Source: Rhodobacteraceae bacterium HTCC2083
Lineage (GTDB): Bacteria; Pseudomonadota; Alphaproteobacteria; Rhodobacterales; Rhodobacteraceae
Assembly: GCA_000156115.1 (NCBI GenBank)
Contig: DS995276.1
Span: forward strand, 1,570,679 to 1,634,678
Direction of reading: 5' to 3'
DNA: 64,000 bases
In this document: one piece after another, positions 1 to 64,000 of the stretch
How the letters are laid out: every line of letters starts with the position of its first letter
Numbering within the stretch: the stretch's first letter is position 1
Notes under the pieces: model-generated
Databases searched by the model: none
What the model was told of the DNA's origin: nothing
The model's input: only the letters and a program-made list of their open reading frames with translations
Position numbers and translations under genes: made by a program

Positions 1-7
1 AAAAGGT

Positions 8-988
8 TCACTCGACCGCGAGCGCCATATCCAGCAGCTCTTGGCCACCCGGAACGTCCGCCACGAAAGCGGCATAGGACGTCTCTTGCGCCAATGCTTG
101 CCACGCGGCAAAGTCTTCGGCCGTCATCTGGGCAATCTCAACGCCAGCTTTTTCGAAGACTTCAACAGAGGCTGCGTCTTGAAGTTTTGCTTGCTCAAGA
201 TAATGCGCCTCCGCCTTTTCAGCAGCGGCCAACAGGGCGGTTTGTTGTTCCGCTGACAGCCCGTCGAACGTAGATTTGTTCATTAACAAAGGCTGATAAA
301 GGAACCACAGAGCGATGTCTGCCGCTGGAGTATAGCAGTCGACTTGCTCAAAAATCCGGTAGGATACGAATGAAGACGAAGACGTGTTGGCCGCATCTAG
401 TACACCCGTTTGCATTGCCGAATAGATCTCGGAAGATGCCATTGATGTGATCGAAGCACCTGCACCCACAAGCATTTGCTCAAAGGATTTTCCGGCTGCA
501 CGTGTTTGCATGCCAACCACGTCTGCCGGGCTGGTGATGCACTTGTCTTTGCCGACGAAACCACCTGCAAGGTAGCCGTGAACTAGTACCATCACATCAT
601 CTTCCGCCATTTTGGCTTCCAGTGCTTCCATGAACGGCGACTGGCTAAGACGTGCTGCGTGGTCGTGATTTTTCACGAGGCCTGGCATCAAAGTCAGGTT
701 GAATGAAGGTTGTTGGCCGCCAGCGTATGACAGCGGAAACACAGTCATGTCGAGTTGCCCACGGGACAACGGGCGATACTGCTCACGCGGTTTGAACAGC
801 GACTTTGATGGAAAGATTGTGATCTCTAGGTCGACGTTCGCGGCTGCGACTTCGTCGGCGACGATCTGAGCTACTTCATGGCGCACATCACTGGTTGACC
901 ACTGATGAGATAAACGAAGTTCTTCGGCCTGCGCAGCCCCCCCCACCAAAAGAAGTGACAGTGCAGTTGTTTTTAGAAAATTAGACAT
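8..988 (-). CDS. TRAP transporter substrate-binding protein, DctP family
   Basis: A 326-residue periplasmic solute receptor for a TRAP importer. The first 21 residues form a Sec signal peptide with a hydrophobic core and an AQA cleavage site. The body has the usual DctP length, a central region where the family binds carboxylates (around QTRAAGKSFEQML, residues 160-172) and a strong GGAGG ribosome site in front of the ATG. No DctQ or DctM lies in this window; in this orientation they would sit beyond the left edge. The gene is divergent from a GntR/FCD regulator across 131 bases, which suggests local control. The ligand cannot be told from sequence. Confidence 0.9.
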   Translation of the reverse strand: MSNFLKTTALSLLLVGGAAQAEELRLSHQWSTSDVRHEVAQIVADEVAAANVDLEITIFPSKSLFKPREQYRPLSRGQLDMTVFPLSYAGGQQPSFNLTLMPGLVKNHDHAARLSQSPFMEALEAKMAEDDVMVLVHGYLAGGFVGKDKCITSPADVVGMQTRAAGKSFEQMLVGAGASITSMASSEIYSAMQTGVLDAANTSSSSFVSYRIFEQVDCYTPAADIALWFLYQPLLMNKSTFDGLSAEQQTALLAAAEKAEAHYLEQAKLQDAASVEVFEKAGVEIAQMTAEDFAAWQALAQETSYAAFVADVPGGQELLDMALAVE

Positions 989-1020
989 TTTGATTCCTCC
1001 CTATGGACTCATAATTAATT

Positions 1021-1036
1021 TATATGGATACATATA
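1021..1036. promoter_or_regulatory. Inverted repeat in the TRAP/GntR divergent intergenic region
   Basis: The half-sites TATATG and CATATA are perfect inverted repeats separated by four bases, in an AT-rich stretch between the divergent solute receptor and the GntR/FCD gene. FCD-type GntR proteins usually bind short palindromes in such positions. Binding is an inference; AT-rich DNA gives such repeats by chance. Confidence 0.35.
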
Positions 1037-1119
1037 TCAACTAAAAAAATTATTATAACTGCTTTAGGACTGGCGAAACCCAACTCAAGCACTTATCAAT
1101 CAACAAAGATGGAGGAAAA

Positions 1120-1761
1120 ATGGCACGGGCGTCTGACAAGTTAATCGAGCAGTTGAAGCAAGAGATTTTCAGCGGATTGCTAAAGCCGGGTGATCAGTTG
1201 GAGGAAGCCGATTTGGCTGTGCGCTTTAACGTCAGTCGAACGCCCATCCGCGAGGCGATCCGGTCTTTGGTCGACAATGGTTTGTTGGAAACGCGTTCGC
1301 GCAAAGGGGCCATCGTTCGCGTGTTGAACGCCAAAGAGCTGAACGATTTGTTCGAGGTTGCCGCCGAATTGGAAGGCATGGCCTGTCGATTGGCCAGCGA
1401 AAGGCTAACCCAGTCGAACAAGAAAATAATTAAGGCCAGCCTAGATTTATGCCAAGCCGCCGCGCAAGTAGAAGACATTCCTGGTTATGCGGAGGCTAAT
1501 CTTGCGTTTCACGGAGCCATTCACGAAGCGAGCGAAAATGACTGGCTGACGGATCAATTGAGCCAAATCCAAGCACGCATAAACGTATACCGATTGATGC
1601 CATATGAGATCGTCGGGCGTTTGGAAAAATCGCTCGTGGAACATCAAAAAATAAGCGAAGCAATATTTGCCAAAGATGGCCTCTCGGCGAATTCATTGAT
1701 GCGAGACCACATGATGTTGCAAGGCGCACGCTTGCCGAGCCTGTTAAGAGCGCTCGTTTAG
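1120..1761 (+). CDS. GntR-family transcriptional regulator, FCD (FadR) subfamily
   Basis: A 213-residue DNA-binding regulator. Residues about 5-70 form the GntR winged helix (the SRTPIREAIRSL motif is clear). Residues 75-205 form an all-helical FCD effector domain with the metal- and ligand-binding type histidines (FHGAIHEAS near 125 and HQ near 175). The length is normal for the family and a GGAGG site precedes the ATG. It is divergent from the TRAP receptor at 8-988, so it most likely controls that transporter in response to its substrate. Confidence 0.9.
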   Translation: MARASDKLIEQLKQEIFSGLLKPGDQLEEADLAVRFNVSRTPIREAIRSLVDNGLLETRSRKGAIVRVLNAKELNDLFEVAAELEGMACRLASERLTQSNKKIIKASLDLCQAAAQVEDIPGYAEANLAFHGAIHEASENDWLTDQLSQIQARINVYRLMPYEIVGRLEKSLVEHQKISEAIFAKDGLSANSLMRDHMMLQGARLPSLLRALV

Positions 1762-2360
1762 ATATACGGCTGACAGGCGCGTAGATGAATGGATTTGGTT
1801 AATGATACTGAGATTTCGCTTTGTGCAACGTCTCAGAGGTTAGACTTTTTTGCATCGAATAGTCGGTTGAATTGCACTCAGAGACACGCGTTTGAGCGTC
1901 TGTTTCAGGGCGACTGCTAAATCACCAAATGCGTAACAACGCAGTTTCGAGAGAATGCTGCTTTAGCAACGACTTCATCCGGATTGCTCTGCCTTGTTCG
2001 TGATTTAATTTCTGGATCTAGACCTTACAAAAGTGCAGTTTGGTCTTGGCGACTGATCACCAACTTAGACGACCGCTTCGGTGGCTTGCGCAACTTTGAA
2101 ACGAACGGCTTGCAGCCCAGACAGAGAAATGCTGCGTCAGCGAAGGCCGGAAACAGAACGGCAGAAAAGTCCGCAGAGCAGTCATCGAGCGTAGCAAAAT
2201 GCTGCGCACCTGCTCGAATGCCCGCTTCGGGAAAGCTGCACTGCGGCGTCGAGAGTTTGCGTGAACGGCAGCTAAGGGCCGTTCGTGTGGCGGAAAGGAA
2301 TGGTTGCGTCGGCACGTTTGATGCGTGAGATTGCAGACGGTCGCCAAAGGAGATTGTGAC
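1762..2360. other. Long intergenic stretch without a convincing gene
   Basis: About 600 bases with no ORF of normal composition. The part from about 2090 to 2320 is rich in short words such as gctgcg, cgaacggc and ggccgttcg. Similar non-coding text recurs near 4200-4320, 21580-22020 and 27121-27480, so it may be a degenerate intergenic repeat family. Open frames here (for example 1984-2328) have no recognisable domain and no ribosome site. Confidence 0.5.
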
Positions 2361-2687
2361 TTGATTATATACGGCCTGAATACCTGCCCAATTTGCAAAA
2401 AAGCTCTCAAGGCGTTGGAAGCAGATGGCAAGGATGTTGTATTACGCGATATCAGGGCAGAGCCCTTAAACGAAACCGAACTAGAAGAGCTGATTATGGA
2501 GTTTGGCGATAGATTGGTTGATCGGAGCTCGAATGACTACCGAGCCCTTAATGATTGGTTAAAAAACTCTGAAGCGGAGGCGCAGATTTCTGCCAGACCA
2601 AAAGTGATGACTCGTCCAGTTATACGCAATCAAAGTAAATTGTATCTCGGCTGGGACGAAGCAGTGCAAAAAGCTTTGATCGACTGA
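2361..2687 (+). CDS. ArsC/Spx-family thioredoxin-fold protein
   Basis: A 108-residue glutaredoxin-like protein of the arsenate reductase/Spx/YffB group. The N-terminus has a beta strand followed by a CPIC redox pair (residues 8-11 of this start), and residues 70-85 carry the RPVI motif in its usual place (KVMTRPVIRNQSKLYLG). I chose the TTG at 2361 because AAAGGAG lies eight bases upstream and the strand then begins directly with IIYG; a GTG at 2325 would add 12 residues that do not fit the fold. Substrate unknown; arsenate reduction is not supported, as no ars genes are nearby. Confidence 0.75.
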   Translation: MIIYGLNTCPICKKALKALEADGKDVVLRDIRAEPLNETELEELIMEFGDRLVDRSSNDYRALNDWLKNSEAEAQISARPKVMTRPVIRNQSKLYLGWDEAVQKALID

Positions 2688-2797
2688 CTGTTAAGTCTGT
2701 AGACCAAGAGATCAGTTTGATTTTGCGCCCGCCGCGAATGTCCGGAATGGCGAGCCGCACCGAAGCATAGACGGTGGCCGCTGGATGTCTCCTTCTC

Positions 2798-3045
2798 TAA
2801 TTGGGTGTTTGGGTCAAGCTCATTTTCCTTCTTTCTTTCGGGTCATTGTCACTCATCCGGGTCACGCTTCTCTTCGCAGTCTGGTTGATGCCGTGTTGGC
2901 ACCGCTGCACGCATATGTCGGATCGGACGCGGAGAGCCTTGCTTTGAGACGCGCTTCAAGATGCGCAGCAGACATTTTCGGCTTCTTCCACGAACCTCGT
3001 CCGGTGAGGGACGACCCCGTCAGGATTGGGGCCCGGCTGTTCAGA
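2798..3045 (-). ncRNA. Candidate bridge-RNA region of the IS110/IS1111 element
   Basis: About 250 non-coding bases lie between the stop codon of the transposase and the distal inverted repeat. IS110-family elements are known to encode a structured bridge RNA in their non-coding end, located 3' of the transposase in the IS1111 group. I see no decisive structure by eye; the call rests on position and element type only. Confidence 0.3.
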
Positions 3046-4080
3046 TCATGCCATGCCTCCTACGTTCTCCTGACGGAATTCGGTGCCATCCGTCCACATC
3101 CTGTGGAGCAAGACGGCGAGTTTGCGGGCGACGGCAACAACAGCGCGACGACGCCCTTTGGTGCGCACCAGACGCATGCCCCATGACTTGATCTGGGACC
3201 CCGCCATCGTACGCATAAGCAAAGCGTTGGCTGCAGCGTACAAAGTTGCGCGTACATCTCGATCCCCAGCTTTCGATATGCGGCCAGGATTGTCATGTTC
3301 ACCAGACTGGTAGCGTCGCGGTGTCAGACCAAAATGCGCACCAACAGTCCGTGACCGTTTGAAGCGCGTCGGATCATCGACAGCCGCTTTGAAGGTGAGA
3401 GATGCAATTGGTCCGACGCCTGGCACCGTCATCATCCGCATGCAAACCTCATCTTGGCTGGCGGCGCGTTTGACCCTGCGATCTAGCTCCAAAAAGTGTT
3501 CGTACAGGGCGACGCGTGCATCCAACAGCGGCACCAAAGCATGGACCAAAACCTCGTCCATCTCGATCAACGGTCGCACGACACCGTCGAAGCTGCCGTG
3601 CTTCACGGTCATTGGGAGGCGAATACCAAAAACCTTCAACAGCCCACGAACCTCATTGGCAAGATCCATCGTCTTCTTCAGAAGCGCTTTGCGGGTGCTC
3701 AGCAAGGCACGGACGCCATGCGCTTCGCGGCTCTTCATGTGAACAGGGCTGAACCAGCCGGTGCGTAGGACTTGAGCAATGCCGCGTGCGTCATTCTTGT
3801 CTGTCTTGTTGCGCATTGCTGAAAGCGCGGCATTGACCTGACGCGCCTCCATACAAACGACGTCAAACCCTACTTTGGTCAGGCCAAAGAACAGATGCTG
3901 ACTCATCGTACCAGCCTCAAAACCAACCCGTTCAATCGGATAGGGAAATGCGCGAAGGCATTCAGCGATGTCGCTGACCTCACAAGGCAGCTCTCGTTCA
4001 AGCAGCACGTTTCCCTTGCCATCAACAATGCAAAGCGCACAGGATCGCAGCGATACGTCTATTCCGGCAAAATATTCCAT
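3046..4080 (-). CDS. IS110-family transposase (DEDD recombinase)
   Basis: A 344-residue, apparently intact transposase. The N-terminal RuvC-like domain has the acidic residues in order: GIDVS near residue 7, GFEAGT near 54, and TDKNDARG near 94. The C-terminal Transposase_20 domain (residues 215-300) has the PGVGPIAS helix-hairpin motif and the RISKAGD serine motif that provides the covalent serine in this family. The start is supported by GGGAG about 10 bases upstream. It is the only large gene of the element at 2790-4165. Confidence 0.9.
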   Translation of the reverse strand: MEYFAGIDVSLRSCALCIVDGKGNVLLERELPCEVSDIAECLRAFPYPIERVGFEAGTMSQHLFFGLTKVGFDVVCMEARQVNAALSAMRNKTDKNDARGIAQVLRTGWFSPVHMKSREAHGVRALLSTRKALLKKTMDLANEVRGLLKVFGIRLPMTVKHGSFDGVVRPLIEMDEVLVHALVPLLDARVALYEHFLELDRRVKRAASQDEVCMRMMTVPGVGPIASLTFKAAVDDPTRFKRSRTVGAHFGLTPRRYQSGEHDNPGRISKAGDRDVRATLYAAANALLMRTMAGSQIKSWGMRLVRTKGRRRAVVAVARKLAVLLHRMWTDGTEFRQENVGGMA

Positions 4081-4411
4081 CTTCTATCTCCCTTGTTCAC
4101 AGATATCCTGTGATCCTATCGGGAGCTCGACCTCAGAATAGAGGGTAGCCCAATTACGCATGCTATGGGCCGGGCAAGCCTACTATGCTGACGTTCGCCC
4201 GAGACTTTGCAAAGCCCGCTTGGTGCGCATTGCAGCCGTTGGTATGGCGGATGGCGAAAGTCGGCTATCCACCCTTCACGGGCTTTAACTCAAACTAAAG
4301 CCACTCGCCAGAAAGCCTTTGGTGTATACATCTTAGACCGCCATCGATTGGGTCAGGCAGACGTCAGTGGCTTCAGGCTCCCGCAACCACTTAAATCTTA
4401 CTACCAAGAAG

Positions 4412-4435
4412 AATGGCCTCCTTCGGGAGGCCATT
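4412..4435 (+). terminator. UUCG-tetraloop terminator hairpin
   Basis: A perfect 10-bp stem (AATGGCCTCC with its complement) is closed by a TTCG tetraloop and followed by a T-rich run. It is a strong intrinsic terminator by shape, yet no gene ends just upstream. It may belong to a gene displaced by the insertion sequences, or serve an unseen small transcript. Confidence 0.55.
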
Positions 4436-4526
4436 TGCGTTTTCTGACACTGGATAGGCCTGCAAAATATGGCCCATTGAGCTTCTTATTTCTACGAACA
4501 ACCCGTCATCGGCCTCTTCGTCAGGC

Positions 4527-5525
4527 TGTAGATATGTACGGACTCTTGGGACACTTCCTGTAAATTCCCTGATTTGGGATGGAGGAAGTATTCATGACGA
4601 ACGAAGAACGCGACATTCAACGCAAACTTAAGGTGCTTCAGCACGCGGAGAAGATCGGCAATGCCTGCAAAGCTTGCCGGTATTTTGGCGTCGGCAGGTC
4701 CAGCTTTTATAGGTGGCGTGACGCGTACCAAAAGCATGGTGAAGCTGGCTTGAAGAACGCCAAGTCAATTCCCAAGAACCCAGCCAATCAAACGCCCGCT
4801 GAGATTGTTGACAAAGTGCTTTATCTGCGGCGCAAGTATCACCTCGGGCCAATAAGGATCGTCTGGTATTTGGCGCGCTACCACGGCATCAAAATCTCCG
4901 ACGCCGGCGTCTATCGTATCCTTAAACGTAACGGCCTTAACCGTTTGCCCAGAGGCACACGAATGCGCAAGCTGCACACCAAACGCTATCAGAAGCAGGT
5001 GCCAGGGCATCACATTCAAGTCGATGTTAAGTTTCTAACCTTCAAAGGAAAAAGAGGCGAAAAGGTCCGTCGGTTCCAATATACAGCGATCGACGATGCA
5101 ACCAGAGTTCGCGCCCTCAAGGTCTACGAAAAGCATACTCAGGCAAACGCCATCAACTTCATTGATCATATCATCGAAAAGTTTCCATTCCGCATTCGCG
5201 AGGTGTGCACGGATAATGGTCATGAGTTCCAGGCCAAATTCCATTGGCATGTCGAAGATCTCGGGATCAGGCACGCCTACATCAAACGGAGCACGCCTCA
5301 ACTCAATGGGAAGGTCGGGCGATCACACCGTTCCGATCAGCAAGAGTTCTATCAACTTCTCAGCTATAAAGGCGACGTTGATCTGGAGGCTAAACTCGAC
5401 GAATGGGAACGCTTCTATAACTTCGCTAGACCCCACGGCGCACATAACGGCCAGACTCCTTACGAAGCGCTCAGAGACAAGCTACAGTAACAACGGAAGT
5501 GACCCGCAGGTTCGTCTAGGCTACA
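4527..5525 (+). mobile_element. IS481-family insertion sequence
   Basis: A 999-bp element with imperfect terminal inverted repeats. The left end begins TGTAG and has CACTTCC about 26 bases in; the right end ends CTACA with the matching GGAAGTG about 25 bases in. The TGT...ACA ends fit the IS481 family. I could not identify a clear target duplication. The element carries one transposase gene and lies directly next to an interrupted reading frame at 5515-5659. Confidence 0.75.
4594..5490 (+). CDS. IS481-family transposase, probable catalytic mutant
   Basis: A DDE transposase of 298 residues. The N-terminal helix-turn-helix (residues 15-60, YFGVGRSSFYRW) is followed by an rve integrase core. 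The first two catalytic aspartates are visible in HHIQVDVKF and CTDNGHEF. The third acidic residue, normally the E of NGKVERSH, is glycine here (NGKVGRSH; codon GGG at 5317-5319). I chose the ATG at 4594 because GGAGGA sits eight bases upstream; an ATG at 4579 would add five residues. If the reading is right, the protein can bind DNA but not transpose. Confidence 0.85.
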   Translation: MTNEERDIQRKLKVLQHAEKIGNACKACRYFGVGRSSFYRWRDAYQKHGEAGLKNAKSIPKNPANQTPAEIVDKVLYLRRKYHLGPIRIVWYLARYHGIKISDAGVYRILKRNGLNRLPRGTRMRKLHTKRYQKQVPGHHIQVDVKFLTFKGKRGEKVRRFQYTAIDDATRVRALKVYEKHTQANAINFIDHIIEKFPFRIREVCTDNGHEFQAKFHWHVEDLGIRHAYIKRSTPQLNGKVGRSHRSDQQEFYQLLSYKGDVDLEAKLDEWERFYNFARPHGAHNGQTPYEALRDKLQ

Positions 5526-5659
5526 CTTTTGCCTTTGTGTAGCACGGCAGTGCGGCCATCACGCCGTTCAATCCAGTACCCTTCGCACCGTTGATCAATC
5601 TTTTTCAGAACCCTGGATCGCTGATCGTGGATCTTGTTCCCTGCACAGTCCCAGACCAT
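5515..5659 (-). pseudogene. Unidentified reading frame cut by the IS481 right end
   Basis: From 5659 leftwards a frame reads MVWDCAGNKIHDQRSRVLKK and continues through a charged segment, entering the IS end where it stops at 5515. Its amino-acid composition looks like genuine protein, in contrast to the serine-rich tail of the overlapping gene at 5605-6033. It may be the 5' part of a gene whose remainder was lost, or the frameshifted tail of its neighbour. I do not recognise a family. Confidence 0.3.
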
Positions 5660-6033
5660 GAACGAGAGCGCGCCGCGCCATCTTGACCCAGCAACTTCGC
5701 GGGGCCTGCTTTTCCCCGCCAGACCAGTGATTGCGCGTTCAGCGCCGCGAAATTTACGTCACCTGCAATGATTTTATCGCAAAGCCACACTGCTCGTTCC
5801 GCCTGTTGGAATGTCAGGTTTTTATATGCCGGACGGTGAAGATGATCGTACCAAACACCACCGCAAATCGTGTCCAAAACGATCCGCTGGAAACAATGGT
5901 CATTGCGCACGGGCCAGTCGCTGTGCGTCGTGCGTGCAAGCCTTGGCATCACATCTTTGGTCAGCGTCATGTATCGCGACACCATATCGGCGGTGCGTGG
6001 CGGTTGGGCAGGTGTCGTCAAATCCAATTCCAT
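5605..6033 (-). CDS. Conserved hypothetical protein, small alphaproteobacterial family
   Basis: About 142 residues from the ATG at 6033. The central part has a protein-like helical segment with an HSDWPVRNDHCFQRI motif, then GGVWYDH and a tryptophan-rich VWRGK end near residue 115. The last 25 residues are low in order and may be read past a lesion close to the IS481 insertion. The soluble, tryptophan- and histidine-rich core resembles small uncharacterised roseobacter proteins as I remember them; no function can be assigned. It is divergent from the membrane methyltransferase-like gene at 6129. Confidence 0.5.
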   Translation of the reverse strand: MELDLTTPAQPPRTADMVSRYMTLTKDVMPRLARTTHSDWPVRNDHCFQRIVLDTICGGVWYDHLHRPAYKNLTFQQAERAVWLCDKIIAGDVNFAALNAQSLVWRGKAGPAKLLGQDGAARSRSWSGTVQGTRSTISDPGF

Positions 6034-6128
6034 AGGGCAGAGATAGCGCCCTCGTGGTCTTGGCAATGGTTGAAACGTCGCAGTTTGAAGCACTAGACGC
6101 ATGCCGGATGCCACCTACGTTACAGCTC

Positions 6129-6941
6129 ATGACAATGTCCGACACACGCCCATTGCGCCGATCTCTTGCCCTTATATTTGGACTATTCCGTACGCCAAAC
6201 GGGGCGGCGCGCATTGGCATCGCGTTCTTTTATGGGCTCATTTGCCACGTGACATTCGCTGCAGCCGTTCTTGCTCTGATGTTTGCTATGTTTTTCGGTA
6301 TGTCCGAAAGCCTTGGCCGCGTGCCCGCACCGTGGGCGATATTTGCAAACATAGTCTTGGCCCTGCAATTCCCGCTGACCCATTCGCTTTTGCTGTCAAA
6401 ACGTGGCGGGCAGGTTTTGGCCAAATTGGCACCGCGTGCATTCGGCCCGACACTCGCGACAACGACCTATGCTATCATTGCTTCTGTTCAGTTGCTCGCA
6501 CTGTTTGCGTTTTGGACACCGAGCGGGATCATTTGGTGGCAAGCCGAAGGTGTTGCATTTGCCATAATCTGTGGCCTCTATGCGGCGTCTTGGTTGTTAT
6601 TAATCTGGGCCAGCTACGATGCGGGCGCAGAAGTGCAATCGGGCGCACTGGGATGGATGTCGTTGGCACAAAATATCAAACCGGTGTTTCCAGAGATGCC
6701 CACAAAGGGCTTGTTCAGCGTGATCCGCCAACCTATTTACGTGTCCTTCGCGCTGACAACATGGACCGTGCCGGTTTGGACGCCCGATCAATTGTGTTTA
6801 GCGATTGCACTGACGGCCTATTGCCTTTTGGCACCGCGACTAAAGGAACGCCGTTTTACCAAACGGTATGGCGCAGATTTTGCAACCTACAAGCGCGACG
6901 TTCCCTACGCCATACCGCGCCTGTCACGATCCGAAAACTAA
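6129..6941 (+). CDS. NnrU/isoprenylcysteine methyltransferase-like membrane protein
   Basis: About 270 residues with six or so hydrophobic helices (near residues 20-45, 60-80, 105-130, 140-165, 200-240). The C-terminus has the ICMT-type pattern: an RQPIY motif near 207, then a LKERRF...YGADFATYKRDVP tail near 245-262, which in this family closes over S-adenosylmethionine. The layout recalls MddA-type methanethiol methyltransferases and NnrU, but substrate is not provable. The start at 6129 is chosen from composition; no clear ribosome site is visible and 6135 is an alternative. The gene ends 9 bases before the photolyase-like gene, so they are probably co-transcribed. Confidence 0.6.
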   Translation: MTMSDTRPLRRSLALIFGLFRTPNGAARIGIAFFYGLICHVTFAAAVLALMFAMFFGMSESLGRVPAPWAIFANIVLALQFPLTHSLLLSKRGGQVLAKLAPRAFGPTLATTTYAIIASVQLLALFAFWTPSGIIWWQAEGVAFAIICGLYAASWLLLIWASYDAGAEVQSGALGWMSLAQNIKPVFPEMPTKGLFSVIRQPIYVSFALTTWTVPVWTPDQLCLAIALTAYCLLAPRLKERRFTKRYGADFATYKRDVPYAIPRLSRSEN

Positions 6942-6950
6942 GGCCCAGCT

Positions 6951-8210
6951 ATGAAGACCAAAGCCATCATTGCTGACCTCAGCCAACAGCTAGAAATTCC
7001 GAATTTCAAACCGACACGGGCAGCGGGCCTTGCGCGACTGGCGCAATTTGCGGAGCGGACGGGTGACTTATATGATCGGTGCCGCAACTACGACCTTGGA
7101 CCGGAACATCGCGCTAATGTTTCCGCATTGTCGCCGTGGATACGGCACCGATTGATCACTGAAACCGAAGTTCTCACCGCCACCTTGGACGCGCATTCTT
7201 TCAACGCATCAGAGCGGTTCGTGCATGAGGTCTTTTGGCGCACTTACTTTAAAGGCTGGCTCGAACACCACCCAACCGTTTGGTCTGCTTATCAGGCGGG
7301 GCTATTACGGCAGTTGAAAAGCGCGGGCAAAGATCGCCGTCTCGCTGCCAATTATGCAGCCGCTATGGCCGGAGAAACAGGCATTGATGGCTTTGATGAT
7401 TGGACAAAGGAATTGCTGACCACCGGCTATCTGCACAATCACGCGCGGATGTGGTTTGCCTCAATTTGGATATTCACGCTTGGCCTCCCTTGGGAATTGG
7501 GGGCTGATTTTTTCCTGCGACATCTTATGGACGGCGATCCTGCGTCCAACACGCTCGCATGGCGCTGGGTGGCGGGGATACAAACCAAGGGCCGACCTTA
7601 TGTGGCGCGGGTTTCCAACATATCCAAATTCACGGATCAGCGTTTTTCCCCTTTGCATCAACTGAATACACAGGTTGAGCCATTGTCCGAGGAAGCCGAT
7701 CATCAACGCCACCCTTTGCCCAATGCAGCAACATCCGCAGAAATCACAGGCGACTACCTGCTTTTGGTGACTGAGGATGATATGCAAGTGGAAGAGACAT
7801 TACCGCACCCCCATGCAGCAAAGATCGGCGCGCTGGCGACTACAGGCAGGTCGCTGCTTCCCATTGGAAGTATCGCGCAGGCATTTGCCCGTGATGCCAC
7901 ACGCGATGCCTGTACGGGTGCGCAAATTATCGAGAACGAAATTTGGGCGGCAGACATCATTGCTGCCTGCCAAACACACAATCTAAAGACCGTCGTAACA
8001 GGCTATGCTCCGGTCGGGCCCGTTGCGACGAAACTCGTGGCTATGGAACCTGCCCTTCAGGCGGAAGGGATCAAGTTATTTCAAGTCCGCCGCGCCTTTG
8101 ATACGGTCGCATGGCCACATGCAACGAAGGGCTTCTTTGCGATGAAAAAGGGCATACCGCGTGTGTTGGAGAAACTTGGTTTGTCCTATGTCCAAAAACG
8201 TAGCCGGTGA
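6951..8210 (+). CDS. Photolyase/cryptochrome-type FAD-binding protein with permuted domains
   Basis: A 419-residue protein. Residues 15-235 match the FAD-binding half of DNA photolyases: RNYDLGP, LSPWIRHRLIT, EVFWRTYFKGWLE, then HNHARMWFASIW and DPASNTLAWRWVAG. The alpha/beta antenna domain that normally precedes this half is absent from the N-terminus. Instead residues 260-400 form an alpha/beta region (GDYLLLVTEDD, TVVTGYAPVGPVA) that could be the same type of domain moved to the C-terminus. Light-driven repair or blue-light sensing is possible. It follows the membrane methyltransferase-like gene closely. Confidence 0.75.
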   Translation: MKTKAIIADLSQQLEIPNFKPTRAAGLARLAQFAERTGDLYDRCRNYDLGPEHRANVSALSPWIRHRLITETEVLTATLDAHSFNASERFVHEVFWRTYFKGWLEHHPTVWSAYQAGLLRQLKSAGKDRRLAANYAAAMAGETGIDGFDDWTKELLTTGYLHNHARMWFASIWIFTLGLPWELGADFFLRHLMDGDPASNTLAWRWVAGIQTKGRPYVARVSNISKFTDQRFSPLHQLNTQVEPLSEEADHQRHPLPNAATSAEITGDYLLLVTEDDMQVEETLPHPHAAKIGALATTGRSLLPIGSIAQAFARDATRDACTGAQIIENEIWAADIIAACQTHNLKTVVTGYAPVGPVATKLVAMEPALQAEGIKLFQVRRAFDTVAWPHATKGFFAMKKGIPRVLEKLGLSYVQKRSR

Positions 8211-8368
8211 CCTGGGGTGGCGTTTAGCGAGTTGGTAAACGTATCGGTGGTGATGAGGTATGTGTCATTTGCCACGATCGGCCCAAAAGGAAAAGGCGCT
8301 GTGCTTCGTGATAGATTGACTGCAACGAAGTTGAGTTTACGTCTCACTCCGTGAGTTTGCCCCCGTTT

Positions 8369-9751
8369 TCAGCGGAGTTCTGAACCCGCTTTGCCAGCAT
8401 TTCTTCCCAGTACCATCGCCGAAAGCAACCCGTTGCCGGACAGATACCCGCTGTCATTGCTGCCAGAAACTCCGCAAGCGGCACCGCCACCGGCGAAGAG
8501 GGTTCTGAACGCTTGCCCACTCGTTTTTAGGACACGACCGGATGTGTCGGTCTTTAGGCCACCCTGCGTGTGGAACAAGGCACCGGTTACGCGGACCCCG
8601 ACGTAAGGTGCAGACAAAGGCACGTCACCGAATGTTCGGCCAAAGCCGTCAGTCTCGCCCAAGGGCAGATCTGCGTGTGTTTCGCGCAGGGCTTGCGCCG
8701 GTAGCCCAAGTTGCTCAGCCAAATCTTCAAGGGTATTACTGGATTTTATTGCGCCCACGGCCTCGGCTTTTTTGAAATCTTCGAACTGACGGGCAATGCC
8801 TGCAATCCGTTCATCAAAGATCGCAAAGGCCTCACCATCGGGCTGGGATAAAACGGCGCGCGCGGCTTCTGAGTATCCTTGCGCTTCATTCCAAAAGCGC
8901 CGCCCGTCCTTGTTCACTTGAAAGCCGCCCTCGGTGATGACGGCCCAAGTGATCAGGATGCCGTGGGGATGGGCGACATTGCCATGCCCTTGATATGCAC
9001 CAAGATGGGTGACCTGCGCCCCGATCTTATCGGCCCAAAGAATCGCCTCGCCCTTGTTTCCGTCATGGCCAAACCACAGGCCATATTTGATCTCGGGCAT
9101 GTGCTGCCCGACCAACTCACGGTTGCCGCCAAACCCGTTACATGCCAGAATGAGACGCGCACATTTGATCGTCTCCTGAGTGTTATCTGGTGTTGAGACG
9201 GCAACCCCCGTGACTTCGCCTGCCTCGTGGAACAGCGCGAAGGCCCGTCGCTCGCAAATGATGTCGATCTCAAGCGCTTCACACCGCGCCCGCAGAGCGT
9301 CGATCAGCTCTGCGCCGGAGCGTGTTGGCAAGCCGTGCATGCGCCTGCGCGAATGACCGGGATAGTCAAAATTACTCACGACTGAAAACGGCAAACCATG
9401 CGCCTGCGCCAGCCAATCGATGACTTCAGCCGCATCGGTTGCAATCTGATCAACAAGAGCTTGATCGTTCTCGCCCTGGGCCTTGGCTTGAATGTCGCGG
9501 GCAAACAATTCGGCACTGTCGTTGATACCGGCGGCCCGCTGGATAGATGTTCCCGCAGCAGGTATGAGCCCCGCTGATAAAGCCGTAGAGCCGCTGGGAA
9601 CGGCATCCGCTTCGACAACCAGAACCTGCTCGCCTTGCTGGTGCGCAGACAAGGCTGCTACCATACCACATGCCCCCGCGCCGATGATCAGGGTTTCGCA
9701 TTCGATATCGTAAGCGCTTCGAGGGGCAAGAACATCAATCTTTGGCATCAT
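8369..9751 (-). CDS. FAD-dependent oxidoreductase, fumarate reductase/TcuA-type flavoprotein
   Basis: About 460 residues of the FAD_binding_2 family. An N-terminal Rossmann motif (LIIGAGACGM, near residue 22) is followed by the STALSAG segment, a DYPGHSRRRMHG active-site-like loop near 150 and a C-terminal GGAACGVSG...YLSGNGLL FAD-closing motif. Relatives reduce fumarate, desaturate 3-ketosteroids or oxidise tricarballylate. I use the ATG at 9751, which overlaps the upstream lyase gene by 17 bases; 9748 is equally possible. It is last in the six-gene operon, so it probably introduces or removes a C=C bond in that pathway. Cytoplasmic; no signal peptide. Confidence 0.8.
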   Translation of the reverse strand: MMPKIDVLAPRSAYDIECETLIIGAGACGMVAALSAHQQGEQVLVVEADAVPSGSTALSAGLIPAAGTSIQRAAGINDSAELFARDIQAKAQGENDQALVDQIATDAAEVIDWLAQAHGLPFSVVSNFDYPGHSRRRMHGLPTRSGAELIDALRARCEALEIDIICERRAFALFHEAGEVTGVAVSTPDNTQETIKCARLILACNGFGGNRELVGQHMPEIKYGLWFGHDGNKGEAILWADKIGAQVTHLGAYQGHGNVAHPHGILITWAVITEGGFQVNKDGRRFWNEAQGYSEAARAVLSQPDGEAFAIFDERIAGIARQFEDFKKAEAVGAIKSSNTLEDLAEQLGLPAQALRETHADLPLGETDGFGRTFGDVPLSAPYVGVRVTGALFHTQGGLKTDTSGRVLKTSGQAFRTLFAGGGAACGVSGSNDSGYLSGNGLLSAMVLGRNAGKAGSELR

Positions 9752-10598
9752 ACCGTGCCCCGATTTCGAGTTGTTCACGGGTGCCGATCACATCGTTCAA
9801 ACCATCGAAGTTAAACATGCGGTCTGCAAAAGGCTTGTTTGACCCGTTCGCATGGAGACTCTTGTAGTAGTCCTGCGCTGTGCGCCCGATTGCACGGACA
9901 ATACCGCCCGGAAAAATCACAATCGAAAACCCTTGGCGTTCAAGGTCATCTGCGTCGGTGATCGGGGTGGCACCACCTTCCACCATGTTGGCCAGCAGCG
10001 GGATACGGCCCGCGAACCGTGTTCCGATTTCTTCAAGTTGGGCGCGGTTCTGCGGCGCTTCGACAAAAAGTACATCTGCTCCGGCCTCAACATATGCCTC
10101 GGCGCGATCCAATGCTGCCGAAAAGCCTTCAACGGCGATGGCATCAGTGCGCGCGATGATCAGGGTTTCCTCACTGGCGCGCGCATCCGCCATTGCGCTA
10201 ATTTTTCCGGCCATTTCTGCAGTCGGGATCAGGGATTTATCTGCCAGATGTCCGCACCGTTTGGGGTAGCTCTGATCTTCAAGCTGTAGTGCCGCTGCCC
10301 CCACACGCTCATACAGGCGCATGGTTCTTTGGGCGTTCAGCGCATTTCCGAAGCCGGTGTCGGCATCAATGATAACAGGTAAAGCCGTGCGATCGGCAAT
10401 CAGTGCCATCGTGTCTGCCATCTCGCTTGACGTGCTGAGGCCAATATCAGGGCGACCAAGCCGCGTGTATGCGACCCCCGCACCGCTCAGATAAAGGGTC
10501 TCAAAACCAGCATCTGTTGCTATCGCGGCAGTGAGCCCGTCATAGACACCGGGAGCCACGAGGATATTGCTTTGTTGCAGGCGTGCTTTCAGGCTCAT
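9735..10598 (-). CDS. Isocitrate lyase/PEP mutase superfamily lyase
   Basis: A 287-residue TIM-barrel protein. It shows the superfamily landmarks: YLSGAGVAYTRLGRPD near residue 38, DADTGFGNA near 80, QLEDQSYPKRCGHL near 108 (the KRCGH loop carries the catalytic cysteine of true lyases) and FVEAPQN near 175. Members cleave 2-methylisocitrate, 2,3-dimethylmalate or oxaloacetate; presence of the KRCGH loop favours a C-C lyase over a mutase. The ATG at 10598 overlaps the upstream stop by four bases and has GGAGG nine bases before it. Likely the cleavage step of the operon's pathway. Confidence 0.85.
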   Translation of the reverse strand: MSLKARLQQSNILVAPGVYDGLTAAIATDAGFETLYLSGAGVAYTRLGRPDIGLSTSSEMADTMALIADRTALPVIIDADTGFGNALNAQRTMRLYERVGAAALQLEDQSYPKRCGHLADKSLIPTAEMAGKISAMADARASEETLIIARTDAIAVEGFSAALDRAEAYVEAGADVLFVEAPQNRAQLEEIGTRFAGRIPLLANMVEGGATPITDADDLERQGFSIVIFPGGIVRAIGRTAQDYYKSLHANGSNKPFADRMFNFDGLNDVIGTREQLEIGARYDAKD

Positions 10599-11215
10599 AT
10601 TGCGTCCTCCAACCATTCGCGCGCAGCGGCGCAGCTCATCTGGTGGGTCACAGTTCTAAGCGACAAAAGCGTGGCTTCATGCACGTCTTGCCGGAACGCG
10701 GCACAGCCGTCTGTCAGCATCACGGTTTCGACGTTGCGCAGGTGCGCATCGCGCAACGTCGAGGCGACGCCGCCGTTGGTCACGATCCCGCCAACGATCA
10801 GATGATCCACGCTAATAGCGCGCATGATGTATTCCAGACGGGTTTGATAGAACGCGGAATAGGCCACCTTTTCTATCACAAAATCCGCAGGGTGTAGCGT
10901 GTCCACAACCGTGTGCCCGAAGGAGCCTGGCGCGAAATCGCCCTTGGCCAGAAAAGGGCGCAGCTCTTTCAGGTGAGGCGCGATCAAGGGCTCTCCGTCG
11001 CGGTCGGGCACCAGTGTGAACTGGGCCGAAAAGTAACGCCCGCCCTTTGCCCGGAGCGCGGCCACCAATGGGGCGACACGACCAGGCAGGGCTGCGATGG
11101 CCAACGCTGATTGCCCCGCGCGGCCGTAAGCGCCTTCAGGATGGATGAAGTCGTTTTGCAGATCAATCGTCAGCAGAGCCGTTCGGGACAAGTCCCATGT
11201 TTCTGGGGCACTCAA
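10595..11215 (-). CDS. Isochorismatase-fold hydrolase lacking the catalytic cysteine
   Basis: A 206-residue isochorismatase-like protein. The aspartate (LTIDLQNDF near residue 18) and lysine (VIEKVAYSAF near 114) of the usual Asp-Lys-Cys triad are present. The third residue is glycine: the motif reads GIVTNGGV where cysteine hydrolases have GxxTNxCV (codon at 10769-10771). True isochorismatases also lack that cysteine, so the protein may cleave an enol ether or lactone-like bond, not an amide. The gene overlaps hyuA upstream and the lyase downstream by four bases each, so it is translationally coupled to both. Confidence 0.85.
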   Translation of the reverse strand: MSAPETWDLSRTALLTIDLQNDFIHPEGAYGRAGQSALAIAALPGRVAPLVAALRAKGGRYFSAQFTLVPDRDGEPLIAPHLKELRPFLAKGDFAPGSFGHTVVDTLHPADFVIEKVAYSAFYQTRLEYIMRAISVDHLIVGGIVTNGGVASTLRDAHLRNVETVMLTDGCAAFRQDVHEATLLSLRTVTHQMSCAAAREWLEDAI

Positions 11216-13275
11216 AATACGGCCTCCTGTTTTTCAATGATGGTGTTGCCAAAGCTGTCAACCCGGCCTTGCAAATCCGGCTCGATAAGAACCGTCGTAT
11301 CGGGCTGTGTCAGAATGGCCGGGCCTTTGATGACAGCGCCAACCGGAAGGATGAGCCGGTCATAAATTTCAGTGTCATGCCAGTCACTACCAAAGTGAAC
11401 ACGGCGTATTGCTTTAGGCGCAACCTCAGCGTCAGACTTCGGAGCTAGAGTCGCCAGATCAAACTTGGGGCGTTTGCCCGTCACCGCGCTGCGCAGGTTC
11501 AAAATCCGGCGCACACCGTTTTTCAACAAGCGGCCAAAGGTGGCTTGATAGGTCGCATCAAAGGCCTCTTCGATCTGCGCTTTGGTTGGCGGTACAACTT
11601 TGCCTTTAACCGTTTCAATCGTGATCGGAACCGGTACGGTGTGGGTTTGGCCGATATAGGCCATGTCTAGTTCAAAGCTGAGTTCACGGCTGTCAAACTT
11701 GGTTTTGGAGGCGTCCAGCAAGGCCATGCCCTGGTCAACATGGGACTGCATGAAATCTGTCAGCGCCGCCTCGTCCAATGTGCTGACCAATGTGTTGATG
11801 GTTTGCACAAAATCCTGTCGCATGTCGGCGATCACACATCCCATGGCCGAGGTCACACCGGGGTAGCGCGGCACAATGGCGCGCTCGATCCCTGTCTCGG
11901 CCAACACCGCGCCCGCATGCAGGGCACCGCCGCCGCCAAACGGCATGAACGCAAAGCGCTTGGGGTCAAACCCGCGCTCGATCCCGACAAGGCGGATTGC
12001 GCCGGCCATCCGGCTGTTGGCAACCCTCAATATAGCCTCTGCGGCTTCCAAGGTTGTTAGGCACAAAGGTTTGCCAACATGGGCGTCAATCGCCTTTGAA
12101 GCGGCCTCAACATCAAGCCGCTCCAGCTTTCCGCCAATTGGGTTTTCGGGGTCAATACGCCCGAGAACTATATTGGCATCGGTCACCGTCGGCCTGTCAT
12201 TGCCAAGCCCGTAAGCCACAGGACCGGGGTTTGATCCCGCACTTTCCGGCCCGATGTTGAGCAACCCGCCCTTATCGACCCAAGCGATAGAACCGCCGCC
12301 CGCGCCGATTGTTGTGATCTCGATCATCGGGGTGCGCACCACCATCCCAAAATCAATCGAGGTCTGCGGGGACAGGATCGACCGACCCTCATGGATAAGG
12401 GACACATCAAAGCTGGTGCCGCCCATGTCCCCCGTGATGACATTCTCAAAGCCCGCCGATCCGGCGATGTATCCCGCCGCGATGACGCCAGCGGCAGGGC
12501 CTGACAGGGCCGTGCGCACCGGCATTTTGCAGGCCGTTTCAACCGCCATAACACCGCCATTGGACTGTACGATCATAAATTCGCCGTCAAAGCCAACGTC
12601 ATGCAGCGCGCCCTCAAGGTGGCCCAGATAGCCTGATATTTCAGGTTGCAGATAGGTGTTCAGGGCGGTGGTTGAAAACCGCTCGAACTCGCGAATTTCG
12701 GGCAGGATTTCATGCGACGCTGAGACATGCGCATTCGGCCAGACCTCGCGCAGGACAGCAACCGCCGCTGCCTCGTTTTCAGGGTTTGCATAGGCGTTGG
12801 CAAACAGGATCGCCGCCGCTTCGCATCCATTTTCCAGCAGCTGCTCTGCTGCGGCGCGCACCGCCTCCAGATCAACCTGCGTTCGTATCGTTCCGTCAGC
12901 CAAGGTGCGCTCGGGCACTTCAAGTCGGTTGCGCCGGTCTACGACGGGTTCAAAGTCCCCGCGCAACCCCCAGGTGCGTGGCCGGTCACGGCGGCGCATT
13001 TCAAGCACATCGCGCAGACCGCTGGTGCAGATCACACCGGTCTTTGCGCCCTTTCGCTCAAGCAGCGCATTGGTGCCAGCAGTCGTGCCGTGCACTACAA
13101 CCGAAATCTCTGAGAGGTCTTTAACTTCGCATCCGATCCCGTCAAGAAAGCCGCCGGATTGATCCGGTCGGCTCGTCGGTACCTTGGCCACAGCCGCAGT
13201 GCCCGCCTCTTCGTTTAGAACGAATACATCTGTGAATGTCCCGCCGACATCCACCCCAATCATACGTTTACTCAT
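11212..13275 (-). CDS. hyuA: Hydantoinase/oxoprolinase family protein, HyuA subunit
   Basis: A 687-residue ATP-binding subunit. It starts with the actin-fold phosphate loop GVDVGGTFTDVFV, then HGTTAGTNALLERKG (residues 60-75) and a second phosphate motif GDMGGTSFDVSL near 285. HyuA with HyuB hydrolyses cyclic amides such as hydantoins or 5-oxoproline at the cost of ATP; acetone-type carboxylases share this fold, so carboxylation is an alternative. The ATG at 13275 overlaps the hyuB stop by four bases. It is the third of six co-directional genes; the overlaps imply one transcript. Confidence 0.9.
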   Translation of the reverse strand: MSKRMIGVDVGGTFTDVFVLNEEAGTAAVAKVPTSRPDQSGGFLDGIGCEVKDLSEISVVVHGTTAGTNALLERKGAKTGVICTSGLRDVLEMRRRDRPRTWGLRGDFEPVVDRRNRLEVPERTLADGTIRTQVDLEAVRAAAEQLLENGCEAAAILFANAYANPENEAAAVAVLREVWPNAHVSASHEILPEIREFERFSTTALNTYLQPEISGYLGHLEGALHDVGFDGEFMIVQSNGGVMAVETACKMPVRTALSGPAAGVIAAGYIAGSAGFENVITGDMGGTSFDVSLIHEGRSILSPQTSIDFGMVVRTPMIEITTIGAGGGSIAWVDKGGLLNIGPESAGSNPGPVAYGLGNDRPTVTDANIVLGRIDPENPIGGKLERLDVEAASKAIDAHVGKPLCLTTLEAAEAILRVANSRMAGAIRLVGIERGFDPKRFAFMPFGGGGALHAGAVLAETGIERAIVPRYPGVTSAMGCVIADMRQDFVQTINTLVSTLDEAALTDFMQSHVDQGMALLDASKTKFDSRELSFELDMAYIGQTHTVPVPITIETVKGKVVPPTKAQIEEAFDATYQATFGRLLKNGVRRILNLRSAVTGKRPKFDLATLAPKSDAEVAPKAIRRVHFGSDWHDTEIYDRLILPVGAVIKGPAILTQPDTTVLIEPDLQGRVDSFGNTIIEKQEAVF

Positions 13276-14966
13276 GATGTCACCTCGCGCCATGTTATGC
13301 CATAAACCTGGTCTGCCGCCTCTTCACTGACGAGGCCGCGATGCACGTCTTGTGCGATTGCAGCCGCCGAGCGCTCGGCACTTGGCCCGTAGCCACCACC
13401 ACCGGGGGTTTCCAAGCGCACGGCTTGCCCCTGAAGCAACTTGATCCCACGGATTTTGGAGGCCAGCGGCGGAGTCTCCCAGCCTTCTTCCTGCTCATAG
13501 GTGAACACGTTCATTGCACCATCGGAACCCTCTGCGATGCCTTTGGGCGCAAACCGGCCGCGCTCGCCAAACAAGAACGCTTCAGCGCCGTTTTCTTCGA
13601 GAACTTCGATCTCGTAAACAGCACCAACACCGCCACGATGTGCGCCATGTCCGGCGCTATCAGGCCTAAGCCCCCATGTGCGAAACATCACAGGATAGGC
13701 GGCTTCAAGGATCTCCATCGGCGGGATTGTCGCTGTAGAAATCGGCGCATTTCCGTGGTTTAAGCCGTCGGTTTCAACCGAGCCGCCGTGCCCACCGCCA
13801 TAGAAGCTGAACATCACCCAAGGTTGCCCGTTGCTGCGTTTGCCAGCGATAGACAGCGCGTTGATTGTCCCGTAAGCGTTCGCTACGACGCTGGTCGGAG
13901 CAACCTTGGCAAAGGCGGAAAACACCACATCAATCATGCGCAAAATGGTTTCGGTATATCCCCCAGTCGGGGCGGGGAACTTTGCAGATAACAGCGAATT
14001 TTCTGGCACAACCACATCAATCGGGCGCATCACACCTGCGTTTGCGGGCAAGCCTGGGAAGATGTGTTTGACCGCCACATACGCCGTGGCGACGGTTGTT
14101 GGCAGTGCGATATTAACAGGGCCAGCGCATTGATCTGCCGACCCTGTGAAGTCGAGCGTCATTTTGTCGTCAGCAATTTCGAGCGCCACTTTGATCAACA
14201 ACGGCTCATCTGTGATGCCGTCATTGTCGAGGAAGTCTGCAGCTTCCCAACGGCCATCGGGCAGGTCTTGCAACTCTGAGCGCATCAAGGCTTCGGCGCG
14301 ATGGCCAAGCGCATCAAGAGCGGCGGACACAGTGTCGGCCCCGTATTCGTCAAGCAATTCGTCCATACGCTTGATACCAAGGTCAAGCGCGCCGAGTTGC
14401 CCGTTCAAATCTCCCATCGCCGATTGCGGCAGGCGGGTGTTTCTCAGGAGGATATCAATGATGTCTTGATTAATCTTGCCTGCGCGCGCCAGTTTGACGG
14501 GGGGCAGAACAAACGCTTCTTGAAAAACCTCTGTCGCAGCGGGGTTGTAGTTACCCGGCACAGCGCCGCCCACATCATGCCAGTGCCCGACTGAAGCAAG
14601 ATAGCAAAACAGTTTGCCATCCCTGTAATAGGGCCGAACCAGCCGCATGTCGCTGAGGTGGGTGCCGCCGATATGCGCGTCGTTGAAGATGTAGATATCG
14701 CCGTCCGCCAAGTCTCCGTCTTTGGCCGCTTTGCCGATCACGGCCTGAACCGCAAAAGACATAACGCCGACAAAAATCGGCAGGCCTGATTTGCCCTGAA
14801 CAAGCGTGTCGCCTGTGGTCGCGTGATAGAGCCCGTGGCTCGCGTCGTGGGCTTCGGCTATGATTGGGTTAAACGCCGCGCGAAAAAGCGTGGCGTCCAT
14901 TTCATCGGCAATCTGCTCCATCCGTCCGGCAAGAACAGAGAGGGTTATCGGATCAATATCTGTCAT
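13272..14966 (-). CDS. hyuB: Hydantoinase/oxoprolinase family protein, HyuB subunit
   Basis: A 564-residue HyuB subunit, normal length. Family landmarks are DPITLSVLAGRMEQIADEM at the start, a metal-site-like NDAHIGGTHLSDM near residue 93, GHWHDVGG near 128 and the glycine-rich GGGGYGP near the C-terminus. It forms the catalytic partner of HyuA. The start overlaps the stop of the tautomerase-fusion gene by four bases, and its own stop overlaps hyuA in the same way. This arrangement keeps the subunits stoichiometric. Confidence 0.9.
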   Translation of the reverse strand: MTDIDPITLSVLAGRMEQIADEMDATLFRAAFNPIIAEAHDASHGLYHATTGDTLVQGKSGLPIFVGVMSFAVQAVIGKAAKDGDLADGDIYIFNDAHIGGTHLSDMRLVRPYYRDGKLFCYLASVGHWHDVGGAVPGNYNPAATEVFQEAFVLPPVKLARAGKINQDIIDILLRNTRLPQSAMGDLNGQLGALDLGIKRMDELLDEYGADTVSAALDALGHRAEALMRSELQDLPDGRWEAADFLDNDGITDEPLLIKVALEIADDKMTLDFTGSADQCAGPVNIALPTTVATAYVAVKHIFPGLPANAGVMRPIDVVVPENSLLSAKFPAPTGGYTETILRMIDVVFSAFAKVAPTSVVANAYGTINALSIAGKRSNGQPWVMFSFYGGGHGGSVETDGLNHGNAPISTATIPPMEILEAAYPVMFRTWGLRPDSAGHGAHRGGVGAVYEIEVLEENGAEAFLFGERGRFAPKGIAEGSDGAMNVFTYEQEEGWETPPLASKIRGIKLLQGQAVRLETPGGGGYGPSAERSAAAIAQDVHRGLVSEEAADQVYGITWREVTS

Positions 14967-15529
14967 GTTTTAGCCTTTGTTTCAGCGATGTCGTTCCAGA
15001 CGTCTTGTTGGGTAAGTTTGTCCCCTACGACTTCGAAACGGTCGATGAATCGGATGCCTGTAAAGGTGGTCCCATCAGGCCACTCTCCCGAAAGGGTGCC
15101 ACGGCAATAGACTATGGCAGCGTCGCCCGCGCTTTGCATGGCATCAAAGCCATCATAGGTTTTGCTCACACGACGGTAGCGCGGTTTTGCCCAATCAATC
15201 AGCTGTGTGAGTGTTGTCATCGGTCTGGTACCGGGAAAGGTCATTGTGAAACCTTTCGAGAGGATGCCTTGGGCCTTTTCCAAGTCGCGCGCTTCCATCG
15301 CTGATAAAAATGTGCGCACCGTTTCTACCGGATCAGGTTTGGCAGGCGCGGGATGTCTTGATGTTCGACCGCGGTAATAGTTCTGCGCCGGAATATCGTT
15401 AATCGTGACCGTCACAAGGTCAGGTGCTGCAGGCACCACTAGACGAACAGCATCTGTAATCGCTTCACCGAGGCGCAGCTTATCTTTCGGCGTATACCCC
15501 TCAAGCACGTGCAATTGAACAATCGGCAT
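14963..15529 (-). CDS. Tautomerase (4-OT family) fused to an NTF2/SnoaL-like domain
   Basis: A 188-residue two-domain protein and the first gene of the operon. Residues 1-58 form a 4-oxalocrotonate tautomerase unit with the catalytic N-terminal proline directly after methionine (MPIVQLHVLEGYTPKDK) and a basic end (YYRGRTSR). Residues 67-188 look like a SnoaL/NTF2-like alpha+beta cone (FLSAMEARDLEKA, then strands ending in FIDRFEVVGDKLTQQDVWND). Enol-keto isomerisation of a dicarboxylate is the natural guess for the first domain; the second may bind the substrate. The fusion is unusual. Confidence 0.75.
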   Translation of the reverse strand: MPIVQLHVLEGYTPKDKLRLGEAITDAVRLVVPAAPDLVTVTINDIPAQNYYRGRTSRHPAPAKPDPVETVRTFLSAMEARDLEKAQGILSKGFTMTFPGTRPMTTLTQLIDWAKPRYRRVSKTYDGFDAMQSAGDAAIVYCRGTLSGEWPDGTTFTGIRFIDRFEVVGDKLTQQDVWNDIAETKAKT

Positions 15530-15571
15530 AGGCCCCCCCCAAAGTCATTCCAGCAATCTCAGAGTTATTTC

Positions 15572-15589
15572 TGTATTAAGCTTAATACA
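15572..15589. promoter_or_regulatory. 18-bp perfect palindrome, candidate GntR operator
   Basis: TGTATTAAGCTTAATACA reads the same on both strands. It sits 43 bases upstream of the tautomerase-fusion start and 105 bases upstream of the GntR gene, in the only non-coding gap of the divergent regulon. The position would let one dimer repress both arms. HutC-type regulators use GT...AC-flanked palindromes, which this is, though the spacer is longer than the common form. Confidence 0.6.
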
Positions 15590-15694
15590 ACTTTTGTATC
15601 TTTGTTAAGTCTATTTTTCTCTTGCAAAACGACACATCATTGGTCTTCATTGGCTAAGATTCGTGCGGTCAGTGCCATTTGGAGGGGGTCAGCA

Positions 15695-16513
15695 GTGGAA
15701 ACAGCCAGCTCAGCAAAGTTGCCAGATGGTGCCAAAGCGCGCCGCGTTTATCTATCTCTGTGCGATCAAATATCGGATGGCCGGCTGTGCGATGGTGAAA
15801 CACTGCCTGGAGAACAGAAGCTAGCCGAGGCTTACTCGGTCTCTCGTGTCACTGTGCGGCGGGCCTTGGATGCCTTGAGTGCCGCAGGCCTGATCGAGAA
15901 GCGCATTGGCAGCGGCACAAGGGTTTGCAGTAAGTCTCTGACTGAAAAGCGCGCTGCGATGAACTTCAATACCTTGATGCCCCAGCTTGTTGAAATGGGT
16001 CAATCGACGACGGCGCGGCTTTTGTCGTTTTCCTACAGCCAGCCGCCTGATTATGTGGCTCAAGCATTGGCGTTGAACGCAAACGAGAAAGCACAGATTG
16101 CCACGCGGGTACGCTTGGCAGATAATGTGCCGTTTTCGCACTTAACCACCTATGTTCCGACACACATCGCGCGCAATTACTCCGAGAATGATTTGGCAAC
16201 CACGCCATTGTTCAAGCTGTTGGAGCGCAGCGGCGTCCAGATAGATGCGGCCCATCAGTCGGTGTCCGCCAGCCTTGCAGGCCCCGAAGTCGCCGAAGCG
16301 CTGGAAGTTGCTGAAGGATCTGCGCTATTGTCAATGAAGCGCATCGTGCGCGACATTGACGGCAATGGTGTCGAGTATCTTTCGGGGCTGTATCGTCCGG
16401 ATATGTTCAGCCTTGAGATGCCATTGGTGCGCACTGGCAAGGGCGAGGCACGCCACTGGGAGCCAGCGATTGGCCAGACAGGTCAGGACGAAAATGAGCA
16501 GGTGCGCCCATGA
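15695..16513 (+). CDS. GntR-family transcriptional regulator, HutC/UTRA subfamily
   Basis: About 272 residues. The winged helix (residues 20-75) has LPGEQKLAEAYSVSRVTVRRAL, and the UTRA effector domain (residues 95-240) ends with EYLSGLYRPDMFS. I chose the GTG at 15695 because GGAGGGGG lies six bases upstream; longer frames to 15509 overlap the opposite gene and add non-protein-like sequence. The stop overlaps the LeuC-like gene by four bases, so regulator and enzymes share a transcript. Expected role: substrate-sensing repressor of the divergent catabolic regulon. Confidence 0.85.
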   Translation: METASSAKLPDGAKARRVYLSLCDQISDGRLCDGETLPGEQKLAEAYSVSRVTVRRALDALSAAGLIEKRIGSGTRVCSKSLTEKRAAMNFNTLMPQLVEMGQSTTARLLSFSYSQPPDYVAQALALNANEKAQIATRVRLADNVPFSHLTTYVPTHIARNYSENDLATTPLFKLLERSGVQIDAAHQSVSASLAGPEVAEALEVAEGSALLSMKRIVRDIDGNGVEYLSGLYRPDMFSLEMPLVRTGKGEARHWEPAIGQTGQDENEQVRP

Positions 16514-17916
16514 GCCGCCGGCAAACCCTTTTCGGAAAACTCTGGGCTGCGCATGAAATCTTGCGCCGCGAAGATGGCGTCTCGCTGTTGTGGGTCGACC
16601 GGCACTTGGTGCATGAGGGCTCACATCACGCCTTCGCCAAGATCGCCGCGCGTGGCCTGCCCATAGTCGCACCCGACAACACCGTGGCTGTGGTCGATCA
16701 TTATGCGCCGACGCGTGGCCGCAGCAATATAATTGATCCGCAGATTGCGCGGATGATCGATACGCTTCGCCAGAACGCCGAAAAACACGAGCTGCGCATC
16801 TTCGATCTTGATGACCCCACGCAGGGCATTGTTCATGTTGTCGGGCCGGAGCAAGGCATTACCCTGCCTGGTTTGCTGATCAATTGCGGCGACAGCCACA
16901 CCTCAACCCATGGTGCCTTCGGGGCTTTAGCCTTCGGGATCGGGGCGACAGAAGTTGCGCATGTTCTGGCGACGCAAACGATTTGGCAAAAAAAGCCCAA
17001 AGTGATGCGGATCACCATTGATGGAGAGTTGGAAGCAGGCGTTACGGCCAAGGACATCGCACTTCACTGGATCGCGCGTCTCGGAACAGGCGGCGCGCAG
17101 GGCCATGCCATCGAATATGCAGGAAGCACTGTTCGCGCCCTGACGATGGAAGGGCGTATGACGCTTTGCAACCTGTCTATCGAAGGGGGTGCGCGCTTTG
17201 GCATGGTCGCTCCTGACGAGACCACCAAAGCCTATGTAAAGGGCCGCCCTTATGCGCCTGTCGCCGATGAGTGGGACGCCGCAGAAAAAGCGTGGGATGC
17301 CTTAAGCTCAGACGCTGACGCGGCTTTTGACATTGATATCCACATTGATGCGGCGGACATCGCTCCGACTGTTACATGGGGCACAAGCCCTGAACAGGCA
17401 CTGCCGATAGACGCGCCCCTGCCGGACCCCGCCATGCTGAGCCCGCAGAAGTCGGACCTCGCGTCTGAGGCGCTAGAGTATATGGGGCTGACGCGAGGAA
17501 AAAGCCTTGCCGGAACCGCGGTTGATCAGGTCTTCATCGGGTCTTGCACAAATGGCCGGATCGAAGATCTGCGGGCTGCGGCGGCCGTGCTTGCGGGGCA
17601 TCGCGTCAAAGTGCCGGGGCTTGTTTCTCCGGGGTCGCAACTCATCAAGGCTCAGGCGGAAAAAGAGGGTCTGGACAAAGTGTTTACTGATGCCGGGCTG
17701 GAGTGGGCTGACTCCGGGTGTTCGATGTGTGTCGGCATGAATGGTGATCTTGTCGGCAATGCCAAGCGCTGCGCATCATCTACTAATCGTAACTTTAAGG
17801 GGCGCCAAGGGCGCGGCGCACGCACGCACCTTATGTCACCGGCCATGGTCGCGGCGGCAGCAATCACCGGAGAAATCACCGATGTGCGCATGCTCTTGCG
17901 AGATCGGGACAGCTGA
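16510..17916 (+). CDS. Aconitase-superfamily hydro-lyase large subunit (LeuC type)
   Basis: A 468-residue LeuC-like subunit. The [4Fe-4S] ligands are visible: GSCTNGR near residue 343 and CSMCVGMNGD near 406. Substrate-site motifs include GDSHTSTHGAFG near 127 and the SPAMVAAAAITG C-terminal helix. The length matches bacterial isopropylmalate isomerase. The catabolic setting (GntR, TRAP importer, lyase) argues that it is a paralogue acting on another dicarboxylate, such as a methylated or alkylated maleate; leucine synthesis genes are absent here. Works with the adjacent small subunit, whose start shares one base with this stop. Confidence 0.8.
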   Translation: MSRRQTLFGKLWAAHEILRREDGVSLLWVDRHLVHEGSHHAFAKIAARGLPIVAPDNTVAVVDHYAPTRGRSNIIDPQIARMIDTLRQNAEKHELRIFDLDDPTQGIVHVVGPEQGITLPGLLINCGDSHTSTHGAFGALAFGIGATEVAHVLATQTIWQKKPKVMRITIDGELEAGVTAKDIALHWIARLGTGGAQGHAIEYAGSTVRALTMEGRMTLCNLSIEGGARFGMVAPDETTKAYVKGRPYAPVADEWDAAEKAWDALSSDADAAFDIDIHIDAADIAPTVTWGTSPEQALPIDAPLPDPAMLSPQKSDLASEALEYMGLTRGKSLAGTAVDQVFIGSCTNGRIEDLRAAAAVLAGHRVKVPGLVSPGSQLIKAQAEKEGLDKVFTDAGLEWADSGCSMCVGMNGDLVGNAKRCASSTNRNFKGRQGRGARTHLMSPAMVAAAAITGEITDVRMLLRDRDS

Positions 17917-18527
17917 TGGCGGGATGGCAGACACATGACGGTGTTGCGGTGGCACTGCCCCTTGCAAATGTTGACACAGATCAGCTGATCCCTGCTCGGT
18001 TTATGTCTGTGCCACGCTCTGAGGGTTATGGCGACTACCTTTTGCATGACGTGCGCCGCGATGCATCAGGGGCATTGCGCCCCGAATTTCCTTTGAACCA
18101 AGCTCAGCAAGCCTCTGTCCTTGTTGCTGGCGCAAACTTTGGCAGCGGCTCCTCACGCGAAGCGGCGGTTTACGCTTTGATCGACGCAGGATATCACGCC
18201 GTTTTTGCCTCGAGCTTTGGCGACATTTTCGCCAGTAACTCTGTCAATAACGGGCTTTTGCCTGCACGCATTAAGCCTGAAACCTATGATGAGCTTGTCT
18301 CATTCATCGGCAAATCGCCTTGTGAGGTACGCATTGATCTGAAAAATGGGCAGGCCTCCTTTAATGCAAAACAACTAGATTTCGTGCTTGATGAAACCTG
18401 GCGGATGAAACTTTTGAACGGATGGGATGACATAGATCTGACGCAGCAACACAATGCGCAAATCTCGGCATTCAAGTCCAAATACGCTCAAACCAAACCG
18501 TGGGCTGTGCCCGCATCAAACGTTTGA
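17916..18527 (+). CDS. Aconitase-superfamily hydro-lyase small subunit (LeuD type)
   Basis: A 203-residue swivelling-domain subunit. It has NVDTDQLIPARFM near residue 20 and the GANFGSGSSREAAVYAL substrate-binding loop near 70, followed by SSFGDIFASNSVNNGLLP near 98. Length and motifs match the long (E. coli type) LeuD. It completes the heterodimer with the preceding gene and precedes the TRAP genes by 96 bases. The same substrate reservations apply. Confidence 0.8.
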   Translation: MAGWQTHDGVAVALPLANVDTDQLIPARFMSVPRSEGYGDYLLHDVRRDASGALRPEFPLNQAQQASVLVAGANFGSGSSREAAVYALIDAGYHAVFASSFGDIFASNSVNNGLLPARIKPETYDELVSFIGKSPCEVRIDLKNGQASFNAKQLDFVLDETWRMKLLNGWDDIDLTQQHNAQISAFKSKYAQTKPWAVPASNV

Positions 18528-18623
18528 AATATGCAGCCTATGCTGCGCTAACCGGCATCTGACAAGTGCCACACAAAACAAGCGAGGCGAACTTTCGCTT
18601 GAGAAAAATGGGAGGACTTCAAA

Positions 18624-19637
18624 ATGAAGATGACTATTTGGGGCGGCATTTTGGCCAGCTCGACTTTGCTTGCTGGACTGGCGCAAGCGGAAGAGAAAAT
18701 CTCAGCGGTACATGCGTTTCCTGAAAGCCTGATTTACACCAAGAGCTTTCTGTCATTCGTCGACAAAGTGAACGAAGCTGGCGTAGGTGTCGTTCAGATC
18801 GACGTGCGCGGCGGGCCAGAGGCTATTGGCATGTTCCAGCAGCCCGATGCGGTGCGCGACGGGGTCGTTGATATGGTTTACACGCCCGGTTCTTTTTACG
18901 GCGGTGCGCTGCCCGAGAAAGATGCGATGGTCGCATCCAACCTGACAGCGATTGAAACCCGCGCAAACGGCGGCATCGAGCTGGTCGACCAAATCCACCA
19001 AGAAAAGATGGGCCTTAAGTATCTCGGCTGGTTTGACAGTGGTGTATGCTACAACCTTTGGACGCGCGATGAGCCAAAGTTTGACGCAGACGGCAACCTT
19101 GAAGTCGACGGCCTCAAGCTTCGCGGTAACAACGTTTATAACGCGTTTTTCACCAACTACCTGAACGCTCAGGTCATCGACTTGCCCACCGGTGAAGTCT
19201 ACTCCGCGCTCCAACGCGGTGTTGTTGATGCGACGGGTTGGACCCAGATCGGCCTGATTGATCTGAAATGGAACGAGTTTCTGAACTACCGGATTGAACC
19301 TTGCTTCTTTTCGACTGACCTTGGTGTCATCGTAAACAACGAAAAGTGGGACTCTCTCTCTGAGGAAGCCCGCAAGATCGTTCAGGATGTGGCCATTCAG
19401 CACGAGAAGGACAGCGTTGCAGCCCTGCGCATCAAACGCGACGAAGACTTTGCAGCGCTTGATGCCGCTGGCATGAAGGTCGTCACGCTCGAAGGTGAAG
19501 CAAAAGCGAATTACCTCGCTGCTGCGCGCGAGAAAACCTGGGAGCGCATGAAGTCGGTTATGGCTGAGCAACCGGGTGGTACAGCCAACTATGATCGCCT
19601 GCTCGAGTTGTTCTACGATCTCAACGCCGCAAAATAA
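18624..19637 (+). CDS. TRAP transporter substrate-binding protein, DctP family
   Basis: A 337-residue periplasmic receptor. Residues 1-22 are a signal peptide ending in AQA; GGGAGG precedes the ATG. The mature part has the DctP architecture, with GLKLRGNNVYNAFFTNYL (residues 168-185) in the usual ligand-contact region; the arginine (LRGNN) that binds the carboxylate is present. It belongs to the right arm of the divergent regulon and should capture the pathway's substrate, most likely a carboxylate. Confidence 0.9.
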   Translation: MKMTIWGGILASSTLLAGLAQAEEKISAVHAFPESLIYTKSFLSFVDKVNEAGVGVVQIDVRGGPEAIGMFQQPDAVRDGVVDMVYTPGSFYGGALPEKDAMVASNLTAIETRANGGIELVDQIHQEKMGLKYLGWFDSGVCYNLWTRDEPKFDADGNLEVDGLKLRGNNVYNAFFTNYLNAQVIDLPTGEVYSALQRGVVDATGWTQIGLIDLKWNEFLNYRIEPCFFSTDLGVIVNNEKWDSLSEEARKIVQDVAIQHEKDSVAALRIKRDEDFAALDAAGMKVVTLEGEAKANYLAAAREKTWERMKSVMAEQPGGTANYDRLLELFYDLNAAK

Positions 19638-19646
19638 AACTTGGAC

Positions 19647-19669
19647 GGGCTGGTCGCTGTGATCAGCCC
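19647..19669 (+). terminator. Hairpin between dctP and dctQ genes
   Basis: GGGCTGGTC and GATCAGCCC form a 9-bp stem (one G-U pair) with a five-base loop, followed by a weak pyrimidine run. It starts 10 bases after the dctP stop. Such hairpins usually stabilise the receptor mRNA or attenuate readthrough, giving more receptor than membrane subunits. Confidence 0.55.
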
Positions 19670-19694
19670 GCCTTTCGGTTTCAATAAGTCCGAT

Positions 19695-20201
19695 ATGCAC
19701 ATGATCTCCCGCACTTTCGCCTTTTTGGTAAATTTCTTTGCCGTTGTTGCTGGTGCAACGCTCGTTTGGCTGATGATCTCTGTGATCACTTCGGTGCTGC
19801 TGCGCAACGCTGGCTTGCAGCCTTTTGCGTGGTTGTTCACCTCTGCGGAATATGGCCTTCTTTATATGACCATGCTGGGCGCGCCCTGGCTGGTGCGTGA
19901 AAAGGGCCATGTGCATATCGAACTTGTCACGGCTGCACTGCCTAACAAGGCACGGCGGATCGTGAGCCGGATCGTCGCAATCCTCTGCGTGCTGGTTTGC
20001 GTGATTCTCGCGTGGAAGGGCCTTGAGCTGTTCCTGAAAAACATCGAGCGCGGCGACTTTGACACCCGCGCATATTACTACCCCCGTTGGATGTTAACGA
20101 TCACCTTTCCTGTCAGCTTTGGCCTGATGGCGATTGAGTTTTCGCACTTTGTTTTCGGGAAAGACTTAATGCACTCCGGTGAAGCAGGGATTCACGAATA
20201 A
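19695..20201 (+). CDS. TRAP transporter small permease, DctQ
   Basis: About 168 residues with four membrane helices (near residues 8-30, 45-62, 88-108, 130-152), typical of DctQ. The REKGHVHIELV motif near residue 70 is the classic family signature. The start is placed at 19695; 19701 is an alternative, while an upstream TTG would lie inside the hairpin. The stop shares one base with the DctM start, so the two are coupled. Confidence 0.85.
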   Translation: MHMISRTFAFLVNFFAVVAGATLVWLMISVITSVLLRNAGLQPFAWLFTSAEYGLLYMTMLGAPWLVREKGHVHIELVTAALPNKARRIVSRIVAILCVLVCVILAWKGLELFLKNIERGDFDTRAYYYPRWMLTITFPVSFGLMAIEFSHFVFGKDLMHSGEAGIHE

Positions 20202-21508
20202 TGGAATGGTTTGAAGCACTCGCTCTGCTGGTGGGGTCGATCATCTTTCTGATGGCACTCGGCATGCCGGTTGCCTTGGCCTTTCTCGCGGCCAACATCA
20301 TTGGCGCTTACATCTTTATGGGTGGCGAGCGCGGGGTCGGTCAGTTGCTAAGCAACGGCCTTGGGGCGCTGACAAAATACGCGTTGGTGCCGATCCCGCT
20401 GTTCTTGCTGATGGGCGAGATTTTCTTTCATACGGGGCTTGGCGGTCGAATGTTCACCGCCATCGACAAGCTGCTCGGGCGTCTTCCGGGGCGGCTGAGC
20501 TATGTGACTGTTTTGGGCGGCACGGCGTTTTCAACCCTGTCTGGCTCGTCCATGGGGTCAACGGCTTTGCTCGGCTCTTTGATGGTGCCCGAAATGGGAC
20601 GACGTGGTTACAAGCCGCATATGAGCATTGGCCCGATCCTTGGTACCGGTGGTCTTGCGATCATTATCCCACCCTCTGCCCTGGCCGTCCTGCTGGCAAC
20701 GCTTGCCCAGATTGATGTGGCGGCTTTGCTGCTCGCGGGGGTTATCCCCGGTTTGATACTGGCCAGCTTTTACATCGTAACGATCTGGTTGCAGACTAAA
20801 ATCGACCGAACAGCTGCACCCGCCTATGATATTGAACCGATGACGCTTTGGGAAAAGGTCACAACGCTTTGCACTGAAGTCGTGCCTATGGTCGGGGTCA
20901 TGGTCGTTATCATAGTGTTGATGGTCCAAGGCTTTGTCACTCCCTCTGAGGCCGCCGCCTTTGGCGCTTTGGGCGTTCTGATCCTCGCCGCCGTGTTCAA
21001 GTGCTTAACCATTGAAGCAATGCGCAAGTCTATTGTCGGTGCCTTGCGCGTCACGTTGATGGCCTATCTGATCGTGTTCGGCTCCGCCACATTCAGCCAG
21101 CTCCTCGCCTTTTCTGGAGCTTCAAGAGGGTTGGTAAGTTGGGCCACATCGTTTGATTTGGCACCGCTGGCGATGCTGCTTGTTATGTTCGCCGTGTTGT
21201 TGCTGCTTGGCATGTTCATGGAACAGATCTCTATGATGTTGCTTACAGTTCCGATCTTCTTTCCGCTTGCTCATAGCCTCGGATTTGATCCGATCTGGTT
21301 TGGCTTGATCATGCTTCTTGCGCTTGAGATTAGCTTTACCACACCGCCCTTTGGCCTGTTGTTATTCGTCATGAAAGGCGTGGCGCCACGAGGCACAACC
21401 ATGAAGACGATCTACACTTCGGCCTTTCCGTTTATTGGCTGCTCGCTGCTTTTGGTCGCTCTTTTGATCGCATTTCCGCAGCTCGCGCTTTGGCTTCCGT
21501 CTTTCTGA
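20201..21508 (+). CDS. TRAP transporter large permease, DctM
   Basis: A 435-residue inner-membrane protein with about 12 hydrophobic helices, normal for DctM. Recognisable segments include GMPVALAFLAANIIG near residue 25, LSGSSMGSTALLGS near 113 and IIPPSALAVLLA near 155, which are ion- and substrate-pathway loops in this family. With DctP and DctQ it completes a sodium-driven importer. It is the last gene of the right arm. Confidence 0.9.
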   Translation: MEWFEALALLVGSIIFLMALGMPVALAFLAANIIGAYIFMGGERGVGQLLSNGLGALTKYALVPIPLFLLMGEIFFHTGLGGRMFTAIDKLLGRLPGRLSYVTVLGGTAFSTLSGSSMGSTALLGSLMVPEMGRRGYKPHMSIGPILGTGGLAIIIPPSALAVLLATLAQIDVAALLLAGVIPGLILASFYIVTIWLQTKIDRTAAPAYDIEPMTLWEKVTTLCTEVVPMVGVMVVIIVLMVQGFVTPSEAAAFGALGVLILAAVFKCLTIEAMRKSIVGALRVTLMAYLIVFGSATFSQLLAFSGASRGLVSWATSFDLAPLAMLLVMFAVLLLLGMFMEQISMMLLTVPIFFPLAHSLGFDPIWFGLIMLLALEISFTTPPFGLLLFVMKGVAPRGTTMKTIYTSAFPFIGCSLLLVALLIAFPQLALWLPSF

Positions 21509-22027
21509 GGGGTGGTGGTGCACCGGAAGGCGTATTGTTCAGAATATGTCACCCTCGCCATTGTGCTCAGGGTCGCACCCAACACCTAAAGGGTGTAGAA
21601 GTTGTGAAAATGGCGGATGTAACGGGCATTTGAATGACCGGTTTTCCTGCGGCGCTTCCGCATAGAGATTTACGCCGTCGCAGCAATTTTCGCGCTGCTT
21701 GCGCACGCAGTACAAGAAACGAATTCACTGTGTGAGCTCTCCTGAAACCTTCGCGGCATTATTCACGAACGGCAGGTCTAGGAAGGCCAGCCTTTGACTG
21801 CTCCTCGTGTGAATTCAACAGATACGGCCTTTCAAACCATTCGTTTGTCGCACTCCGCTGACGCAGCATTTGCTTGTATTCGCAGCATGTAATGCACTGC
21901 ATTGAAGCATCTGCCCCCAGACCGGTCATTCACAAAATTGGTTTCAGTCGGAGCGAATAACTTACTTTCGCCGCAGCAGACGCACACAAGCCACACGCAG
22001 ACAACGCCGTCATCCTGCTAAGCGAAT
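21509..22027. other. Intergenic stretch, degenerate, no gene seen
   Basis: About 520 bases without a plausible gene. The text contains the same short words (gctgcttg, cgcagcattt, gaatg/ggc) seen in the other gene-poor gaps of the window, and no clear terminator follows the dctM stop at 21508. Confidence 0.45.
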
Positions 22028-22332
22028 TCAGCGTTTGCTATCGTGCTTAATAGTCGGAAGAATATCGAGAATGGACAGGTCCTTGATGTTATCCTTCTTG
22101 AAGCGTCCCGCGGTGACCAGTTGCGCATAGCCATGGACGAGGCTCCACAGGGCGACTTGGCCTTTGCTAGTCTTGACGTCGACGGTCCCTGCGTGCCAAC
22201 CGAGGCCCACTGAGATGTCGGACAGAACAACAAAACACGCACCGACCTCGCGCATGAGGTCAGGGTCGTCGTTTACCAATCGGTCGCGTGAAAACATTAG
22301 ATCATAAAGCGCCGGATTCCGTTTGGCGAATT
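22028..22332 (-). pseudogene. TetR-family regulator, C-terminal remnant
   Basis: The frame reads AKRNPALYDLMFSRDRL, then ALWSLVHGYAQLVTAGRF, and ends at 22028. This is the ligand-domain half of a WHG-type TetR regulator. The DNA-binding half is missing and a stop codon lies just upstream of the preserved part. No start codon with a ribosome site is present. Confidence 0.6.
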
Positions 22333-22371
22333 AGGGGCCTAATCGCGAACTAGCCGACGCAGTCCTACAAT

Positions 22372-22726
22372 ATGGACAGACCGCTTCATTCGCACCAAAA
22401 CCGGCTTTGATCTGGTGGGTCGCGTGCTGGATGTGCAACAGACGCGCAATGGTTTCGGATTCGCTGAAGCGCTTGATTATGTGCCAAGCCTAACGGTGCC
22501 TGTGCTTTACGCTCAGGTCGAACAGGACGTCTACACCTTCAATACGGAGACCGGACAGAACGACATCTAAGAGATAATGGACGCAACCCCGACAGCGCAC
22601 GGAATCGTTTGGATTGGCCCAGATCAAGAGACGCCTTTTGGCACGGGCAGCAGGTTTGATGGTTATCAGTATTTCAATATGCATCCAGAAGCGCTGTTGG
22701 ACTTTCTGACGCAGTATATGCGTTGA
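22372..22726 (+). pseudogene. Alpha/beta hydrolase C-terminal remnant
   Basis: The frame reads DRFIRTKTGFDLVGRVLDVQ and PSLTVPVLYAQVEQDVYT, then meets an in-frame TAA near 22568, after which it resumes as EIMDATPTAHGIVWIGPDQE and RFDGYQYFNMHPEALLDFL to a stop at 22726. The pattern is the last half of a dienelactone-hydrolase-like enzyme. It has no N-terminal half with the nucleophile. Confidence 0.55.
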
Positions 22727-22768
22727 TTTTAGCGACTGACCTTGCCCTATTGGTGCTGAGTCACCGTA

Positions 22769-23134
22769 TCAGGTCGCCACTTTCTTATCATAAGTTACCC
22801 GCGCGGCATCAATTTTTCCTAAATTGTCCAACGCCCAATTACCCAAAACACTGACGGGTTCTCGAAACGATTGTCCCAATTCAGTCAGGTTGTATTCAAC
22901 CTTTGGCGGGATCGTTGGGTAATAGGTTCGGTTCACAAGGCCATCGCGTTCCAGTTCTTTCAGCGTTAAACTGAGCATACGTTGCGAGATGCCAAGGTTG
23001 CGTTTGAGTTCATTGAACCGCAGCGTCCCGTATTGCGCGAGCGAGATCACAACGAGCACGCTCCAGCGATCACCCACGCGCGACAGGACTTCATTGATGC
23101 GATGGCAATCCGGGCAGCGATCATCGTCCAGCAT
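22769..23134 (-). CDS. HxlR-family transcriptional regulator
   Basis: About 121 residues with a MarR-like winged helix (GDRWSVLVVISLAQYGTLRFNEL, then GISQRMLSLTLKELERDGLV), the hallmark of HxlR. The N-terminal RCPDCHRI holds two cysteines; in relatives such as YodB and QorR an N-terminal cysteine senses quinones and aldehydes. The ATG at 23134 has AGGGA six bases upstream. The gene is divergent from a nitroreductase, which fits a repressor of that enzyme. Confidence 0.85.
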   Translation of the reverse strand: MLDDDRCPDCHRINEVLSRVGDRWSVLVVISLAQYGTLRFNELKRNLGISQRMLSLTLKELERDGLVNRTYYPTIPPKVEYNLTELGQSFREPVSVLGNWALDNLGKIDAARVTYDKKVAT

Positions 23135-23250
23135 GGTGGTTCCCTTTTTGTAACCGGGGCTCAAACATGTGCCTTCTTGTGGCGCATTCCAGTGTTCATT
23201 AGGTAGTCAGTCACAAATGTATACTGAAAAATACGGGTTCTGACAATAGG

Positions 23251-23901
23251 ATGAAAACCATGACAGCCAAGCCACTCGATGACCTTCTGAATTGGCGTTA
23301 TGCCACCAAGAAGATGGACCCATCAAAAACCGTCCCTCAGGAAAAGGTTGATGCCATCATTGAGGCAATTCGCATGTCTCCGACATCCAGCGGCACACAG
23401 CCGTTTGAAGTGTTTGTGGTGACCAACCCAGACGTCCGCAGCAAAATTGCCGAAGCGGCTGGTGGACAAGCGCAGATCACCGACGGCTCACATACGCTAG
23501 TTTTCGCAGCTTGGGACAATTACACGGCTGAGCGCATTGACGAAGTCGTCGGTTTGAACGTTGCAGCGCGTGGTGATCTACCAATGCTGCGTGCGTATTA
23601 CGATAATCTAAAGTCCAGCTACGTTCCCCGCGACGCCGAAGTGAACTACGCCCACGCAGCTCGCCAAGCCTATATCGCACTGGGTATCGCGCTTGTCGCC
23701 GCTGCCGAGCAAGAAGTCGACAGCACCCCAATGGAAGGCTTTAGCTCCGAGGTCGTCGATACAATTCTGGGCTTGAAAGAGCGTGGTTTGCGCTCCGTGG
23801 TTCTTATGCCACTTGGGTATCGTGACGAGGCCGGCGATTGGTTGCTACCGATGAGCAAAGTACGCAAATCCCGCGATACGATCGTTATAGAGGTCAACTA
23901 A
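23251..23901 (+). CDS. Nitroreductase-family NAD(P)H-dependent oxidoreductase
   Basis: A 216-residue FMN protein. The N-terminal NWRYATKKMD is the FMN-phosphate binding segment; MSPTSSGTQPFEVFVVT near residue 46 and the C-terminal LMPLGYRDEAGDWL are standard. Relatives reduce nitro compounds and quinones, or degrade aldehydes. The ATG at 23251 and one at 23260 are both possible; the second has AGGA at better spacing. It is divergent from the HxlR regulator and starts a run of three oxidant-handling genes. Confidence 0.85.
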   Translation: MKTMTAKPLDDLLNWRYATKKMDPSKTVPQEKVDAIIEAIRMSPTSSGTQPFEVFVVTNPDVRSKIAEAAGGQAQITDGSHTLVFAAWDNYTAERIDEVVGLNVAARGDLPMLRAYYDNLKSSYVPRDAEVNYAHAARQAYIALGIALVAAAEQEVDSTPMEGFSSEVVDTILGLKERGLRSVVLMPLGYRDEAGDWLLPMSKVRKSRDTIVIEVN

Positions 23902-23902
23902 C

Positions 23903-24772
23903 ATGGGTCTTCTACGTAAAATGCTGCGCGCACAGCCGACACCGACAGCAGACGGTGCGTTCAGCCCGTCTCGTTTGGCGATCAAACTGGGCACTTCATC
24001 TACCACAGATTATGACGGCGGCGCGTATCCCACCACTTATACAGGCAGCAAAAATCGTGTACTGATGGTCTGTACTGAGCAACGCAATATGACGATGGCC
24101 AATGGCAAGAAATTCTCGACGGGGAACCACCCTGTTGAGATGGGTCTGCCGATGTTGCATCTGATGAATGCAGGTTTTGAGATCGATATCGTCACGCCGA
24201 CTGGTGCGCCGGTTGCGATTGAAATGTGGGCGATGCCCTCAGACGACGCGGATATCCAAAAGCTGTACCGTGATTTTGAAGGTGCGTTTAAGAACCCCGG
24301 CAGCCTTGAGGACTTCGTTTCAAACAGCTTGACAGATGACGGACCCTACGCGGCAGTCTTCATCCCCGGTGGTCACGGTGCGATGCTCGGCTTGCCCGAT
24401 AATGCTGACCTCGGCGAAGTGCTTCATTGGGCGCATAATACAAGCCTGCATACCCTCGCACTTTGCCACGGCCCTGCCGCGTTGCTAGCTGCAAAAAGTG
24501 ACGCAGGTTTCTTATATGATGGCTACAAGATCACTGTGTTTCCAGATTCGGTGGACAAACAAACGCCAATGATTGGCTATCTTCCTGGTCCAATGCCTTG
24601 GTGGGTTTGCGAAAAACTGAGCGCGCAGGGCGTGGAAATCATCAACGAAAAAGCTGATAACTCGGCCCATGTTGATCGCCGCCTTGTTACAGGCGCAAGC
24701 CCGCAGGCTGCGAATAACTTTGGCAGACTAGCAGCAACGACCTTGCTAAAACGCACCGATGCGAACTCTTAA
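23903..24772 (+). CDS. hchA: DJ-1/PfpI family protein, Hsp31-like glyoxalase III/chaperone
   Basis: A 289-residue protein of the Hsp31 type. The nucleophile elbow is LALCHGPAALL (cysteine near residue 194) with the adjacent histidine; NHPVEMGLPMLHL near 88 carries the glutamate and YAAVFIPGGHGAM near 155 the oxyanion loop. Members convert methylglyoxal to lactate without glutathione and hold unfolded proteins. It begins 2 bases after the nitroreductase stop, so they form one operon, likely under HxlR control. Confidence 0.85.
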   Translation: MGLLRKMLRAQPTPTADGAFSPSRLAIKLGTSSTTDYDGGAYPTTYTGSKNRVLMVCTEQRNMTMANGKKFSTGNHPVEMGLPMLHLMNAGFEIDIVTPTGAPVAIEMWAMPSDDADIQKLYRDFEGAFKNPGSLEDFVSNSLTDDGPYAAVFIPGGHGAMLGLPDNADLGEVLHWAHNTSLHTLALCHGPAALLAAKSDAGFLYDGYKITVFPDSVDKQTPMIGYLPGPMPWWVCEKLSAQGVEIINEKADNSAHVDRRLVTGASPQAANNFGRLAATTLLKRTDANS

Positions 24773-24789
24773 AATCAAAGGCGCACATC

Positions 24790-25434
24790 ATGAATGAAAC
24801 AAAATCCCCGCTTCGAATTGATATTGTCTCGGACGTGATGTGCCCTTGGTGCATTATTGGCTATCGCCAACTTGCCACGGCCTTGGAAGCAAGTGACGTC
24901 GCACATGAAATCCATTGGCATCCTTTTGAATTGAACCCGAATATGCCAGCTGAAGGGCAAGATGTCGGCGAACATTTGGCCGAGAAATATGGAACGACAA
25001 CTGAACAATCGGTGGCAAATCGTGCGAATATGACCGCAAGAGGAAAAGAGCTAGGGTTCGACTTCAACTTTGTTGAAGGCTTTCGCATGCACAACACCTT
25101 CAACACGCATCAATTGTTGCATTGGGCCGGTGAACTGGGTCGCAAGCACGACCTAAAGCAAGCGCTGTTCACTGAGCACTTCACCCACGGACGGAATCTG
25201 TCTGATGACACCGTGTTGGTCGAAATTGCGGGCGAGATCGGGCTGGATCGCGAAGAAGCCAAAGCAGTTTTAGCAGATCAACGGTTTGCAAATTCCGTGC
25301 GTCAAGAACAGCAATTCTGGACCGGTCAAGGTATCAGCGGTGTGCCCGCTGTCGTTTTTGATCGGAAGCATTTGGTGACCGGGGCGCAGGGCGTCGATAA
25401 CTTCAAAAGCATCCTTGCGCAGCTCACCACCTAA
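24790..25434 (+). CDS. DsbA-family oxidoreductase, FrnE-like
   Basis: A 214-residue thioredoxin-fold protein with CPWC at residues 18-21 inside SDVMCPWCIIG, and the cis-proline loop GISGVPAVVFD near 182. There is no signal peptide, so it acts in the cytoplasm as in FrnE, which handles disulfide stress. It follows hchA by 17 bases in the same operon. Its stop overlaps the convergent TetR gene by four bases. Confidence 0.85.
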   Translation: MNETKSPLRIDIVSDVMCPWCIIGYRQLATALEASDVAHEIHWHPFELNPNMPAEGQDVGEHLAEKYGTTTEQSVANRANMTARGKELGFDFNFVEGFRMHNTFNTHQLLHWAGELGRKHDLKQALFTEHFTHGRNLSDDTVLVEIAGEIGLDREEAKAVLADQRFANSVRQEQQFWTGQGISGVPAVVFDRKHLVTGAQGVDNFKSILAQLTT

Positions 25435-26063
25435 TTGGTCCTTGCGCCAGCCCTCTTGCCCATAGCAAGCACTCCCAATGCTGATCTTAGAACGCTTGCA
25501 ATGGTGTCGTTGGCAGCACCTTCGCGTTGCATCCGCATCGCTCCGCCGTGCTGTATGTCAATAAATAACGCTGCAATATCAGTGGGGATATCCGCGAATT
25601 CACCGCGCGATTTTGAACGCATTACCCATGCTTCATAAGTGTCGAGAAGGTTGCGGCGCGCCTCTTGCAGTTTATTGCAGGTCGATGGGCCTAGTTGCTG
25701 AGCGTGCGCACGCATCATTACAAACAAGCACCCCTGTGGTATGTTAAGTTCCGTGCGATCTTGGGTCATGAAATCGATCAACGCATTGATGGTGACCGTG
25801 GTCGACTGATCTTTCTCAAGAATGTCGATCAACGGTTGAATTGCAAGTCTGTGGTAGGTTTCCAGAACGCTCGCCTTTAGCCCGTCATCATTGCCAAACT
25901 CACGATACACACCCGGTTTGGACGTTCCGGTTAAGCCACAAATGTCGCTGATAGAGACAACCGTTGGCCCCTTTGACCAGTATTGCATCAAAGCGACTTG
26001 CACGACCTGATCTCGATCCAATGTCTTGGGCCGACCTCGTTTTGGTGTGGTTTTTTCATTCAT
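25431..26063 (-). CDS. TetR/AcrR-family transcriptional regulator
   Basis: About 210 residues. The helix-turn-helix is near residues 30-50 (ISDICGLTGTSKPGVYREFG) after a basic GRPKTLDRDQVVQVAL start. The rest is helical ligand domain. An ATG at 26075 is also open, but it lies inside an inverted repeat at 26072-26088, so I prefer the ATG at 26063. The gene is divergent from an alpha/beta hydrolase and convergent with the FrnE-like gene; it likely represses the hydrolase. Confidence 0.8.
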   Translation of the reverse strand: MNEKTTPKRGRPKTLDRDQVVQVALMQYWSKGPTVVSISDICGLTGTSKPGVYREFGNDDGLKASVLETYHRLAIQPLIDILEKDQSTTVTINALIDFMTQDRTELNIPQGCLFVMMRAHAQQLGPSTCNKLQEARRNLLDTYEAWVMRSKSRGEFADIPTDIAALFIDIQHGGAMRMQREGAANDTIASVLRSALGVLAMGKRAGARTN

Positions 26064-26071
26064 TAACGTAC

Positions 26072-26088
26072 TCATAAGTATTTTATGA
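26072..26088. promoter_or_regulatory. Inverted repeat upstream of the TetR and hydrolase genes
   Basis: TCATAA and TTATGA are perfect inverted halves with a five-base spacer. It sits immediately before the TetR start and 69 bases from the hydrolase start, where a TetR operator would be expected. Confidence 0.4.
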
Positions 26089-26157
26089 TTGACTACAGGT
26101 TTTCGTACCTCTAGTTACATTAATCATAACGACAATGCCAACCCTGAAGGAAACACC

Positions 26158-27120
26158 ATGCCAAAAGATCCCATTGGGGTGCTCGGTCGAACAAATGCGG
26201 CTAGCTTGATGATGATTACGCCAGAATTTTACAAGTTGCGTTCAAAGCGCAGTAAGGGTGCAGGCAAGATCAATCATGATCTTGCGAATTTCACGATGAA
26301 GCCCGAATTTATGGAGTTGGATGGTCTCAAAATCCGCTATGCGACGGGCGGTAAAGGAAATGGGCCAACCGTTCTCTTCCTGAGCCCGCTCCCGCAAAGC
26401 ATCCTGTGTTTCGATGCGACGTGGGCCACACTTTCAGCTTCGTCAAATTTGGTAGCGTTGGACTTGCCTGGGTTCGGGCAAAGTGAGGGCGATATCAATT
26501 ATATGACTTTTGCAGCACAAAGTGCCTTTTTGCAAAAGTTCATCGCTGAACTGGGACTGACTGACGTTCACATTGTGGCACCCGATGTTGGGATGCCCGT
26601 TGCGCTTCATTATGTTTTGCACCGAGACCACAAAGCTAAGAGTATCATGATTGGTGCCGGTCCAAGCGTGCAGCCGTCAGCAGATGGTAGCCTCGTTCGA
26701 AAGATGATCGGCTCGGCATTTTGGCGCTTTGTTTTCACAATGACCGGCGCGCCTGCCTTTATCGGGGGTGCAAACCAGTTGGGGTATTTGAGCTATAGCC
26801 CTTCTTCCGCTGAGGTCACCGACTATGTCACGTCATATTCTGGCCGGATTGGGCCGGTCACGAAATGGTTCCAAGGCTACCCAGAAGGGTGCAAAGACAT
26901 AGATCCGCATCTCGCGACGCTTAACATCCCTGTCCAAGTGTTCTGGGGCGAATACGATGCGTTTTTAACAGCGGACAACGCCAAAAGGTTACACGCGCGG
27001 CTCCCCAAGAGCGCATTAAAGATTTTCAAGAATTGCGGCCACTTTTTTTATCAAGACGATAGCGATGAATTCACTGAAGTCGTCCAAGCGTGGGTCAATG
27101 GAGGTTCTGATCTCGCCTAA
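26158..27120 (+). CDS. Alpha/beta hydrolase, epoxide hydrolase/dehalogenase type
   Basis: About 320 residues. The nucleophile loop reads VAPDVGMPVA (aspartate near residue 143), in place of the usual HDWGG, so it is an aspartate-type hydrolase as in epoxide hydrolases and haloalkane dehalogenases. The other members are in WGEYDAFL near 272 and NCGHFF near 299. There is no signal peptide. The ATG at 26158 has AAGGAAA seven bases before it. It is divergent from the TetR gene. The substrate is unknown. Confidence 0.75.
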   Translation: MPKDPIGVLGRTNAASLMMITPEFYKLRSKRSKGAGKINHDLANFTMKPEFMELDGLKIRYATGGKGNGPTVLFLSPLPQSILCFDATWATLSASSNLVALDLPGFGQSEGDINYMTFAAQSAFLQKFIAELGLTDVHIVAPDVGMPVALHYVLHRDHKAKSIMIGAGPSVQPSADGSLVRKMIGSAFWRFVFTMTGAPAFIGGANQLGYLSYSPSSAEVTDYVTSYSGRIGPVTKWFQGYPEGCKDIDPHLATLNIPVQVFWGEYDAFLTADNAKRLHARLPKSALKIFKNCGHFFYQDDSDEFTEVVQAWVNGGSDLA

Positions 27121-27495
27121 GTAGCGCTGAAATTGGCGCAAAAAAGCAGCATCTGGAGCTTTGGGTTCTGTCCCGTCGATTGCTGCTGGCAGCACGAATG
27201 GTTGTTTTGCTCGCCGCGCGACGGCTTAGCGGTTTTCGTCAACGCCGTATTTTTGTATTGCAAGCGCGCGCAGCATTAATTCACAATGGCCAAATCGGGT
27301 TCGCTGCCGCCGTGAGATCGATTGCAGCACTCATGGATTCAGCCAATACATGAACATCTGTTTTGCCTGTTTCTAACGAAAGTCCTCACGGTTGCAGCGA
27401 AAGTCTCCTTTCCGCCCCTACTACCGGTGGATGCGTGCTTGGTGCAGTTCGCGAAAACGGTGTCCAAATCGAGCTCCTGCAACCACTGACAACGA
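27121..27495. other. Intergenic stretch with degenerate repeat-like text
   Basis: About 375 bases after the hydrolase with no gene. Words such as gcagcatc, ttgctcgccg, tgcagcgaaagtc and cgaaaacggtgtc resemble the other gene-poor gaps. Confidence 0.45.
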
Positions 27496-27523
27496 ACGCC
27501 CCGCAGTTAACCCTGCGGGGCGT
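27496..27523 (-). terminator. GC-rich hairpin at the end of the recombinase remnant
   Basis: An 11-bp perfect stem (ACGCCCCGCAG and its complement) with a six-base loop, containing the stop codon of the recombinase remnant on the minus strand. It fits an intrinsic terminator of the former gene. Confidence 0.6.
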
Positions 27524-27645
27524 CGGTCGCTTTGGTCACCATTGCCATGATAGCACTCAACTCACCGTACAGTTCTAAGTCAAACCCAGTGTTCGCTGGG
27601 ATTACCTTGATGTGATCGATCAAGCTTTGTGAGCAGATCGTCTTC
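27510..27645 (-). pseudogene. Serine recombinase, C-terminal remnant
   Basis: On the minus strand the frame reads SLIDHIKVIPANTGFDLELY and GELSAIMAMVTKATDAPQG before a stop. This is the very end of a large serine recombinase (the LIDxIxVxP...LxGxL pattern of phage and integrative-element recombinases). Everything upstream is lost, replaced by the IS3 remnant. Confidence 0.55.
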
Positions 27646-27654
27646 GACGGCCAG

Positions 27655-27919
27655 TGATGTCCGTAATCATATAAAATGGGACATTATAGCGGCTTGAGCA
27701 TTGGAGGCTCTGTTTCTTGATCTTTTCCATTTCTCTCAGGATGGCTTTATCGCGGCCAAAGTAGACGTCAGCGGGTGTGACGTTGTTCAGGCTCTCGTGG
27801 TATCTCTGGTTGTTGTAGTAATCGACGAAGGCCCCGATCTGGCGCTTTGCCATTCTCGTATTCCTTCAAAGGTTTGGGATACACCTTAGCTCAATGTCCA
27901 GTTTTCCGGGACCACTTCA
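27655..27919 (-). mobile_element. Internally deleted IS3-family remnant (about 265 bp)
   Basis: Both ends appear present: left TGATGTCC...AAAATGGGACATT and, inverted on the right, TGAAGTGG...AAAACTGGACATT. Between them a 77-codon frame (27620-27853) keeps the orfB C-terminus, VDYYNNQRYHESLNNVTPAD and VYFGRDKAIL, fused to the orfA leader. The DDE core is gone, so the element cannot move by itself and resembles a MITE. Confidence 0.65.
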
Positions 27920-28357
27920 GTCAGCATAAAGACAACAGATAGTGGAGCAGGTGGACCCTGAGTAACAAAGGATGCGGCTCCTCCAATCCCATCCAAAAAG
28001 AACAAGCGGATTGCCAAAAAAAACCCTTTGTTCCGTATGTTTGGAAGGTCAGAGCAGTGCGCCACCATACGCTGCCCAGAATACCGAATAGAACCGCACT
28101 TCGAAGTCTACGTTGACATGATCCAATTTACCGGAATTGCCGACTTCACCAAATGCAAAGGCGAAAATACTACTAAACACATTCGCTGTGGAATGTGAGT
28201 CGATGACGAAGATTACTGCACTGATCAAGAGTGCCGCGATCCCAATGGAGAAAAGCATGACCTTTGTCAGCGTGAGTATTTTCAACCGCCTGACTTTGCC
28301 TAAAAGGATACTAGCACGTAAAGACCCGAAAATCAGCTTTTCCCTATCTCCCGACAC
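27920..28357 (-). pseudogene. DUF4345-like small membrane protein, frameshifted
   Basis: The first 102 codons read in one frame from the GTG at 28357, with helices near residues 30-50 and 85-102, and FEVRFYSVFWAAYG near the end. A stop at 28049 follows. In the next frame the expected tail continues (NKGFFLAIRLFFLDGIGGAA, then PLSVVFMLTEVV) up to the IS3 remnant. A one-base indel near 28050 and the IS insertion together break the gene. It begins right after the peptidase gene stop and probably shared its operon. Confidence 0.5.
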
Positions 28358-29044
28358 TCAAAACTTATAACTATGCAGAGCGCTCCCATTTTTGCGCAGC
28401 CATGCACGCGGTTCGGTGTATGGGCCATGTATCTGCGTCACAATACTCCAGAACGCGCTGGAGTGGTTCATTTCGGCCAAATGCGACACCTCATGCGCGG
28501 CGACGTAATTCAACACCTCTGGCGGGCACAGGATCAAACGCCACGAATACATTAATGCGCCATCGCTGGTGCACGATCCCCAGCGCGAGCGCGTATCGCG
28601 CAACGTAAGGCGTGTGTAGGTCAGGCCAAGCGTATCCGCGTAACGATCGGATGCCCCCGCCAAGCGATCCCGCGCCATTTGCTTGAGGAAGGCCTGCACG
28701 CGCGTGCCGACCTGCTCTGGCTTACCCGGTACGGACAGCGCATCCTCGTGCAATGCAACACGCCGCCCTTGGCCCTCCATGATCTGACGCTCAACGCCTT
28801 CTATAGGCAGGGATTCCCCAAGCGCGATCACCTGATCTACACCGCGTTTGTCGAGATGTCCGCGTAGCCAGTCGGCTTTTTCGCGCGCGAAAGCGATTCC
28901 CTCGGCCTCGCTCACACCACGGGGCAAGGTGAGCGTGACCCGCCCGTCGAGCTGCGAAATCCTTAACGAAATCCGCCTCGCACGGGCGGATTTTCGCAAA
29001 ATAAGCGTTACGGGAGGAGTTCCGTCTAGAATATGCTGCCCCAT
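28358..29044 (-). CDS. YgjP-like M48-type metallopeptidase domain protein
   Basis: A 228-residue protein with the DUF45/YgjP zinc motif AAHEVSHLAEMNHS (HExxH near residue 180) preceded by DTRSRWGSCTSDG, the family's signature. The N-terminal half is beta-rich and basic. I use the ATG at 29044, since AGGAG lies five bases upstream; a GTG at 29050 would abut that site. Cellular role is unknown; the family is widespread and soluble. It is divergent from the FYDLN gene. Confidence 0.85.
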   Translation of the reverse strand: MGQHILDGTPPVTLILRKSARARRISLRISQLDGRVTLTLPRGVSEAEGIAFAREKADWLRGHLDKRGVDQVIALGESLPIEGVERQIMEGQGRRVALHEDALSVPGKPEQVGTRVQAFLKQMARDRLAGASDRYADTLGLTYTRLTLRDTRSRWGSCTSDGALMYSWRLILCPPEVLNYVAAHEVSHLAEMNHSSAFWSIVTQIHGPYTEPRAWLRKNGSALHSYKF

Positions 29045-29149
29045 ATGCACTCCTCTTAGCTAAAACGCCGCAAAGCCTTTGACACTCTTCCTAGGGTGTG
29101 GCAGTTGCCGTTGACCGTCGAAAGACCAATTTATTCGTGAGGATTTTTC

Positions 29150-29485
29150 ATGCCCAAGGAAGAATGGGGCGTCAAGCGCCTGTGCCCGACCACGGGTAAG
29201 CGATTTTACGATCTTAACAAAGACCCAATCGTCAGCCCCTACACGGGCGAGACGATTGAGATGGAGAACGGCAAGAGCCGGATGATCGCAGCTGACGCTG
29301 AAGATGCAGCCACAAAGAAAGCCAAAGACGCAGAGGCCGAGGACACAGATGATGTGGTGCTCGACGACGACGACGACGACGACGTCGATCTGGACCTTGG
29401 CGATGATGTGCTGGAAGATGATGATGATGACACGGTTTCACTAGATGAAATCGCGGATGTCGCATCCGAAGACGACGACAGCTAA
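29150..29485 (+). CDS. TIGR02300-family (FYDLN acid) protein
   Basis: A 111-residue protein of the alphaproteobacterial FYDLN family. It opens with a zinc-ribbon-like start, EEWGVKRLCPTTGKRFYDLN, and PIVSPYTGE, followed by a long acidic tail of aspartate and glutamate (residues 60-111). Function unknown; the acidic tail suggests interaction with a basic partner. The DNA of the tail is a near-repeat of gac/gat codons. Confidence 0.9.
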   Translation: MPKEEWGVKRLCPTTGKRFYDLNKDPIVSPYTGETIEMENGKSRMIAADAEDAATKKAKDAEAEDTDDVVLDDDDDDDVDLDLGDDVLEDDDDDTVSLDEIADVASEDDDS

Positions 29486-29594
29486 ACGCTGTTCAAGCAT
29501 CGGGGCCCAAGTGCGATCCGTTTGTGATTTCAACTTGATCCCGGTGCATTCCTTGCCTAGACAACTCGTGCATTAGATGCGCGTCGTCTAATTC

Positions 29595-29670
29595 GGGGCC
29601 TTAGCTCAGCTGGGAGAGCGCCTGCATGGCATGCAGGAGGTCAGGAGTTCGATCCTCCTAGGCTCCACCA
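29595..29670 (+). tRNA. tRNA-Ala (GGC)
   Basis: A 76-base cloverleaf with encoded CCA. Acceptor GGGGCCT pairs with AGGCTCC, the D arm is AGCTCAGCTGGGAGAGC, the anticodon stem CCTGC/GCAGG encloses a loop with GGC, and the T arm is AGGAGTTCGATCCTCCT. Confidence 0.97.
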
Positions 29671-29718
29671 ACACCCTCCTGAAATTCATTCCAATTCCCG
29701 CAACAATCTGAACTTCAG

Positions 29719-30669
29719 CTACTGAACTTGGGTTTTCCACGCGGCCAAGATTGTATTGGCCATTGCAATGTCTTGAGCGGCGATCCCCGTCAGATCTGTG
29801 AGGGTGATTTGATCTTCACCGTCACGCCCGTGTGTCGCTCCGTTTAGGACTGCCCCAATCTGCCTCAGACTATCGGCTTTGATCAGGCCTTCGCGCGCGG
29901 CATGAGATATTTCACCATGATTCAGGCATTGTGACGCCAAATCGACGCTCACAATGTCCGCGCGTGCCACCAACGCAACATCCAGCTCTTGTTTGCCTGG
30001 CGCGTCTGCACCGACTGCTGTGACATGTGTCCCGGGTTGGACCCAAGCGGATTTCACGATGGGCGACTTTGAACCAGTTGCCGTTACCACGATGTCCGCT
30101 GAACGCGTTGCCGTCTCTAGATCAGATGCAGGATTCACATCGATGTGTGGTGCCATGTCTGCGATCACACTATCGACTTTGACAGGGTCGCGACCCCAGA
30201 CTTGGAACGATAAATCTGGCATGAGCGCTGCATGCGCCTCTATCTGGCGGCGCGCCTGTGGTCCGGTTCCAATGACCAAAGCAGTGCGGCTGTTTGAACG
30301 CGCCAATGCCCGACTGGCAATCGCCCCGCCAATACCTGTTCGAATATCTGTGAGCATCATTTCATCATGAAGTACGGCTTCAACTAGCCCAGTCTTTGTA
30401 GACAGCGCGAGCGCAAGGCCGTTGCCAATAGGCAAACCCTTGGCGTTGTTCTGGGGAAAACCCGTCGCTACCTTGATCACAAATGTCTCATCACCTTGCA
30501 TATGCCCATATTTGATGTGGCAATCGGCATCATAAGCGAAGGTGATATGCCCGACAGTAGGCAAGTCTACGTGGCCCAAACTTGTCGCAATGTAGGCCGC
30601 CTCAATGGCCTTCGCGGCGGCGTCGCAATCAATGAGTGCTTCGATCTCGCCGCGCGTTAGTATAATCAT
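29719..30669 (-). CDS. Ornithine cyclodeaminase/mu-crystallin family protein
   Basis: A 316-residue NAD-binding protein. The Rossmann motif is VIGTGPQARRQIEAH near residue 130, with IKVATGFPQNN near 64 and GNGLALALSTKTGL near 82, both family landmarks. Members convert ornithine to proline, or act as imine or alanine dehydrogenases. It is divergent from an aminotransferase across about 32 bases, so both may act on one amino acid. Confidence 0.85.
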   Translation of the reverse strand: MIILTRGEIEALIDCDAAAKAIEAAYIATSLGHVDLPTVGHITFAYDADCHIKYGHMQGDETFVIKVATGFPQNNAKGLPIGNGLALALSTKTGLVEAVLHDEMMLTDIRTGIGGAIASRALARSNSRTALVIGTGPQARRQIEAHAALMPDLSFQVWGRDPVKVDSVIADMAPHIDVNPASDLETATRSADIVVTATGSKSPIVKSAWVQPGTHVTAVGADAPGKQELDVALVARADIVSVDLASQCLNHGEISHAAREGLIKADSLRQIGAVLNGATHGRDGEDQITLTDLTGIAAQDIAMANTILAAWKTQVQ

Positions 30670-30701
30670 CGACCAACCCCTAAAATGTGAGATTTCACGT
30701 T

Positions 30702-31850
30702 ATGCCAACATTGCCTGATTTTCGACTGGAAAACCATTTCTCGAAGTGGGAATTTAAGGCGCGCTATCACATGACCGCTTCGGATGCGGAAGCCATGTCG
30801 ATGCGCGATCTATTGGCGATGGCGACGCCCGCAGAACGTGAAGCGTTTGAAGGTATGTGGCTGGGCTATACAGAGACCTTTGGTGCGCCCGATCTGCGTG
30901 CGGCAATTGCCGCAACTTATGCTAAACAATCTGCCTTAGACATCCTTTGTTTTGCGGGTGCGAGCGAAGGTATCTTCGCGGCCAATCAGGTGATCCTTGA
31001 TCAAGACAGCCACGCGATTGTGGTCACGCCAAACTATCAATCCCATGAAACACTGCCCAATGCGATTTGCGAAGCGACGGGCGTGCCGCTTGAACCAAGT
31101 GACAATTGGTCTTTGGATATTGATCGCGTGGCAGCGGCGATCCGCCCCAATACAAGGCTGGTGACGATTAATTTCCCGCATAATCCAACGGGTGCAATTT
31201 TGCCCCTCGATCGATATGAGGCTTTGGTTAAGCTATGCCGCAAACATGGCATCTACATTCTGCACGACGAGATTTTCAATGGCCTTGGCGAGACGGGCAC
31301 CCGGCACTTGCCCTTTATCGCTGACATATATGAACGTGGATTATCTCTGAATGTGATGTCCAAATCTTTCGGCTTGCCTGGGCTGCGAGTAGGCTGGATT
31401 GCCTGTCAGGATGCTGAGATCGTCTCGAAGATGGAACGCCTCAAACATTACCTGTCAATCTGCAACTCAGGCCCGTCAGAGCGGTTGACGATGATCGCCT
31501 TGCGCAACAAAGACCGCATTCTGGCGCGCAATTGCGCAATCGTCGACGAGAACCTGCCGAAGTGGGATGCGTTCTTTGCCCGCCATTCGGAGCTGTTTGA
31601 ATGGCAGCGACCTGATGGGTCTTGCATGGCCTTTCCACGCTACAAAGGGGCGGACGGCGTCGAGGCATTTTGTGCATCACTGGTTGAGGAAAGCGGTGTC
31701 TTGTTTCTGCCCAGCACGATCTATTCCTCTGTCCTGGGACCAACGCCAACGGATCGCTTGCGTCTAGGTTTTGGGCGCGCCAACCTTGATGAAGGGCTGG
31801 CAGCACTTAATGCGCATTTGATGCGCAATGGGGTTGCTCACATATTTTGA
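30702..31850 (+). CDS. Class I/II pyridoxal-phosphate aminotransferase
   Basis: A 382-residue fold-type I PLP enzyme. The cofactor lysine lies in VMSKSFGLPGLRVGW near residue 223; NFPHNPTGAI near 160 and LHDEIFNGL near 192 carry the ring- and phosphate-binding residues. I use the ATG at 30702, since the earlier GTG lacks a ribosome site. The substrate is not evident, but the cyclodeaminase and HyuAB neighbours suggest a cyclic or basic amino acid. Confidence 0.85.
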   Translation: MPTLPDFRLENHFSKWEFKARYHMTASDAEAMSMRDLLAMATPAEREAFEGMWLGYTETFGAPDLRAAIAATYAKQSALDILCFAGASEGIFAANQVILDQDSHAIVVTPNYQSHETLPNAICEATGVPLEPSDNWSLDIDRVAAAIRPNTRLVTINFPHNPTGAILPLDRYEALVKLCRKHGIYILHDEIFNGLGETGTRHLPFIADIYERGLSLNVMSKSFGLPGLRVGWIACQDAEIVSKMERLKHYLSICNSGPSERLTMIALRNKDRILARNCAIVDENLPKWDAFFARHSELFEWQRPDGSCMAFPRYKGADGVEAFCASLVEESGVLFLPSTIYSSVLGPTPTDRLRLGFGRANLDEGLAALNAHLMRNGVAHIF

Positions 31851-31893
31851 AAGGGTAACTTTAGGATCAGAAAAATCTATCGCTGAGGCCAAA

Positions 31894-32793
31894 ATGATAA
31901 AGAGTAAGGTGACGCTAAAACAGCTAGAGGCGTTTGCCTTTATCGTTGATACTGGAACCTTTCGGGCTGCAGCCTCAGCCCTTGGTACGACGCAACCCAA
32001 CATTTCCGCCCGTATCACAGCGCCTGAAACTGCGCTGAACGTGATCTTGCTGATCCGTGATGCAGGCTCGCTGCGCTTGACGACAGACGGGCAAAAACTG
32101 CTGCAAAAAATGCGGGAGGTTCTGTGGGCAAGCGAAGCGCTGATCGAGGAAGCCGGACGTCATGAATTGATCGAAGAAACGCTAAGGCTTGGCGTCACTG
32201 AGCTTGTGGCCTGTACATGGTTACAAACTTTTTTGCGCTTGATGAAAGATGCCTACACCAAGCTGCGCATTCAGCTGGAGGTCGACCTTTCCACAGCCAT
32301 TGATTCACGCTTGATGGAAGGGCAGCTCGACCTTGCGCTGCAAACGGGGCCTTTCAAAACCAAGAGCTTTACCAATGAGGCGCTGGGCCAAGAGCACTAT
32401 TGTTGGGTCGCTAATACTGAACTTAGTCACCGCCTTGCTGCCAAGCCTGCTTTGGATAAGCTGTTTGATCTGACAGTTATTACCCATGCCAAGAACTCGC
32501 AGGCCTGCGCGGCGCTGCACGAAGTTGTTAAGGAATGTGGATTGGGCCAAGAGCGGATTGTGCATTCGAGTGCTTTGTCAGCCTGCCTTCCTATGGTGCT
32601 CGAAGGTCTTGGTGTGGCGCTCTTGCCCGAGCGGCTTGTTGCAGCAGACGTTGTAGCCGGGAACCTACACGAGATAGAGAGTGATTGGTTGCCTAATCCC
32701 CTGCTGTTTCATGCCCGTTATGCACCGGCCCGTTCAGCGCGCTACGTGGAGAAAGCAGCAACGATTGCCAAAGTTGCGATGCAGCAGAACTAG
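31894..32793 (+). CDS. LysR-family transcriptional regulator
   Basis: A 299-residue LysR protein. The helix-turn-helix is in residues 5-65 (LKQLEAFAFIVDTGTFRAAA, then TTQPNISARI); the effector domain follows with LRLGVTELVACTWL near residue 92. The ATG at 31894 has GAGG seven bases upstream. It lies between the aminotransferase and the second hyuAB pair and probably activates one or both. Confidence 0.85.
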   Translation: MIKSKVTLKQLEAFAFIVDTGTFRAAASALGTTQPNISARITAPETALNVILLIRDAGSLRLTTDGQKLLQKMREVLWASEALIEEAGRHELIEETLRLGVTELVACTWLQTFLRLMKDAYTKLRIQLEVDLSTAIDSRLMEGQLDLALQTGPFKTKSFTNEALGQEHYCWVANTELSHRLAAKPALDKLFDLTVITHAKNSQACAALHEVVKECGLGQERIVHSSALSACLPMVLEGLGVALLPERLVAADVVAGNLHEIESDWLPNPLLFHARYAPARSARYVEKAATIAKVAMQQN

Positions 32794-32888
32794 ATCAATA
32801 AAACTGATCGAGGCGAAAGATTTAATTGATTTGATTGTTGTGATCGATTCAGGCCACCTGCGTTTGTAATTCATTGCAGGAGCCTCAA

Positions 32889-34976
32889 ATGGCAGCGACA
32901 TCCATCCGTCTTGGCGTCGATATCGGCGGCACCTTTACTGACGTAGTGTTGGAGAAAGACGGTGTGCCGTTCTCTGCTAAAGTGCTGACTACCTATGTCG
33001 CCCCGGAGAATGCGATCATTGATGGGATGCATCAGGTCTGCGCCAAGGCGAGTATCGCTCCAAGCGAAATTGACCAGATCATCCACGGCACCACCTTGGC
33101 GACCAACGCGCTGATTGAGCGGCGTGGTGCGAAGACGGCCCTGATCACCACGGAAGGGTTTCGCGATGTTATCGAGATGCGGACCGAGTCGCGGTTTGAG
33201 CAATATGACCTCAACTTGAACCTGCCAGAGCCTCTGTTGCCGCGTCAGATGCGCTTCACGGTGGCGGGACGTGTGGATGCCAATGGCCACGTCTTGGTTG
33301 ATATCGATCGAGCAGAGGTGGAGACCGTTGTTGATAAAATCGCAGAAGCGGGCTTTGAGAGTGTCGCAGTCGGCTTCATCCACTCTTACCTGAACCCCGC
33401 CCACGAAGAATTGGTGCGCGATGTTTTGGCTGAAAAGCTGCCAGATGTGGCGGTCTCAATTTCGTCCGAGGTCAGCCCTCAGATGCGCGAGTACGAGCGG
33501 TTCAACACCGTCGTCGCCAACGCCTATATCAAGCCGCTTATGGCGTCGTATCTAGGTCGCCTTGAGGATCGTCTCAAGGCTGAGGGCGTTGCGTGCCGTA
33601 TCTTCCTAATGCACTCCGGTGGTGGCATTATCTCCATTCAAAACGCTGCGGATTTTCCTGTGCGTTTGGTCGAATCCGGCCCCGCTGGTGGTGCTGTGTT
33701 TGCTGCTCATATCGCGGCGCGCTATGGCCTTGATAAGGTGCTCTCGTTTGATATGGGCGGCACAACTGCCAAGATCTGTCTGATCAAAAACCAAACACCC
33801 AAGACCTCTCGTGTCTTTGAAGTTGCCCGCACGTATCGTTTCAAAAAAGGCTCGGGCATGCCGATTTCGATTCCTGTGATCGACATGGTTGAGATCGGTG
33901 CAGGGGGCGGATCCCTCGCGCACGTTGATGCGATGCGTCAGATCAGGGTTGGCCCAGAAAGCGCAGGGTCCGAACCTGGACCCGCGTGTTATGGTCGTGG
34001 CGGAGAACGCCCGGGTGTCACGGATGCTGATTTGGTGTTGGGCAAGCTGGACCCAGACAATTTTGCAGGCGGCTCGATCAAACTTCACCCCGATGCCTCT
34101 AAATCTGCGCTGAGTACCGTGGTTGGCGATACGCTGGATATGGATGCTGTTGAAGCCGCTTTTGGTGTTGCTGAAGTGGTCGATGAAAACATGGCCAACG
34201 CTGCGCGCGTACATGCTGTGGAAAACGGCGAAGACTTGTCTGAATATACTATGATTGCCTTTGGTGGGGCGGCTCCGCTGCACGCGGGGCGCTTGTGCGA
34301 AAAGCTTGGCGTGGACCGCTTGCTGGTGCCACCGGGGGCGGGCGTTGGGTCTGCCATCGGCTTCTTGCGAGCGCCATTTTCGTTTGAAGCGAACCGCTCC
34401 GTCTATATGAAACTTTCCGACTTCGACGGTGATCGGATCAAGTCGCTGCTAACCGATTTGAAGACTGAAGCCACAGGCTTCGTGCGCACCTGCGACGAAG
34501 TTTCACCGATCTTGTCAGAGTTCAAAGTCTACATGCGTTATACCGGTCAAGGGTGGGAAATCCCAATTGAGCTGACCGAAGAGCAGGCGATGAACCCTGA
34601 TGCCGCCACGTTTGAAACGCGCTTCATCGAGGACTATTCCAAACTCTTTGGTCGTCCGGTTGAGGGGATGGATATCGAAATCACTGTGTGGTCAGTCAAC
34701 GCCACCACGCCTCCTGAAAAGGTCATGCGGATGGATGAAGCAGACGGCTCTGATGTGGTGACCGTTGCGGGTCAGCGCCTATTGTTTGATGCGGCCTTGG
34801 CCAAATACCTGGATGCGCAAATCGTCAATCGTTTCGATATGGGCTCAGGTCAGTGGGCCGAAGGGCCGGCCGCGGTTGTTGAGGATGAAACTACCATCAT
34901 CGTGCCCGCCAGTCGCGATGCAATCCGCCAGCCTGACGGCTGTATCGATGTAGTGGTGAAAGGATCAGTGCAATGA
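32889..34976 (+). CDS. hyuA: Hydantoinase/oxoprolinase family protein, HyuA subunit (second pair)
   Basis: A 695-residue ATP-dependent subunit. GVDIGGTFTDVVL opens the actin fold, IIHGTTLATNALIERRGAK is near residue 66 and FDMGGTTAKICLI near 288. It differs clearly from the HyuA at 11212-13275, so the two pairs are distinct paralogues. AGGAG lies six bases before the ATG. It is coupled to hyuB by a four-base overlap. Likely acts on a hydantoin, 5-oxoproline or related lactam. Confidence 0.9.
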   Translation: MAATSIRLGVDIGGTFTDVVLEKDGVPFSAKVLTTYVAPENAIIDGMHQVCAKASIAPSEIDQIIHGTTLATNALIERRGAKTALITTEGFRDVIEMRTESRFEQYDLNLNLPEPLLPRQMRFTVAGRVDANGHVLVDIDRAEVETVVDKIAEAGFESVAVGFIHSYLNPAHEELVRDVLAEKLPDVAVSISSEVSPQMREYERFNTVVANAYIKPLMASYLGRLEDRLKAEGVACRIFLMHSGGGIISIQNAADFPVRLVESGPAGGAVFAAHIAARYGLDKVLSFDMGGTTAKICLIKNQTPKTSRVFEVARTYRFKKGSGMPISIPVIDMVEIGAGGGSLAHVDAMRQIRVGPESAGSEPGPACYGRGGERPGVTDADLVLGKLDPDNFAGGSIKLHPDASKSALSTVVGDTLDMDAVEAAFGVAEVVDENMANAARVHAVENGEDLSEYTMIAFGGAAPLHAGRLCEKLGVDRLLVPPGAGVGSAIGFLRAPFSFEANRSVYMKLSDFDGDRIKSLLTDLKTEATGFVRTCDEVSPILSEFKVYMRYTGQGWEIPIELTEEQAMNPDAATFETRFIEDYSKLFGRPVEGMDIEITVWSVNATTPPEKVMRMDEADGSDVVTVAGQRLLFDAALAKYLDAQIVNRFDMGSGQWAEGPAAVVEDETTIIVPASRDAIRQPDGCIDVVVKGSVQ

Positions 34977-36679
34977 CCCGACATTCAAAAGTCGCGTACC
35001 AAGTTATGTGGAACCGGTTGATTTCGGTGGTCGAAGAACAAGCGCAAGCGCTGGTTCGCACAGCGTTTTCAACTTCCGTACGTGAAGCAGGCGATTTGTC
35101 AGCCGGTGTCTATGATACCCGAGGTCAGATGTTGGCGCAGGCTGTCACTGGCACGCCGGGCCACGTGAATGCGATGGCCGATGCGGTGGCTCATTTCATC
35201 CGACGCATTGGCCGCGAAAACATCTCTGAAGGCGATGTCTATATCACCAACGACCCATGGGAAGGTACGGGACACCTGCACGACATCACCATGGTGACAC
35301 CGTCGTTCCACACGGGCAGCCACGTTGGCTTTTTTGCTTGTACTGCGCATATTGTGGATATTGGCGGACGCGGTTTTGGTGCAGATGCGGCCAGTGTTTA
35401 TGAAGAGGGTCTCTATATTCCGATCATGAAGTTCGCTGACAAGGGCAGTGTTGATGAAACCCTGACCCGCATCATTCGCGGCAACGTGCGCGAGCCGGAT
35501 CAATTAATTGGTGACATCTACGCGCTGGCGAATTGTAACGAGATTGGCCATCGTCGGTTGATTGACATGATGGAGGAGTTTGACCTCGCGCATCTTGATG
35601 GGATCGCGGAGTTCATTCTTGAAAACTCGCGCCGTGCCACGATTGAACGCATCGCCGCTTTGCCGCAGGAAACGGCTGAGGCTGAGATGACAATGGACGG
35701 TTTTGAAAAGCCGATCACATTGAAGGTCAGAGTGAGCGTTGAGGGCGACAAAATCGTGTCGGACTTCACGGGTTCCTCTGGTCTCGACAAGAAGGGCATC
35801 AACTGCCCTCTGGTCTACGCCAAGGCATATGCTTGCTACGCTTTGAAAGTTGCCATCGCGCCGGAGATTCCAAACAATGCCGCGTCTTTGGCACCGTTTG
35901 AGATTACAGCGCCTGAAAATACAATCGTCAACGCCTTGCACCCCGCCCCTGTGGCCCTGCGCCATATCGTGGGTCACTTCGTGCCAGACGTGGTTTTCAA
36001 TGCGTTCGACAAGATCGTTCCAGGCCTCGTGCCTGCCGAAGGCGCTGGATGTTTGTGTAATTTCCAAGTGTCGTTGCGCCCCCGCACGGATGCGCCCGCG
36101 CCAGCAAATGCACGCCGAAACGAAGTGCTGACGTTCAACTCTGGTGGCTCTGGCGCGCGGCCCGAACATGACGGATTGAACGCGACAGCCTTCCCGTCTG
36201 GCGTGATGACAATGCCGATTGAAGCGACGGAACACGCTGGCCCCGTGATCATCTGGCGCAAGGAGTTGCGGCCCGATTCAGGTGGCGCGGGCAAGACTCG
36301 TGGTGGCCTCGGTCAATATATGGAAGTCGGCGCGCAAGAAGGGCATGAGTTCGACATCCAAGCGATGTTCGACCGTGTTGATCACCCCGCACTTGGCCGT
36401 CGTGGTGGCAGCGCAGGCGCACCTACAACGATTGCTCAAGACGATGGCCGTGCGATGAACGGCAAGGGCAAACAATTCGTGGCCCATGGTCGCCGCGTCG
36501 TCATGGCTTTCCCAGGAGGTGCAGGCTACGGCGATCCATCCGAGCGTTCCGTAGAGCTGGTGAAGCATGATCTGGCGCGTGGCTATATTTCGGCCGAAAC
36601 AGCTGCGAAGGACTACGAATTATCGGTGGCAGATATCGCTGACGTCCAAGCCGCTGTTGCACGAGGGGACAAGATATGA
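34973..36679 (+). CDS. hyuB: Hydantoinase/oxoprolinase family protein, HyuB subunit (second pair)
   Basis: A 568-residue HyuB. It shows the N-terminal YQVMWNRLISVVEEQ segment, the YITNDPWEGTGHLHD metal-type motif near residue 93 and the glycine-rich end GGAGYGDPSERS. The length is normal and the frame is intact. Its stop overlaps by four bases the start of a decayed flavoprotein gene, so a longer operon once existed. Confidence 0.9.
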   Translation: MTRHSKVAYQVMWNRLISVVEEQAQALVRTAFSTSVREAGDLSAGVYDTRGQMLAQAVTGTPGHVNAMADAVAHFIRRIGRENISEGDVYITNDPWEGTGHLHDITMVTPSFHTGSHVGFFACTAHIVDIGGRGFGADAASVYEEGLYIPIMKFADKGSVDETLTRIIRGNVREPDQLIGDIYALANCNEIGHRRLIDMMEEFDLAHLDGIAEFILENSRRATIERIAALPQETAEAEMTMDGFEKPITLKVRVSVEGDKIVSDFTGSSGLDKKGINCPLVYAKAYACYALKVAIAPEIPNNAASLAPFEITAPENTIVNALHPAPVALRHIVGHFVPDVVFNAFDKIVPGLVPAEGAGCLCNFQVSLRPRTDAPAPANARRNEVLTFNSGGSGARPEHDGLNATAFPSGVMTMPIEATEHAGPVIIWRKELRPDSGGAGKTRGGLGQYMEVGAQEGHEFDIQAMFDRVDHPALGRRGGSAGAPTTIAQDDGRAMNGKGKQFVAHGRRVVMAFPGGAGYGDPSERSVELVKHDLARGYISAETAAKDYELSVADIADVQAAVARGDKI

Positions 36680-37030
36680 ATACCCAAACACCGCAAAGTA
36701 CATCCTATGACGTCGTGATTATTGGCGGCGCGATGATGGGGGCTTCAGCCGCTTGGTCCCTGTCAGATGACAAGGACTTTGATGGCAAAGTCTTGGTTGT
36801 GGACCGCGATCTAAGCTAGGAAAACACCTCGACGATGCACACCAATTCGTGCATGCGCCAGCAGTTTTCGGGCGAGTTGAATGTGCGTATCAGACAGTTC
36901 TCTGCAATCTTCGTTAAGAACTTACCGCACTACATGGGTAATGACGACCGTGTGCCAGAACTGTCGAGCCGCTCCTGCGGCTATATGTATCTCGCGGATA
37001 ACGACGGCGACGAAGTCTTGATGCGCGCGC
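36676..37030 (+). pseudogene. FAD-dependent oxidoreductase remnant (DAO type)
   Basis: The start is intact (MNTQTPQSTSYDVVIIGGAM, a Rossmann motif), coupled to hyuB by four bases. After 47 codons the frame meets TAG at 36817-36819 and then continues in the same frame with NSCMRQQFSGELNVRI and SSRSCGYMYLADNDGDEV. At about 37030 the sequence changes, without a frame break, to an aminotransferase. Three quarters of the flavoprotein are deleted. Confidence 0.8.
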
Positions 37031-37776
37031 CTTATTTTGGGCGGTACAAGGACATCGTATTGATCCTTGGCGGCCAAGCCGAGGCGCTGGAATGCCCAGC
37101 AGAAAGTGGCTTTCGACTGAGGCCCACACAGTTTGAAGCGGCGATCACCCCCCAAGACTCGCTGGATCATGCTGAACCTACCATCAAATCCCGCAGGTGC
37201 TGTGTATTCGGATGAAGATTTGCGTGAACTGGGCGCAGTTTTAGAGAAACATCCCGACGTGCTGATCCTCTCGGACGAAATTTACGAACACATCTTGTTT
37301 GATGGCCGCACGTTTCTGTTTTTACCGCTGCCAATTCATCGCTGAAAGACCAAAGTGCAGAGCCAGATTTGCTCGGGCGCTTGTTCAGTTTCGCAAGCCG
37401 CTGCTGCTGCCGCGCTGAACGGACCGCAAGACGATGTGCGCCGTTTTTGCGCCGCTTTTGATGAGCGCTGTAATTTGGTTGTGGAGCGCATTTCGCAGAT
37501 CGATGGGCTGACGCTCGATCCACCGGGGGGTACTTTTATGGCTTGATCGGATGCGCTGATCTGATCGGCGCGCAGACTACCGGTGGTAACACGCTGAGCG
37601 ATGATGCTGAAATCATAGCCTACATCCTCAAAGACGTTAGCATCGCTGCAGTTTCGGGCAGTGCTTATGAGCTGTCCCCGTTTTTCTGTATTTCAACCGC
37701 TGCCTTGATGGTTGTTCTTGACCAAGCGATGGACCGTATCGCGACATCCGTAGCCAAACTCAAAAGAAAGACCTGA
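37031..37776 (+). pseudogene. Class I aminotransferase remnant, lysine region deleted
   Basis: Pieces in three frames assemble into an aspartate-aminotransferase-like protein: YFGRYKDIVLILGGQAEALE, RWIMLNLPSNPAGAVYSDED, ILSDEIYEHILFDGRTF, SQICSGACSVSQAAAAAALN and a C-terminal SIAAVSGSAYELSP. A frameshift falls in a run of C near 37147. At about 37345-37355 the segment with the PLP lysine (SKxYxMTGWR in relatives) is missing, and a further stop occurs near 37546. The N-terminus is also missing. Confidence 0.8.
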
Positions 37777-37779
37777 GCC

Positions 37780-38613
37780 ATGAAACTGAAAAAAAACGTG
37801 GCCTTACCGGAGCCGCTGGCCGTCTCGGATAGTATCTGCGCGAGCCACTGTCGAAGACGTGCGATGCGCTTGTGTCTACGGATATCGTCGATGATATCGG
37901 CACGCTTTATGACGGCGAGACCTACGCGAAAGGGGATCTGGCGAGCCTTGAGGACATGATGCGCGTGCTGGAGGGCGCGGATATGGTTGTGCACATGGGC
38001 GCATATGCTGATGACGGACCGTTTGAAAAGCTGCTCGGTCCGAACTTTGTGGGGACTTATAACATCTGGGAGGCCGCCCATCAGCATGGCCTGAAACGCG
38101 TCGTTTACGGCAGCTTTATTCATGCGATCGGGATGCACCCACAGAACGAATTTATCGACATTGGTGTGCGTCACCGCCCCGGCACATTCTACGGTTTGAT
38201 CAAGTGCTTTGCCGAAGATCTGGGACCGATATATTGGGACAAACGCGGCCTTGAGAGCGTGCATATGCGCATTCTGTCTTGCGCCCAAGTGACCAACGCA
38301 CACGCGCTTTCTCCTACGATGACCTGATCCAAATGTGGCAGCGCAGCATCGAAACACCTGTGACGGGTTTCTCGGTTGCCTACGGGCTTTCGAACAATGA
38401 CCGTGCGCCGGTCTATAACGCCAAGGCGAGCCTTCTCGGGTATCGCCTCACTGACAATGCCGAACAATTTGCCGAGGCCATTCTGGCCGAAACTGAGCCG
38501 ATAGACAGCCAAGATCCTGGCAACATGTGCCACGGTGACGGTTCGCAAGCGTGGAGTTTGGCAATAGCGGTGTCGCTACGATGAACATTATCGACGACAC
38601 CAAGAAAACTTAA
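37780..38613 (+). pseudogene. NAD-dependent epimerase/uronate dehydrogenase-like, frameshifted
   Basis: Starts MKLKK and shows a damaged glycine motif, then ADMVVHMGAYADDGPFEKLL, NIWEAAHQHGLKRVVYGS and HRPGTFYGLIKCFAEDLG. A frameshift near 38300 moves the rest to another frame (FSYDDLIQMWQRSIETPVTG). The tail (FGNSGVATMNIIDDTKKT) is in a third frame. Early frameshifts also occur before 37874. The family oxidises sugar acids or epimerises sugars. Confidence 0.75.
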
Positions 38614-38626
38614 GAGGAGACCACAG

Positions 38627-39225
38627 ATGTCTGATGTAAAAGTAGCACTGATCACCGCTGGCGGGTCCGGCATGGGCGCAGATAGCGCGCATTGGCCGCT
38701 GGTGGGGTCAAGGTTGGTATCCTGTCGTCATCTGGCAAGGGTGAGGCCTTGGCCAAGGAATTGGGTGGGCCACGGTCCGCGCGCACCTTTGTTGTAGCTA
38801 ACGGACGAAGATTGGCACGAAGGCATTGAGGTCTATTTCCTCAACGCAGTGCGCCCGACACGTTTGGTGACGCCTATTATGTTAAACCAAGGCAGCGGCG
38901 CGATCATCAACATTTTGACCTTTGCGGCGTTTGAACCAAATCCAGTCTTCCCGACCTCCGGCGTGATGCGCGCAGGTCTTTCCGTACACAGCAAGCTGTT
39001 CGCCGACAAATACGCGGCTGAGAACATTTGGATGAACAACGTGTTCCCGAGTTAATCGACAGCCTTCCCGAAAAAGAAGAGTTCCGCAGCATTATTCGTA
39101 AGGGGCGCTACGGCAATTCATTGAATGAGATCGCAAGTGTGGTCGCGTTCCTCGCGTCTGAGGGCGGTACCTAAATTATCGGGCAGAACATTCGGGTAGA
39201 TGGCGGGATTACGCTATCGGTATAG
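38627..39225 (+). pseudogene. Short-chain dehydrogenase remnant, several lesions
   Basis: After a good ribosome site (GAGGAGA) the frame reads MSDVKVALITAGGSGMGADS, then loses frame. Later pieces are EVYFLNAVRPTRLVTPIML, GSGAIINILTFAAFEPNP and FRSIIRKGRYGNSLNEIA, then a stop before the C-terminal GQNIRVDGGITLSV. The fragments are those of an SDR with a large deletion after the glycine motif. The active-site YxxxK is not found. Confidence 0.75.
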
Positions 39226-39399
39226 AGGTTGCGCGACGTGTGCAGAACAAGGTTGGTGCGTCCAGAGCCCAGCTATACGCGATTTATAGATGTTGGCCTC
39301 AAGGTTGAGGGAGAAGATCGAGCGGTGCGAAAACGAACTGTCGTTCTCTTCCGTTAACGCGGTACAAAAGGAAAGGCCTCGCCTCTCTTAGCATCTTAC

Positions 39400-39434
39400 A
39401 AAGAAGGCCCAAGCTTAACGCTCAGGCCTTCTTT
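39400..39434. terminator. Bidirectional terminator
   Basis: AAAGAAGGCC and GGCCTTCTTT form a perfect 10-bp stem with a 15-base loop; the A and T runs serve both strands. It ends the CAP-protein gene on the minus strand and any read-through from the decayed operon on the plus strand. Confidence 0.75.
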
Positions 39435-39456
39435 CATTCGCAAATGTTATCAAAAT

Positions 39457-40083
39457 TTACTGAGAGCCAAGCATCAGCGTCCAACGCGTGGCCAAGCCGG
39501 TGCCAGCGCGGCCCAAGCCGAATTCGTCAAAGCTGGGATCCACGTTATTGCGTTGATGGCCCGGTGAGCTGATCCACCCGTTCATCGCAAGGTTTTCGTT
39601 CGCTTGTCCCCGCGCAATGTTTTCACCGATAGATTTCCAATTTTTATATCCAGCGGCTTCGGCGCGATCCCAAGCTTCTAAACCATCCTTACCTGTGTGA
39701 GAAAAGTAATCCTGCGCCAGCATATCGTCTGAGTGCGCTTGCGCGGCGGCGTTGAGTTGCGCGTTGTACGTAACAGGCGTGACACCCAAAGCCGTGCGCA
39801 CACCATTGATTAAAGTTTCGAAAGACGCGTCTTCCACCGGATTGGCTTGGAACCCATCGCCGCCAGAGATGGTCAATGGGAAGGGACCGCTATCACCTGA
39901 CGCAATAACACCACCACCTGCGACCGCCAAGATCTGGCTCGCCGTTACACTAGCTATGGCTTCAGCGATCGTTTCCTTGACTGCTGGTGGTGGCGCAGCA
40001 TCCATTGCTTCTGTTTCGCTATTACAGGCTGCGAGCAAGAAAGGAGAAAGGGCAATCAGGGTAACTGCGATCAATTTTTTCAA
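39457..40083 (-). CDS. CAP-domain (SCP/PR-1-like) lipoprotein
   Basis: A 208-residue exported protein. Residues 1-20 form a lipoprotein signal with an LAAC lipobox. After a low-complexity alanine-rich linker, residues 85-205 form a CAP domain: LNAAAQAHSDDMLAQDYFSH, then GENIARGQANENLAMNGW and SPGHQRNNVDPSFDEFGLG. The histidine and glutamate residues of the CAP cavity are present. Function of bacterial CAP proteins is mostly unknown. Likely outer-membrane anchored. Confidence 0.85.
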   Translation of the reverse strand: MKKLIAVTLIALSPFLLAACNSETEAMDAAPPPAVKETIAEAIASVTASQILAVAGGGVIASGDSGPFPLTISGGDGFQANPVEDASFETLINGVRTALGVTPVTYNAQLNAAAQAHSDDMLAQDYFSHTGKDGLEAWDRAEAAGYKNWKSIGENIARGQANENLAMNGWISSPGHQRNNVDPSFDEFGLGRAGTGLATRWTLMLGSQ

Positions 40084-40206
40084 TGTTTTGATCCTTGAAC
40101 AAAAGTAAGGATAACTCGTTAAGGATCATCTTGATTTCAACTTGATGTGTAAAGCGATTTCGCCTTTTGATCAAAAATGAGCGGCTCTTCACTCTCAAGA
40201 AAAGCA

Positions 40207-40239
40207 AAACCCCCGCCGAGCAAGCCAACGGGGGTTTCA
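40207..40239 (-). terminator. Intrinsic terminator of rpsU
   Basis: AAACCCCC and GGGGGTTT form an 8-bp stem with a loop; on the minus strand it is followed by a T-rich tract (ggttttgctttt). It lies about 36 bases after the rpsU stop. Confidence 0.75.
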
Positions 40240-40274
40240 AATTCAAAAGCATTCTAGCTCTGATCGAGTGGTGC

Positions 40275-40481
40275 TTAGAGCATCCCCTCGCGCTGTAGCT
40301 TCTTGCGCGCCAATTTACGGGAGCGACGGATAGCTTCAGCTTTCTCGCGTGCTTTTTTCTCGGACGGCTTCTCGAAATGTTGCTTTAGCTTCATTTCACG
40401 AAAAACGCCTTCACGCTGGAGCTTTTTCTTCAGGGCACGAAGCGCCTGATCGACATTGTTGTCACGAACACTAACCTGCAT
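40275..40481 (-). CDS. rpsU: 30S ribosomal protein bS21
   Basis: A 68-residue basic protein with the S21 signature: [20 protein letters not shown] at the start, [20 protein letters not shown] in the middle and a basic arginine/lysine tail. It helps start translation on the small subunit. A GGTGG-like site precedes the ATG. It is divergent from the COQ9 gene. Confidence 0.95.
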
Positions 40482-40592
40482 GTGGTTTTCACCACCTTTC
40501 TAGTTTGAAGTTGCAAGGATTTGCAGGAAGTGGCCGTATAGCAAAGCCCCCCTATGTTGTCTAGTGTAGCGCGTAGAGCGAAAGGACTTAGG

Positions 40593-41276
40593 ATGAGCAA
40601 TGTAAAACAACAGCTTTTGGACGCAGCCTTGATCCATGTGGCCTTTGATGGTTGGAGCGATGCGACGTATCACGCCGCTGTCAAAGATACTGAGATCGAC
40701 GCGGACGCTGCGCGTCTTGCCTGTCCGCGCGGCGCGGTTGATTTGGCGATTGCTTACCACACACTCGGTGATGAGGCGATGCTAGAGCGCTACGCGCGCG
40801 AAGACCTCAGCGATTTGCGATATTCAGAGAAAATCACGGCTTTGGTGCGGTTTCGTCTTGAAGCAGTCACTGACAAAGAGGCGGTGCGCCGTGGCACGAC
40901 TTTGTTTGCGCTGCCCCATCAGGCCGCTGACGGGGCCAAGCTGATTTGGGGCACATGCGATGCGATCTGGGCTGCTTTGGGTGATACATCGACCGATTCC
41001 AATTGGTACACAAAACGCGCAACGTTGAGTGCGGTTTATTCCTCGACTGTGTTGTTCTGGCTTGGGGATTTCTCAAAGGATCACGCGGACACGTGGGCGT
41101 TCCTAGAGCGGCGAATCGATGATGTGATGCGCTTTGAAAAGGTTAAAGCGCAAGTGAATGCTTCGCCTGTTTTGAAACCCTTGCTTGCGGGTCCGAAATG
41201 GGCGCTGAGTTTTCTGAAAGCGTCAAGTTCTGAACCACGAGATGATCTCCCGGGCCGCTGGTCCAAACCTACCTAA
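40593..41276 (+). CDS. COQ9-family ubiquinone biosynthesis protein
   Basis: A 227-residue helical protein of the COQ9 family, which resembles TetR folds and assists COQ7 or lipid presentation in ubiquinone synthesis. Typical features are QQLLDAALIHVAFDGWSDATY at the start, DAADARLACPRGAVDLAIA-like text near residue 35 (here DADAARLACPRG) and DTWAFLERRIDDVMRFEK near 170. The ATG at 40593 follows AAAGGACTTAGG. The next gene starts 20 bases downstream. Confidence 0.85.
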   Translation: MSNVKQQLLDAALIHVAFDGWSDATYHAAVKDTEIDADAARLACPRGAVDLAIAYHTLGDEAMLERYAREDLSDLRYSEKITALVRFRLEAVTDKEAVRRGTTLFALPHQAADGAKLIWGTCDAIWAALGDTSTDSNWYTKRATLSAVYSSTVLFWLGDFSKDHADTWAFLERRIDDVMRFEKVKAQVNASPVLKPLLAGPKWALSFLKASSSEPRDDLPGRWSKPT

Positions 41277-41295
41277 ACCCCCGAAAGGAACGCCC

Positions 41296-42273
41296 ATGCG
41301 CGCTGTTGAAATCACCAAAGCGGGTGGCCCCGAAGTCTTGCAATTGTGCGAACGCCCGATGCCCGAAGCGGGGCACGGTGAAGTGGTCATCAAGGTCGCC
41401 TATGCGGGTGTGAACCGCCCTGATGCTTTGCAACGTGCGGGCTCTTATGCGCCGCCGCCCACTGCAAGCGATTTGCCGGGTTTGGAAGCTTCGGGCGAGA
41501 TTGTTGCGGTTGGCGCAGGCGTGTCGCAATGGGCGATCGGTGATCTTGTCTGTGCTTTGCTTCCAGGTGGCGGCTATGCGGAGTTTGTGGCAACCCCTGC
41601 CGCGCATTGTTTGCCGGTGCCTGAGGGCATGGGTTTGAAAGAAGCGGCCTGTTTGCCGGAGACCTATTTCACCGTTTTTTCCAACGTGTTCCAACGCGGT
41701 GGCTTGCAAGCGGGTGAGCAATTTCTAGTGCATGGGGGATCGTCTGGCATTGGCACAACGGCCATTCAATTGGGCAAGCTGTTCGGTGCGCGCGTGTTCA
41801 CAACCGCAGGCTCGGACGAGAAATGCGCAGCTTGTGTGGAGCTTGGTGCTGAGCGGGCGATTAACTATCGCAACGAGGATTTTGTTGCGGTGATGAAGGA
41901 GATCGGCGGTGCTGATCTGATATTAGATATGGTTGGTGGAGACTATTTACCGCGCAACGTAAAGGCCTTATCGAATGACGGTCGTCTGGTGCAGATCGCG
42001 TTCTTGCAAGGTTCGAAGATCGAGCTGAACTTTGCGTTGATGATGATGAAACGTTTGACGATCACAGGATCAACCTTGCGGCCACAAAGCGATCTCGCGA
42101 AAGCGCGGATTGCGGATGCATTGCGCGCACAGGTTTGGCCTTTGCTTGAAGCGGGTCGGCTTGGACCTGTGATGGACAGCGCGTTTGATTTGGCCAACGC
42201 AAGCGCGGCGCACACGCGGATGGAGAGTTCTGGGCACATCGGGAAGATTGTTTTGAGCGTTGGTGGTGCTTGA
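41296..42273 (+). CDS. NAD(P)H-quinone oxidoreductase, PIG3-type MDR family
   Basis: A 325-residue zinc-free medium-chain dehydrogenase. MRAVEITKAGGPEVLQL opens the family, YAGVNRPDALQRAGSY near residue 38 and the Rossmann VHGGSSGIGTTAIQLGKLFG near 145 are standard. PIG3-type enzymes reduce quinones with NADPH. The ATG at 41296 has AAAGGA seven bases upstream; earlier starts overlap COQ9. It is likely in one operon with COQ9. Confidence 0.85.
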   Translation: MRAVEITKAGGPEVLQLCERPMPEAGHGEVVIKVAYAGVNRPDALQRAGSYAPPPTASDLPGLEASGEIVAVGAGVSQWAIGDLVCALLPGGGYAEFVATPAAHCLPVPEGMGLKEAACLPETYFTVFSNVFQRGGLQAGEQFLVHGGSSGIGTTAIQLGKLFGARVFTTAGSDEKCAACVELGAERAINYRNEDFVAVMKEIGGADLILDMVGGDYLPRNVKALSNDGRLVQIAFLQGSKIELNFALMMMKRLTITGSTLRPQSDLAKARIADALRAQVWPLLEAGRLGPVMDSAFDLANASAAHTRMESSGHIGKIVLSVGGA

Positions 42274-42340
42274 ACGGTGAGGACGCTCCGCGGGAAGTTT
42301 ATTTTGAAAGATGAATGGGCGCGTTAACCTTAATATAGGC

Positions 42341-42973
42341 CTAGCGCGCCGGATCGAAGAGGGCGTTGGTCATTGAGCAGTCTTTGATCGTATCGCGCCC
42401 GCAAGGGACGGGGTCTAGGGCTTTGCTGAAGCACACGCGCGCTTCTTGAATGCGGCCTTGTTTGCAGGTGATCGTGAGTGTGTTGGCTTTGAGGGACGGG
42501 TTTTCTTTTAGGAAAGCTTCCTCAATGACTTTGGCGGGGACTTTGACTGGCTCCTTCAGTTTGCGAAACAATACCGGGCGGTTGATCTTGCCGTAGGCTT
42601 CGCGGGACAAGGCGTAATAATCGCGTGCACTGAGGCCCGAGCATGTTCCGTGTTTTTTCCATTGGTGCCACGCGAGGCCCGATGTGCCCATGATATCGCT
42701 CATCCCATTGGTCATCGAGCGGCTGGGTTGGCGTTCAATCGTGTTGCAATAGCTGGGCCAGCCTTGGTGAAACTGCGGCCACAGGCCATGCAGCGTCCAG
42801 CCGAAGTCTTTGGACGCATCGCATTGCTCTGATCCGCGCGCATCACCCTCCAACGCGCACCACGTTGGCGTCCAACTGAGGGCGAGCACATAGTAGTCGA
42901 ATTCCCCCGCTTTTTCGCCATCTGCGCGCAAAGCGCCCGCCATGATTATCAGCGTAAAAATCAGTTTGCGCAT
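42341..42973 (-). CDS. Ribonuclease T2 family protein
   Basis: A 210-residue secreted RNase. Residues 1-17 form a signal peptide. The two catalytic motifs are intact: HGLWPQ near residue 62 and WHQWKKHGTCSG near 104, each with the active histidine. Cysteines near 43, 51, 76, 112, 171 and beyond would make the usual disulfides. Longer readings into 42974-43525 run over a real start codon (ATG at 42973 with AGGGA seven bases before it) and are not protein-like. It degrades RNA, probably in the periplasm. Confidence 0.9.
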   Translation of the reverse strand: MRKLIFTLIIMAGALRADGEKAGEFDYYVLALSWTPTWCALEGDARGSEQCDASKDFGWTLHGLWPQFHQGWPSYCNTIERQPSRSMTNGMSDIMGTSGLAWHQWKKHGTCSGLSARDYYALSREAYGKINRPVLFRKLKEPVKVPAKVIEEAFLKENPSLKANTLTITCKQGRIQEARVCFSKALDPVPCGRDTIKDCSMTNALFDPAR

Positions 42974-43102
42974 TGTCTCTTCCCTCTTGGTGTTCTTGGC
43001 ACTATATACAGCGCAAGTTCCCCAACAATGGTAACCCGCACCTCCGAAAAAGGTGCCGCCGATTTCAGGCGACGAGAGAGATATGTTTGAAGGAGAGTTC
43101 CC

Positions 43103-43855
43103 ATGGCCAAACCGATTATGGCAAAAGCGACCGCCGTTTGGCTGGTGGATAACACAACGATAAGCTTCAAGCAGATCGCTGATTTCGTTGGCATGCACGA
43201 GCTGGAAGTGCAGGGCATCGCAGACGGTGATGTCGCCGCTGGCGTGAAAGGGTTCGACCCGATTGCCAACAATCAGTTGGTTCAGGAAGAAATCGACGCC
43301 GCGCAAGACAACGTGATGCATAAGTTGGCGTTGAAATTCAACGCTGCTGCGCAGGGCGAAGAGAAACGCCGCGGCCCGCGCTACACGCCTTTGTCCAAGC
43401 GTCAGGATCGTCCCGCCTCTATTCTGTGGCTCGTGAAGTTCCACCCTGAGCTGACTGACGGTCAGGTGGGCAAATTGGTTGGTACAACTAAGCCAACGAT
43501 CCAAGCGATCCGTGAGCGTACGCATTGGAACATCAACAACATCCAGCCGATTGATCCTGTGGCTTTGGGTCTATGTAAGCAGTCTGAGTTGGATGCAGCA
43601 GTACAGAAAGCCGCAGCCAAGAAAGCGGCGGATGGCGAAGTGATGAGCGACGACGAGCGTCGCAAATTAGTGAGCACAGAACAATCGCTTGGCATGGAAG
43701 CTGAGCCGAAGATCCCATCTGCGATTGAAGGTCTTGAAACGTTCTCGCTAGGTGACGCGCCTGTTGAACCAGAAGAAGAGACTGGCGACATCCACGATGC
43801 TGAAAGCTTCTTTAACCTACCCGGTGATGATGCTGAGGGTGATGACGACAAATAA
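43103..43855 (+). CDS. trcR: Cell-cycle transcriptional regulator TrcR (DUF1013)
   Basis: A 250-residue protein of the alphaproteobacterial DUF1013 family. The N-terminal helix-turn-helix-like domain reads AVWLVDNTTISFKQIADFVG and PRYTPLSKRQDRPASILWLV near residue 93 is highly conserved in the family, as is VGTTKPTIQAIRERTHWN. The C-terminus is acidic (residues 210-250). TrcR is linked to CtrA-related cell-cycle control in this class. AGGAG lies about 9 bases before the ATG. Confidence 0.9.
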   Translation: MAKPIMAKATAVWLVDNTTISFKQIADFVGMHELEVQGIADGDVAAGVKGFDPIANNQLVQEEIDAAQDNVMHKLALKFNAAAQGEEKRRGPRYTPLSKRQDRPASILWLVKFHPELTDGQVGKLVGTTKPTIQAIRERTHWNINNIQPIDPVALGLCKQSELDAAVQKAAAKKAADGEVMSDDERRKLVSTEQSLGMEAEPKIPSAIEGLETFSLGDAPVEPEEETGDIHDAESFFNLPGDDAEGDDDK

Positions 43856-43878
43856 GCCTTTTCGCTGATCTGAGTTAG

Positions 43879-43913
43879 AAAGCCCCGTGCATAGACGTGC
43901 TCGGGGCTTTTTT
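43879..43913 (+). terminator. Intrinsic terminator of trcR
   Basis: AAAGCCCCG and CGGGGCTTTTTT form a 9-bp stem, a 14-base loop and a T tail, 23 bases after the trcR stop. Confidence 0.85.
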
Positions 43914-44051
43914 GTTGTTTAGAGGTCATGTGATTTGTCGCTTTGTGCAACCTATCGGAGAGCGTATGGCTCGGAAGTAAGTGTGCACACCGTGTAACGG
44001 GTTTTATGTGATGCACGTCAGAAGGGAAACGAGTGCATATACTTCGAGCAG

Positions 44052-44798
44052 CTAGCCTGCAGGACGCATCTTCATCCCTCGGGTGGTATTACGAGGAATA
44101 TTGTAGTGCTCGAGCATGTGATTTCTGTACTCTCTCCCATTTCTATCTTCTGGGAAGTCATTAGCAAAAAGCCATCCAAGATGCCAAGCGCGCTCAATGC
44201 AGCCTTGGTTAGTGGCAAAACTTGTCCTCCCTTTCTTTTTGAATTCTGGATTATAGGAGTATCGGCCACAGGGAACAAATGCAGTTTCTTCGCTCATATG
44301 GACATAAATCGAAACTCTCTCGCTGCCAGCATCATCCAAATTAAGCTTGGTGGCTAAGCTGAATAGCACATTCTCGAAGAGAACATGGATGTTTTCAGCT
44401 ATCTTTCCAATATCTTGGTCAAGCTCTAAGTTCTTTTTCAACAGCTTGCTGATACTGCCTGACCTAAACGTATTATAAGCAGCACCAAAAAAGGAAATAA
44501 CAGCACAAACTAAGAGAGTTTTGTAGAGAGAAATGCCCTCTAGTAAGTCTAGTGCTCCATGCCAGTTGGGATTTTCCTTACGCAAAAGTGAGACATCAAT
44601 GTCGAGTAAGAATGCAAGAATAACGGTTATTGATGTAAAAACTGCTGATACCCAACGAAGAATCCAAGTGTCTAAAATGCCCCAAGCTTGTTTGAGCCTT
44701 TTCTTCATTTGCATTGAGTTCCATATCATTAGATTTTTTCGCAATATATCGGCCTTCTGCCTGCAATTTTCAGTTGGCGCAAGTTGGTCCGCGTTCAT
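44052..44798 (-). CDS. Two-helix membrane protein with a GAF-like soluble domain, AT-rich
   Basis: About 248 residues, with membrane helices near 45-65 and 88-108 and a soluble part from 130 on. The latter (VSIYVHMSEETAFVPCGRYS, then ATNQGCIERAWHLGWLF) resembles the first half of GAF-type sensor domains in uncharacterised membrane proteins. The sequence stops soon after GMKMR, where such domains should continue for 60-80 residues, so the 3' end may be lost. Codon use is distinctly more AT-rich than both neighbours, which suggests transfer. The start is uncertain; other ATGs are at 44726 and nearby. Confidence 0.5.
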   Translation of the reverse strand: MNADQLAPTENCRQKADILRKNLMIWNSMQMKKRLKQAWGILDTWILRWVSAVFTSITVILAFLLDIDVSLLRKENPNWHGALDLLEGISLYKTLLVCAVISFFGAAYNTFRSGSISKLLKKNLELDQDIGKIAENIHVLFENVLFSLATKLNLDDAGSERVSIYVHMSEETAFVPCGRYSYNPEFKKKGRTSFATNQGCIERAWHLGWLFANDFPEDRNGREYRNHMLEHYNIPRNTTRGMKMRPAG

Positions 44799-44928
44799 CA
44801 AATTTTGTTGCCTTGCCGAAAAACCAATCCGCACAACCTTTCCACAAGCCACCGTTTGTTGAACATTAGGTTTTCTGGGCGCAGCTTCACCGATAAGCGC
44901 TGTTATGTAATTTCAAAAAAAACGCCAC

Positions 44929-45522
44929 TCAAATCGGCTTCCGCGCGTTCATCGCGGCGGTGATGGTGCCATCATCGAGGTAGTCGAGCTCGCCGCCAAT
45001 CGGGACACCTTGCGCGAGGGATGTGAGGGTGACGCGGTTCTCCAAGAGGTCCGCGATGTAGTGCGCGGTGGTTTGACCATCGATGGTGGCGTTGAGCGCT
45101 AGAATGACCTCGGTGATGTGTTCGCTGGTGACGCGGTCAATCAGGCGGGGGATGCGCAACTCATCAGGGCCAATCGCGTCGAGCGCAGAGAGCGTTCCGC
45201 CGAGCACATGGTAACGGCCTTTGAACACGCCTGATCGTTCCATCGCCCAAAGATCCGACACGTCCTCAACGACGCACAGAATGCCATTGGCGCGTTTCAC
45301 GCTTTCGCAAATGTCGCAGATATCAGCCGTGCCCACATTGCCGCAATTGAGACATTCGCGCGCTGTCGCAGCCACGGTTTGCAAGCTGTCAGCAAGGGGT
45401 GTGAGCAAGAGCGAGCGTTTGCGGATCAAATGCAACACCGCACGGCGCGCAGAACGGGGCCCAAGCCCTGGGAGCTTGGCCATCATTTCGATGAGCGCGT
45501 CGATGTCTTTGGTGCTACTCAA
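44929..45522 (-). CDS. recR: Recombination mediator RecR
   Basis: A 197-residue RecR. The helix-hairpin-helix is [17 protein letters not shown] near residue 18, the zinc finger [16 protein letters not shown] near 57-72, and the Toprim region starts at [17 protein letters not shown]. It works with RecO and RecF to load RecA at gaps. It follows ybaB and dnaX on the same strand, the usual order. Confidence 0.95.
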
Positions 45523-45586
45523 TTGTTGCTCCTAGTTGCCAGCTGCGGGAGCCTCCGGCGGGAGTTTATTTGGCAGGATGAAGCGA

Positions 45587-45931
45587 TTAGAACGGCAGCT
45601 TCATATCTGCGGGAAGACCCAGACCTTCGGTCAGTTTACCCATCTCGGTGGCAGATTTTTCCGACGCTTTTTGCTGTGCTTCTTTGATCGCTGCAAGGAT
45701 CAGGTCTTCGACGATTTCTTTTTCATCGCCGTTGAAGATGGAGGGATCAATGTCGAGGCCGATGAGTTCACCCTTGGCAGTTGCCGTCGCTTTCACAAGG
45801 CCCCCACCACTTTCGCCAACAACGGTCATGGAGGCCAAGTCTTCCTGCAATTGACCCATCTGGTCCTGCATTTCTTTGGCTTTTTTCATCATACCCGCCA
45901 TATCGCCGAGCTGGCCTAGTCCTTTGAACAT
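45587..45931 (-). CDS. YbaB/EbfC-family nucleoid-associated protein
   Basis: A 114-residue DNA-binding protein. FKGLGQLGDMAGMMKKAKEM and the central VVGESGGGLVKATATAKGEL followed by a helix are typical. It forms dimers that bridge DNA. It lies between dnaX and recR, the conserved gene order, and has an AGGAGA site before its ATG. Confidence 0.93.
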   Translation of the reverse strand: MFKGLGQLGDMAGMMKKAKEMQDQMGQLQEDLASMTVVGESGGGLVKATATAKGELIGLDIDPSIFNGDEKEIVEDLILAAIKEAQQKASEKSATEMGKLTEGLGLPADMKLPF

Positions 45932-45995
45932 CTTTGTTCTCCTGTGAAAGCTTTGGACCTAGATAAGGGGCTGCTTGCTTTGGGGCAAGGAAGGT

Positions 45996-46311
45996 TTAGC
46001 GGCGACGGTAAATGATCGTGAGCGCAAGTGTGGCGGCGCAGATGAATGTGCCGAGGATCAGATACGTAAGCAAGGAACCGATGCAGCCAACTTCTTGAGC
46101 GGTGAAGAGCGGATCAAAAAGTAGCTCATCGAAGAAAATGTGAAACGCCCAAGCCGCCGACAAAAAGAAAAGCAAAACACTGAACTAAAGTTTGCGAAGC
46201 CCTGGCGCGATGAGAACGCCGAAGCCGAGGATCAAACTTGGAGTTGTCATTGCAAGCGTCAGCGTCTCTCGCAAACCTGTCACTTTCTCGCCGTCCCAAG
46301 CGGGGCGTAAA
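45996..46311 (-). pseudogene. Small membrane protein gene, broken
   Basis: The minus strand reads LRETLTLAMTTPSLILGFGV, an in-frame TAG, then FSVLLFFLSAAWAFHIFFDE and SLLTYLILGTFICAATLALT, ending at 45996. Three hydrophobic helices result. The N-terminal MRFSVTLALFYAPLG lies in another frame, so a frameshift and a stop both damage the gene. The family is not recognised. Confidence 0.45.
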
Positions 46312-46361
46312 ACAGCGCAAGCGTAACCGAAAAGCGCATCTGTTTAGAGACTATGCCGCGT

Positions 46362-48113
46362 TTAGTCTTCCTCGAAGGGGTCCCACTCGTCTTCCACCTC
46401 GGGAAGCGCTTCGACCATAGCCTCTTGCGCGATCTCCGCGGGGGTTTTGATGTCGATGATGCGCGCGCTTGGGAAAGCCTCGAAGACGGCTTGTAAGAGC
46501 GGATGAGATGCCGCTTCCTCTTTCAGCGCTATGTCCACCGCATCGCGTTTCTCGGCAATCGTTTCGCGACCACCTTGGTTCACAAGCGTGACAGCCCAGC
46601 GGTTGCCGGTCCAAAGCTGTAGTTTCTGGCCCAAGCGCTGGGCGAGGTCATTCGGCGCTTTCGGGTGTGCGACAAACTCAATGCGGCCGGGTTGGTAGTT
46701 GGCGAGCCTGATGCCACCCTCCACATCGACCAAAAGCTTCACATCGCGATTGGCGCGGATGAGGTCTACAACATGATCGAAGGTGGGAAAGCGCTCTAGC
46801 GCGTCCGCATCAAGCTGTTGGGCCGTCGCTGCACCACCAGAGGAACCACTAGATGAGCTCATGCGAGACTGCGCGTTTGCGACAGAAGTTGCACCCGCGC
46901 TTACACCGCCACCGTTTCCACCGCCGCCACCAGAGGGCGGAGGGGGTGGTGTGCCTTGCAGTTTGCGGATCAGCTCTTCAGGGCTAGGAAGTTCGGCCAC
47001 ATGCGTAAGACGTATGATCGCCATTTCAGCGGCCATCATGGAGTTGGGGGCACTTGCGACTTCGTCCAAAGCTTTGAGTAGCATTTGCCACATCCGCGTC
47101 ATCGCGCGCATGGGAAGATCGTTGGCCATTTGCAGACCGCGTGCGCGCTCATCAGGGCTGACGGTTGGATCATCCGCCGCATCAGGCGTGATTTTGACGA
47201 CGCTGATCCAGTGGGTGATTTCCGCGAGATCGCGCAGCACTGCCATAGGGTCAGCGCCAGCGGCATATTGCTCGCCAAGTTCGGTCAAAGCCGCCGCCGC
47301 ATCGCCACGCATAATCATTTGATAAAGGTCGAGCACACGACCACGATCCGCAAGACCCAGCATCGCGCGCACTTGTTCAACCGTGGTTTCGCCAGCGCCG
47401 TGACTGATCGCTTGATCCAAGAGAGACGTCGCATCACGCGCAGAGCCTTCAGCGGCGCGGGTAATTAGGGCCAACGCGTCCTCAGCAATTTCAGCATGCT
47501 CGCCAGCGGCGATGCGTTGAAGCATGCCGATCATATCCTCAGGCTCAATCCGACGCAGATCGAAACGCTGGCAACGCGAAAGAACCGTCACAGGCACTTT
47601 GCGAATTTCAGTCGTAGCGAAGATGAATTTGACGTGGGCGGGTGGCTCTTCCAGTGTCTTTAACAAAGCGTTGAAGGCCGACGTCGAGAGCATGTGCACT
47701 TCGTCGATAATGTAGATCTTGTAGCGCGCCGAAGCCGCACGGTAATGCACAGATTCGATAATTTCGCGGATATCGCCAACGCCCGTGCGCGAAGCGGCGT
47801 CCATTTCCATGACGTCTACATGACGCCCTTCCATAATCGCCACGCAGTTTTCGCAGACGCCACAGGGTTCCGTGGTCGGACCACCAGTTCCATCAGGACC
47901 AATGCAATTGATGCCCTTAGCGATAATTCGCGCGGTTGTGGTTTTACCTGTGCCGCGAATACCCGTCATCACAAATGCCTGCGCGATGCGGTCCGCTTCG
48001 AAGGCGTTCTTGAGCGTGCGCACCATCGCCTCTTGGCCAACAAGATCGGCAAAGGTTTCGGGGCGATATTTGCGCGCTAGGACGCGGTAGGCGGTGTCAG
48101 GCGTGTTGGTCAT
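46362..48113 (-). CDS. dnaX: DNA polymerase III subunit tau/gamma
   Basis: A 583-residue clamp-loader ATPase. Walker A is GIRGTGKTTTARI near residue 51, the zinc-binding cysteines lie at 64-88 region (CGVCENCVAIM), Walker B gives IDEVHMLST near 135 and sensor 1 follows in FIFATTEIRKVPVTVLSRCQ. The region near residues 385-430 is a glycine/serine-rich linker, and the C-terminal tau domain follows. A shorter gamma form by frameshift cannot be judged here. Confidence 0.95.
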   Translation of the reverse strand: MTNTPDTAYRVLARKYRPETFADLVGQEAMVRTLKNAFEADRIAQAFVMTGIRGTGKTTTARIIAKGINCIGPDGTGGPTTEPCGVCENCVAIMEGRHVDVMEMDAASRTGVGDIREIIESVHYRAASARYKIYIIDEVHMLSTSAFNALLKTLEEPPAHVKFIFATTEIRKVPVTVLSRCQRFDLRRIEPEDMIGMLQRIAAGEHAEIAEDALALITRAAEGSARDATSLLDQAISHGAGETTVEQVRAMLGLADRGRVLDLYQMIMRGDAAAALTELGEQYAAGADPMAVLRDLAEITHWISVVKITPDAADDPTVSPDERARGLQMANDLPMRAMTRMWQMLLKALDEVASAPNSMMAAEMAIIRLTHVAELPSPEELIRKLQGTPPPPPSGGGGGNGGGVSAGATSVANAQSRMSSSSGSSGGAATAQQLDADALERFPTFDHVVDLIRANRDVKLLVDVEGGIRLANYQPGRIEFVAHPKAPNDLAQRLGQKLQLWTGNRWAVTLVNQGGRETIAEKRDAVDIALKEEAASHPLLQAVFEAFPSARIIDIKTPAEIAQEAMVEALPEVEDEWDPFEED

Positions 48114-48222
48114 ATGCGCTTTCGGGATTCGAACTGGTCATAGGGTAAGCGTGGGTGCGCGCGCCGTCTAGCCGATTGCGCGAAATCGGGGTAAGGATAG
48201 GGGAAGTGTTAGGAGAGTTCAC

Positions 48223-48999
48223 ATGCGTTTGCGTGGTCGGCGAGGAAGTCGCAACATTGAAAATCGCCGTCGTCAAGGCGGTGGACGTGGTGGGAAGGCG
48301 GCTCCGATTGGTGGGTTTGGCTTAATCCTGGTGCTAGCGATTGGCTATTTCGCAGAGGAAGAGCGCGCAGCAGAATTTTCTTCGCAGATTTTGGCGACGA
48401 CCGAACAGGTTTGGGCGCAGATTTTCCCACGTCAGGTAGGCAAAAATTTTACACCGCCAACCTCGGTTCTTAATGCGGATGTTACGCAAAGTCCGTGTGG
48501 CGGGGCCTCTGGTGCGACGGGTCCGTTTTACTGTTCTGCGGATGAAAAGGCCTATCTTAAAACCGATTTCTTCGTGACTTTATCGCGCCAATTAGAGGCG
48601 AAGGGTGATTTTCCGGCGACCTATGTGATTGCCCATGAAGTCCCGCATCATGTGCAGAATGAGTTAAGGATCTTGGGGCAGGTCCACCTCGCACACCAAC
48701 AATCCAGCCAGACCGATGCGAACGCGCCGACAGTGCGTTTGGAGTTGCAAGCGGATTGTCATAGCGGTGTTTGGGCGCTCTCTCTTGAGGAGTTGCTGGA
48801 ACCCAGTGACATCGAGGAGGCGCTTAACGTGGCACGGATGATTGGCGACGATCAACTGCAAAAGCGCGCAGGGCGCGTGCCGCAGTCGCTTACCCATGGC
48901 ATAAGCAAACAACGCGCAAGCTGGTTCGCCAAAGGCTTTTCCAGACTGACGATATCAACCAGTGCGACGCATTCAGCGCGCGTCGGCTGTAGCGTATGA
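48223..48999 (+). CDS. Neutral zinc metallopeptidase (YpfJ family), damaged C-terminus
   Basis: About 258 residues. The family start MRLRGRRGSRNIENRR is clear, then one membrane helix near 30-45 and the zinc site AHEVPHHVQNE near residue 137. The residue between V and H is proline instead of the usual glycine or alanine. The final 18 residues do not fit: in the next frame the sequence reads TDDINQCDAFSARRL and stops at 48992, as expected for the family, so a one-base indel at the T run near 48945 is likely. Function is unknown, possibly impaired. Confidence 0.7.
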   Translation: MRLRGRRGSRNIENRRRQGGGRGGKAAPIGGFGLILVLAIGYFAEEERAAEFSSQILATTEQVWAQIFPRQVGKNFTPPTSVLNADVTQSPCGGASGATGPFYCSADEKAYLKTDFFVTLSRQLEAKGDFPATYVIAHEVPHHVQNELRILGQVHLAHQQSSQTDANAPTVRLELQADCHSGVWALSLEELLEPSDIEEALNVARMIGDDQLQKRAGRVPQSLTHGISKQRASWFAKGFSRLTISTSATHSARVGCSV

Positions 49000-49496
49000 C
49001 AGATTTGGTCATTCATGCACTAGGGGTTGGTGGCGGGTCGCTCGCGATTTCGCAACTGCCTGGTTTGCAAGGTTCCTATGCTGCCGATCTCGCATTTATA
49101 CGTGATTGGAAACCCTCGATTGTGGTTTCTGCCACAACGCGCGGTGAACATGCGGAGGCGCGGGTCGAGTCGCTTGGCAAAGATATTCCCGAAAGTGGTG
49201 CGCGCTGGATGCATTTGCCTATTGAGGATTACGGCACGCCTGACGCGGACTTCATGCGCACATGGCCAGACGCGCGCGACGCTATTTTGAAAGCGCTGAA
49301 TGGCAAGGGGCGCGTGTTGATCCATTGCAAAGGCGGTTGCGGGCGCTCTGGCATGTTGGCGCTGCGCTTGATGGTGGAAGCGGGAGACGACGCCGTCGAG
49401 GCGCTGTTGCGTTTGCGCAAAGTGCGCCCCTGCGCCGTGGAAACCGATGCGCAATTGCGCTGGGCGGTCACGGGCTTGCTGCAAAAGGGAAATTAG
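48996..49496 (+). CDS. Dual-specificity/tyrosine phosphatase-like protein
   Basis: A 166-residue protein with the phosphatase signature HCKGGCGRSGM (Cys-x5-Arg) near residue 110 and a general acid region LPIEDYGTPD near 74. It is a compact cytoplasmic phosphatase. It overlaps the preceding zinc peptidase frame by four bases, and its stop touches the SRP RNA gene on the other strand. Confidence 0.8.
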   Translation: MTDLVIHALGVGGGSLAISQLPGLQGSYAADLAFIRDWKPSIVVSATTRGEHAEARVESLGKDIPESGARWMHLPIEDYGTPDADFMRTWPDARDAILKALNGKGRVLIHCKGGCGRSGMLALRLMVEAGDDAVEALLRLRKVRPCAVETDAQLRWAVTGLLQKGN

Positions 49497-49594
49497 GTGA
49501 GAGGTTGGACATCGACCCAAGTGGGGCTCGTTGTGGCTGCTTCCTTCCGGATCTGACCAGGTTGGCGAGGCACTCGCCCGCGCCAACCTCTCAG
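49497..49594 (-). ncRNA. ffs: Small signal recognition particle RNA (4.5S)
   Basis: On the minus strand the conserved SRP core GGTCAGATCCGGAAGGAAGC followed by AGCC is present, the same text as the domain IV loop in other bacteria. The ends CTGAGAGGTTGG and CCAACCTCTCAC pair to close the hairpin. The RNA is about 98 nt and binds Ffh for co-translational targeting. Confidence 0.93.
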
Positions 49595-49686
49595 CTCTCA
49601 TATACGATTGCCCTGCGCGCATTGCAAGACTTGAACCTGCCACCGCATCGGACATAGCGTGCTCCAAAGTTATGAGGAGCGCAGGC

Positions 49687-50655
49687 ATGAAATTAGCAGA
49701 AACAGTGACATTCGGCGGCTCTGGCCTGGACCGCGCTGCGCAGTTTCGTGGTGATACGCCCGAGATGGCGGCATACCTGAGCGATCCAACGTCGGAGGCG
49801 ATTGTGTTCTGGCGCGGCAAGCCTTTGATTCGGCGTGGGGATTGGGACGCCCTCGCACGCATCCCGATGGGCGATGCTGTGTTTGAAGGGCGCGCAAAAG
49901 AAGCGATTTTTTTAGGAATTGACGAGGGGCAAGCTGTCTTTGCGCATGATCTTTCGGATTGGAGCCCTGAGGGTGTTGATGAAACGGCGATGAACACGTT
50001 TCTTGACCCGACCGAACAACAGCACCCTGATTTGCCTGAAACAGATGTCTTCGCGGAATTGCGCAGTAACATGACACGGCTGACGGCGCGTGATGCGGAA
50101 CTTGCCGCTTCTGCACGCGCTGTCTTTTCTTGGCATTCGAGTCACAGGTTTTGTTCCAAATGCGGTGCTGAGAGCCAAATGAGCGTGTCAGGCTGGCAAC
50201 GTGATTGCGGCACATGCGACGGCAAGCATTTTCCACGCACGGATCCTGTGGTGATCATGCTGATCACGCGGGGTAATTCGGTACTTATGGGGCGTTCGCC
50301 CTATTGGCCTGAGGGGATGTATTCGCTGCTGGCGGGATTTGTGGAGCCGGGCGAAACGCTGGAAGCGGCAGTACGGCGTGAGGTTTTTGAAGAGGCGGGT
50401 ATCAAGGTTGGGCAGGTCGATTATCTTGCCAGCCAACCATGGCCATTTCCCAACTCGCTGATGTTTGGCTGTCATGGTGAGGCGCTGAATGATGAGATCA
50501 CCATTGATCCCGTTGAGATCGAGGATGCGATCTGGGTCAGCCGCGAAGAGATGATGCTGACCTTTGCGGGTGAGAACCCTAAAATGCTGCCCGCGCGTAA
50601 AGGGGCAATCGCGCATTTCATTCTTGAGCATTGGCTGAGCGATAGACTTGAGTAA
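49687..50655 (+). CDS. nudC: NAD(+) diphosphatase, NudC-type Nudix hydrolase
   Basis: A 322-residue protein. The four zinc cysteines occur as CSKC and CGTC near residues 155-180, followed by the Nudix box GFVEPGETLEAAVRREVFEE with REVFEEAG near 236. The SQPWPFPNSLM motif is the NudC mark. It cleaves NAD(H) to NMN and AMP and can decap NAD-RNA. GAGGAG lies eight bases before the ATG; longer readings upstream run into the SRP RNA. Confidence 0.92.
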   Translation: MKLAETVTFGGSGLDRAAQFRGDTPEMAAYLSDPTSEAIVFWRGKPLIRRGDWDALARIPMGDAVFEGRAKEAIFLGIDEGQAVFAHDLSDWSPEGVDETAMNTFLDPTEQQHPDLPETDVFAELRSNMTRLTARDAELAASARAVFSWHSSHRFCSKCGAESQMSVSGWQRDCGTCDGKHFPRTDPVVIMLITRGNSVLMGRSPYWPEGMYSLLAGFVEPGETLEAAVRREVFEEAGIKVGQVDYLASQPWPFPNSLMFGCHGEALNDEITIDPVEIEDAIWVSREEMMLTFAGENPKMLPARKGAIAHFILEHWLSDRLE

Positions 50656-50709
50656 CTTTCTTAGGTTATAGATTTCCAAAAATCGAAGAAACTCAAAGCG
50701 GGCAGGCTC

Positions 50710-51183
50710 ATGAAGTTTTCAACAAAAGAAGATATCGAAGCGCCGATCGTGGATACTTTCGCATTGTTTTCAGACTTTGATCAGTTTGAGCGATCTGCTT
50801 TGCGGCGCGGCGCAGAGGTGCGCAGAACTGATTCGCTGAAGCGTCACGAAACAGGCATGGCCTGGGTCTCTGCGTTCAAATTTCGCGGCAAAAACCGTAA
50901 GATCGAAGCGGAGTTGATCGGCTATGAACCCTGTGACGGCTACGAGGTTGAGTTGCAAAGCAACGATGTGACCGCCTATGCGACGTTGGAGTTGATGTCG
51001 CTATCCAAGAGCCGTACGCGCGCGTCAATCGCGATTGAGCTGAAACCCAAAAGCCTATCTGGCCGTTTGATGGTGCAAACCATGCGGCTCGGAAAATCAC
51101 GTTTGGAAAAGCGGTTTCGCAAGCGCGCGGCTGATTTTGCGGTTATGATCGAACGTCAGTATAAATCTACGAACAGCGCTTAA
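50710..51183 (+). CDS. SRPBCC-family protein
   Basis: A 157-residue START-like protein: KFSTKEDIEAPIVDTFALFS is the typical opening helix and strand, and KSLSGRLMVQTMRLGKSRLE is the long C-terminal helix. It probably binds a hydrophobic ligand or acts in coenzyme or lipid handling. Its stop overlaps the convergent pheA stop by four bases. Confidence 0.75.
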   Translation: MKFSTKEDIEAPIVDTFALFSDFDQFERSALRRGAEVRRTDSLKRHETGMAWVSAFKFRGKNRKIEAELIGYEPCDGYEVELQSNDVTAYATLELMSLSKSRTRASIAIELKPKSLSGRLMVQTMRLGKSRLEKRFRKRAADFAVMIERQYKSTNSA

Positions 51184-52025
51184 TCCGTGGTACCCGCACG
51201 TTCTGGCGCACGCGGATAGGTGCCTAGAATTGTGATCTCGCTGGTGAAATAGCTGAGCTCGTCCAGCGCGCGTTTGACGTTTTCATCCTCTGGATGGCCT
51301 TCAATGTCAGCGTAAAATTGCGTCGCTGTGAAGTGACCATCCACCATGTAGCTTTCCAGCTTGGTCATATTGACCCCATTGGTCGCAAAACCACCCATCG
51401 CCTTGTAAAGTGCCGCTGGCAGGTTGCGTACGCGAAAGATGAAGCTGGTCAACATGCCCGTATTGCCGCGCTCGGAGAGATCACAGTCGCGTGACATTAC
51501 TAAGAAACGGGTCGTGTTATGCCCGTGATCTTCGATGTTCTTGGCAAGCACGTTTAGGCCGTAAATCTGTGCTGCGAATTCGCTCGCAAGTACGCCGCTG
51601 GTCATATCTCCGCTTTCTGCCAGTTCTGCCGCGGCACCCGCGCTATCGACGGCAGATTCGGGGTGAATGTTGTGTTTGTTCAAAAATGCGGCCGCTTGCG
51701 GGAGCAAAACCGTATGTGCGCGCACCTTTTTGATGTCTGAAAGTTCAGCGCCCGGCATCGCCATGAGACTGATGCGCACGCGTGTGAAGGCCTCGCCAAC
51801 GATGTGCAGATCTGAACTGGGCAACAAACGATGACTGTCGGCCACACGTCCATAGGTCGAGTTTTCAACCGGAAGCATCGCAAATTCAGCGTCTTTGGAG
51901 TTCACGGCGTTGATCACATCCTCGAACGTGCGGCAGGGCAGCGGTTTCATATCGGGGTAATTCTGGGCGCAAGCTTCGTGGGAATAGGCCCCAAGTTCGC
52001 CTTGAAATGCGATCTTTTTGGTCAT
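51180..52025 (-). CDS. pheA: Prephenate dehydratase
   Basis: A 281-residue monofunctional enzyme. The catalytic domain (residues 1-185) has FQGELGAYSHEAC, LPVENSTYGRVADSH and NTTRFLVMSRD; the threonine of NTTRF is the catalytic one. The ACT domain (193-275) has KLESYMVDGHFTATQFYAD, with ESY for phenylalanine sensing. It makes phenylpyruvate for phenylalanine. Confidence 0.93.
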   Translation of the reverse strand: MTKKIAFQGELGAYSHEACAQNYPDMKPLPCRTFEDVINAVNSKDAEFAMLPVENSTYGRVADSHRLLPSSDLHIVGEAFTRVRISLMAMPGAELSDIKKVRAHTVLLPQAAAFLNKHNIHPESAVDSAGAAAELAESGDMTSGVLASEFAAQIYGLNVLAKNIEDHGHNTTRFLVMSRDCDLSERGNTGMLTSFIFRVRNLPAALYKAMGGFATNGVNMTKLESYMVDGHFTATQFYADIEGHPEDENVKRALDELSYFTSEITILGTYPRAPERAGTTD

Positions 52026-52156
52026 GGGTGCGTATCCTCTTTAATTGTGTCTAAAAAACTGTCCCACTCGGGCGTTTCGTCGCGGGTTCTACACCTTGCC
52101 TTAATCCCATGAAAGCCATAGATGTCCGCGCAAAGATATCCAATAGGACAAGACAC

Positions 52157-52672
52157 ATGTTTGACACCATGACATTAACCAAAATCCTTGGCGCTGGTTG
52201 CGGTGCATTGTTGTTGTTCCTGATGGGCAGCTGGGCCGCAGAAGAACTGTATCACATGGGCGGTGGTCACGGTGACGGCGAGCACCTAGCAGGATATGTG
52301 ATCGAAGTTGAAAGCGCCGGCGAAGTTGAAGAAGTCGAAGAGGTCAACATCGTTGAACTGATCGCTGCTGCAGACATCGGCAAGGGCGAGAAAGTCTTTG
52401 GCAAGTGCAAAGCCTGCCACAAGTTGGAAGACGGAGCGAACGGCACTGGTCCGCATCTGTTTAACACTGTGAACCGCGACAAAGGATCCATTGAAGGCTT
52501 CGGCTACTCCACGACGCTTGCCGAAATGGAAGGCAACTGGGGTTATGAAGAGCTGAACGCTTTCCTGACCAACCCCAAAGGTTACGTTAAAGGCACCAAG
52601 ATGAGCTTTTCCGGCCTGAAAAAAGACGCGGATCGCGCGAACTTGATCGCCTATCTTGAGACTATCAAATAA
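52157..52672 (+). CDS. Membrane-anchored cytochrome c (c552-like)
   Basis: A 171-residue c-type cytochrome. An N-terminal helix (residues 9-28) anchors it, then an acidic valine/glutamate linker (48-70) leads to the haem site CKACH near residue 84, with the distal methionine in KGTKMSFSGLK near 150. Length and form match the membrane-anchored c552/CycM of Paracoccus that carries electrons to cytochrome oxidase. AGGA lies nine bases before the ATG. Confidence 0.88.
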   Translation: MFDTMTLTKILGAGCGALLLFLMGSWAAEELYHMGGGHGDGEHLAGYVIEVESAGEVEEVEEVNIVELIAAADIGKGEKVFGKCKACHKLEDGANGTGPHLFNTVNRDKGSIEGFGYSTTLAEMEGNWGYEELNAFLTNPKGYVKGTKMSFSGLKKDADRANLIAYLETIK

Positions 52673-52698
52673 CGCTCCTCGCTACTTTGAATTTCCTT

Positions 52699-52732
52699 AA
52701 AGCCGTCCAGCCAAGCGCTTGGGCGGCTTTTT
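52699..52732 (+). terminator. Intrinsic terminator of the cytochrome c gene
   Basis: AAAGCCGTCC and GGGCGGCTTTTT form a 9-bp stem (one mismatch) with a T tail, about 27 bases after the stop. Confidence 0.8.
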
Positions 52733-52876
52733 CTTTGGGAGTTGCTTGATTTTGAGCCAACGCACGCTCTCTTCACAACCAGTTCATTCATTCAACGCTT
52801 GAATGTGATGTGTGCAGCGCTTTAGCTATGTTAGATAGAAAATAAGCGTAAACGCGACAGATATTGGGAGACAACG

Positions 52877-54814
52877 ATGACAGGTAAATTTCCAAAAAGC
52901 GAAATCACCTTGAAACGCCGCGATCTGATGCTTGGCATGGCCGCTGGCGGTGCTGGTGTAGCGATTGGCTTGCCTCAAGTGGCATTGGCGCAAAGCGGAT
53001 CTGAAGAGATCATTAGAAGTCACGGATATTCCTTTTTCGGCGATTTGCAGTATCCACCGGATTTCACCCATTTCGATTACGTGAACCCAGATGCGCCGAA
53101 AGGTGGTGAGATTTCTCTCTCCACACGCGGCACGTTTGACGGCATGAATCGCTATGCGAGCAAGGGCCGCCCCGGCCAGTATTCGGGTTTGATCGCGGAG
53201 GCGATGTTCAGCCGCGCGCCTTTTGATGCCGCGGTTCCGGCAGATTCGATCACAGATGCGTATTGCCACCTTGCCGAAGCGGTAGAGTATCCTGCGACCA
53301 AAGAATGGTGCGTCTTCCACCTGCGCACGGAAGCGAAATTCTCCGATGGGCGACAGTTGACCGCACATGATGCCGCGTTCACGCACAATTTGTTCTTAGA
53401 GCAGGGCATTCGCAGCTACGCGCGTTCTGTCAAGCAACGCATTTCGGGTGTTGAAGTAATCGATGATCAAACGCTGAAATACACATTCGTTGACGGTATT
53501 TCACGCCGCTCCCTGATAAGCCAAGTTGGCGGATCACCGGTGTTTTCCAAAGACTGGTATGAAGAAACTGGCGAGCGTCTTGATGAGCCGTCTTTGCTCA
53601 CGCAGCTTGGCTCTGGCCCTTATGTGGTTGAAGATTTTGAGATCAACCGTTTCATTATTTACAAGCGCAACCCGGATTATTGGGGCTGGCACTTGCCCGT
53701 GAACGTGGGGCGTCACAATTTTGATCGCGTGCGTGTGGAATATTTCGGCGATCAGACTGCCGAATTTGAGGCTTTCAAGGCGGGCGAGTACACGTTCCGT
53801 CAAGAAACCAGCACTAAACAGTGGGCGACGGGATATGATTTCCCGGGTGTCGAAAAGGGCTATATCAAACGCGAGCAGTTGCCGAATGACAATCCGCCAA
53901 CGCCCTCTGGCTTCGTGTTCAACCTGCTGCGCGAACCGTTCACGGACCTGCGCGTACGCGAAGCGTTGAGCCTTGCGTATAATTTTGAATGGGTCTCTTC
54001 GTCTTTGCAGTTTGGCCTGACGAAACAGCGCAATTCCTTCGTTGAGAATTCGGCGCTAGAGGCTAAAGGCGTGCCCGAAGGTTTGGAGCGTGCATTCTTA
54101 GAAAGCCTTGGTGATCTTGTGCCAGATGTGGTGATGAACGGCGAAGCTGTGATGGCGCATACCTCTAACGGTGATACAGTTTCTGATCGTCGAAATCAGC
54201 GTAAGGCGCTGAAATTGCTGAAAGACGCGGGCTGGTCTGTCAATGATGATGGCAAGTTCGTTGATGCCGATGGAAAGTTGATTGAGTTCAAAATCATGCT
54301 GTCTTCCAGTACGGGTGACACCGTTGAAGCGATCATAACGACCTACGTCCAGACCCTGAATAAATGGGGCATCAGCGCGGATATGGAAAAGATTGATTCC
54401 GCGCAATATGCGTCGCGCTACTACGACAAAGACTGGGACATGATGTACTTCCGCAACCAGCCTTTCTTGGCGGCGGGAACAGGCCTCAAGCAGGCGTATG
54501 GCTCAGAAACGGCTGTGGTGTCGTCGTATAATCCACAGTCACTGCAAAGCCCGTTGGTGGATGCGATCATTGATGGCTCGCTTGAAACCACATCGCGGGA
54601 AGAAGAAGAGGCAGCTTTGCGTGCGCTCGATCGAGTGTTGCGGTATTTGCGCATTCAGATCCATTCCGGTTATGTGGGTGAACATTGGGTCGCGTCCTAT
54701 GACATGTATGAGCACCCTGAAAATCTACCGCCCCTTGCGCTGGGTGCGCTTGATTTTTGGTGGTATAACAAAGAGAAGCATGAAGCGTTGAAAGCTTCTG
54801 GCGCTCTGAGGTAA
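52877..54814 (+). CDS. yejA: Extracellular solute-binding protein, YejA type (peptide ABC)
   Basis: A 645-residue periplasmic receptor of the SBP_bac_5 family. The start has a twin-arginine-like LKRRDLMLGMAAGG and a cleavage region ALAQS near residue 38. PSFTH-like text is FTHFDYVNPDAPKGGEISLS, typical of YejA. It is the first gene of the yejABEF importer that takes up oligopeptides. A GGGAG site precedes the ATG. Confidence 0.9.
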   Translation: MTGKFPKSEITLKRRDLMLGMAAGGAGVAIGLPQVALAQSGSEEIIRSHGYSFFGDLQYPPDFTHFDYVNPDAPKGGEISLSTRGTFDGMNRYASKGRPGQYSGLIAEAMFSRAPFDAAVPADSITDAYCHLAEAVEYPATKEWCVFHLRTEAKFSDGRQLTAHDAAFTHNLFLEQGIRSYARSVKQRISGVEVIDDQTLKYTFVDGISRRSLISQVGGSPVFSKDWYEETGERLDEPSLLTQLGSGPYVVEDFEINRFIIYKRNPDYWGWHLPVNVGRHNFDRVRVEYFGDQTAEFEAFKAGEYTFRQETSTKQWATGYDFPGVEKGYIKREQLPNDNPPTPSGFVFNLLREPFTDLRVREALSLAYNFEWVSSSLQFGLTKQRNSFVENSALEAKGVPEGLERAFLESLGDLVPDVVMNGEAVMAHTSNGDTVSDRRNQRKALKLLKDAGWSVNDDGKFVDADGKLIEFKIMLSSSTGDTVEAIITTYVQTLNKWGISADMEKIDSAQYASRYYDKDWDMMYFRNQPFLAAGTGLKQAYGSETAVVSSYNPQSLQSPLVDAIIDGSLETTSREEEEAALRALDRVLRYLRIQIHSGYVGEHWVASYDMYEHPENLPPLALGALDFWWYNKEKHEALKASGALR

Positions 54815-54820
54815 ACCGCT

Positions 54821-55906
54821 TTGGGCGCTTATATTCTTCGACGGCTATTGCTGATCATACCGACGTTGCTCGGGATTATGATCGTCAATTTCACGCTAGT
54901 TCAGTTCGTTCCCGGTGGTCCTGTTGAACAGGTTCTCGCTCAAATGCAGGGTGGGGGTGACGTGTTCGAGGGCTTTTCCGGCGGGGGCAATGATGTGGCG
55001 GAAGAAACCTTCGGATCTGACAGTGACTATGTCGGTGCGCGTGGGCTGCCTAAAGAATTTATCGAAGAGTTAGAGAAAGAATTCGGTTTTGATAAACCGC
55101 CGCTTGAGCGGTTTTTCAATATGCTCTGGAATTACATGCGGCTTGATTTCGGCGAGAGTTATTTCCGTTCCATCAGCGTTGTGGATTTGGTGCTCGAAAA
55201 GATGCCCGTTTCGATCACGCTGGGGCTATGGTCGACGATTATTGCGTATCTGGTCTCGATTCCGTTAGGCATTCGCAAGGCGGTGCATGACGGCACGAGC
55301 TTTGACACATGGACCTCCGCGATGATTATCGTGGCCTATGCAATCCCTGGATTTTTGTTCGCGATTCTGCTGCTCGTGCTATTTGCGGGGGGCTCTTACT
55401 GGCAGATTTTCCCGCTAAGGGGGCTGACCTCTGAAGGGTTTGAGAACCTTAGTCCGATTGGCAAAGCGCTCGATTATCTTTGGCACATCGCTTTGCCGGT
55501 GCTCGCCTCGACCATTTCTGCCTTTGCGACGTTGACCTTACTGACCAAGAACAGCTTTCTCGATGAGATCAAAAAGCACTATGTGATGACCGCGCGCGCT
55601 AAAGGGCTGAGCGAAAGCCGAGTGCTCTATGGGCATGTGTTTCGCAATGCGATGCTGATCGTGATCGCGGGTTTCCCGGCTGTTTTCATCTCTGTGTTCT
55701 TTAGCGGATCATTAATTATCGAGACGATTTTCTCGCTCGATGGTTTGGGGCGACTTGGCTTTGAGGCGGCGGTTGCGCGGGATTATCCGGTGATTTTTGG
55801 CACGCTGTTTATCTTTGGTCTCATTGGTTTGATCGTCAGTATCCTGAGCGATTTAATGTATGTGCTTGTCGATCCGCGCATTGATTTTGAAAAGCGGGAG
55901 GGCTGA
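54821..55906 (+). CDS. yejB: Peptide ABC transporter permease YejB
   Basis: A 361-residue membrane permease beginning at a [24 protein letters not shown] is the typical first helix, [16 protein letters not shown] the conserved start loop, and [24 protein letters not shown] the EAA motif that meets the ATPase. Six or so helices fit. The start is 4 bases after the yejA stop. Confidence 0.9.
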
Positions 55907-55910
55907 TCGC

Positions 55911-57017
55911 ATGGCTCTGTCCCCGCTTAATCAACGCCGATGGCGCAACTTCAAAAATAACCGGCGTGCGCTGTGGTCATTGATCATCTTCTCGGTGTTA
56001 TTCGGCCTAAGCCTGTTCGCGGAATTCATCGCCAACGACAAACCCATCGCTGTCAGCTATCGCGGCGAGTTGAGCATGCCCGTGTTCAAGTTTTACCCCG
56101 AAACAGCCTTTGGCGGAGATTTCGAAACCGAAGCGGTTTACCGCGATATTGAAGTGCAATGTTTGATCAAATCAGGCGGTTTGGAGGAGTGCTGGGATGA
56201 TCCCGAAGGGGCGGTAAACGCCATCGAGGCAGGCACGTTCGAGGGCGAAGGTTTCTCCAAAGGCTGGATGCTTTGGCCCGTGATTCCTTATGCTTACGAC
56301 ACAACGGTTGATCGTCCTGGTGCTGCGCCACTCGCGCCCAACGGCGAAAACTTGTTGGGCACGGATGACACGAAGCGCGACGTGCTCGCGCGTGTGATCT
56401 ACGGGTTCCGATTGTCGATCTTGTTCACGTTGATTGTCACTTCACTGGCCAGCGTGATCGGCATCGCGGCGGGCGCGTTGCAGGGTTATTTCGGGGGTTG
56501 GGTTGACTTGATTTTCCAACGCGTCATCGAGATTTGGAGTGCGGTCCCCTCGCTTTACATCATCATTATCATGTTTGCGATTTTGGGACGTAGTTTTTGG
56601 CTTCTCGTGTTCCTTATGGTGCTTTTCGGATGGATGGCTTTGGTTGGAGTCGTACGCGCTGAGTTTTTGCGTGCTCGAAACCTAGAATATGTACGCGCGG
56701 CGAAAGCCTTGGGCGTCAGCAACACAGTGATCATGTTCCGCCATATGTTGCCGAACGCGATGGTCGCGACCGTCACCATGTTGCCCTTTATCGTAACCGG
56801 CACGATTAGCGCGTTAGCAGGCCTCGATTTTCTTGGGTTCGGATTGCCATCCTCGTCGCCCTCATTGGGGGAGATGACATTGCAGGCTAAGCAGAACTTG
56901 CAAGCGCCTTGGCTCGCCTTCACCGCGTTTACTGTCTTTGCCGTGATGCTGTCGCTTCTCGTCTTCATCTTTGAGGGCGTGCGCGATGCATTTGATCCAA
57001 GAAAGACATTCTCATGA
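55911..57017 (+). CDS. yejE: Peptide ABC transporter permease YejE
   Basis: A 368-residue permease of the DppC/OppC class with a large periplasmic insertion. First helix NRRALWSLIIFSVLFGLSLF; LGTDDTKRDVLARVIYGFRL near residue 145; EAA motif RAAKALGVSNTVIMFRHMLP near 263. The ATG at 55911 follows GAGGGCTGATCGC. It pairs with YejB. Confidence 0.9.
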   Translation: MALSPLNQRRWRNFKNNRRALWSLIIFSVLFGLSLFAEFIANDKPIAVSYRGELSMPVFKFYPETAFGGDFETEAVYRDIEVQCLIKSGGLEECWDDPEGAVNAIEAGTFEGEGFSKGWMLWPVIPYAYDTTVDRPGAAPLAPNGENLLGTDDTKRDVLARVIYGFRLSILFTLIVTSLASVIGIAAGALQGYFGGWVDLIFQRVIEIWSAVPSLYIIIIMFAILGRSFWLLVFLMVLFGWMALVGVVRAEFLRARNLEYVRAAKALGVSNTVIMFRHMLPNAMVATVTMLPFIVTGTISALAGLDFLGFGLPSSSPSLGEMTLQAKQNLQAPWLAFTAFTVFAVMLSLLVFIFEGVRDAFDPRKTFS

Positions 57018-58612
57018 GCGCCCTTTTGACGGTCAAAGACCTCACAGTTGCCTTCCGCCAAGATGGTCAACTAAGCGAGGCGGTGCGTGGCGTCAGCTTC
57101 ACTGTGGATCGTGGTGAAACCGTTGCGTTGGTTGGTGAAAGCGGGTCGGGAAAATCCGTCACAGCGCTGAGTTCTGTGTCGTTGTTGGGCTCAAGCGCGG
57201 TGACAGGCGGGTCAATTACCTATGAGGGCCAAGAGATGGTCGGCGCTGACGAAGCCCTGTTGCGCAAAGTGCGCGGCAACGACATTAGCTTTATTTTTCA
57301 AGAGCCGATGACCTCACTTAACCCATTGCACATATTGGAAAAACAGCTTGGTGAGTCGCTGGCTTTGCACCAAGGTGTGGTTGGAGACGTGGCGCGGGAC
57401 CGAACCTTATCGCTACTGGATGAGGTCGGAATTCGCAATCCCGAGAGCCGTTTGAATTCTTATCCGCATCAATTGTCTGGTGGGCAAAGACAGCGCGTTA
57501 TGATCGCGATGGCTTTGGCGAATAATCCCGATCTATTAATCGCGGATGAGCCGACGACAGCGCTTGACGTGACGATCCAAGCGCAGATCCTGGAGCTTCT
57601 GGCAGGCCTGAAAAAACACAAAAACATGGGTTTGCTGTTCATCACTCACGATCTTGGAATTGTGCGCAGCATTGCCGATAAGGTTTGCGTTATGAAGGCG
57701 GGCGAGATCGTCGAGGCGGGTCCAACGGATGAGGTATTTAACAATCCTAAACACGAATACACCAAGATTTTGCTTAATGCGCATTCGGTAGGCACCCCTG
57801 ATCCTGTTCCTGCTGGTGCTAAAGAAATTGCCAGCACCGAAAATTTAAAAATCTGGTTTCCTATTCAAAAAGGTCTGTTGAAGAAGACTGTTGGCCATGT
57901 CAAAGCCGTGAACGATGCGACACTGTCTGTGCGCGCGGGTGAAACCCTTGGTATTGTTGGGGAAAGTGGATCTGGTAAGACGACGTTGGCGCTTGCGATG
58001 ATGCGTTTGATTGCCTCTGAGGGTGGTTTGAATTTTGCGGGCGAAGACACACGCGCATGGTCTACTCGTCAGTTGAGGGCTGCGCGCAAGGACATGCAGA
58101 TCGTTTTTCAGGATCCTTTTGGATCTTTGTCACCGCGCATGACCGCTGAGCAGATCATCGCCGAAGGGCTTGGCGTGCACGGAACGGATGGCGCGAAAAC
58201 GCCCCGTGATATGGTCGCGGACATCATGAGCGAAGTGGGGCTAGATCCAAAGACTATGCACCGCTATCCACATGAGTTCTCTGGTGGCCAACGTCAAAGG
58301 ATCGCAATTGCACGTGCGATGATACTGCGACCCAAATTGGTAGTTTTGGACGAACCGACCAGTGCGTTGGACATGACGGTGCAGGTGCAGATCGTGGAAT
58401 TGCTCCGCGGTTTGCAGCAAAAATATGGGCTGGCCTATCTGTTCATCAGTCATGATTTGAACGTCGTGCGGGCGATGTCGCACAAGGTTTTGGTGATGAA
58501 ACAAGGCGATATCGTCGAAATGGGCGAGAGCGAAGCGCTGTTTAGTGCGCCACAACATGAATATACGCAGGCGCTTCTAAGTGCGGCGCTTGATCATCGT
58601 GCGAACATGTAG
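57014..58612 (+). CDS. yejF: Peptide ABC transporter ATP-binding protein YejF
   Basis: A 532-residue protein of two fused ATPase halves. Half one: Walker [13 protein letters not shown] near residue 36, [15 protein letters not shown] near 155, Walker B LLIADEPT near 173. Half two: [13 protein letters not shown] near 316, [13 protein letters not shown] near 422, [10 protein letters not shown] near 442. It powers YejBE. Start overlaps yejE by four bases. Confidence 0.93.
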
Positions 58613-58615
58613 AAA

Positions 58616-58640
58616 CGCCCAAAGCTGGGTGCCTTGGGCG
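58616..58640 (-). terminator. Terminator hairpin between yejF and the small-ORF pair
   Basis: CGCCCAA and TTGGGCG form a 7-bp stem with an 11-base loop; a T-rich run follows only on the minus strand. It would end the small ORFs at 58646-58892, and may also slow read-through from yejF. Confidence 0.5.
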
Positions 58641-58645
58641 CTCAA

Positions 58646-58756
58646 TTAGCGGCGTTTTGTTAACCTTTGACAGCGATAGGCTGGCCCGACTCGGCAGGTG
58701 CCTTGGCCGCAATTCTTGGCAACTTGCGGCGCGAGAAAGACAATCGGATCAATCAT
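58646..58756 (-). CDS. Tiny ORF 2 (36 residues), downstream of tiny ORF 1
   Basis: The frame gives MIDPIVFLAPQVAKNCGQGT, then a short cysteine- and arginine-rich tail. AAAGGAG lies seven bases before the ATG. It overlaps tiny ORF 1 by eight bases. No family is recognised. The strong ribosome site and terminator behind it make translation plausible, but the length is too short to be sure. Confidence 0.35.
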   Translation of the reverse strand: MIDPIVFLAPQVAKNCGQGTCRVGPAYRCQRLTKRR

Positions 58757-58892
58757 CGCGCGGCTCCTTTGAGGGGACTTTCGGGGCATAATGATGCGGT
58801 TCGCGCCAATGTGCAGGCATGTCCCAACGCGGTTTGGGACAGCGGTCCTGGTAGGAGGCGCGGATAAAGCTGTCTGCGAGTATATTCAACAT
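58749..58892 (-). CDS. Tiny ORF 1 (47 residues), divergent from the broken LysR gene
   Basis: The frame reads MLNILADSFIRASYQDRCPK, then a tryptophan- and histidine-rich stretch (PRWDMPAHWREPHHYAPK). AAAGGAG lies six bases before the ATG, as good as any gene in the window. Codon use looks genuine. I recall no named family. Position next to a LysR-type gene suggests it was its target. Confidence 0.5.
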   Translation of the reverse strand: MLNILADSFIRASYQDRCPKPRWDMPAHWREPHHYAPKVPSKEPRDD

Positions 58893-58988
58893 TTTCTTCT
58901 CCTTTATTCATTTCATGCTTTGAATATTTATTGAAACGAGGGAGACTGCGAGTCATGAAGAATTTCAATATGTAAGCTGAGATTTCAT

Positions 58989-59854
58989 ATGAATTGGCGA
59001 GATATGCCGCCCTTATCTGCGTTGCGCGCGTTTCATGCCTATGCGAAAGTGGGTCGATGCCGCGCGCGGGCGCTACCCTCAGCGTGTCTCATGCGGCGAT
59101 TAGTCAACAGATCAGAAATCTTGAAAGCTTTCTCAACGTGCCCCTTTTGGATCGCACCGCGAGGCAAGCGCAATTGACGGATGAAGGCCTCGCGCTTGCC
59201 AAAGTGTTAAGCGGCAGCTTCGAAGCGATCAGCGCACAAGTGACGCAGATGACGACGAAAGACACAGAGCGCCCTTTGGTCGTTTCCACGACACCGAGTT
59301 TCGCGGCGAACTGGTTGGTGCCAAGACTTGCGGAGTTTCGCGTGAAACATCCCGAGGTGAATGTGGTGATTGATGCGAACCCGGACATGAGCGCGTTGGG
59401 ACCGACTGGCGCGGACCTTGCGATCTGATTTGGGCAAGGGGAGTGGGATGGTTTGGACGCGCAGCTGTTGGTTCAAACACGGCGCTTTGCGGTCGCGTCG
59501 CCTGCATTCATTTGTGACGATTGCCCGACATCTCCTGCAGATCTCGCGCGGTTCCCGATCTTGCAAGAAGTCGGAACCTCTGAAAGTTCGCTGTGGCTGG
59601 CCAAGCACGGTGTGTGTGATGCAGGGCAGGGCGGGGTGACGGTTTTGCCAGGCAACTTGACCCTAGACGCGGCGCGTATGGGGCAGGGAATTGCCGTAAC
59701 CGCAGGCGTTTGGGTGCAAGCGGATATCGACAGCGGGCGCTTGCTCAAATTGTTCGAAGATGAGGAAGACTTTGGCTACTACATCGTGACGCGCGCTGGC
59801 GTGCACCGCGCGTCGCTTAAGGCGTTCCGCAAGTGGTTGAGATCGCAGATCTAG
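58989..59854 (+). pseudogene. LysR-family regulator (GcvA type), broken
   Basis: The ATG at 58989 opens MNWRDMPPLSALRAFHAYAK, but a one-base deletion near 59053 shifts the frame. The helix-turn-helix continues as SHAAISQQIRNLESFLNVPL, and a CGA-to-TGA change at 59426-59428 (DLAI then stop then FGQGEWDGLDAQLL in the same frame) ends it again. The rest is normal to 59854. Two single-base lesions, both recent in appearance. It is convergent with dacC and overlaps its stop by four bases. Confidence 0.8.
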
Positions 59855-61275
59855 GAGCTGGGCCCGATCATAAAGCACTGCACATTGCGTGCGGCAAGTC
59901 TGCGACATGCCAGATCAGCGCGTTCACGAGAAAGCCCAACGAAATTAGCATCATAGCCGGTTTTGCGTTCCGTCACAGAGCGACGAGCACCGTCGAGCGC
60001 GTTCATCTCGGCGAGGGCGGTTTTCAGCAAAACGCGCTCTGCTTTGTAGCGGTTGGGATAGAGGCCAATGTTGATGCCCCAATGCCGCCCACCTGACGTC
60101 GAAATGCGCGTGACGACTTGCTGCTTGGGTTTCACACTCGGCTCTGGTTTGGGTTGAGTGAGAGAGGCGAGAAGCAGCGCTTTTGGTCGCGCCGCGGGCT
60201 TTGGCGAGCTTAAAACAGCCGCTGTCGAGGCGCGCGTGACTTGCCCGTTTGAGGCGCCGTTGACTTGGGCTTCTACCAAGGCCTGGCGCACATCATCCTT
60301 CAAAGACACAAGGACTGGCGCGGTTTCTGGACGCAAGGCCCGTGCTTTAGGTCGCAGGCTTTTCTTCACTGCACCTACAACGCGGATTGTTTTCGCAGAC
60401 GCGCGCGAACCGCCATAGGCGGGTTTCGTAGGCTTTCGCAGCGCAACACGAGAAGGCGCGCGCTTGAAACCCATGTCGAGCAATTCAGCCACCCGTGCAT
60501 TGCGTGTCGCGGTGGATCGACCGCCGAAAACAGTCGCGATAATCCGTTCCTGACCGCGCTCTGCGGAGGCCACAAGATTGAAACCAGCGGCGCGCGTGTA
60601 CCCAGTCTTAATTCCGTCCGCACCCCTATAATTGCTTAGTAAGCGCCGGTTGGTGTTAGGGACAGTTTTCACGCCCGCATCCGTCGATTTGCGCGAAAAA
60701 AGATTGTAGTAGTCTGGATAATCATAGAGCAAATGGCGACCCAGCGTGGACATATCGCGCGCTGTTGAGAGGTGGCCCTTTTCGGTCAGACCATGTGCGT
60801 TTTTGAAGGTGGTCTTGGACATGCCAAGAGATTTTGCCGTACGGGTCATACGTCGTGCGAAGGCTGCTTCGGAACCCTCAAGGATCTCGCCAATGGCTGT
60901 CGCTGCATCGTTTGCAGACTTCACAGCCGCCGCGCGAATGAGGTAGCGGAATTTGATCCGCTGGCCGGAACGCAGACCGAGTTTGGAGGGTTGTTCCGCT
61001 GCAGCATTGGCGGAAATTTTCACTGTGGTATCGAGAGTAATCTCACCATTTTCAATGGCTTGGAAGGCGACATAGAGCGTCATCATCTTGGTTAGCGATG
61101 CAGGATGCAAGCGCGTATCAGCGTTACGCGCGTGCAGAACCTCGCCAGAGCGTGCATCCATAACAAAAGCCGCATAAGGGGCCGCAGATACGCTAAGCGG
61201 AAGCGCAACCACCAACCAAAGAAGCGAGATGACTAATAGCCCTAAGCGGGCCGGCGATGTATGCCGTACCTTCAC
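59851..61275 (-). CDS. D-alanyl-D-alanine carboxypeptidase with SPOR domain
   Basis: A 474-residue penicillin-binding protein of the PBP5/6 type. A signal peptide ends near residue 30; the active motifs are SLTKMM (serine), KSANDA (SxN) and IKTGYT (KTG). The C-terminus (residues 390-474) is a SPOR domain, which binds denuded peptidoglycan at the septum. It trims pentapeptides in the periplasm. Confidence 0.9.
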   Translation of the reverse strand: MKVRHTSPARLGLLVISLLWLVVALPLSVSAAPYAAFVMDARSGEVLHARNADTRLHPASLTKMMTLYVAFQAIENGEITLDTTVKISANAAAEQPSKLGLRSGQRIKFRYLIRAAAVKSANDAATAIGEILEGSEAAFARRMTRTAKSLGMSKTTFKNAHGLTEKGHLSTARDMSTLGRHLLYDYPDYYNLFSRKSTDAGVKTVPNTNRRLLSNYRGADGIKTGYTRAAGFNLVASAERGQERIIATVFGGRSTATRNARVAELLDMGFKRAPSRVALRKPTKPAYGGSRASAKTIRVVGAVKKSLRPKARALRPETAPVLVSLKDDVRQALVEAQVNGASNGQVTRASTAAVLSSPKPAARPKALLLASLTQPKPEPSVKPKQQVVTRISTSGGRHWGINIGLYPNRYKAERVLLKTALAEMNALDGARRSVTERKTGYDANFVGLSRERADLACRRLAARNVQCFMIGPSS

Positions 61276-61565
61276 GATTTCTGCCTTTTACTGCCTCAAC
61301 GCCGCCGATTTTCCGACTGACTTATTTTTTATAACTATTAAATAGCACATAATTTTCGATTAATAAAGTATTCAAAACAAAGGAATTTATCGATTTTTGC
61401 CGTTGTGAAATCACAAGATATTGCGGTTGAACGCCAAGCGACCCCAAGACAAGCGATTGTGTCATGAATGTGTTCTTGCGCTGCTTATGTGCTCCGCTCT
61501 TTTCTATTCGGGTATTGGGGTTATATAGAGGTGAAATCTTCGAGAATCCGAGAACAGCTGCACCG

Positions 61566-61904
61566 ATGACATTTCAGCCCATTAAAGCTTCTGGTAATTC
61601 TAACTATGACACTGATGAAAGTGTCATCGTCGAAACACGTCCGAAGACGCGTAAGCCTCCGCTATATAAGATATTGTTATTGAACGATGATTATACTCCG
61701 ATGGAGTTTGTCGTCCTCATTCTAGAGCGCTTCTTTGGCCTCAATCATGCGCAATCTTTTGAGATTATGCTGACGGTCCATCAAAAGGGTGTCGCGGTTG
61801 TAGGTGTGTTCAGCCAAGAAATTGCGGAGACGAAGGTTGGCCAAGTGATGGATTTCGCACGGCGTCACCAACATCCTTTGCAATGCACTATGGAAAAAGA
61901 ATAG
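61566..61904 (+). CDS. clpS: ATP-dependent Clp protease adaptor ClpS
   Basis: A 112-residue adaptor. [19 protein letters not shown] carries the N-degron-binding aspartates and [20 protein letters not shown]-like text (here IMLTVHQKG) the rest of the pocket. It hands N-end-rule substrates to ClpA. The ATG at 61566 starts the family part; no strong ribosome site is visible. The preceding 290-base gap holds no gene and is AT-rich, as for a promoter. Confidence 0.92.
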
Positions 61905-61911
61905 CGTTGTT

Positions 61912-62907
61912 ATGAAGCATGCGCGTCTGGATCTTGCGCGTCGCGCTGAGCTTTTGCCGGTGCTTGATGGCACGATTGCGGTGTTTGGGCCTATTGCGCT
62001 TGAGCGCGTGAGCGGGCTCAACACGAGCTATCTGCGTTGTGTCAGTGACATGTTTACTGTGAATGAAGCGCTTAAGTCGGCGGGTATTTCAGTCACACGC
62101 GCGCTAGATGAAGCATGTGCACATGCCTTGGTTTTGCTCCCGCGCTCCAAATCAGAAATCTGGCAATTGATAAGTGCTGCGATTGCAGCTGCGCCGGAGG
62201 GTTGGATCATCGTGGATGGTCAGAAAACCGACGGCATAGAAAGCGTTGCAAAACAGATTACCCGCTTAGTGTCGGGGGTTGAGAGCTATTCTAAAGGTCA
62301 CGGAAAGACGCTTTGGTTCAAAGGTGGTAATGCACAAGATTTGCTGCAACCCATTGTTACGGAAGAGAAAAATAAGGGCGGATATTTGACATCGCCGGGT
62401 GTCTTTTCCGCAGATGATATCGATCCCGCGTCCGAATTGTTAATGCAACATATACCGACGAGTCTGTCTGGGCATGTCGCCGATCTCGGTGCAGGGTGGG
62501 GCTATCTTTCTGATCGGGCTCTGTCTGAAAATCCGTCGATCGAGACTTTGCATTTAGTTGAGGACAATGCCGCAGCTTTGGAATGCGCGCGCGCAAACGT
62601 TGAAGATCCGCGTGCTGAGTTTCATTGGGCGGATGTTTTGAATTGGCGCCAAAGCAAGCTTTTTGATGCGATACTCATGAACCCGCCGTTTCACACCTCC
62701 CGCATCGCAGAGCCACAGATTGGCATCAACTTTGTCCGTGCCGCGGCAAGCCTCTTGCGCCCCGAGGGCAAACTGTTTTTGGTGGCCAACGCACATTTGC
62801 CATATGAAACAACGATAGAGCAAAGTTTTGAAAAATATGATCTTATCGTGCGAACAAATCGCTTCAAAGTCTTCTGCGCGACGCGCGGGCGCGCTAAGCT
62901 TGGATAA
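61912..62907 (+). CDS. Class I methyltransferase, RsmC-like
   Basis: A 331-residue protein of two tandem halves as in RsmC. The C-terminal half has DLGAGWGYLSDRAL near residue 194 and the base-flipping motif DAILMNPPFHTSR near 251, typical of N2-guanine methylation in 16S rRNA (position 1207 in the well-studied enzyme). The N-terminal half lacks those motifs. It follows clpS by 7 bases. Confidence 0.85.
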   Translation: MKHARLDLARRAELLPVLDGTIAVFGPIALERVSGLNTSYLRCVSDMFTVNEALKSAGISVTRALDEACAHALVLLPRSKSEIWQLISAAIAAAPEGWIIVDGQKTDGIESVAKQITRLVSGVESYSKGHGKTLWFKGGNAQDLLQPIVTEEKNKGGYLTSPGVFSADDIDPASELLMQHIPTSLSGHVADLGAGWGYLSDRALSENPSIETLHLVEDNAAALECARANVEDPRAEFHWADVLNWRQSKLFDAILMNPPFHTSRIAEPQIGINFVRAAASLLRPEGKLFLVANAHLPYETTIEQSFEKYDLIVRTNRFKVFCATRGRAKLG

Positions 62908-62942
62908 TACCGAAGAATTAACCATTTGCGCGGAGAGCGACG

Positions 62943-63743
62943 ATGTCTTTTTCAATTGATGGAAAAACCGCAATTGTGACCGGTGCTGCCAACGGGATTG
63001 GCCTTGCGATCGCACGACATTTTGCCGATCAAGGTGCAAATGTCATGTTTGCGGATATGGATGACAGCCGCCTGGTCCGTGAATTGGGCGATCAAAGTGA
63101 AGACGGCAATATCCGTTATTTCTCCGGCGATTTGCGCGAAAAACTGACTGTTGCAAACCTACTATCTGCGACGATTGACGCGTTTGATTCAGTGGATGTT
63201 CTGGTGAATGGGTCACGTCAAATCTTACAAACTGATCCACTTGATGCTGATGATAATTCGATGAACGTGCTGCTGCAGCAAAATTTGATGACCAGTTTTC
63301 GCCTGTCCCAATTGGTTGCGCGACGGATGATCAAACAATCCGAGGGTCGAGAAGAGGGATCAGTCGGATCGATCATTAACCTTTCTTGCATCGCCGCACG
63401 CCGCGCACGCCCCGAACTCTTGGCTTATTCGGTTTCAACTGCGGCGCTCGATCAGTTAACACGGTCGATGGCGGTGGGACTGGCCGAATCCGGAATTCGC
63501 GTGAACGCCGTCGCTTTCGGATCCGTGATGAGCGCCAGTCTAAAGGAAACCCTGCTCAACTCCCAAGAATATCGCGAGACAATCGAAGACAACACACCGC
63601 TTGGTCGCATTGCCGCACCCCATGAATTGGCGGAAGCGGTGCAATATTTGGCTTCGGACGGCTCAGGATTTATGACTGGCCAAATCTTAACACTTGATGG
63701 TGGCCGTACATTGCTTGACCCTGTGCACGCGCCGGCACATTAA
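62943..63743 (+). CDS. Short-chain dehydrogenase/reductase lacking the catalytic lysine
   Basis: A 266-residue SDR. The cofactor motif TGAANGIGLAI near residue 11 is intact, as are NLSCIAA (the serine) and the tyrosine in LAYSVSTAALDQL near 161. The residue four after that tyrosine is threonine (codon at 63438-63440), where SDRs have lysine. It may bind NAD(P) without normal catalysis. It lies between rsmC-like and hemF in the same direction. Confidence 0.85.
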   Translation: MSFSIDGKTAIVTGAANGIGLAIARHFADQGANVMFADMDDSRLVRELGDQSEDGNIRYFSGDLREKLTVANLLSATIDAFDSVDVLVNGSRQILQTDPLDADDNSMNVLLQQNLMTSFRLSQLVARRMIKQSEGREEGSVGSIINLSCIAARRARPELLAYSVSTAALDQLTRSMAVGLAESGIRVNAVAFGSVMSASLKETLLNSQEYRETIEDNTPLGRIAAPHELAEAVQYLASDGSGFMTGQILTLDGGRTLLDPVHAPAH

Positions 63744-63778
63744 TGTGAAGACAAGCGAGTTATCGAGGAGAGCGCGAC

Positions 63779-64000
63779 ATGACATCGGATATGCAAGCTG
63801 AAAAAGTGCAGGCAGCTCGGTGGTTTAAGACCTTGCGCGACGATATCGTCACGGCGTTTCAATCCTTGGAAGACAGCCATTCAGTTGGCCCTATGAATGA
63901 TAAGTCAGCGGGCGCGTTTGAAGTGACGAAAACCACGCGGCACTCAGACGATGGAACGGACGCAGGCGGCGGCGAAATGAGCGTGATGCGCGGTGGTCGG
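63779..64000 (+). CDS. hemF: Oxygen-dependent coproporphyrinogen III oxidase (5' part)
   Basis: The first 74 residues: MTSDMQAEKVQAARWFKTLR, then a variable segment and GGGEMSVMRGGR, which is the HemF opening. It oxidises coproporphyrinogen III in haem synthesis. GAGGAG lies nine bases before the ATG. The gene runs past the window's right edge. Confidence 0.85.
   Translation, partial: MTSDMQAEKVQAARWFKTLRDDIVTAFQSLEDSHSVGPMNDKSAGAFEVTKTTRHSDDGTDAGGGEMSVMRGGR

Follow-up and report, generated by a model that had tools for sequence, protein, structure and literature searches.

The window, a 64,000-nucleotide stretch of the genome of Rhodobacteraceae bacterium HTCC2083, harbors a set of twelve ORFs arranged in two divergent arms (Table 1). 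The left arm encodes a tautomerase-SnoaL fusion, HyuB, HyuA, a Cys-less isochorismatase-fold protein (ICH), a PrpB-like lyase and a flavoprotein. The right arm encodes a GntR/UTRA regulator, LeuC, LeuD and the TRAP components DctPQM. The original prediction had described twelve genes diverging from one gap and had named their families; an ORF check of the window confirms the layout, and Pfam and NCBIfam matches confirm the names. As listed, the GntR ORF starts at 15509 and overlaps the tautomerase gene; its start is likely the GTG at 15695, behind GGAGGGGG, giving a product of 272 aa. Moving the start to this position leaves a divergent gap of 165 bp (15530-15694). The gap contains a palindrome, TGTATTA-n4-TAATACA, that was absent from the original prediction. 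It is conserved in relatives, occurs only once in the 4.0-Mb genome and is proposed to be the GntR operator. An operator search for a wider regulon returned nothing except one weak site with 3 mismatches.

Table 1. Genes and regulatory site of the divergon, in coordinates of the window.
Feature	Coordinates	Strand	Remarks
FAD_binding_2 flavoprotein, fumarate-reductase/flavocytochrome-c-like	8369..9778	-	family match; accessory
PEP-mutase/isocitrate-lyase-fold lyase, PrpB-like	9735..10616	-	motifs KRCGH, NMVEGG, FPGGIVRA
ICH, Cys-less isochorismatase-fold hydrolase	10595..11215	-	D18 and K116 kept, Gly for catalytic Cys
HyuA, hydantoinase/oxoprolinase A	11212..13293	-	ATP-dependent by family
HyuB, hydantoinase/oxoprolinase B	13272..14966	-	family match
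Tautomerase domain fused to SnoaL/NTF2-like domain	14963..15529	-	accessory
Perfect palindrome TGTATTAAGCTTAATACA, proposed GntR operator	15572..15589	.	in divergent gap
GntR/UTRA regulator, corrected start	15695..16513	+	family match
LeuC-type large subunit, proposed catabolic hydro-lyase	16510..17916	+	family match, tree
LeuD-type small subunit	17916..18527	+	family match
TRAP receptor DctP	18624..19637	+	closest solved relative 4mnc/4mni
TRAP small permease DctQ	19641..20201	+	family match
TRAP large permease DctM	20201..21508	+	family match

Among the closest 59 relatives, 34 of 36 full-length loci keep all ten scored gene types. Of the 80 loci fetched with ICH, the 46 that reach 20.4 kb or more were used for module counts; a home-made ORF caller, which mis-called genes in high-GC loci, served only for family-scan coordinates. 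HyuA and HyuB are found in 44/46 of these loci, the lyase in 44/46, LeuC/LeuD in 43/46, the flavoprotein in 43/46, the tautomerase-SnoaL protein and TRAP in 36/46 each, and GntR in 35/46. The genes thus stay together across genomes rather than being scattered, and a chance neighbourhood is rejected on the co-location conserved in the 46 loci. Its carriers are many marine and soil bacteria. Rhizobiales, Azospirillum and Paraburkholderia share the HyuAB-ICH-lyase-LeuCD combination, and 45 of the 248 genomes sampled from the window's own family, counting the window's, carry a marker gene of the unit. The opener, lyase and LeuCD modules are not tied together everywhere. Fifteen lyase loci from other genomes include HyuAB in 6, a PuuE-type set in 2 and neither in 7, and LeuCD is still present in 5 of the last 7. 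Two further loci (L066 and L075) lack HyuAB and the lyase but carry the same ICH together with a close LeuCD. A LigB-type gene lies nearby in both, and a FAD monooxygenase gene in L066.

In HyuAB, the Hydant_A_N, Hydantoinase_A and Hydantoinase_B domains all score over cut-off, and the nearest solved relatives are N-methylhydantoinase and 5-oxoprolinase. The cut-off of the caprolactamase CapAB equivalog is missed (494.5 and 300.9 vs 1000). The available part of a Ruegeria paper (PMC4809877) names one HyuA-family gene, SPO3739. ATP-dependent ketone carboxylases of the acetone/acetophenone type belong to the same protein superfamily, and HyuAB matches acetophenone carboxylase subunits, so that the cluster might degrade a keto acid. 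This is very improbable, and a carboxylase role was rejected, since hydrolase relatives score higher for both HyuA (420 and 364 bits vs 294 and 214 for carboxylases) and HyuB (248 and 234 vs 135); nor would a carboxylase be expected to be exchanged for the PuuE-type pair described below.

The ICH carries GGIVTNGGVAST at the catalytic-Cys site. That it would lack the Cys had been predicted, and GG occupies this site in 94/94 aligned rows, a count in which the window gene appears more than once and L024 and L026 carry the same stretch. D18 and K116, presumably the catalytic Asp and Lys, are invariant in 38 sequences, as are G148 and G149. The AlphaFold model is of high confidence (mean pLDDT 92.5), and the protein is distantly related to RutB and biuret hydrolase. 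A point against amide cleavage by ICH is that amidase activity is not an obvious expectation for this fold once the Cys nucleophile is gone.

The exchange of HyuB-HyuA-ICH for a PuuE-type set within the same divergon is new here. In a sister genus of the same phylum, 61 genomes were searched, 18 had a PuuE-type gene and 14 of these were read; ICHc-PuuEb-PuuEa stands in place of HyuB-HyuA-ICH in 14/14 loci examined. In the window's family, 6 of 7 PuuE-type genomes were read. The sister divergons retain GntR, LeuCD, TRAP, the lyase and the flavoprotein (DctP 61-65%, DctM 70-72%, lyase 49-54%), and they carry the same palindrome twice. HyuA, HyuB and a close ICH match are absent from all 14, and the PuuE-type pair is absent from all 46 full-length Cys-less-ICH loci. 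The sister opener is a PuuE/polysaccharide-deacetylase-type pair; the genus's own copies match only as Polysacc_deac_1, and the opener homologues of B. plantarii miss the PuuE equivalog cut-off (128.2 and 142.1 vs 424.6). The two sets are probably interchangeable, in which case a cyclic -CO-NH-CO- compound would first be opened and the resulting amide then cleaved. Read in this way, the opener swap supports a cyclic amide or imide independently. A looser second pair consists of Neorhizobium petrolearium (L084, HyuAB-ICH) and Rhizobium rhizoryzae (L184, PuuE-type). Both have an ABC importer, LeuCD, a flavoprotein, a PrpD-type gene and two Asp/Glu racemases, and their lyases are 43-45% identical to the window's, with NMVEGG missing in the motif scan.

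Isochorismatases such as EntB and PhzD have Gly in place of Cys, as ICH does. ICH could work like a true isochorismatase, acting by general acid on the vinyl group of an enol or enamine formed by ring cleavage, with the tautomerase shifting double bonds and HyuAB opening a lactam, not an imide. A tautomerase gene is present in the closest clusters, and the LigB-type gene that accompanies this ICH and LeuCD in L066 and L075, like the FAD monooxygenase of L066, would also suit such chemistry. This route is nonetheless unlikely: the sister slot is filled by a Cys hydrolase, ICHc, with the amidase-type signature GGSTSGC in 14/14 loci, and the sister divergons have a SnoaL domain (12/14) but an adjoining tautomerase match in 0/14.

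Cleavage of a carbamoyl group, and not of an imide-derived amide, is a further possibility, though a fairly doubtful one. HyuAB or the PuuE-type pair would open a hydantoin or a pyrimidine-like ureide ring to an N-carbamoyl compound, ICH would remove the carbamoyl group and the flavoprotein would oxidise the amino acid before the hydratase and lyase act. The solved relatives of HyuAB, the relation of ICH to RutB and biuret hydrolase, the Asp/Glu/hydantoin racemase family genes of some relatives and the PuuE (allantoinase) family of the alternative opener all point this way. According to parts of PMC9304392 and PMC3084791, allantoinase is a member of the PuuE family, and cyclic imide hydrolases are relatives of that family. 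The family fits ureides (allantoin) as well as imides. Against a ureide, the core lacks an aminotransferase or ammonia lyase, and the Paraburkholderia set (L092) has no flavoprotein match yet keeps LeuCD and the lyase, so that an amino acid would have no entry to the hydratase.

LeuC and LeuD exceed the NCBIfam leuC and leuD cut-offs (611.6 vs 560.25 and 152 vs 116.25), as a spare leucine-biosynthesis enzyme in a chance neighbourhood would. The LeuC tree was built after dropping matches of < 250 aligned residues and any row containing stops, which left 119 plus the window's, and then duplicates and most L001-L059 rows, which left 69 sequences. In the resulting FastTree, cluster LeuCs from several orders, the window's among them, form their own clade with two extra copies (support 0.975), outside a comparison set taken as biosynthetic by similarity to the C5:824189 copy. 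That second LeuC of the genome (C5:824189-825610) falls together with the LeuCs that match best in other alphaproteobacteria. In other relatives the LeuCD slot is held by a distant archaeal-type LeuCD. The separate LeuC and the distinct clade led us to reject leucine biosynthesis, and with the conserved co-location and the archaeal-type replacements they make a spare enzyme barely credible.

The lyase carries KRCGH, as does PrpB, and scores below the PrpB equivalog cut-off (292.4 vs 354.4; two relatives, 295.1 and 303.4). Its loop reads ANMVEGGATP, compared with ANITEFGATP in solved PrpB chains, and NMVEGG is found in all eight commonest lyase variants listed. A PDB search gives PrpB 195.8 bits, petal death protein 180.4 and 3fa3 172.5; by these scores, the lyase is marginally nearer PrpB than dimethylmalate lyase or petal death protein. 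The isoprene paper PMC9804861, in its accessible portion, uses 'dimethylmalate lyase' only for a methylcitrate gene. The flavoprotein falls below the cut-offs of TIGR01813 (251.6 vs 285.45) and of the tricarballylate dehydrogenase TcuA equivalog (148.7 vs 369). On Tistrella pTM2 (L083), acyl-CoA dehydrogenase and CoA-transferase genes lie between ICH and LeuCD, at the slot of the flavoprotein gene in Azospirillum, as expected of a desaturation step.

Taken together, these features are consistent with a substrate-induced catabolic divergon converting an alkylated cyclic imide via a substituted maleate and a 2-methylmalate-type acid to pyruvate and an acid, a reading for which confidence and doubt are about evenly balanced. 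The GntR/UTRA repressor, freed by substrate or product, would govern both arms from the gap palindrome. TRAP would import a small organic anion, and HyuAB with ATP would open a cyclic -CO-NH-CO- ring, most likely of a C-alkylated, probably methylated, cyclic imide. ICH would cleave the ring-opened amide, releasing ammonia and leaving a substituted maleate or succinate; the flavoprotein may desaturate the acid if it is saturated (a substituted succinate). Hydration of the substituted maleate by LeuCD would then yield a 2-methylmalate-type acid, on which the PrpB-like lyase would perform the last C-C cleavage, to pyruvate and a second acid. The chemistry of each step, the step order and the substrate are all inferred. 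The original interpretation (import, open, oxidise, tautomerise, hydrate and split) is partly supported: opening, hydrolysis, desaturation, hydration and splitting fit most observations, and the scheme can do without the tautomerase domain, since the 14 sister divergons show none at that place.

An alkylmaleimide is plausible as substrate. More specifically, maleimides from chlorophyll or haem oxidation (methylmaleimide, methylethylmaleimide, haematinic acid) might be opened by HyuAB, the maleamic acid being cleaved by ICH with the substrate's cis-carboxylate replacing Cys, and LeuCD and the lyase giving pyruvate and acetate, butyrate or glutarate. This reading is distinctly unlikely. Neither the window cluster nor the labelled neighbours include a gene that names a tetrapyrrole.

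Parts of the proposed route resemble known systems. In bacterial cyclic imide degradation, an imidase and a half-amidase act in turn and a dicarboxylate results. As in that route and with fungal HxnM/HxnN (PMC9304392), a -CO-NH-CO- ring would be opened first and an amide hydrolysed next, and the sister-divergon opener is in a family related to those imidases. In contrast, the window has ATP-dependent HyuAB and a Cys-less ICH and adds a dedicated hydratase and C-C lyase, whereas the known route enters the citric acid cycle directly. The second half of nicotinate fermentation uses 2,3-dimethylmaleate hydratase and then dimethylmalate lyase, likewise an aconitase-family hydratase followed by an ICL-fold lyase to pyruvate-type products, but the window LeuC belongs to the 468-aa bacterial type, the lyase is nearer PrpB by score and the cluster has no mutase or isomerase genes. 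The methylcitrate cycle (AcnD/PrpB) shares a KRCGH lyase splitting a 2-methylisocitrate-type substrate to pyruvate; unlike there, the window lyase is under the PrpB cut-off with NMVEGG for NITEFG, and the set lacks PrpC. The creatinine/N-methylhydantoin route combines HyuAB with N-carbamoylsarcosine amidase, also an isochorismatase-fold hydrolase, whereas the window ICH has no Cys and is followed by LeuCD and a lyase. The maleate hydratase HbzIJ belongs to the LeuCD family and, likened by description and not by sequence, hydrates maleate/citraconate to D/R-malate; the ring upstream in its pathway is aromatic. An isonicotinate/citrazinate route was rejected, as its own hydratase and lyase would presumably be superfluous.

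The divergon represents a regulated, widespread catabolic unit. Because ATP-dependent HyuAB and a PuuE-type pair replace each other while the rest of the divergon matches, the first step can be narrowed down to ring opening of a small cyclic amide, and two independent enzyme sets become available for substrate identification. If the alkylmaleimide proposal is true, low-molecular tetrapyrrole debris would have an enzymatic sink in this unit. Whatever the substrate, the unit draws attention to a family of Cys-less hydrolases and to a LeuCD clade now annotated as leucine biosynthesis. Full-text searches found no paper on the gene set, and none of the titles and abstract openings listed describes it; PMC7609661, in the part available, gives a general mechanism only.

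Other relatives combine the modules differently. One has an ABC receptor whose solved relatives are all of the branched-chain-amino-acid type; it matches only this type, and therefore the receptor does not name the substrate. Seven annotated or plain plasmid loci with the PuuE-type pair include LeuCD in 3 (L180, L181, L184) and a lyase match in 2. Where a Sphingomonas and an Acidiphilium plasmid carry the PuuE-type set, CaiB and an HMGL-type lyase lie beside or replace the PEP-mutase-fold lyase. Tistrella pTM1 (L130) has the lyase, flavoprotein, tautomerase, racemases and PrpD without HyuAB or ICH, and in Variovorax RA8 a related lyase (53%) and LeuCD occur alongside a RutA/SfnG-like monooxygenase.

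The window (C5:1570679-1634678 of a 4.0-Mb genome) carries twelve ORFs from 8369 to 21508 that form two divergent arms of assigned Pfam families (Table), as the original prediction of twelve genes diverging from one gap had it. Within each arm neighbours overlap or almost touch, the exception being 96 bp ahead of DctP. The GntR start is most likely the GTG at 15695, preceded by a GGAGGGGG box, which gives a gap of 165 bp.

Features of the divergon and its surroundings (positions within the window)
Feature	Position	Strand	Content
Minus-strand arm		-	FAD_binding_2, PEP_mutase, Isochorismatase, Hydantoinase_A, Hydantoinase_B, Tautomerase + SnoaL/DUF4440 (Pfam)
Plus-strand arm		+	GntR+UTRA, Aconitase, Aconitase_C, DctP, DctQ, DctM (Pfam)
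Palindrome in divergent gap	15572-15589		TGTATTAAGCTTAATACA (sequence)
Transposase-like protein	4579-5490		rve_3 + HTH domains; ~3 kb off left-arm end
Stretch adjoining left arm	6101-8210		291-aa ORF without Pfam match, then photolyase/cryptochrome-type FAD_binding_7 protein
ORF-free stretch, from divergon to HxlR gene	21509-22768		~1.2 kb without an ORF of 90 aa; may be decayed sequence
HxlR regulator gene	22769-23164	-	

Genome contigs were scanned with the Cys-less isochorismatase-fold protein (ICH) and the best 80 of 175 loci were taken; gene types were counted in the 46 of these 80 that span at least 20.4 kb, presence being a tblastn match over a set identity. HyuA, HyuB and the lyase are present in 44/46, LeuC/LeuD and the flavoprotein each in 43/46, tautomerase-SnoaL and TRAP each in 36/46, and GntR in 35/46. 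The set, originally proposed to encode one pathway, is kept together across genomes, with all ten scored gene types in 34 of the 36 full-length loci among L001-L059; in L043 and L052 the GntR match is the sole absence, and TRAP is placed elsewhere within the locus. In more distant loci (Rhizobiales, Azospirillum, a contig labelled Oceanobacillus) TRAP often gives way to a branched-chain-type ABC importer, and LeuC to a different, archaeal-type form of ~421 aa. Plasmid records extend the set to Sulfitobacter, Azospirillum, Neorhizobium, Roseomonas, Tistrella and Paraburkholderia; the smallest (Paraburkholderia L092) comprises GntR, ABC importer, LeuCD, HyuAB, ICH and lyase and lacks both flavoprotein and tautomerase. 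Counting the window's own genome, ICH occurs in 26 of 385 genomes of the class (E up to 1e-45) and 45 of 248 of the family (E up to 1e-60).

Scored as TGTATTA-n4-TAATACA, the gap palindrome agrees at no fewer than 12 of 14 positions in 50 of 54 gap regions, counting that of the window; L001, L057, L084 and L088 fall short. This level is reached by 17 of 1080 stretches drawn at random from the same loci, among which the gap may fall, and by 0 of 1080 shuffles. Across the window's genome a single copy of the gapped motif is found when one mismatch is allowed, and the exact 18-mer recurs at one other site only, with three mismatches; this scarcity points to a private, local regulator of the divergon. 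GntR is predicted to bind at the palindrome.

A lyase search over 398 genomes of the phylum gave a match in 16 and led to two genomes of one genus, whose loci (L162, L163) hold the same divergon with other ring-opening genes. A PuuE-type gene is found in 18 of the 61 genomes searched in this sister genus; with surroundings fetched for 12 more genomes, 14 of the 18 loci were read. All 14 have DctM-DctQ-DctP-LeuD-LeuC-GntR as one arm and, in the opposite arm, the lyase, an isochorismatase-type hydrolase with the Cys motif GGSTSGC, two PuuE/polysaccharide-deacetylase-family proteins and the flavoprotein. The palindrome occurs twice (at least 13/14 positions), one copy in the gap and the other between GntR and LeuC, and identity to the window's proteins is 61-65% for DctP and 70-72% for DctM. 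SnoaL heads the left arm in 12 of the 14, with no tautomerase domain found beside it, and none of the 14 holds HyuA, HyuB or a close ICH match. The LeuC match in L162 is split into two pieces, in two overlapping ORFs, and the DctP match in L163 is likewise split in two. The sister divergons thus keep the palindrome and the importer type but carry hydrolase-PuuEb-PuuEa where the window has HyuB-HyuA-ICH. The PuuE-type pair is in none of the 46 full-length ICH loci.

A looser second case sets R. rhizoryzae L184 (PuuE-type) against N. petrolearium L084, where the lyase shares just 45% identity with that of the window. Within the window's family, 7 of 248 genomes have a PuuE-type gene, one of them (G989) with ICH too. 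Among six such loci read, L234 is the sole clear cluster of this kind (lyase 43%) and L239 has a weaker lyase in a PrpD and racemase neighbourhood; the remaining four have an amidase-family gene in the same stretch and no lyase or LeuCD match. The Cys motif and the absence of HyuAB in the 14 sister divergons strengthen the exchange about as much as the lyase loci of other genomes, described below, loosen the tie between ring openers and the lyase-LeuCD back end. The component families are known. A full-text search, covering subscription journals thinly, found no paper on the gene set, and in the literature found there is no description of the combination, of the Cys-less ICH family or of the HyuAB/PuuE exchange.

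PuuE is described as an allantoinase with a polysaccharide-deacetylase fold, a branch to which the fungal cyclic imidase HxnM is structurally related; HxnM shares 64% identity with a cyclic imide hydrolase homologue from P. putida (PMC9304392, PMC3084791). The B. plantarii homologues of the PuuE-type pair score under the PuuE cut-off. What HyuAB and the PuuE family share would be the ability to open small cyclic amides, imides or ureides, and what ICH shares with the Cys hydrolase would be cleavage of the resulting amide. An imide is preferred over a ureide, because an imide yields a dicarboxylate directly, whereas a ureide would leave an amino acid and the core contains no deaminase to process it. 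A possible third opener is the RutA/SfnG-like LLM monooxygenase that, with a flavin reductase and RibBA, lies beside a related lyase and LeuCD on Variovorax sp. RA8 plasmid 2 (L133). This locus also has a further isochorismatase-fold protein without Cys (motif STAWAV).

The absence of the Cys from ICH, claimed originally, is confirmed by Gly-Gly at the expected position in 94/94 aligned rows; the family Asp and Lys are kept. Its putative fold is assigned from Pfam and PDB sequence matches, and the AlphaFold model (31 sequences) is confident (mean pLDDT 92.5, pTM 0.90). The lyase has a KRCGH motif, with ANMVEGG at the place of ANITEFG in the solved PrpB chains compared (ANLTEFG in one), and scores under the PrpB cut-off. 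Its PDB scores (PrpB 195.8 bits, petal death protein 180.4, 2,3-dimethylmalate lyase 172.5) allow more than one substrate class.

The genome has three LeuC-type proteins and one of aconitase size. The LeuC at C5:824189-825610 groups with the top-scoring LeuC sequences from other alphaproteobacteria, a set presumed biosynthetic on similarity. The window's LeuC falls instead in a separate clade (support 0.975) with related-cluster LeuCs of several orders and two extra copies whose gene context is unassigned, and the window's LeuCD is probably, on sequence grounds, other than a leucine enzyme. Against this reading, both LeuC and LeuD exceed the NCBIfam leuC and leuD cut-offs, so that leucine-enzyme labels will persist in automatic annotation. 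The second LeuCD of the genome (L099, G000:C5:820000-839500, at 10091-17202) adjoins a TRAP transporter, an alpha/beta hydrolase and a LysR regulator and is possibly another catabolic LeuCD; a third LeuC, ~10 kb away, is likely biosynthetic.

Elsewhere the modules are shared out. HyuAB accompanies 6 of 15 lyase loci from other genomes and the PuuE-type set 2; LeuCD is kept in 5 of the 7 with neither (L154, L159, L161, L164, L165), which are the back-end module alone, several beside TctC-type receptors. Among seven plasmid loci around the PuuE-type pair, L180, L181 and L184 have LeuCD and L180 (38%) and L184 (45%) a PEP-mutase-fold lyase, and neither was found in L178, L179, L182 and L183. From these mixed contents, lyase and LeuCD appear to form a back-end module supplied either by several different front ends or straight from an imported acid; the PuuE-type set appears to serve other pathways too. 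L179 (Salipiger abyssi plasmid pPABY2) has the PuuE-type pair and an isochorismatase-type gene beside amidases, near nadABC-type genes, and a different HyuAB (33% and 29% identity). L066 and L075 (~5.8-17 kb) combine the same ICH with a close LeuCD and a nearby LigB-type gene, HyuAB and lyase being absent; L066 also has a FAD_binding_3 monooxygenase. Tistrella pTM1 (L130) has most divergon genes but neither HyuAB nor ICH. These misfits may represent salvage modules; alternatively, ICH may have a substrate other than a half-amide.

In the proposed chemistry a substituted succinate would be desaturated, which suits the acyl-CoA dehydrogenase and CoA-transferase genes between ICH and LeuCD on Tistrella pTM2 and the genes of these types that B. 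plantarii has in addition to the flavoprotein. Two plasmids with the PuuE-type set also bear CaiB and a hydroxymethylglutaryl-CoA-lyase-type gene, a pair that serves (R)-citramalate cleavage in other bacteria. Together, these genes suggest a 2-methylmalate-type intermediate and pyruvate as product. The DctP's closest solved relative is 4mnc/4mni, whose ligand is benzoylformate, a planar keto acid. Oxidation products of chlorophyll or haem include methylmaleimide, methylethylmaleimide, methylvinylmaleimide and haematinic acid; reports cited by the same source place maleimides and haematinic acid in senescent leaves and lake sediments, and its own study found haematinic acid, with maleimides undetected (PMC7318184). 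Such compounds would fit a methyl-bearing ring, and haematinic acid would fit an anion TRAP importer; as no tetrapyrrole link was seen in or near the clusters, they stay candidate substrates. Past the divergon of Sulfitobacter sp. S190 (L088, 17.7-24.6 kb) the sequence encodes a Mo hydroxylase, 6-hydroxynicotinate reductase, UPF0280 and 'amino acid synthesis' proteins.
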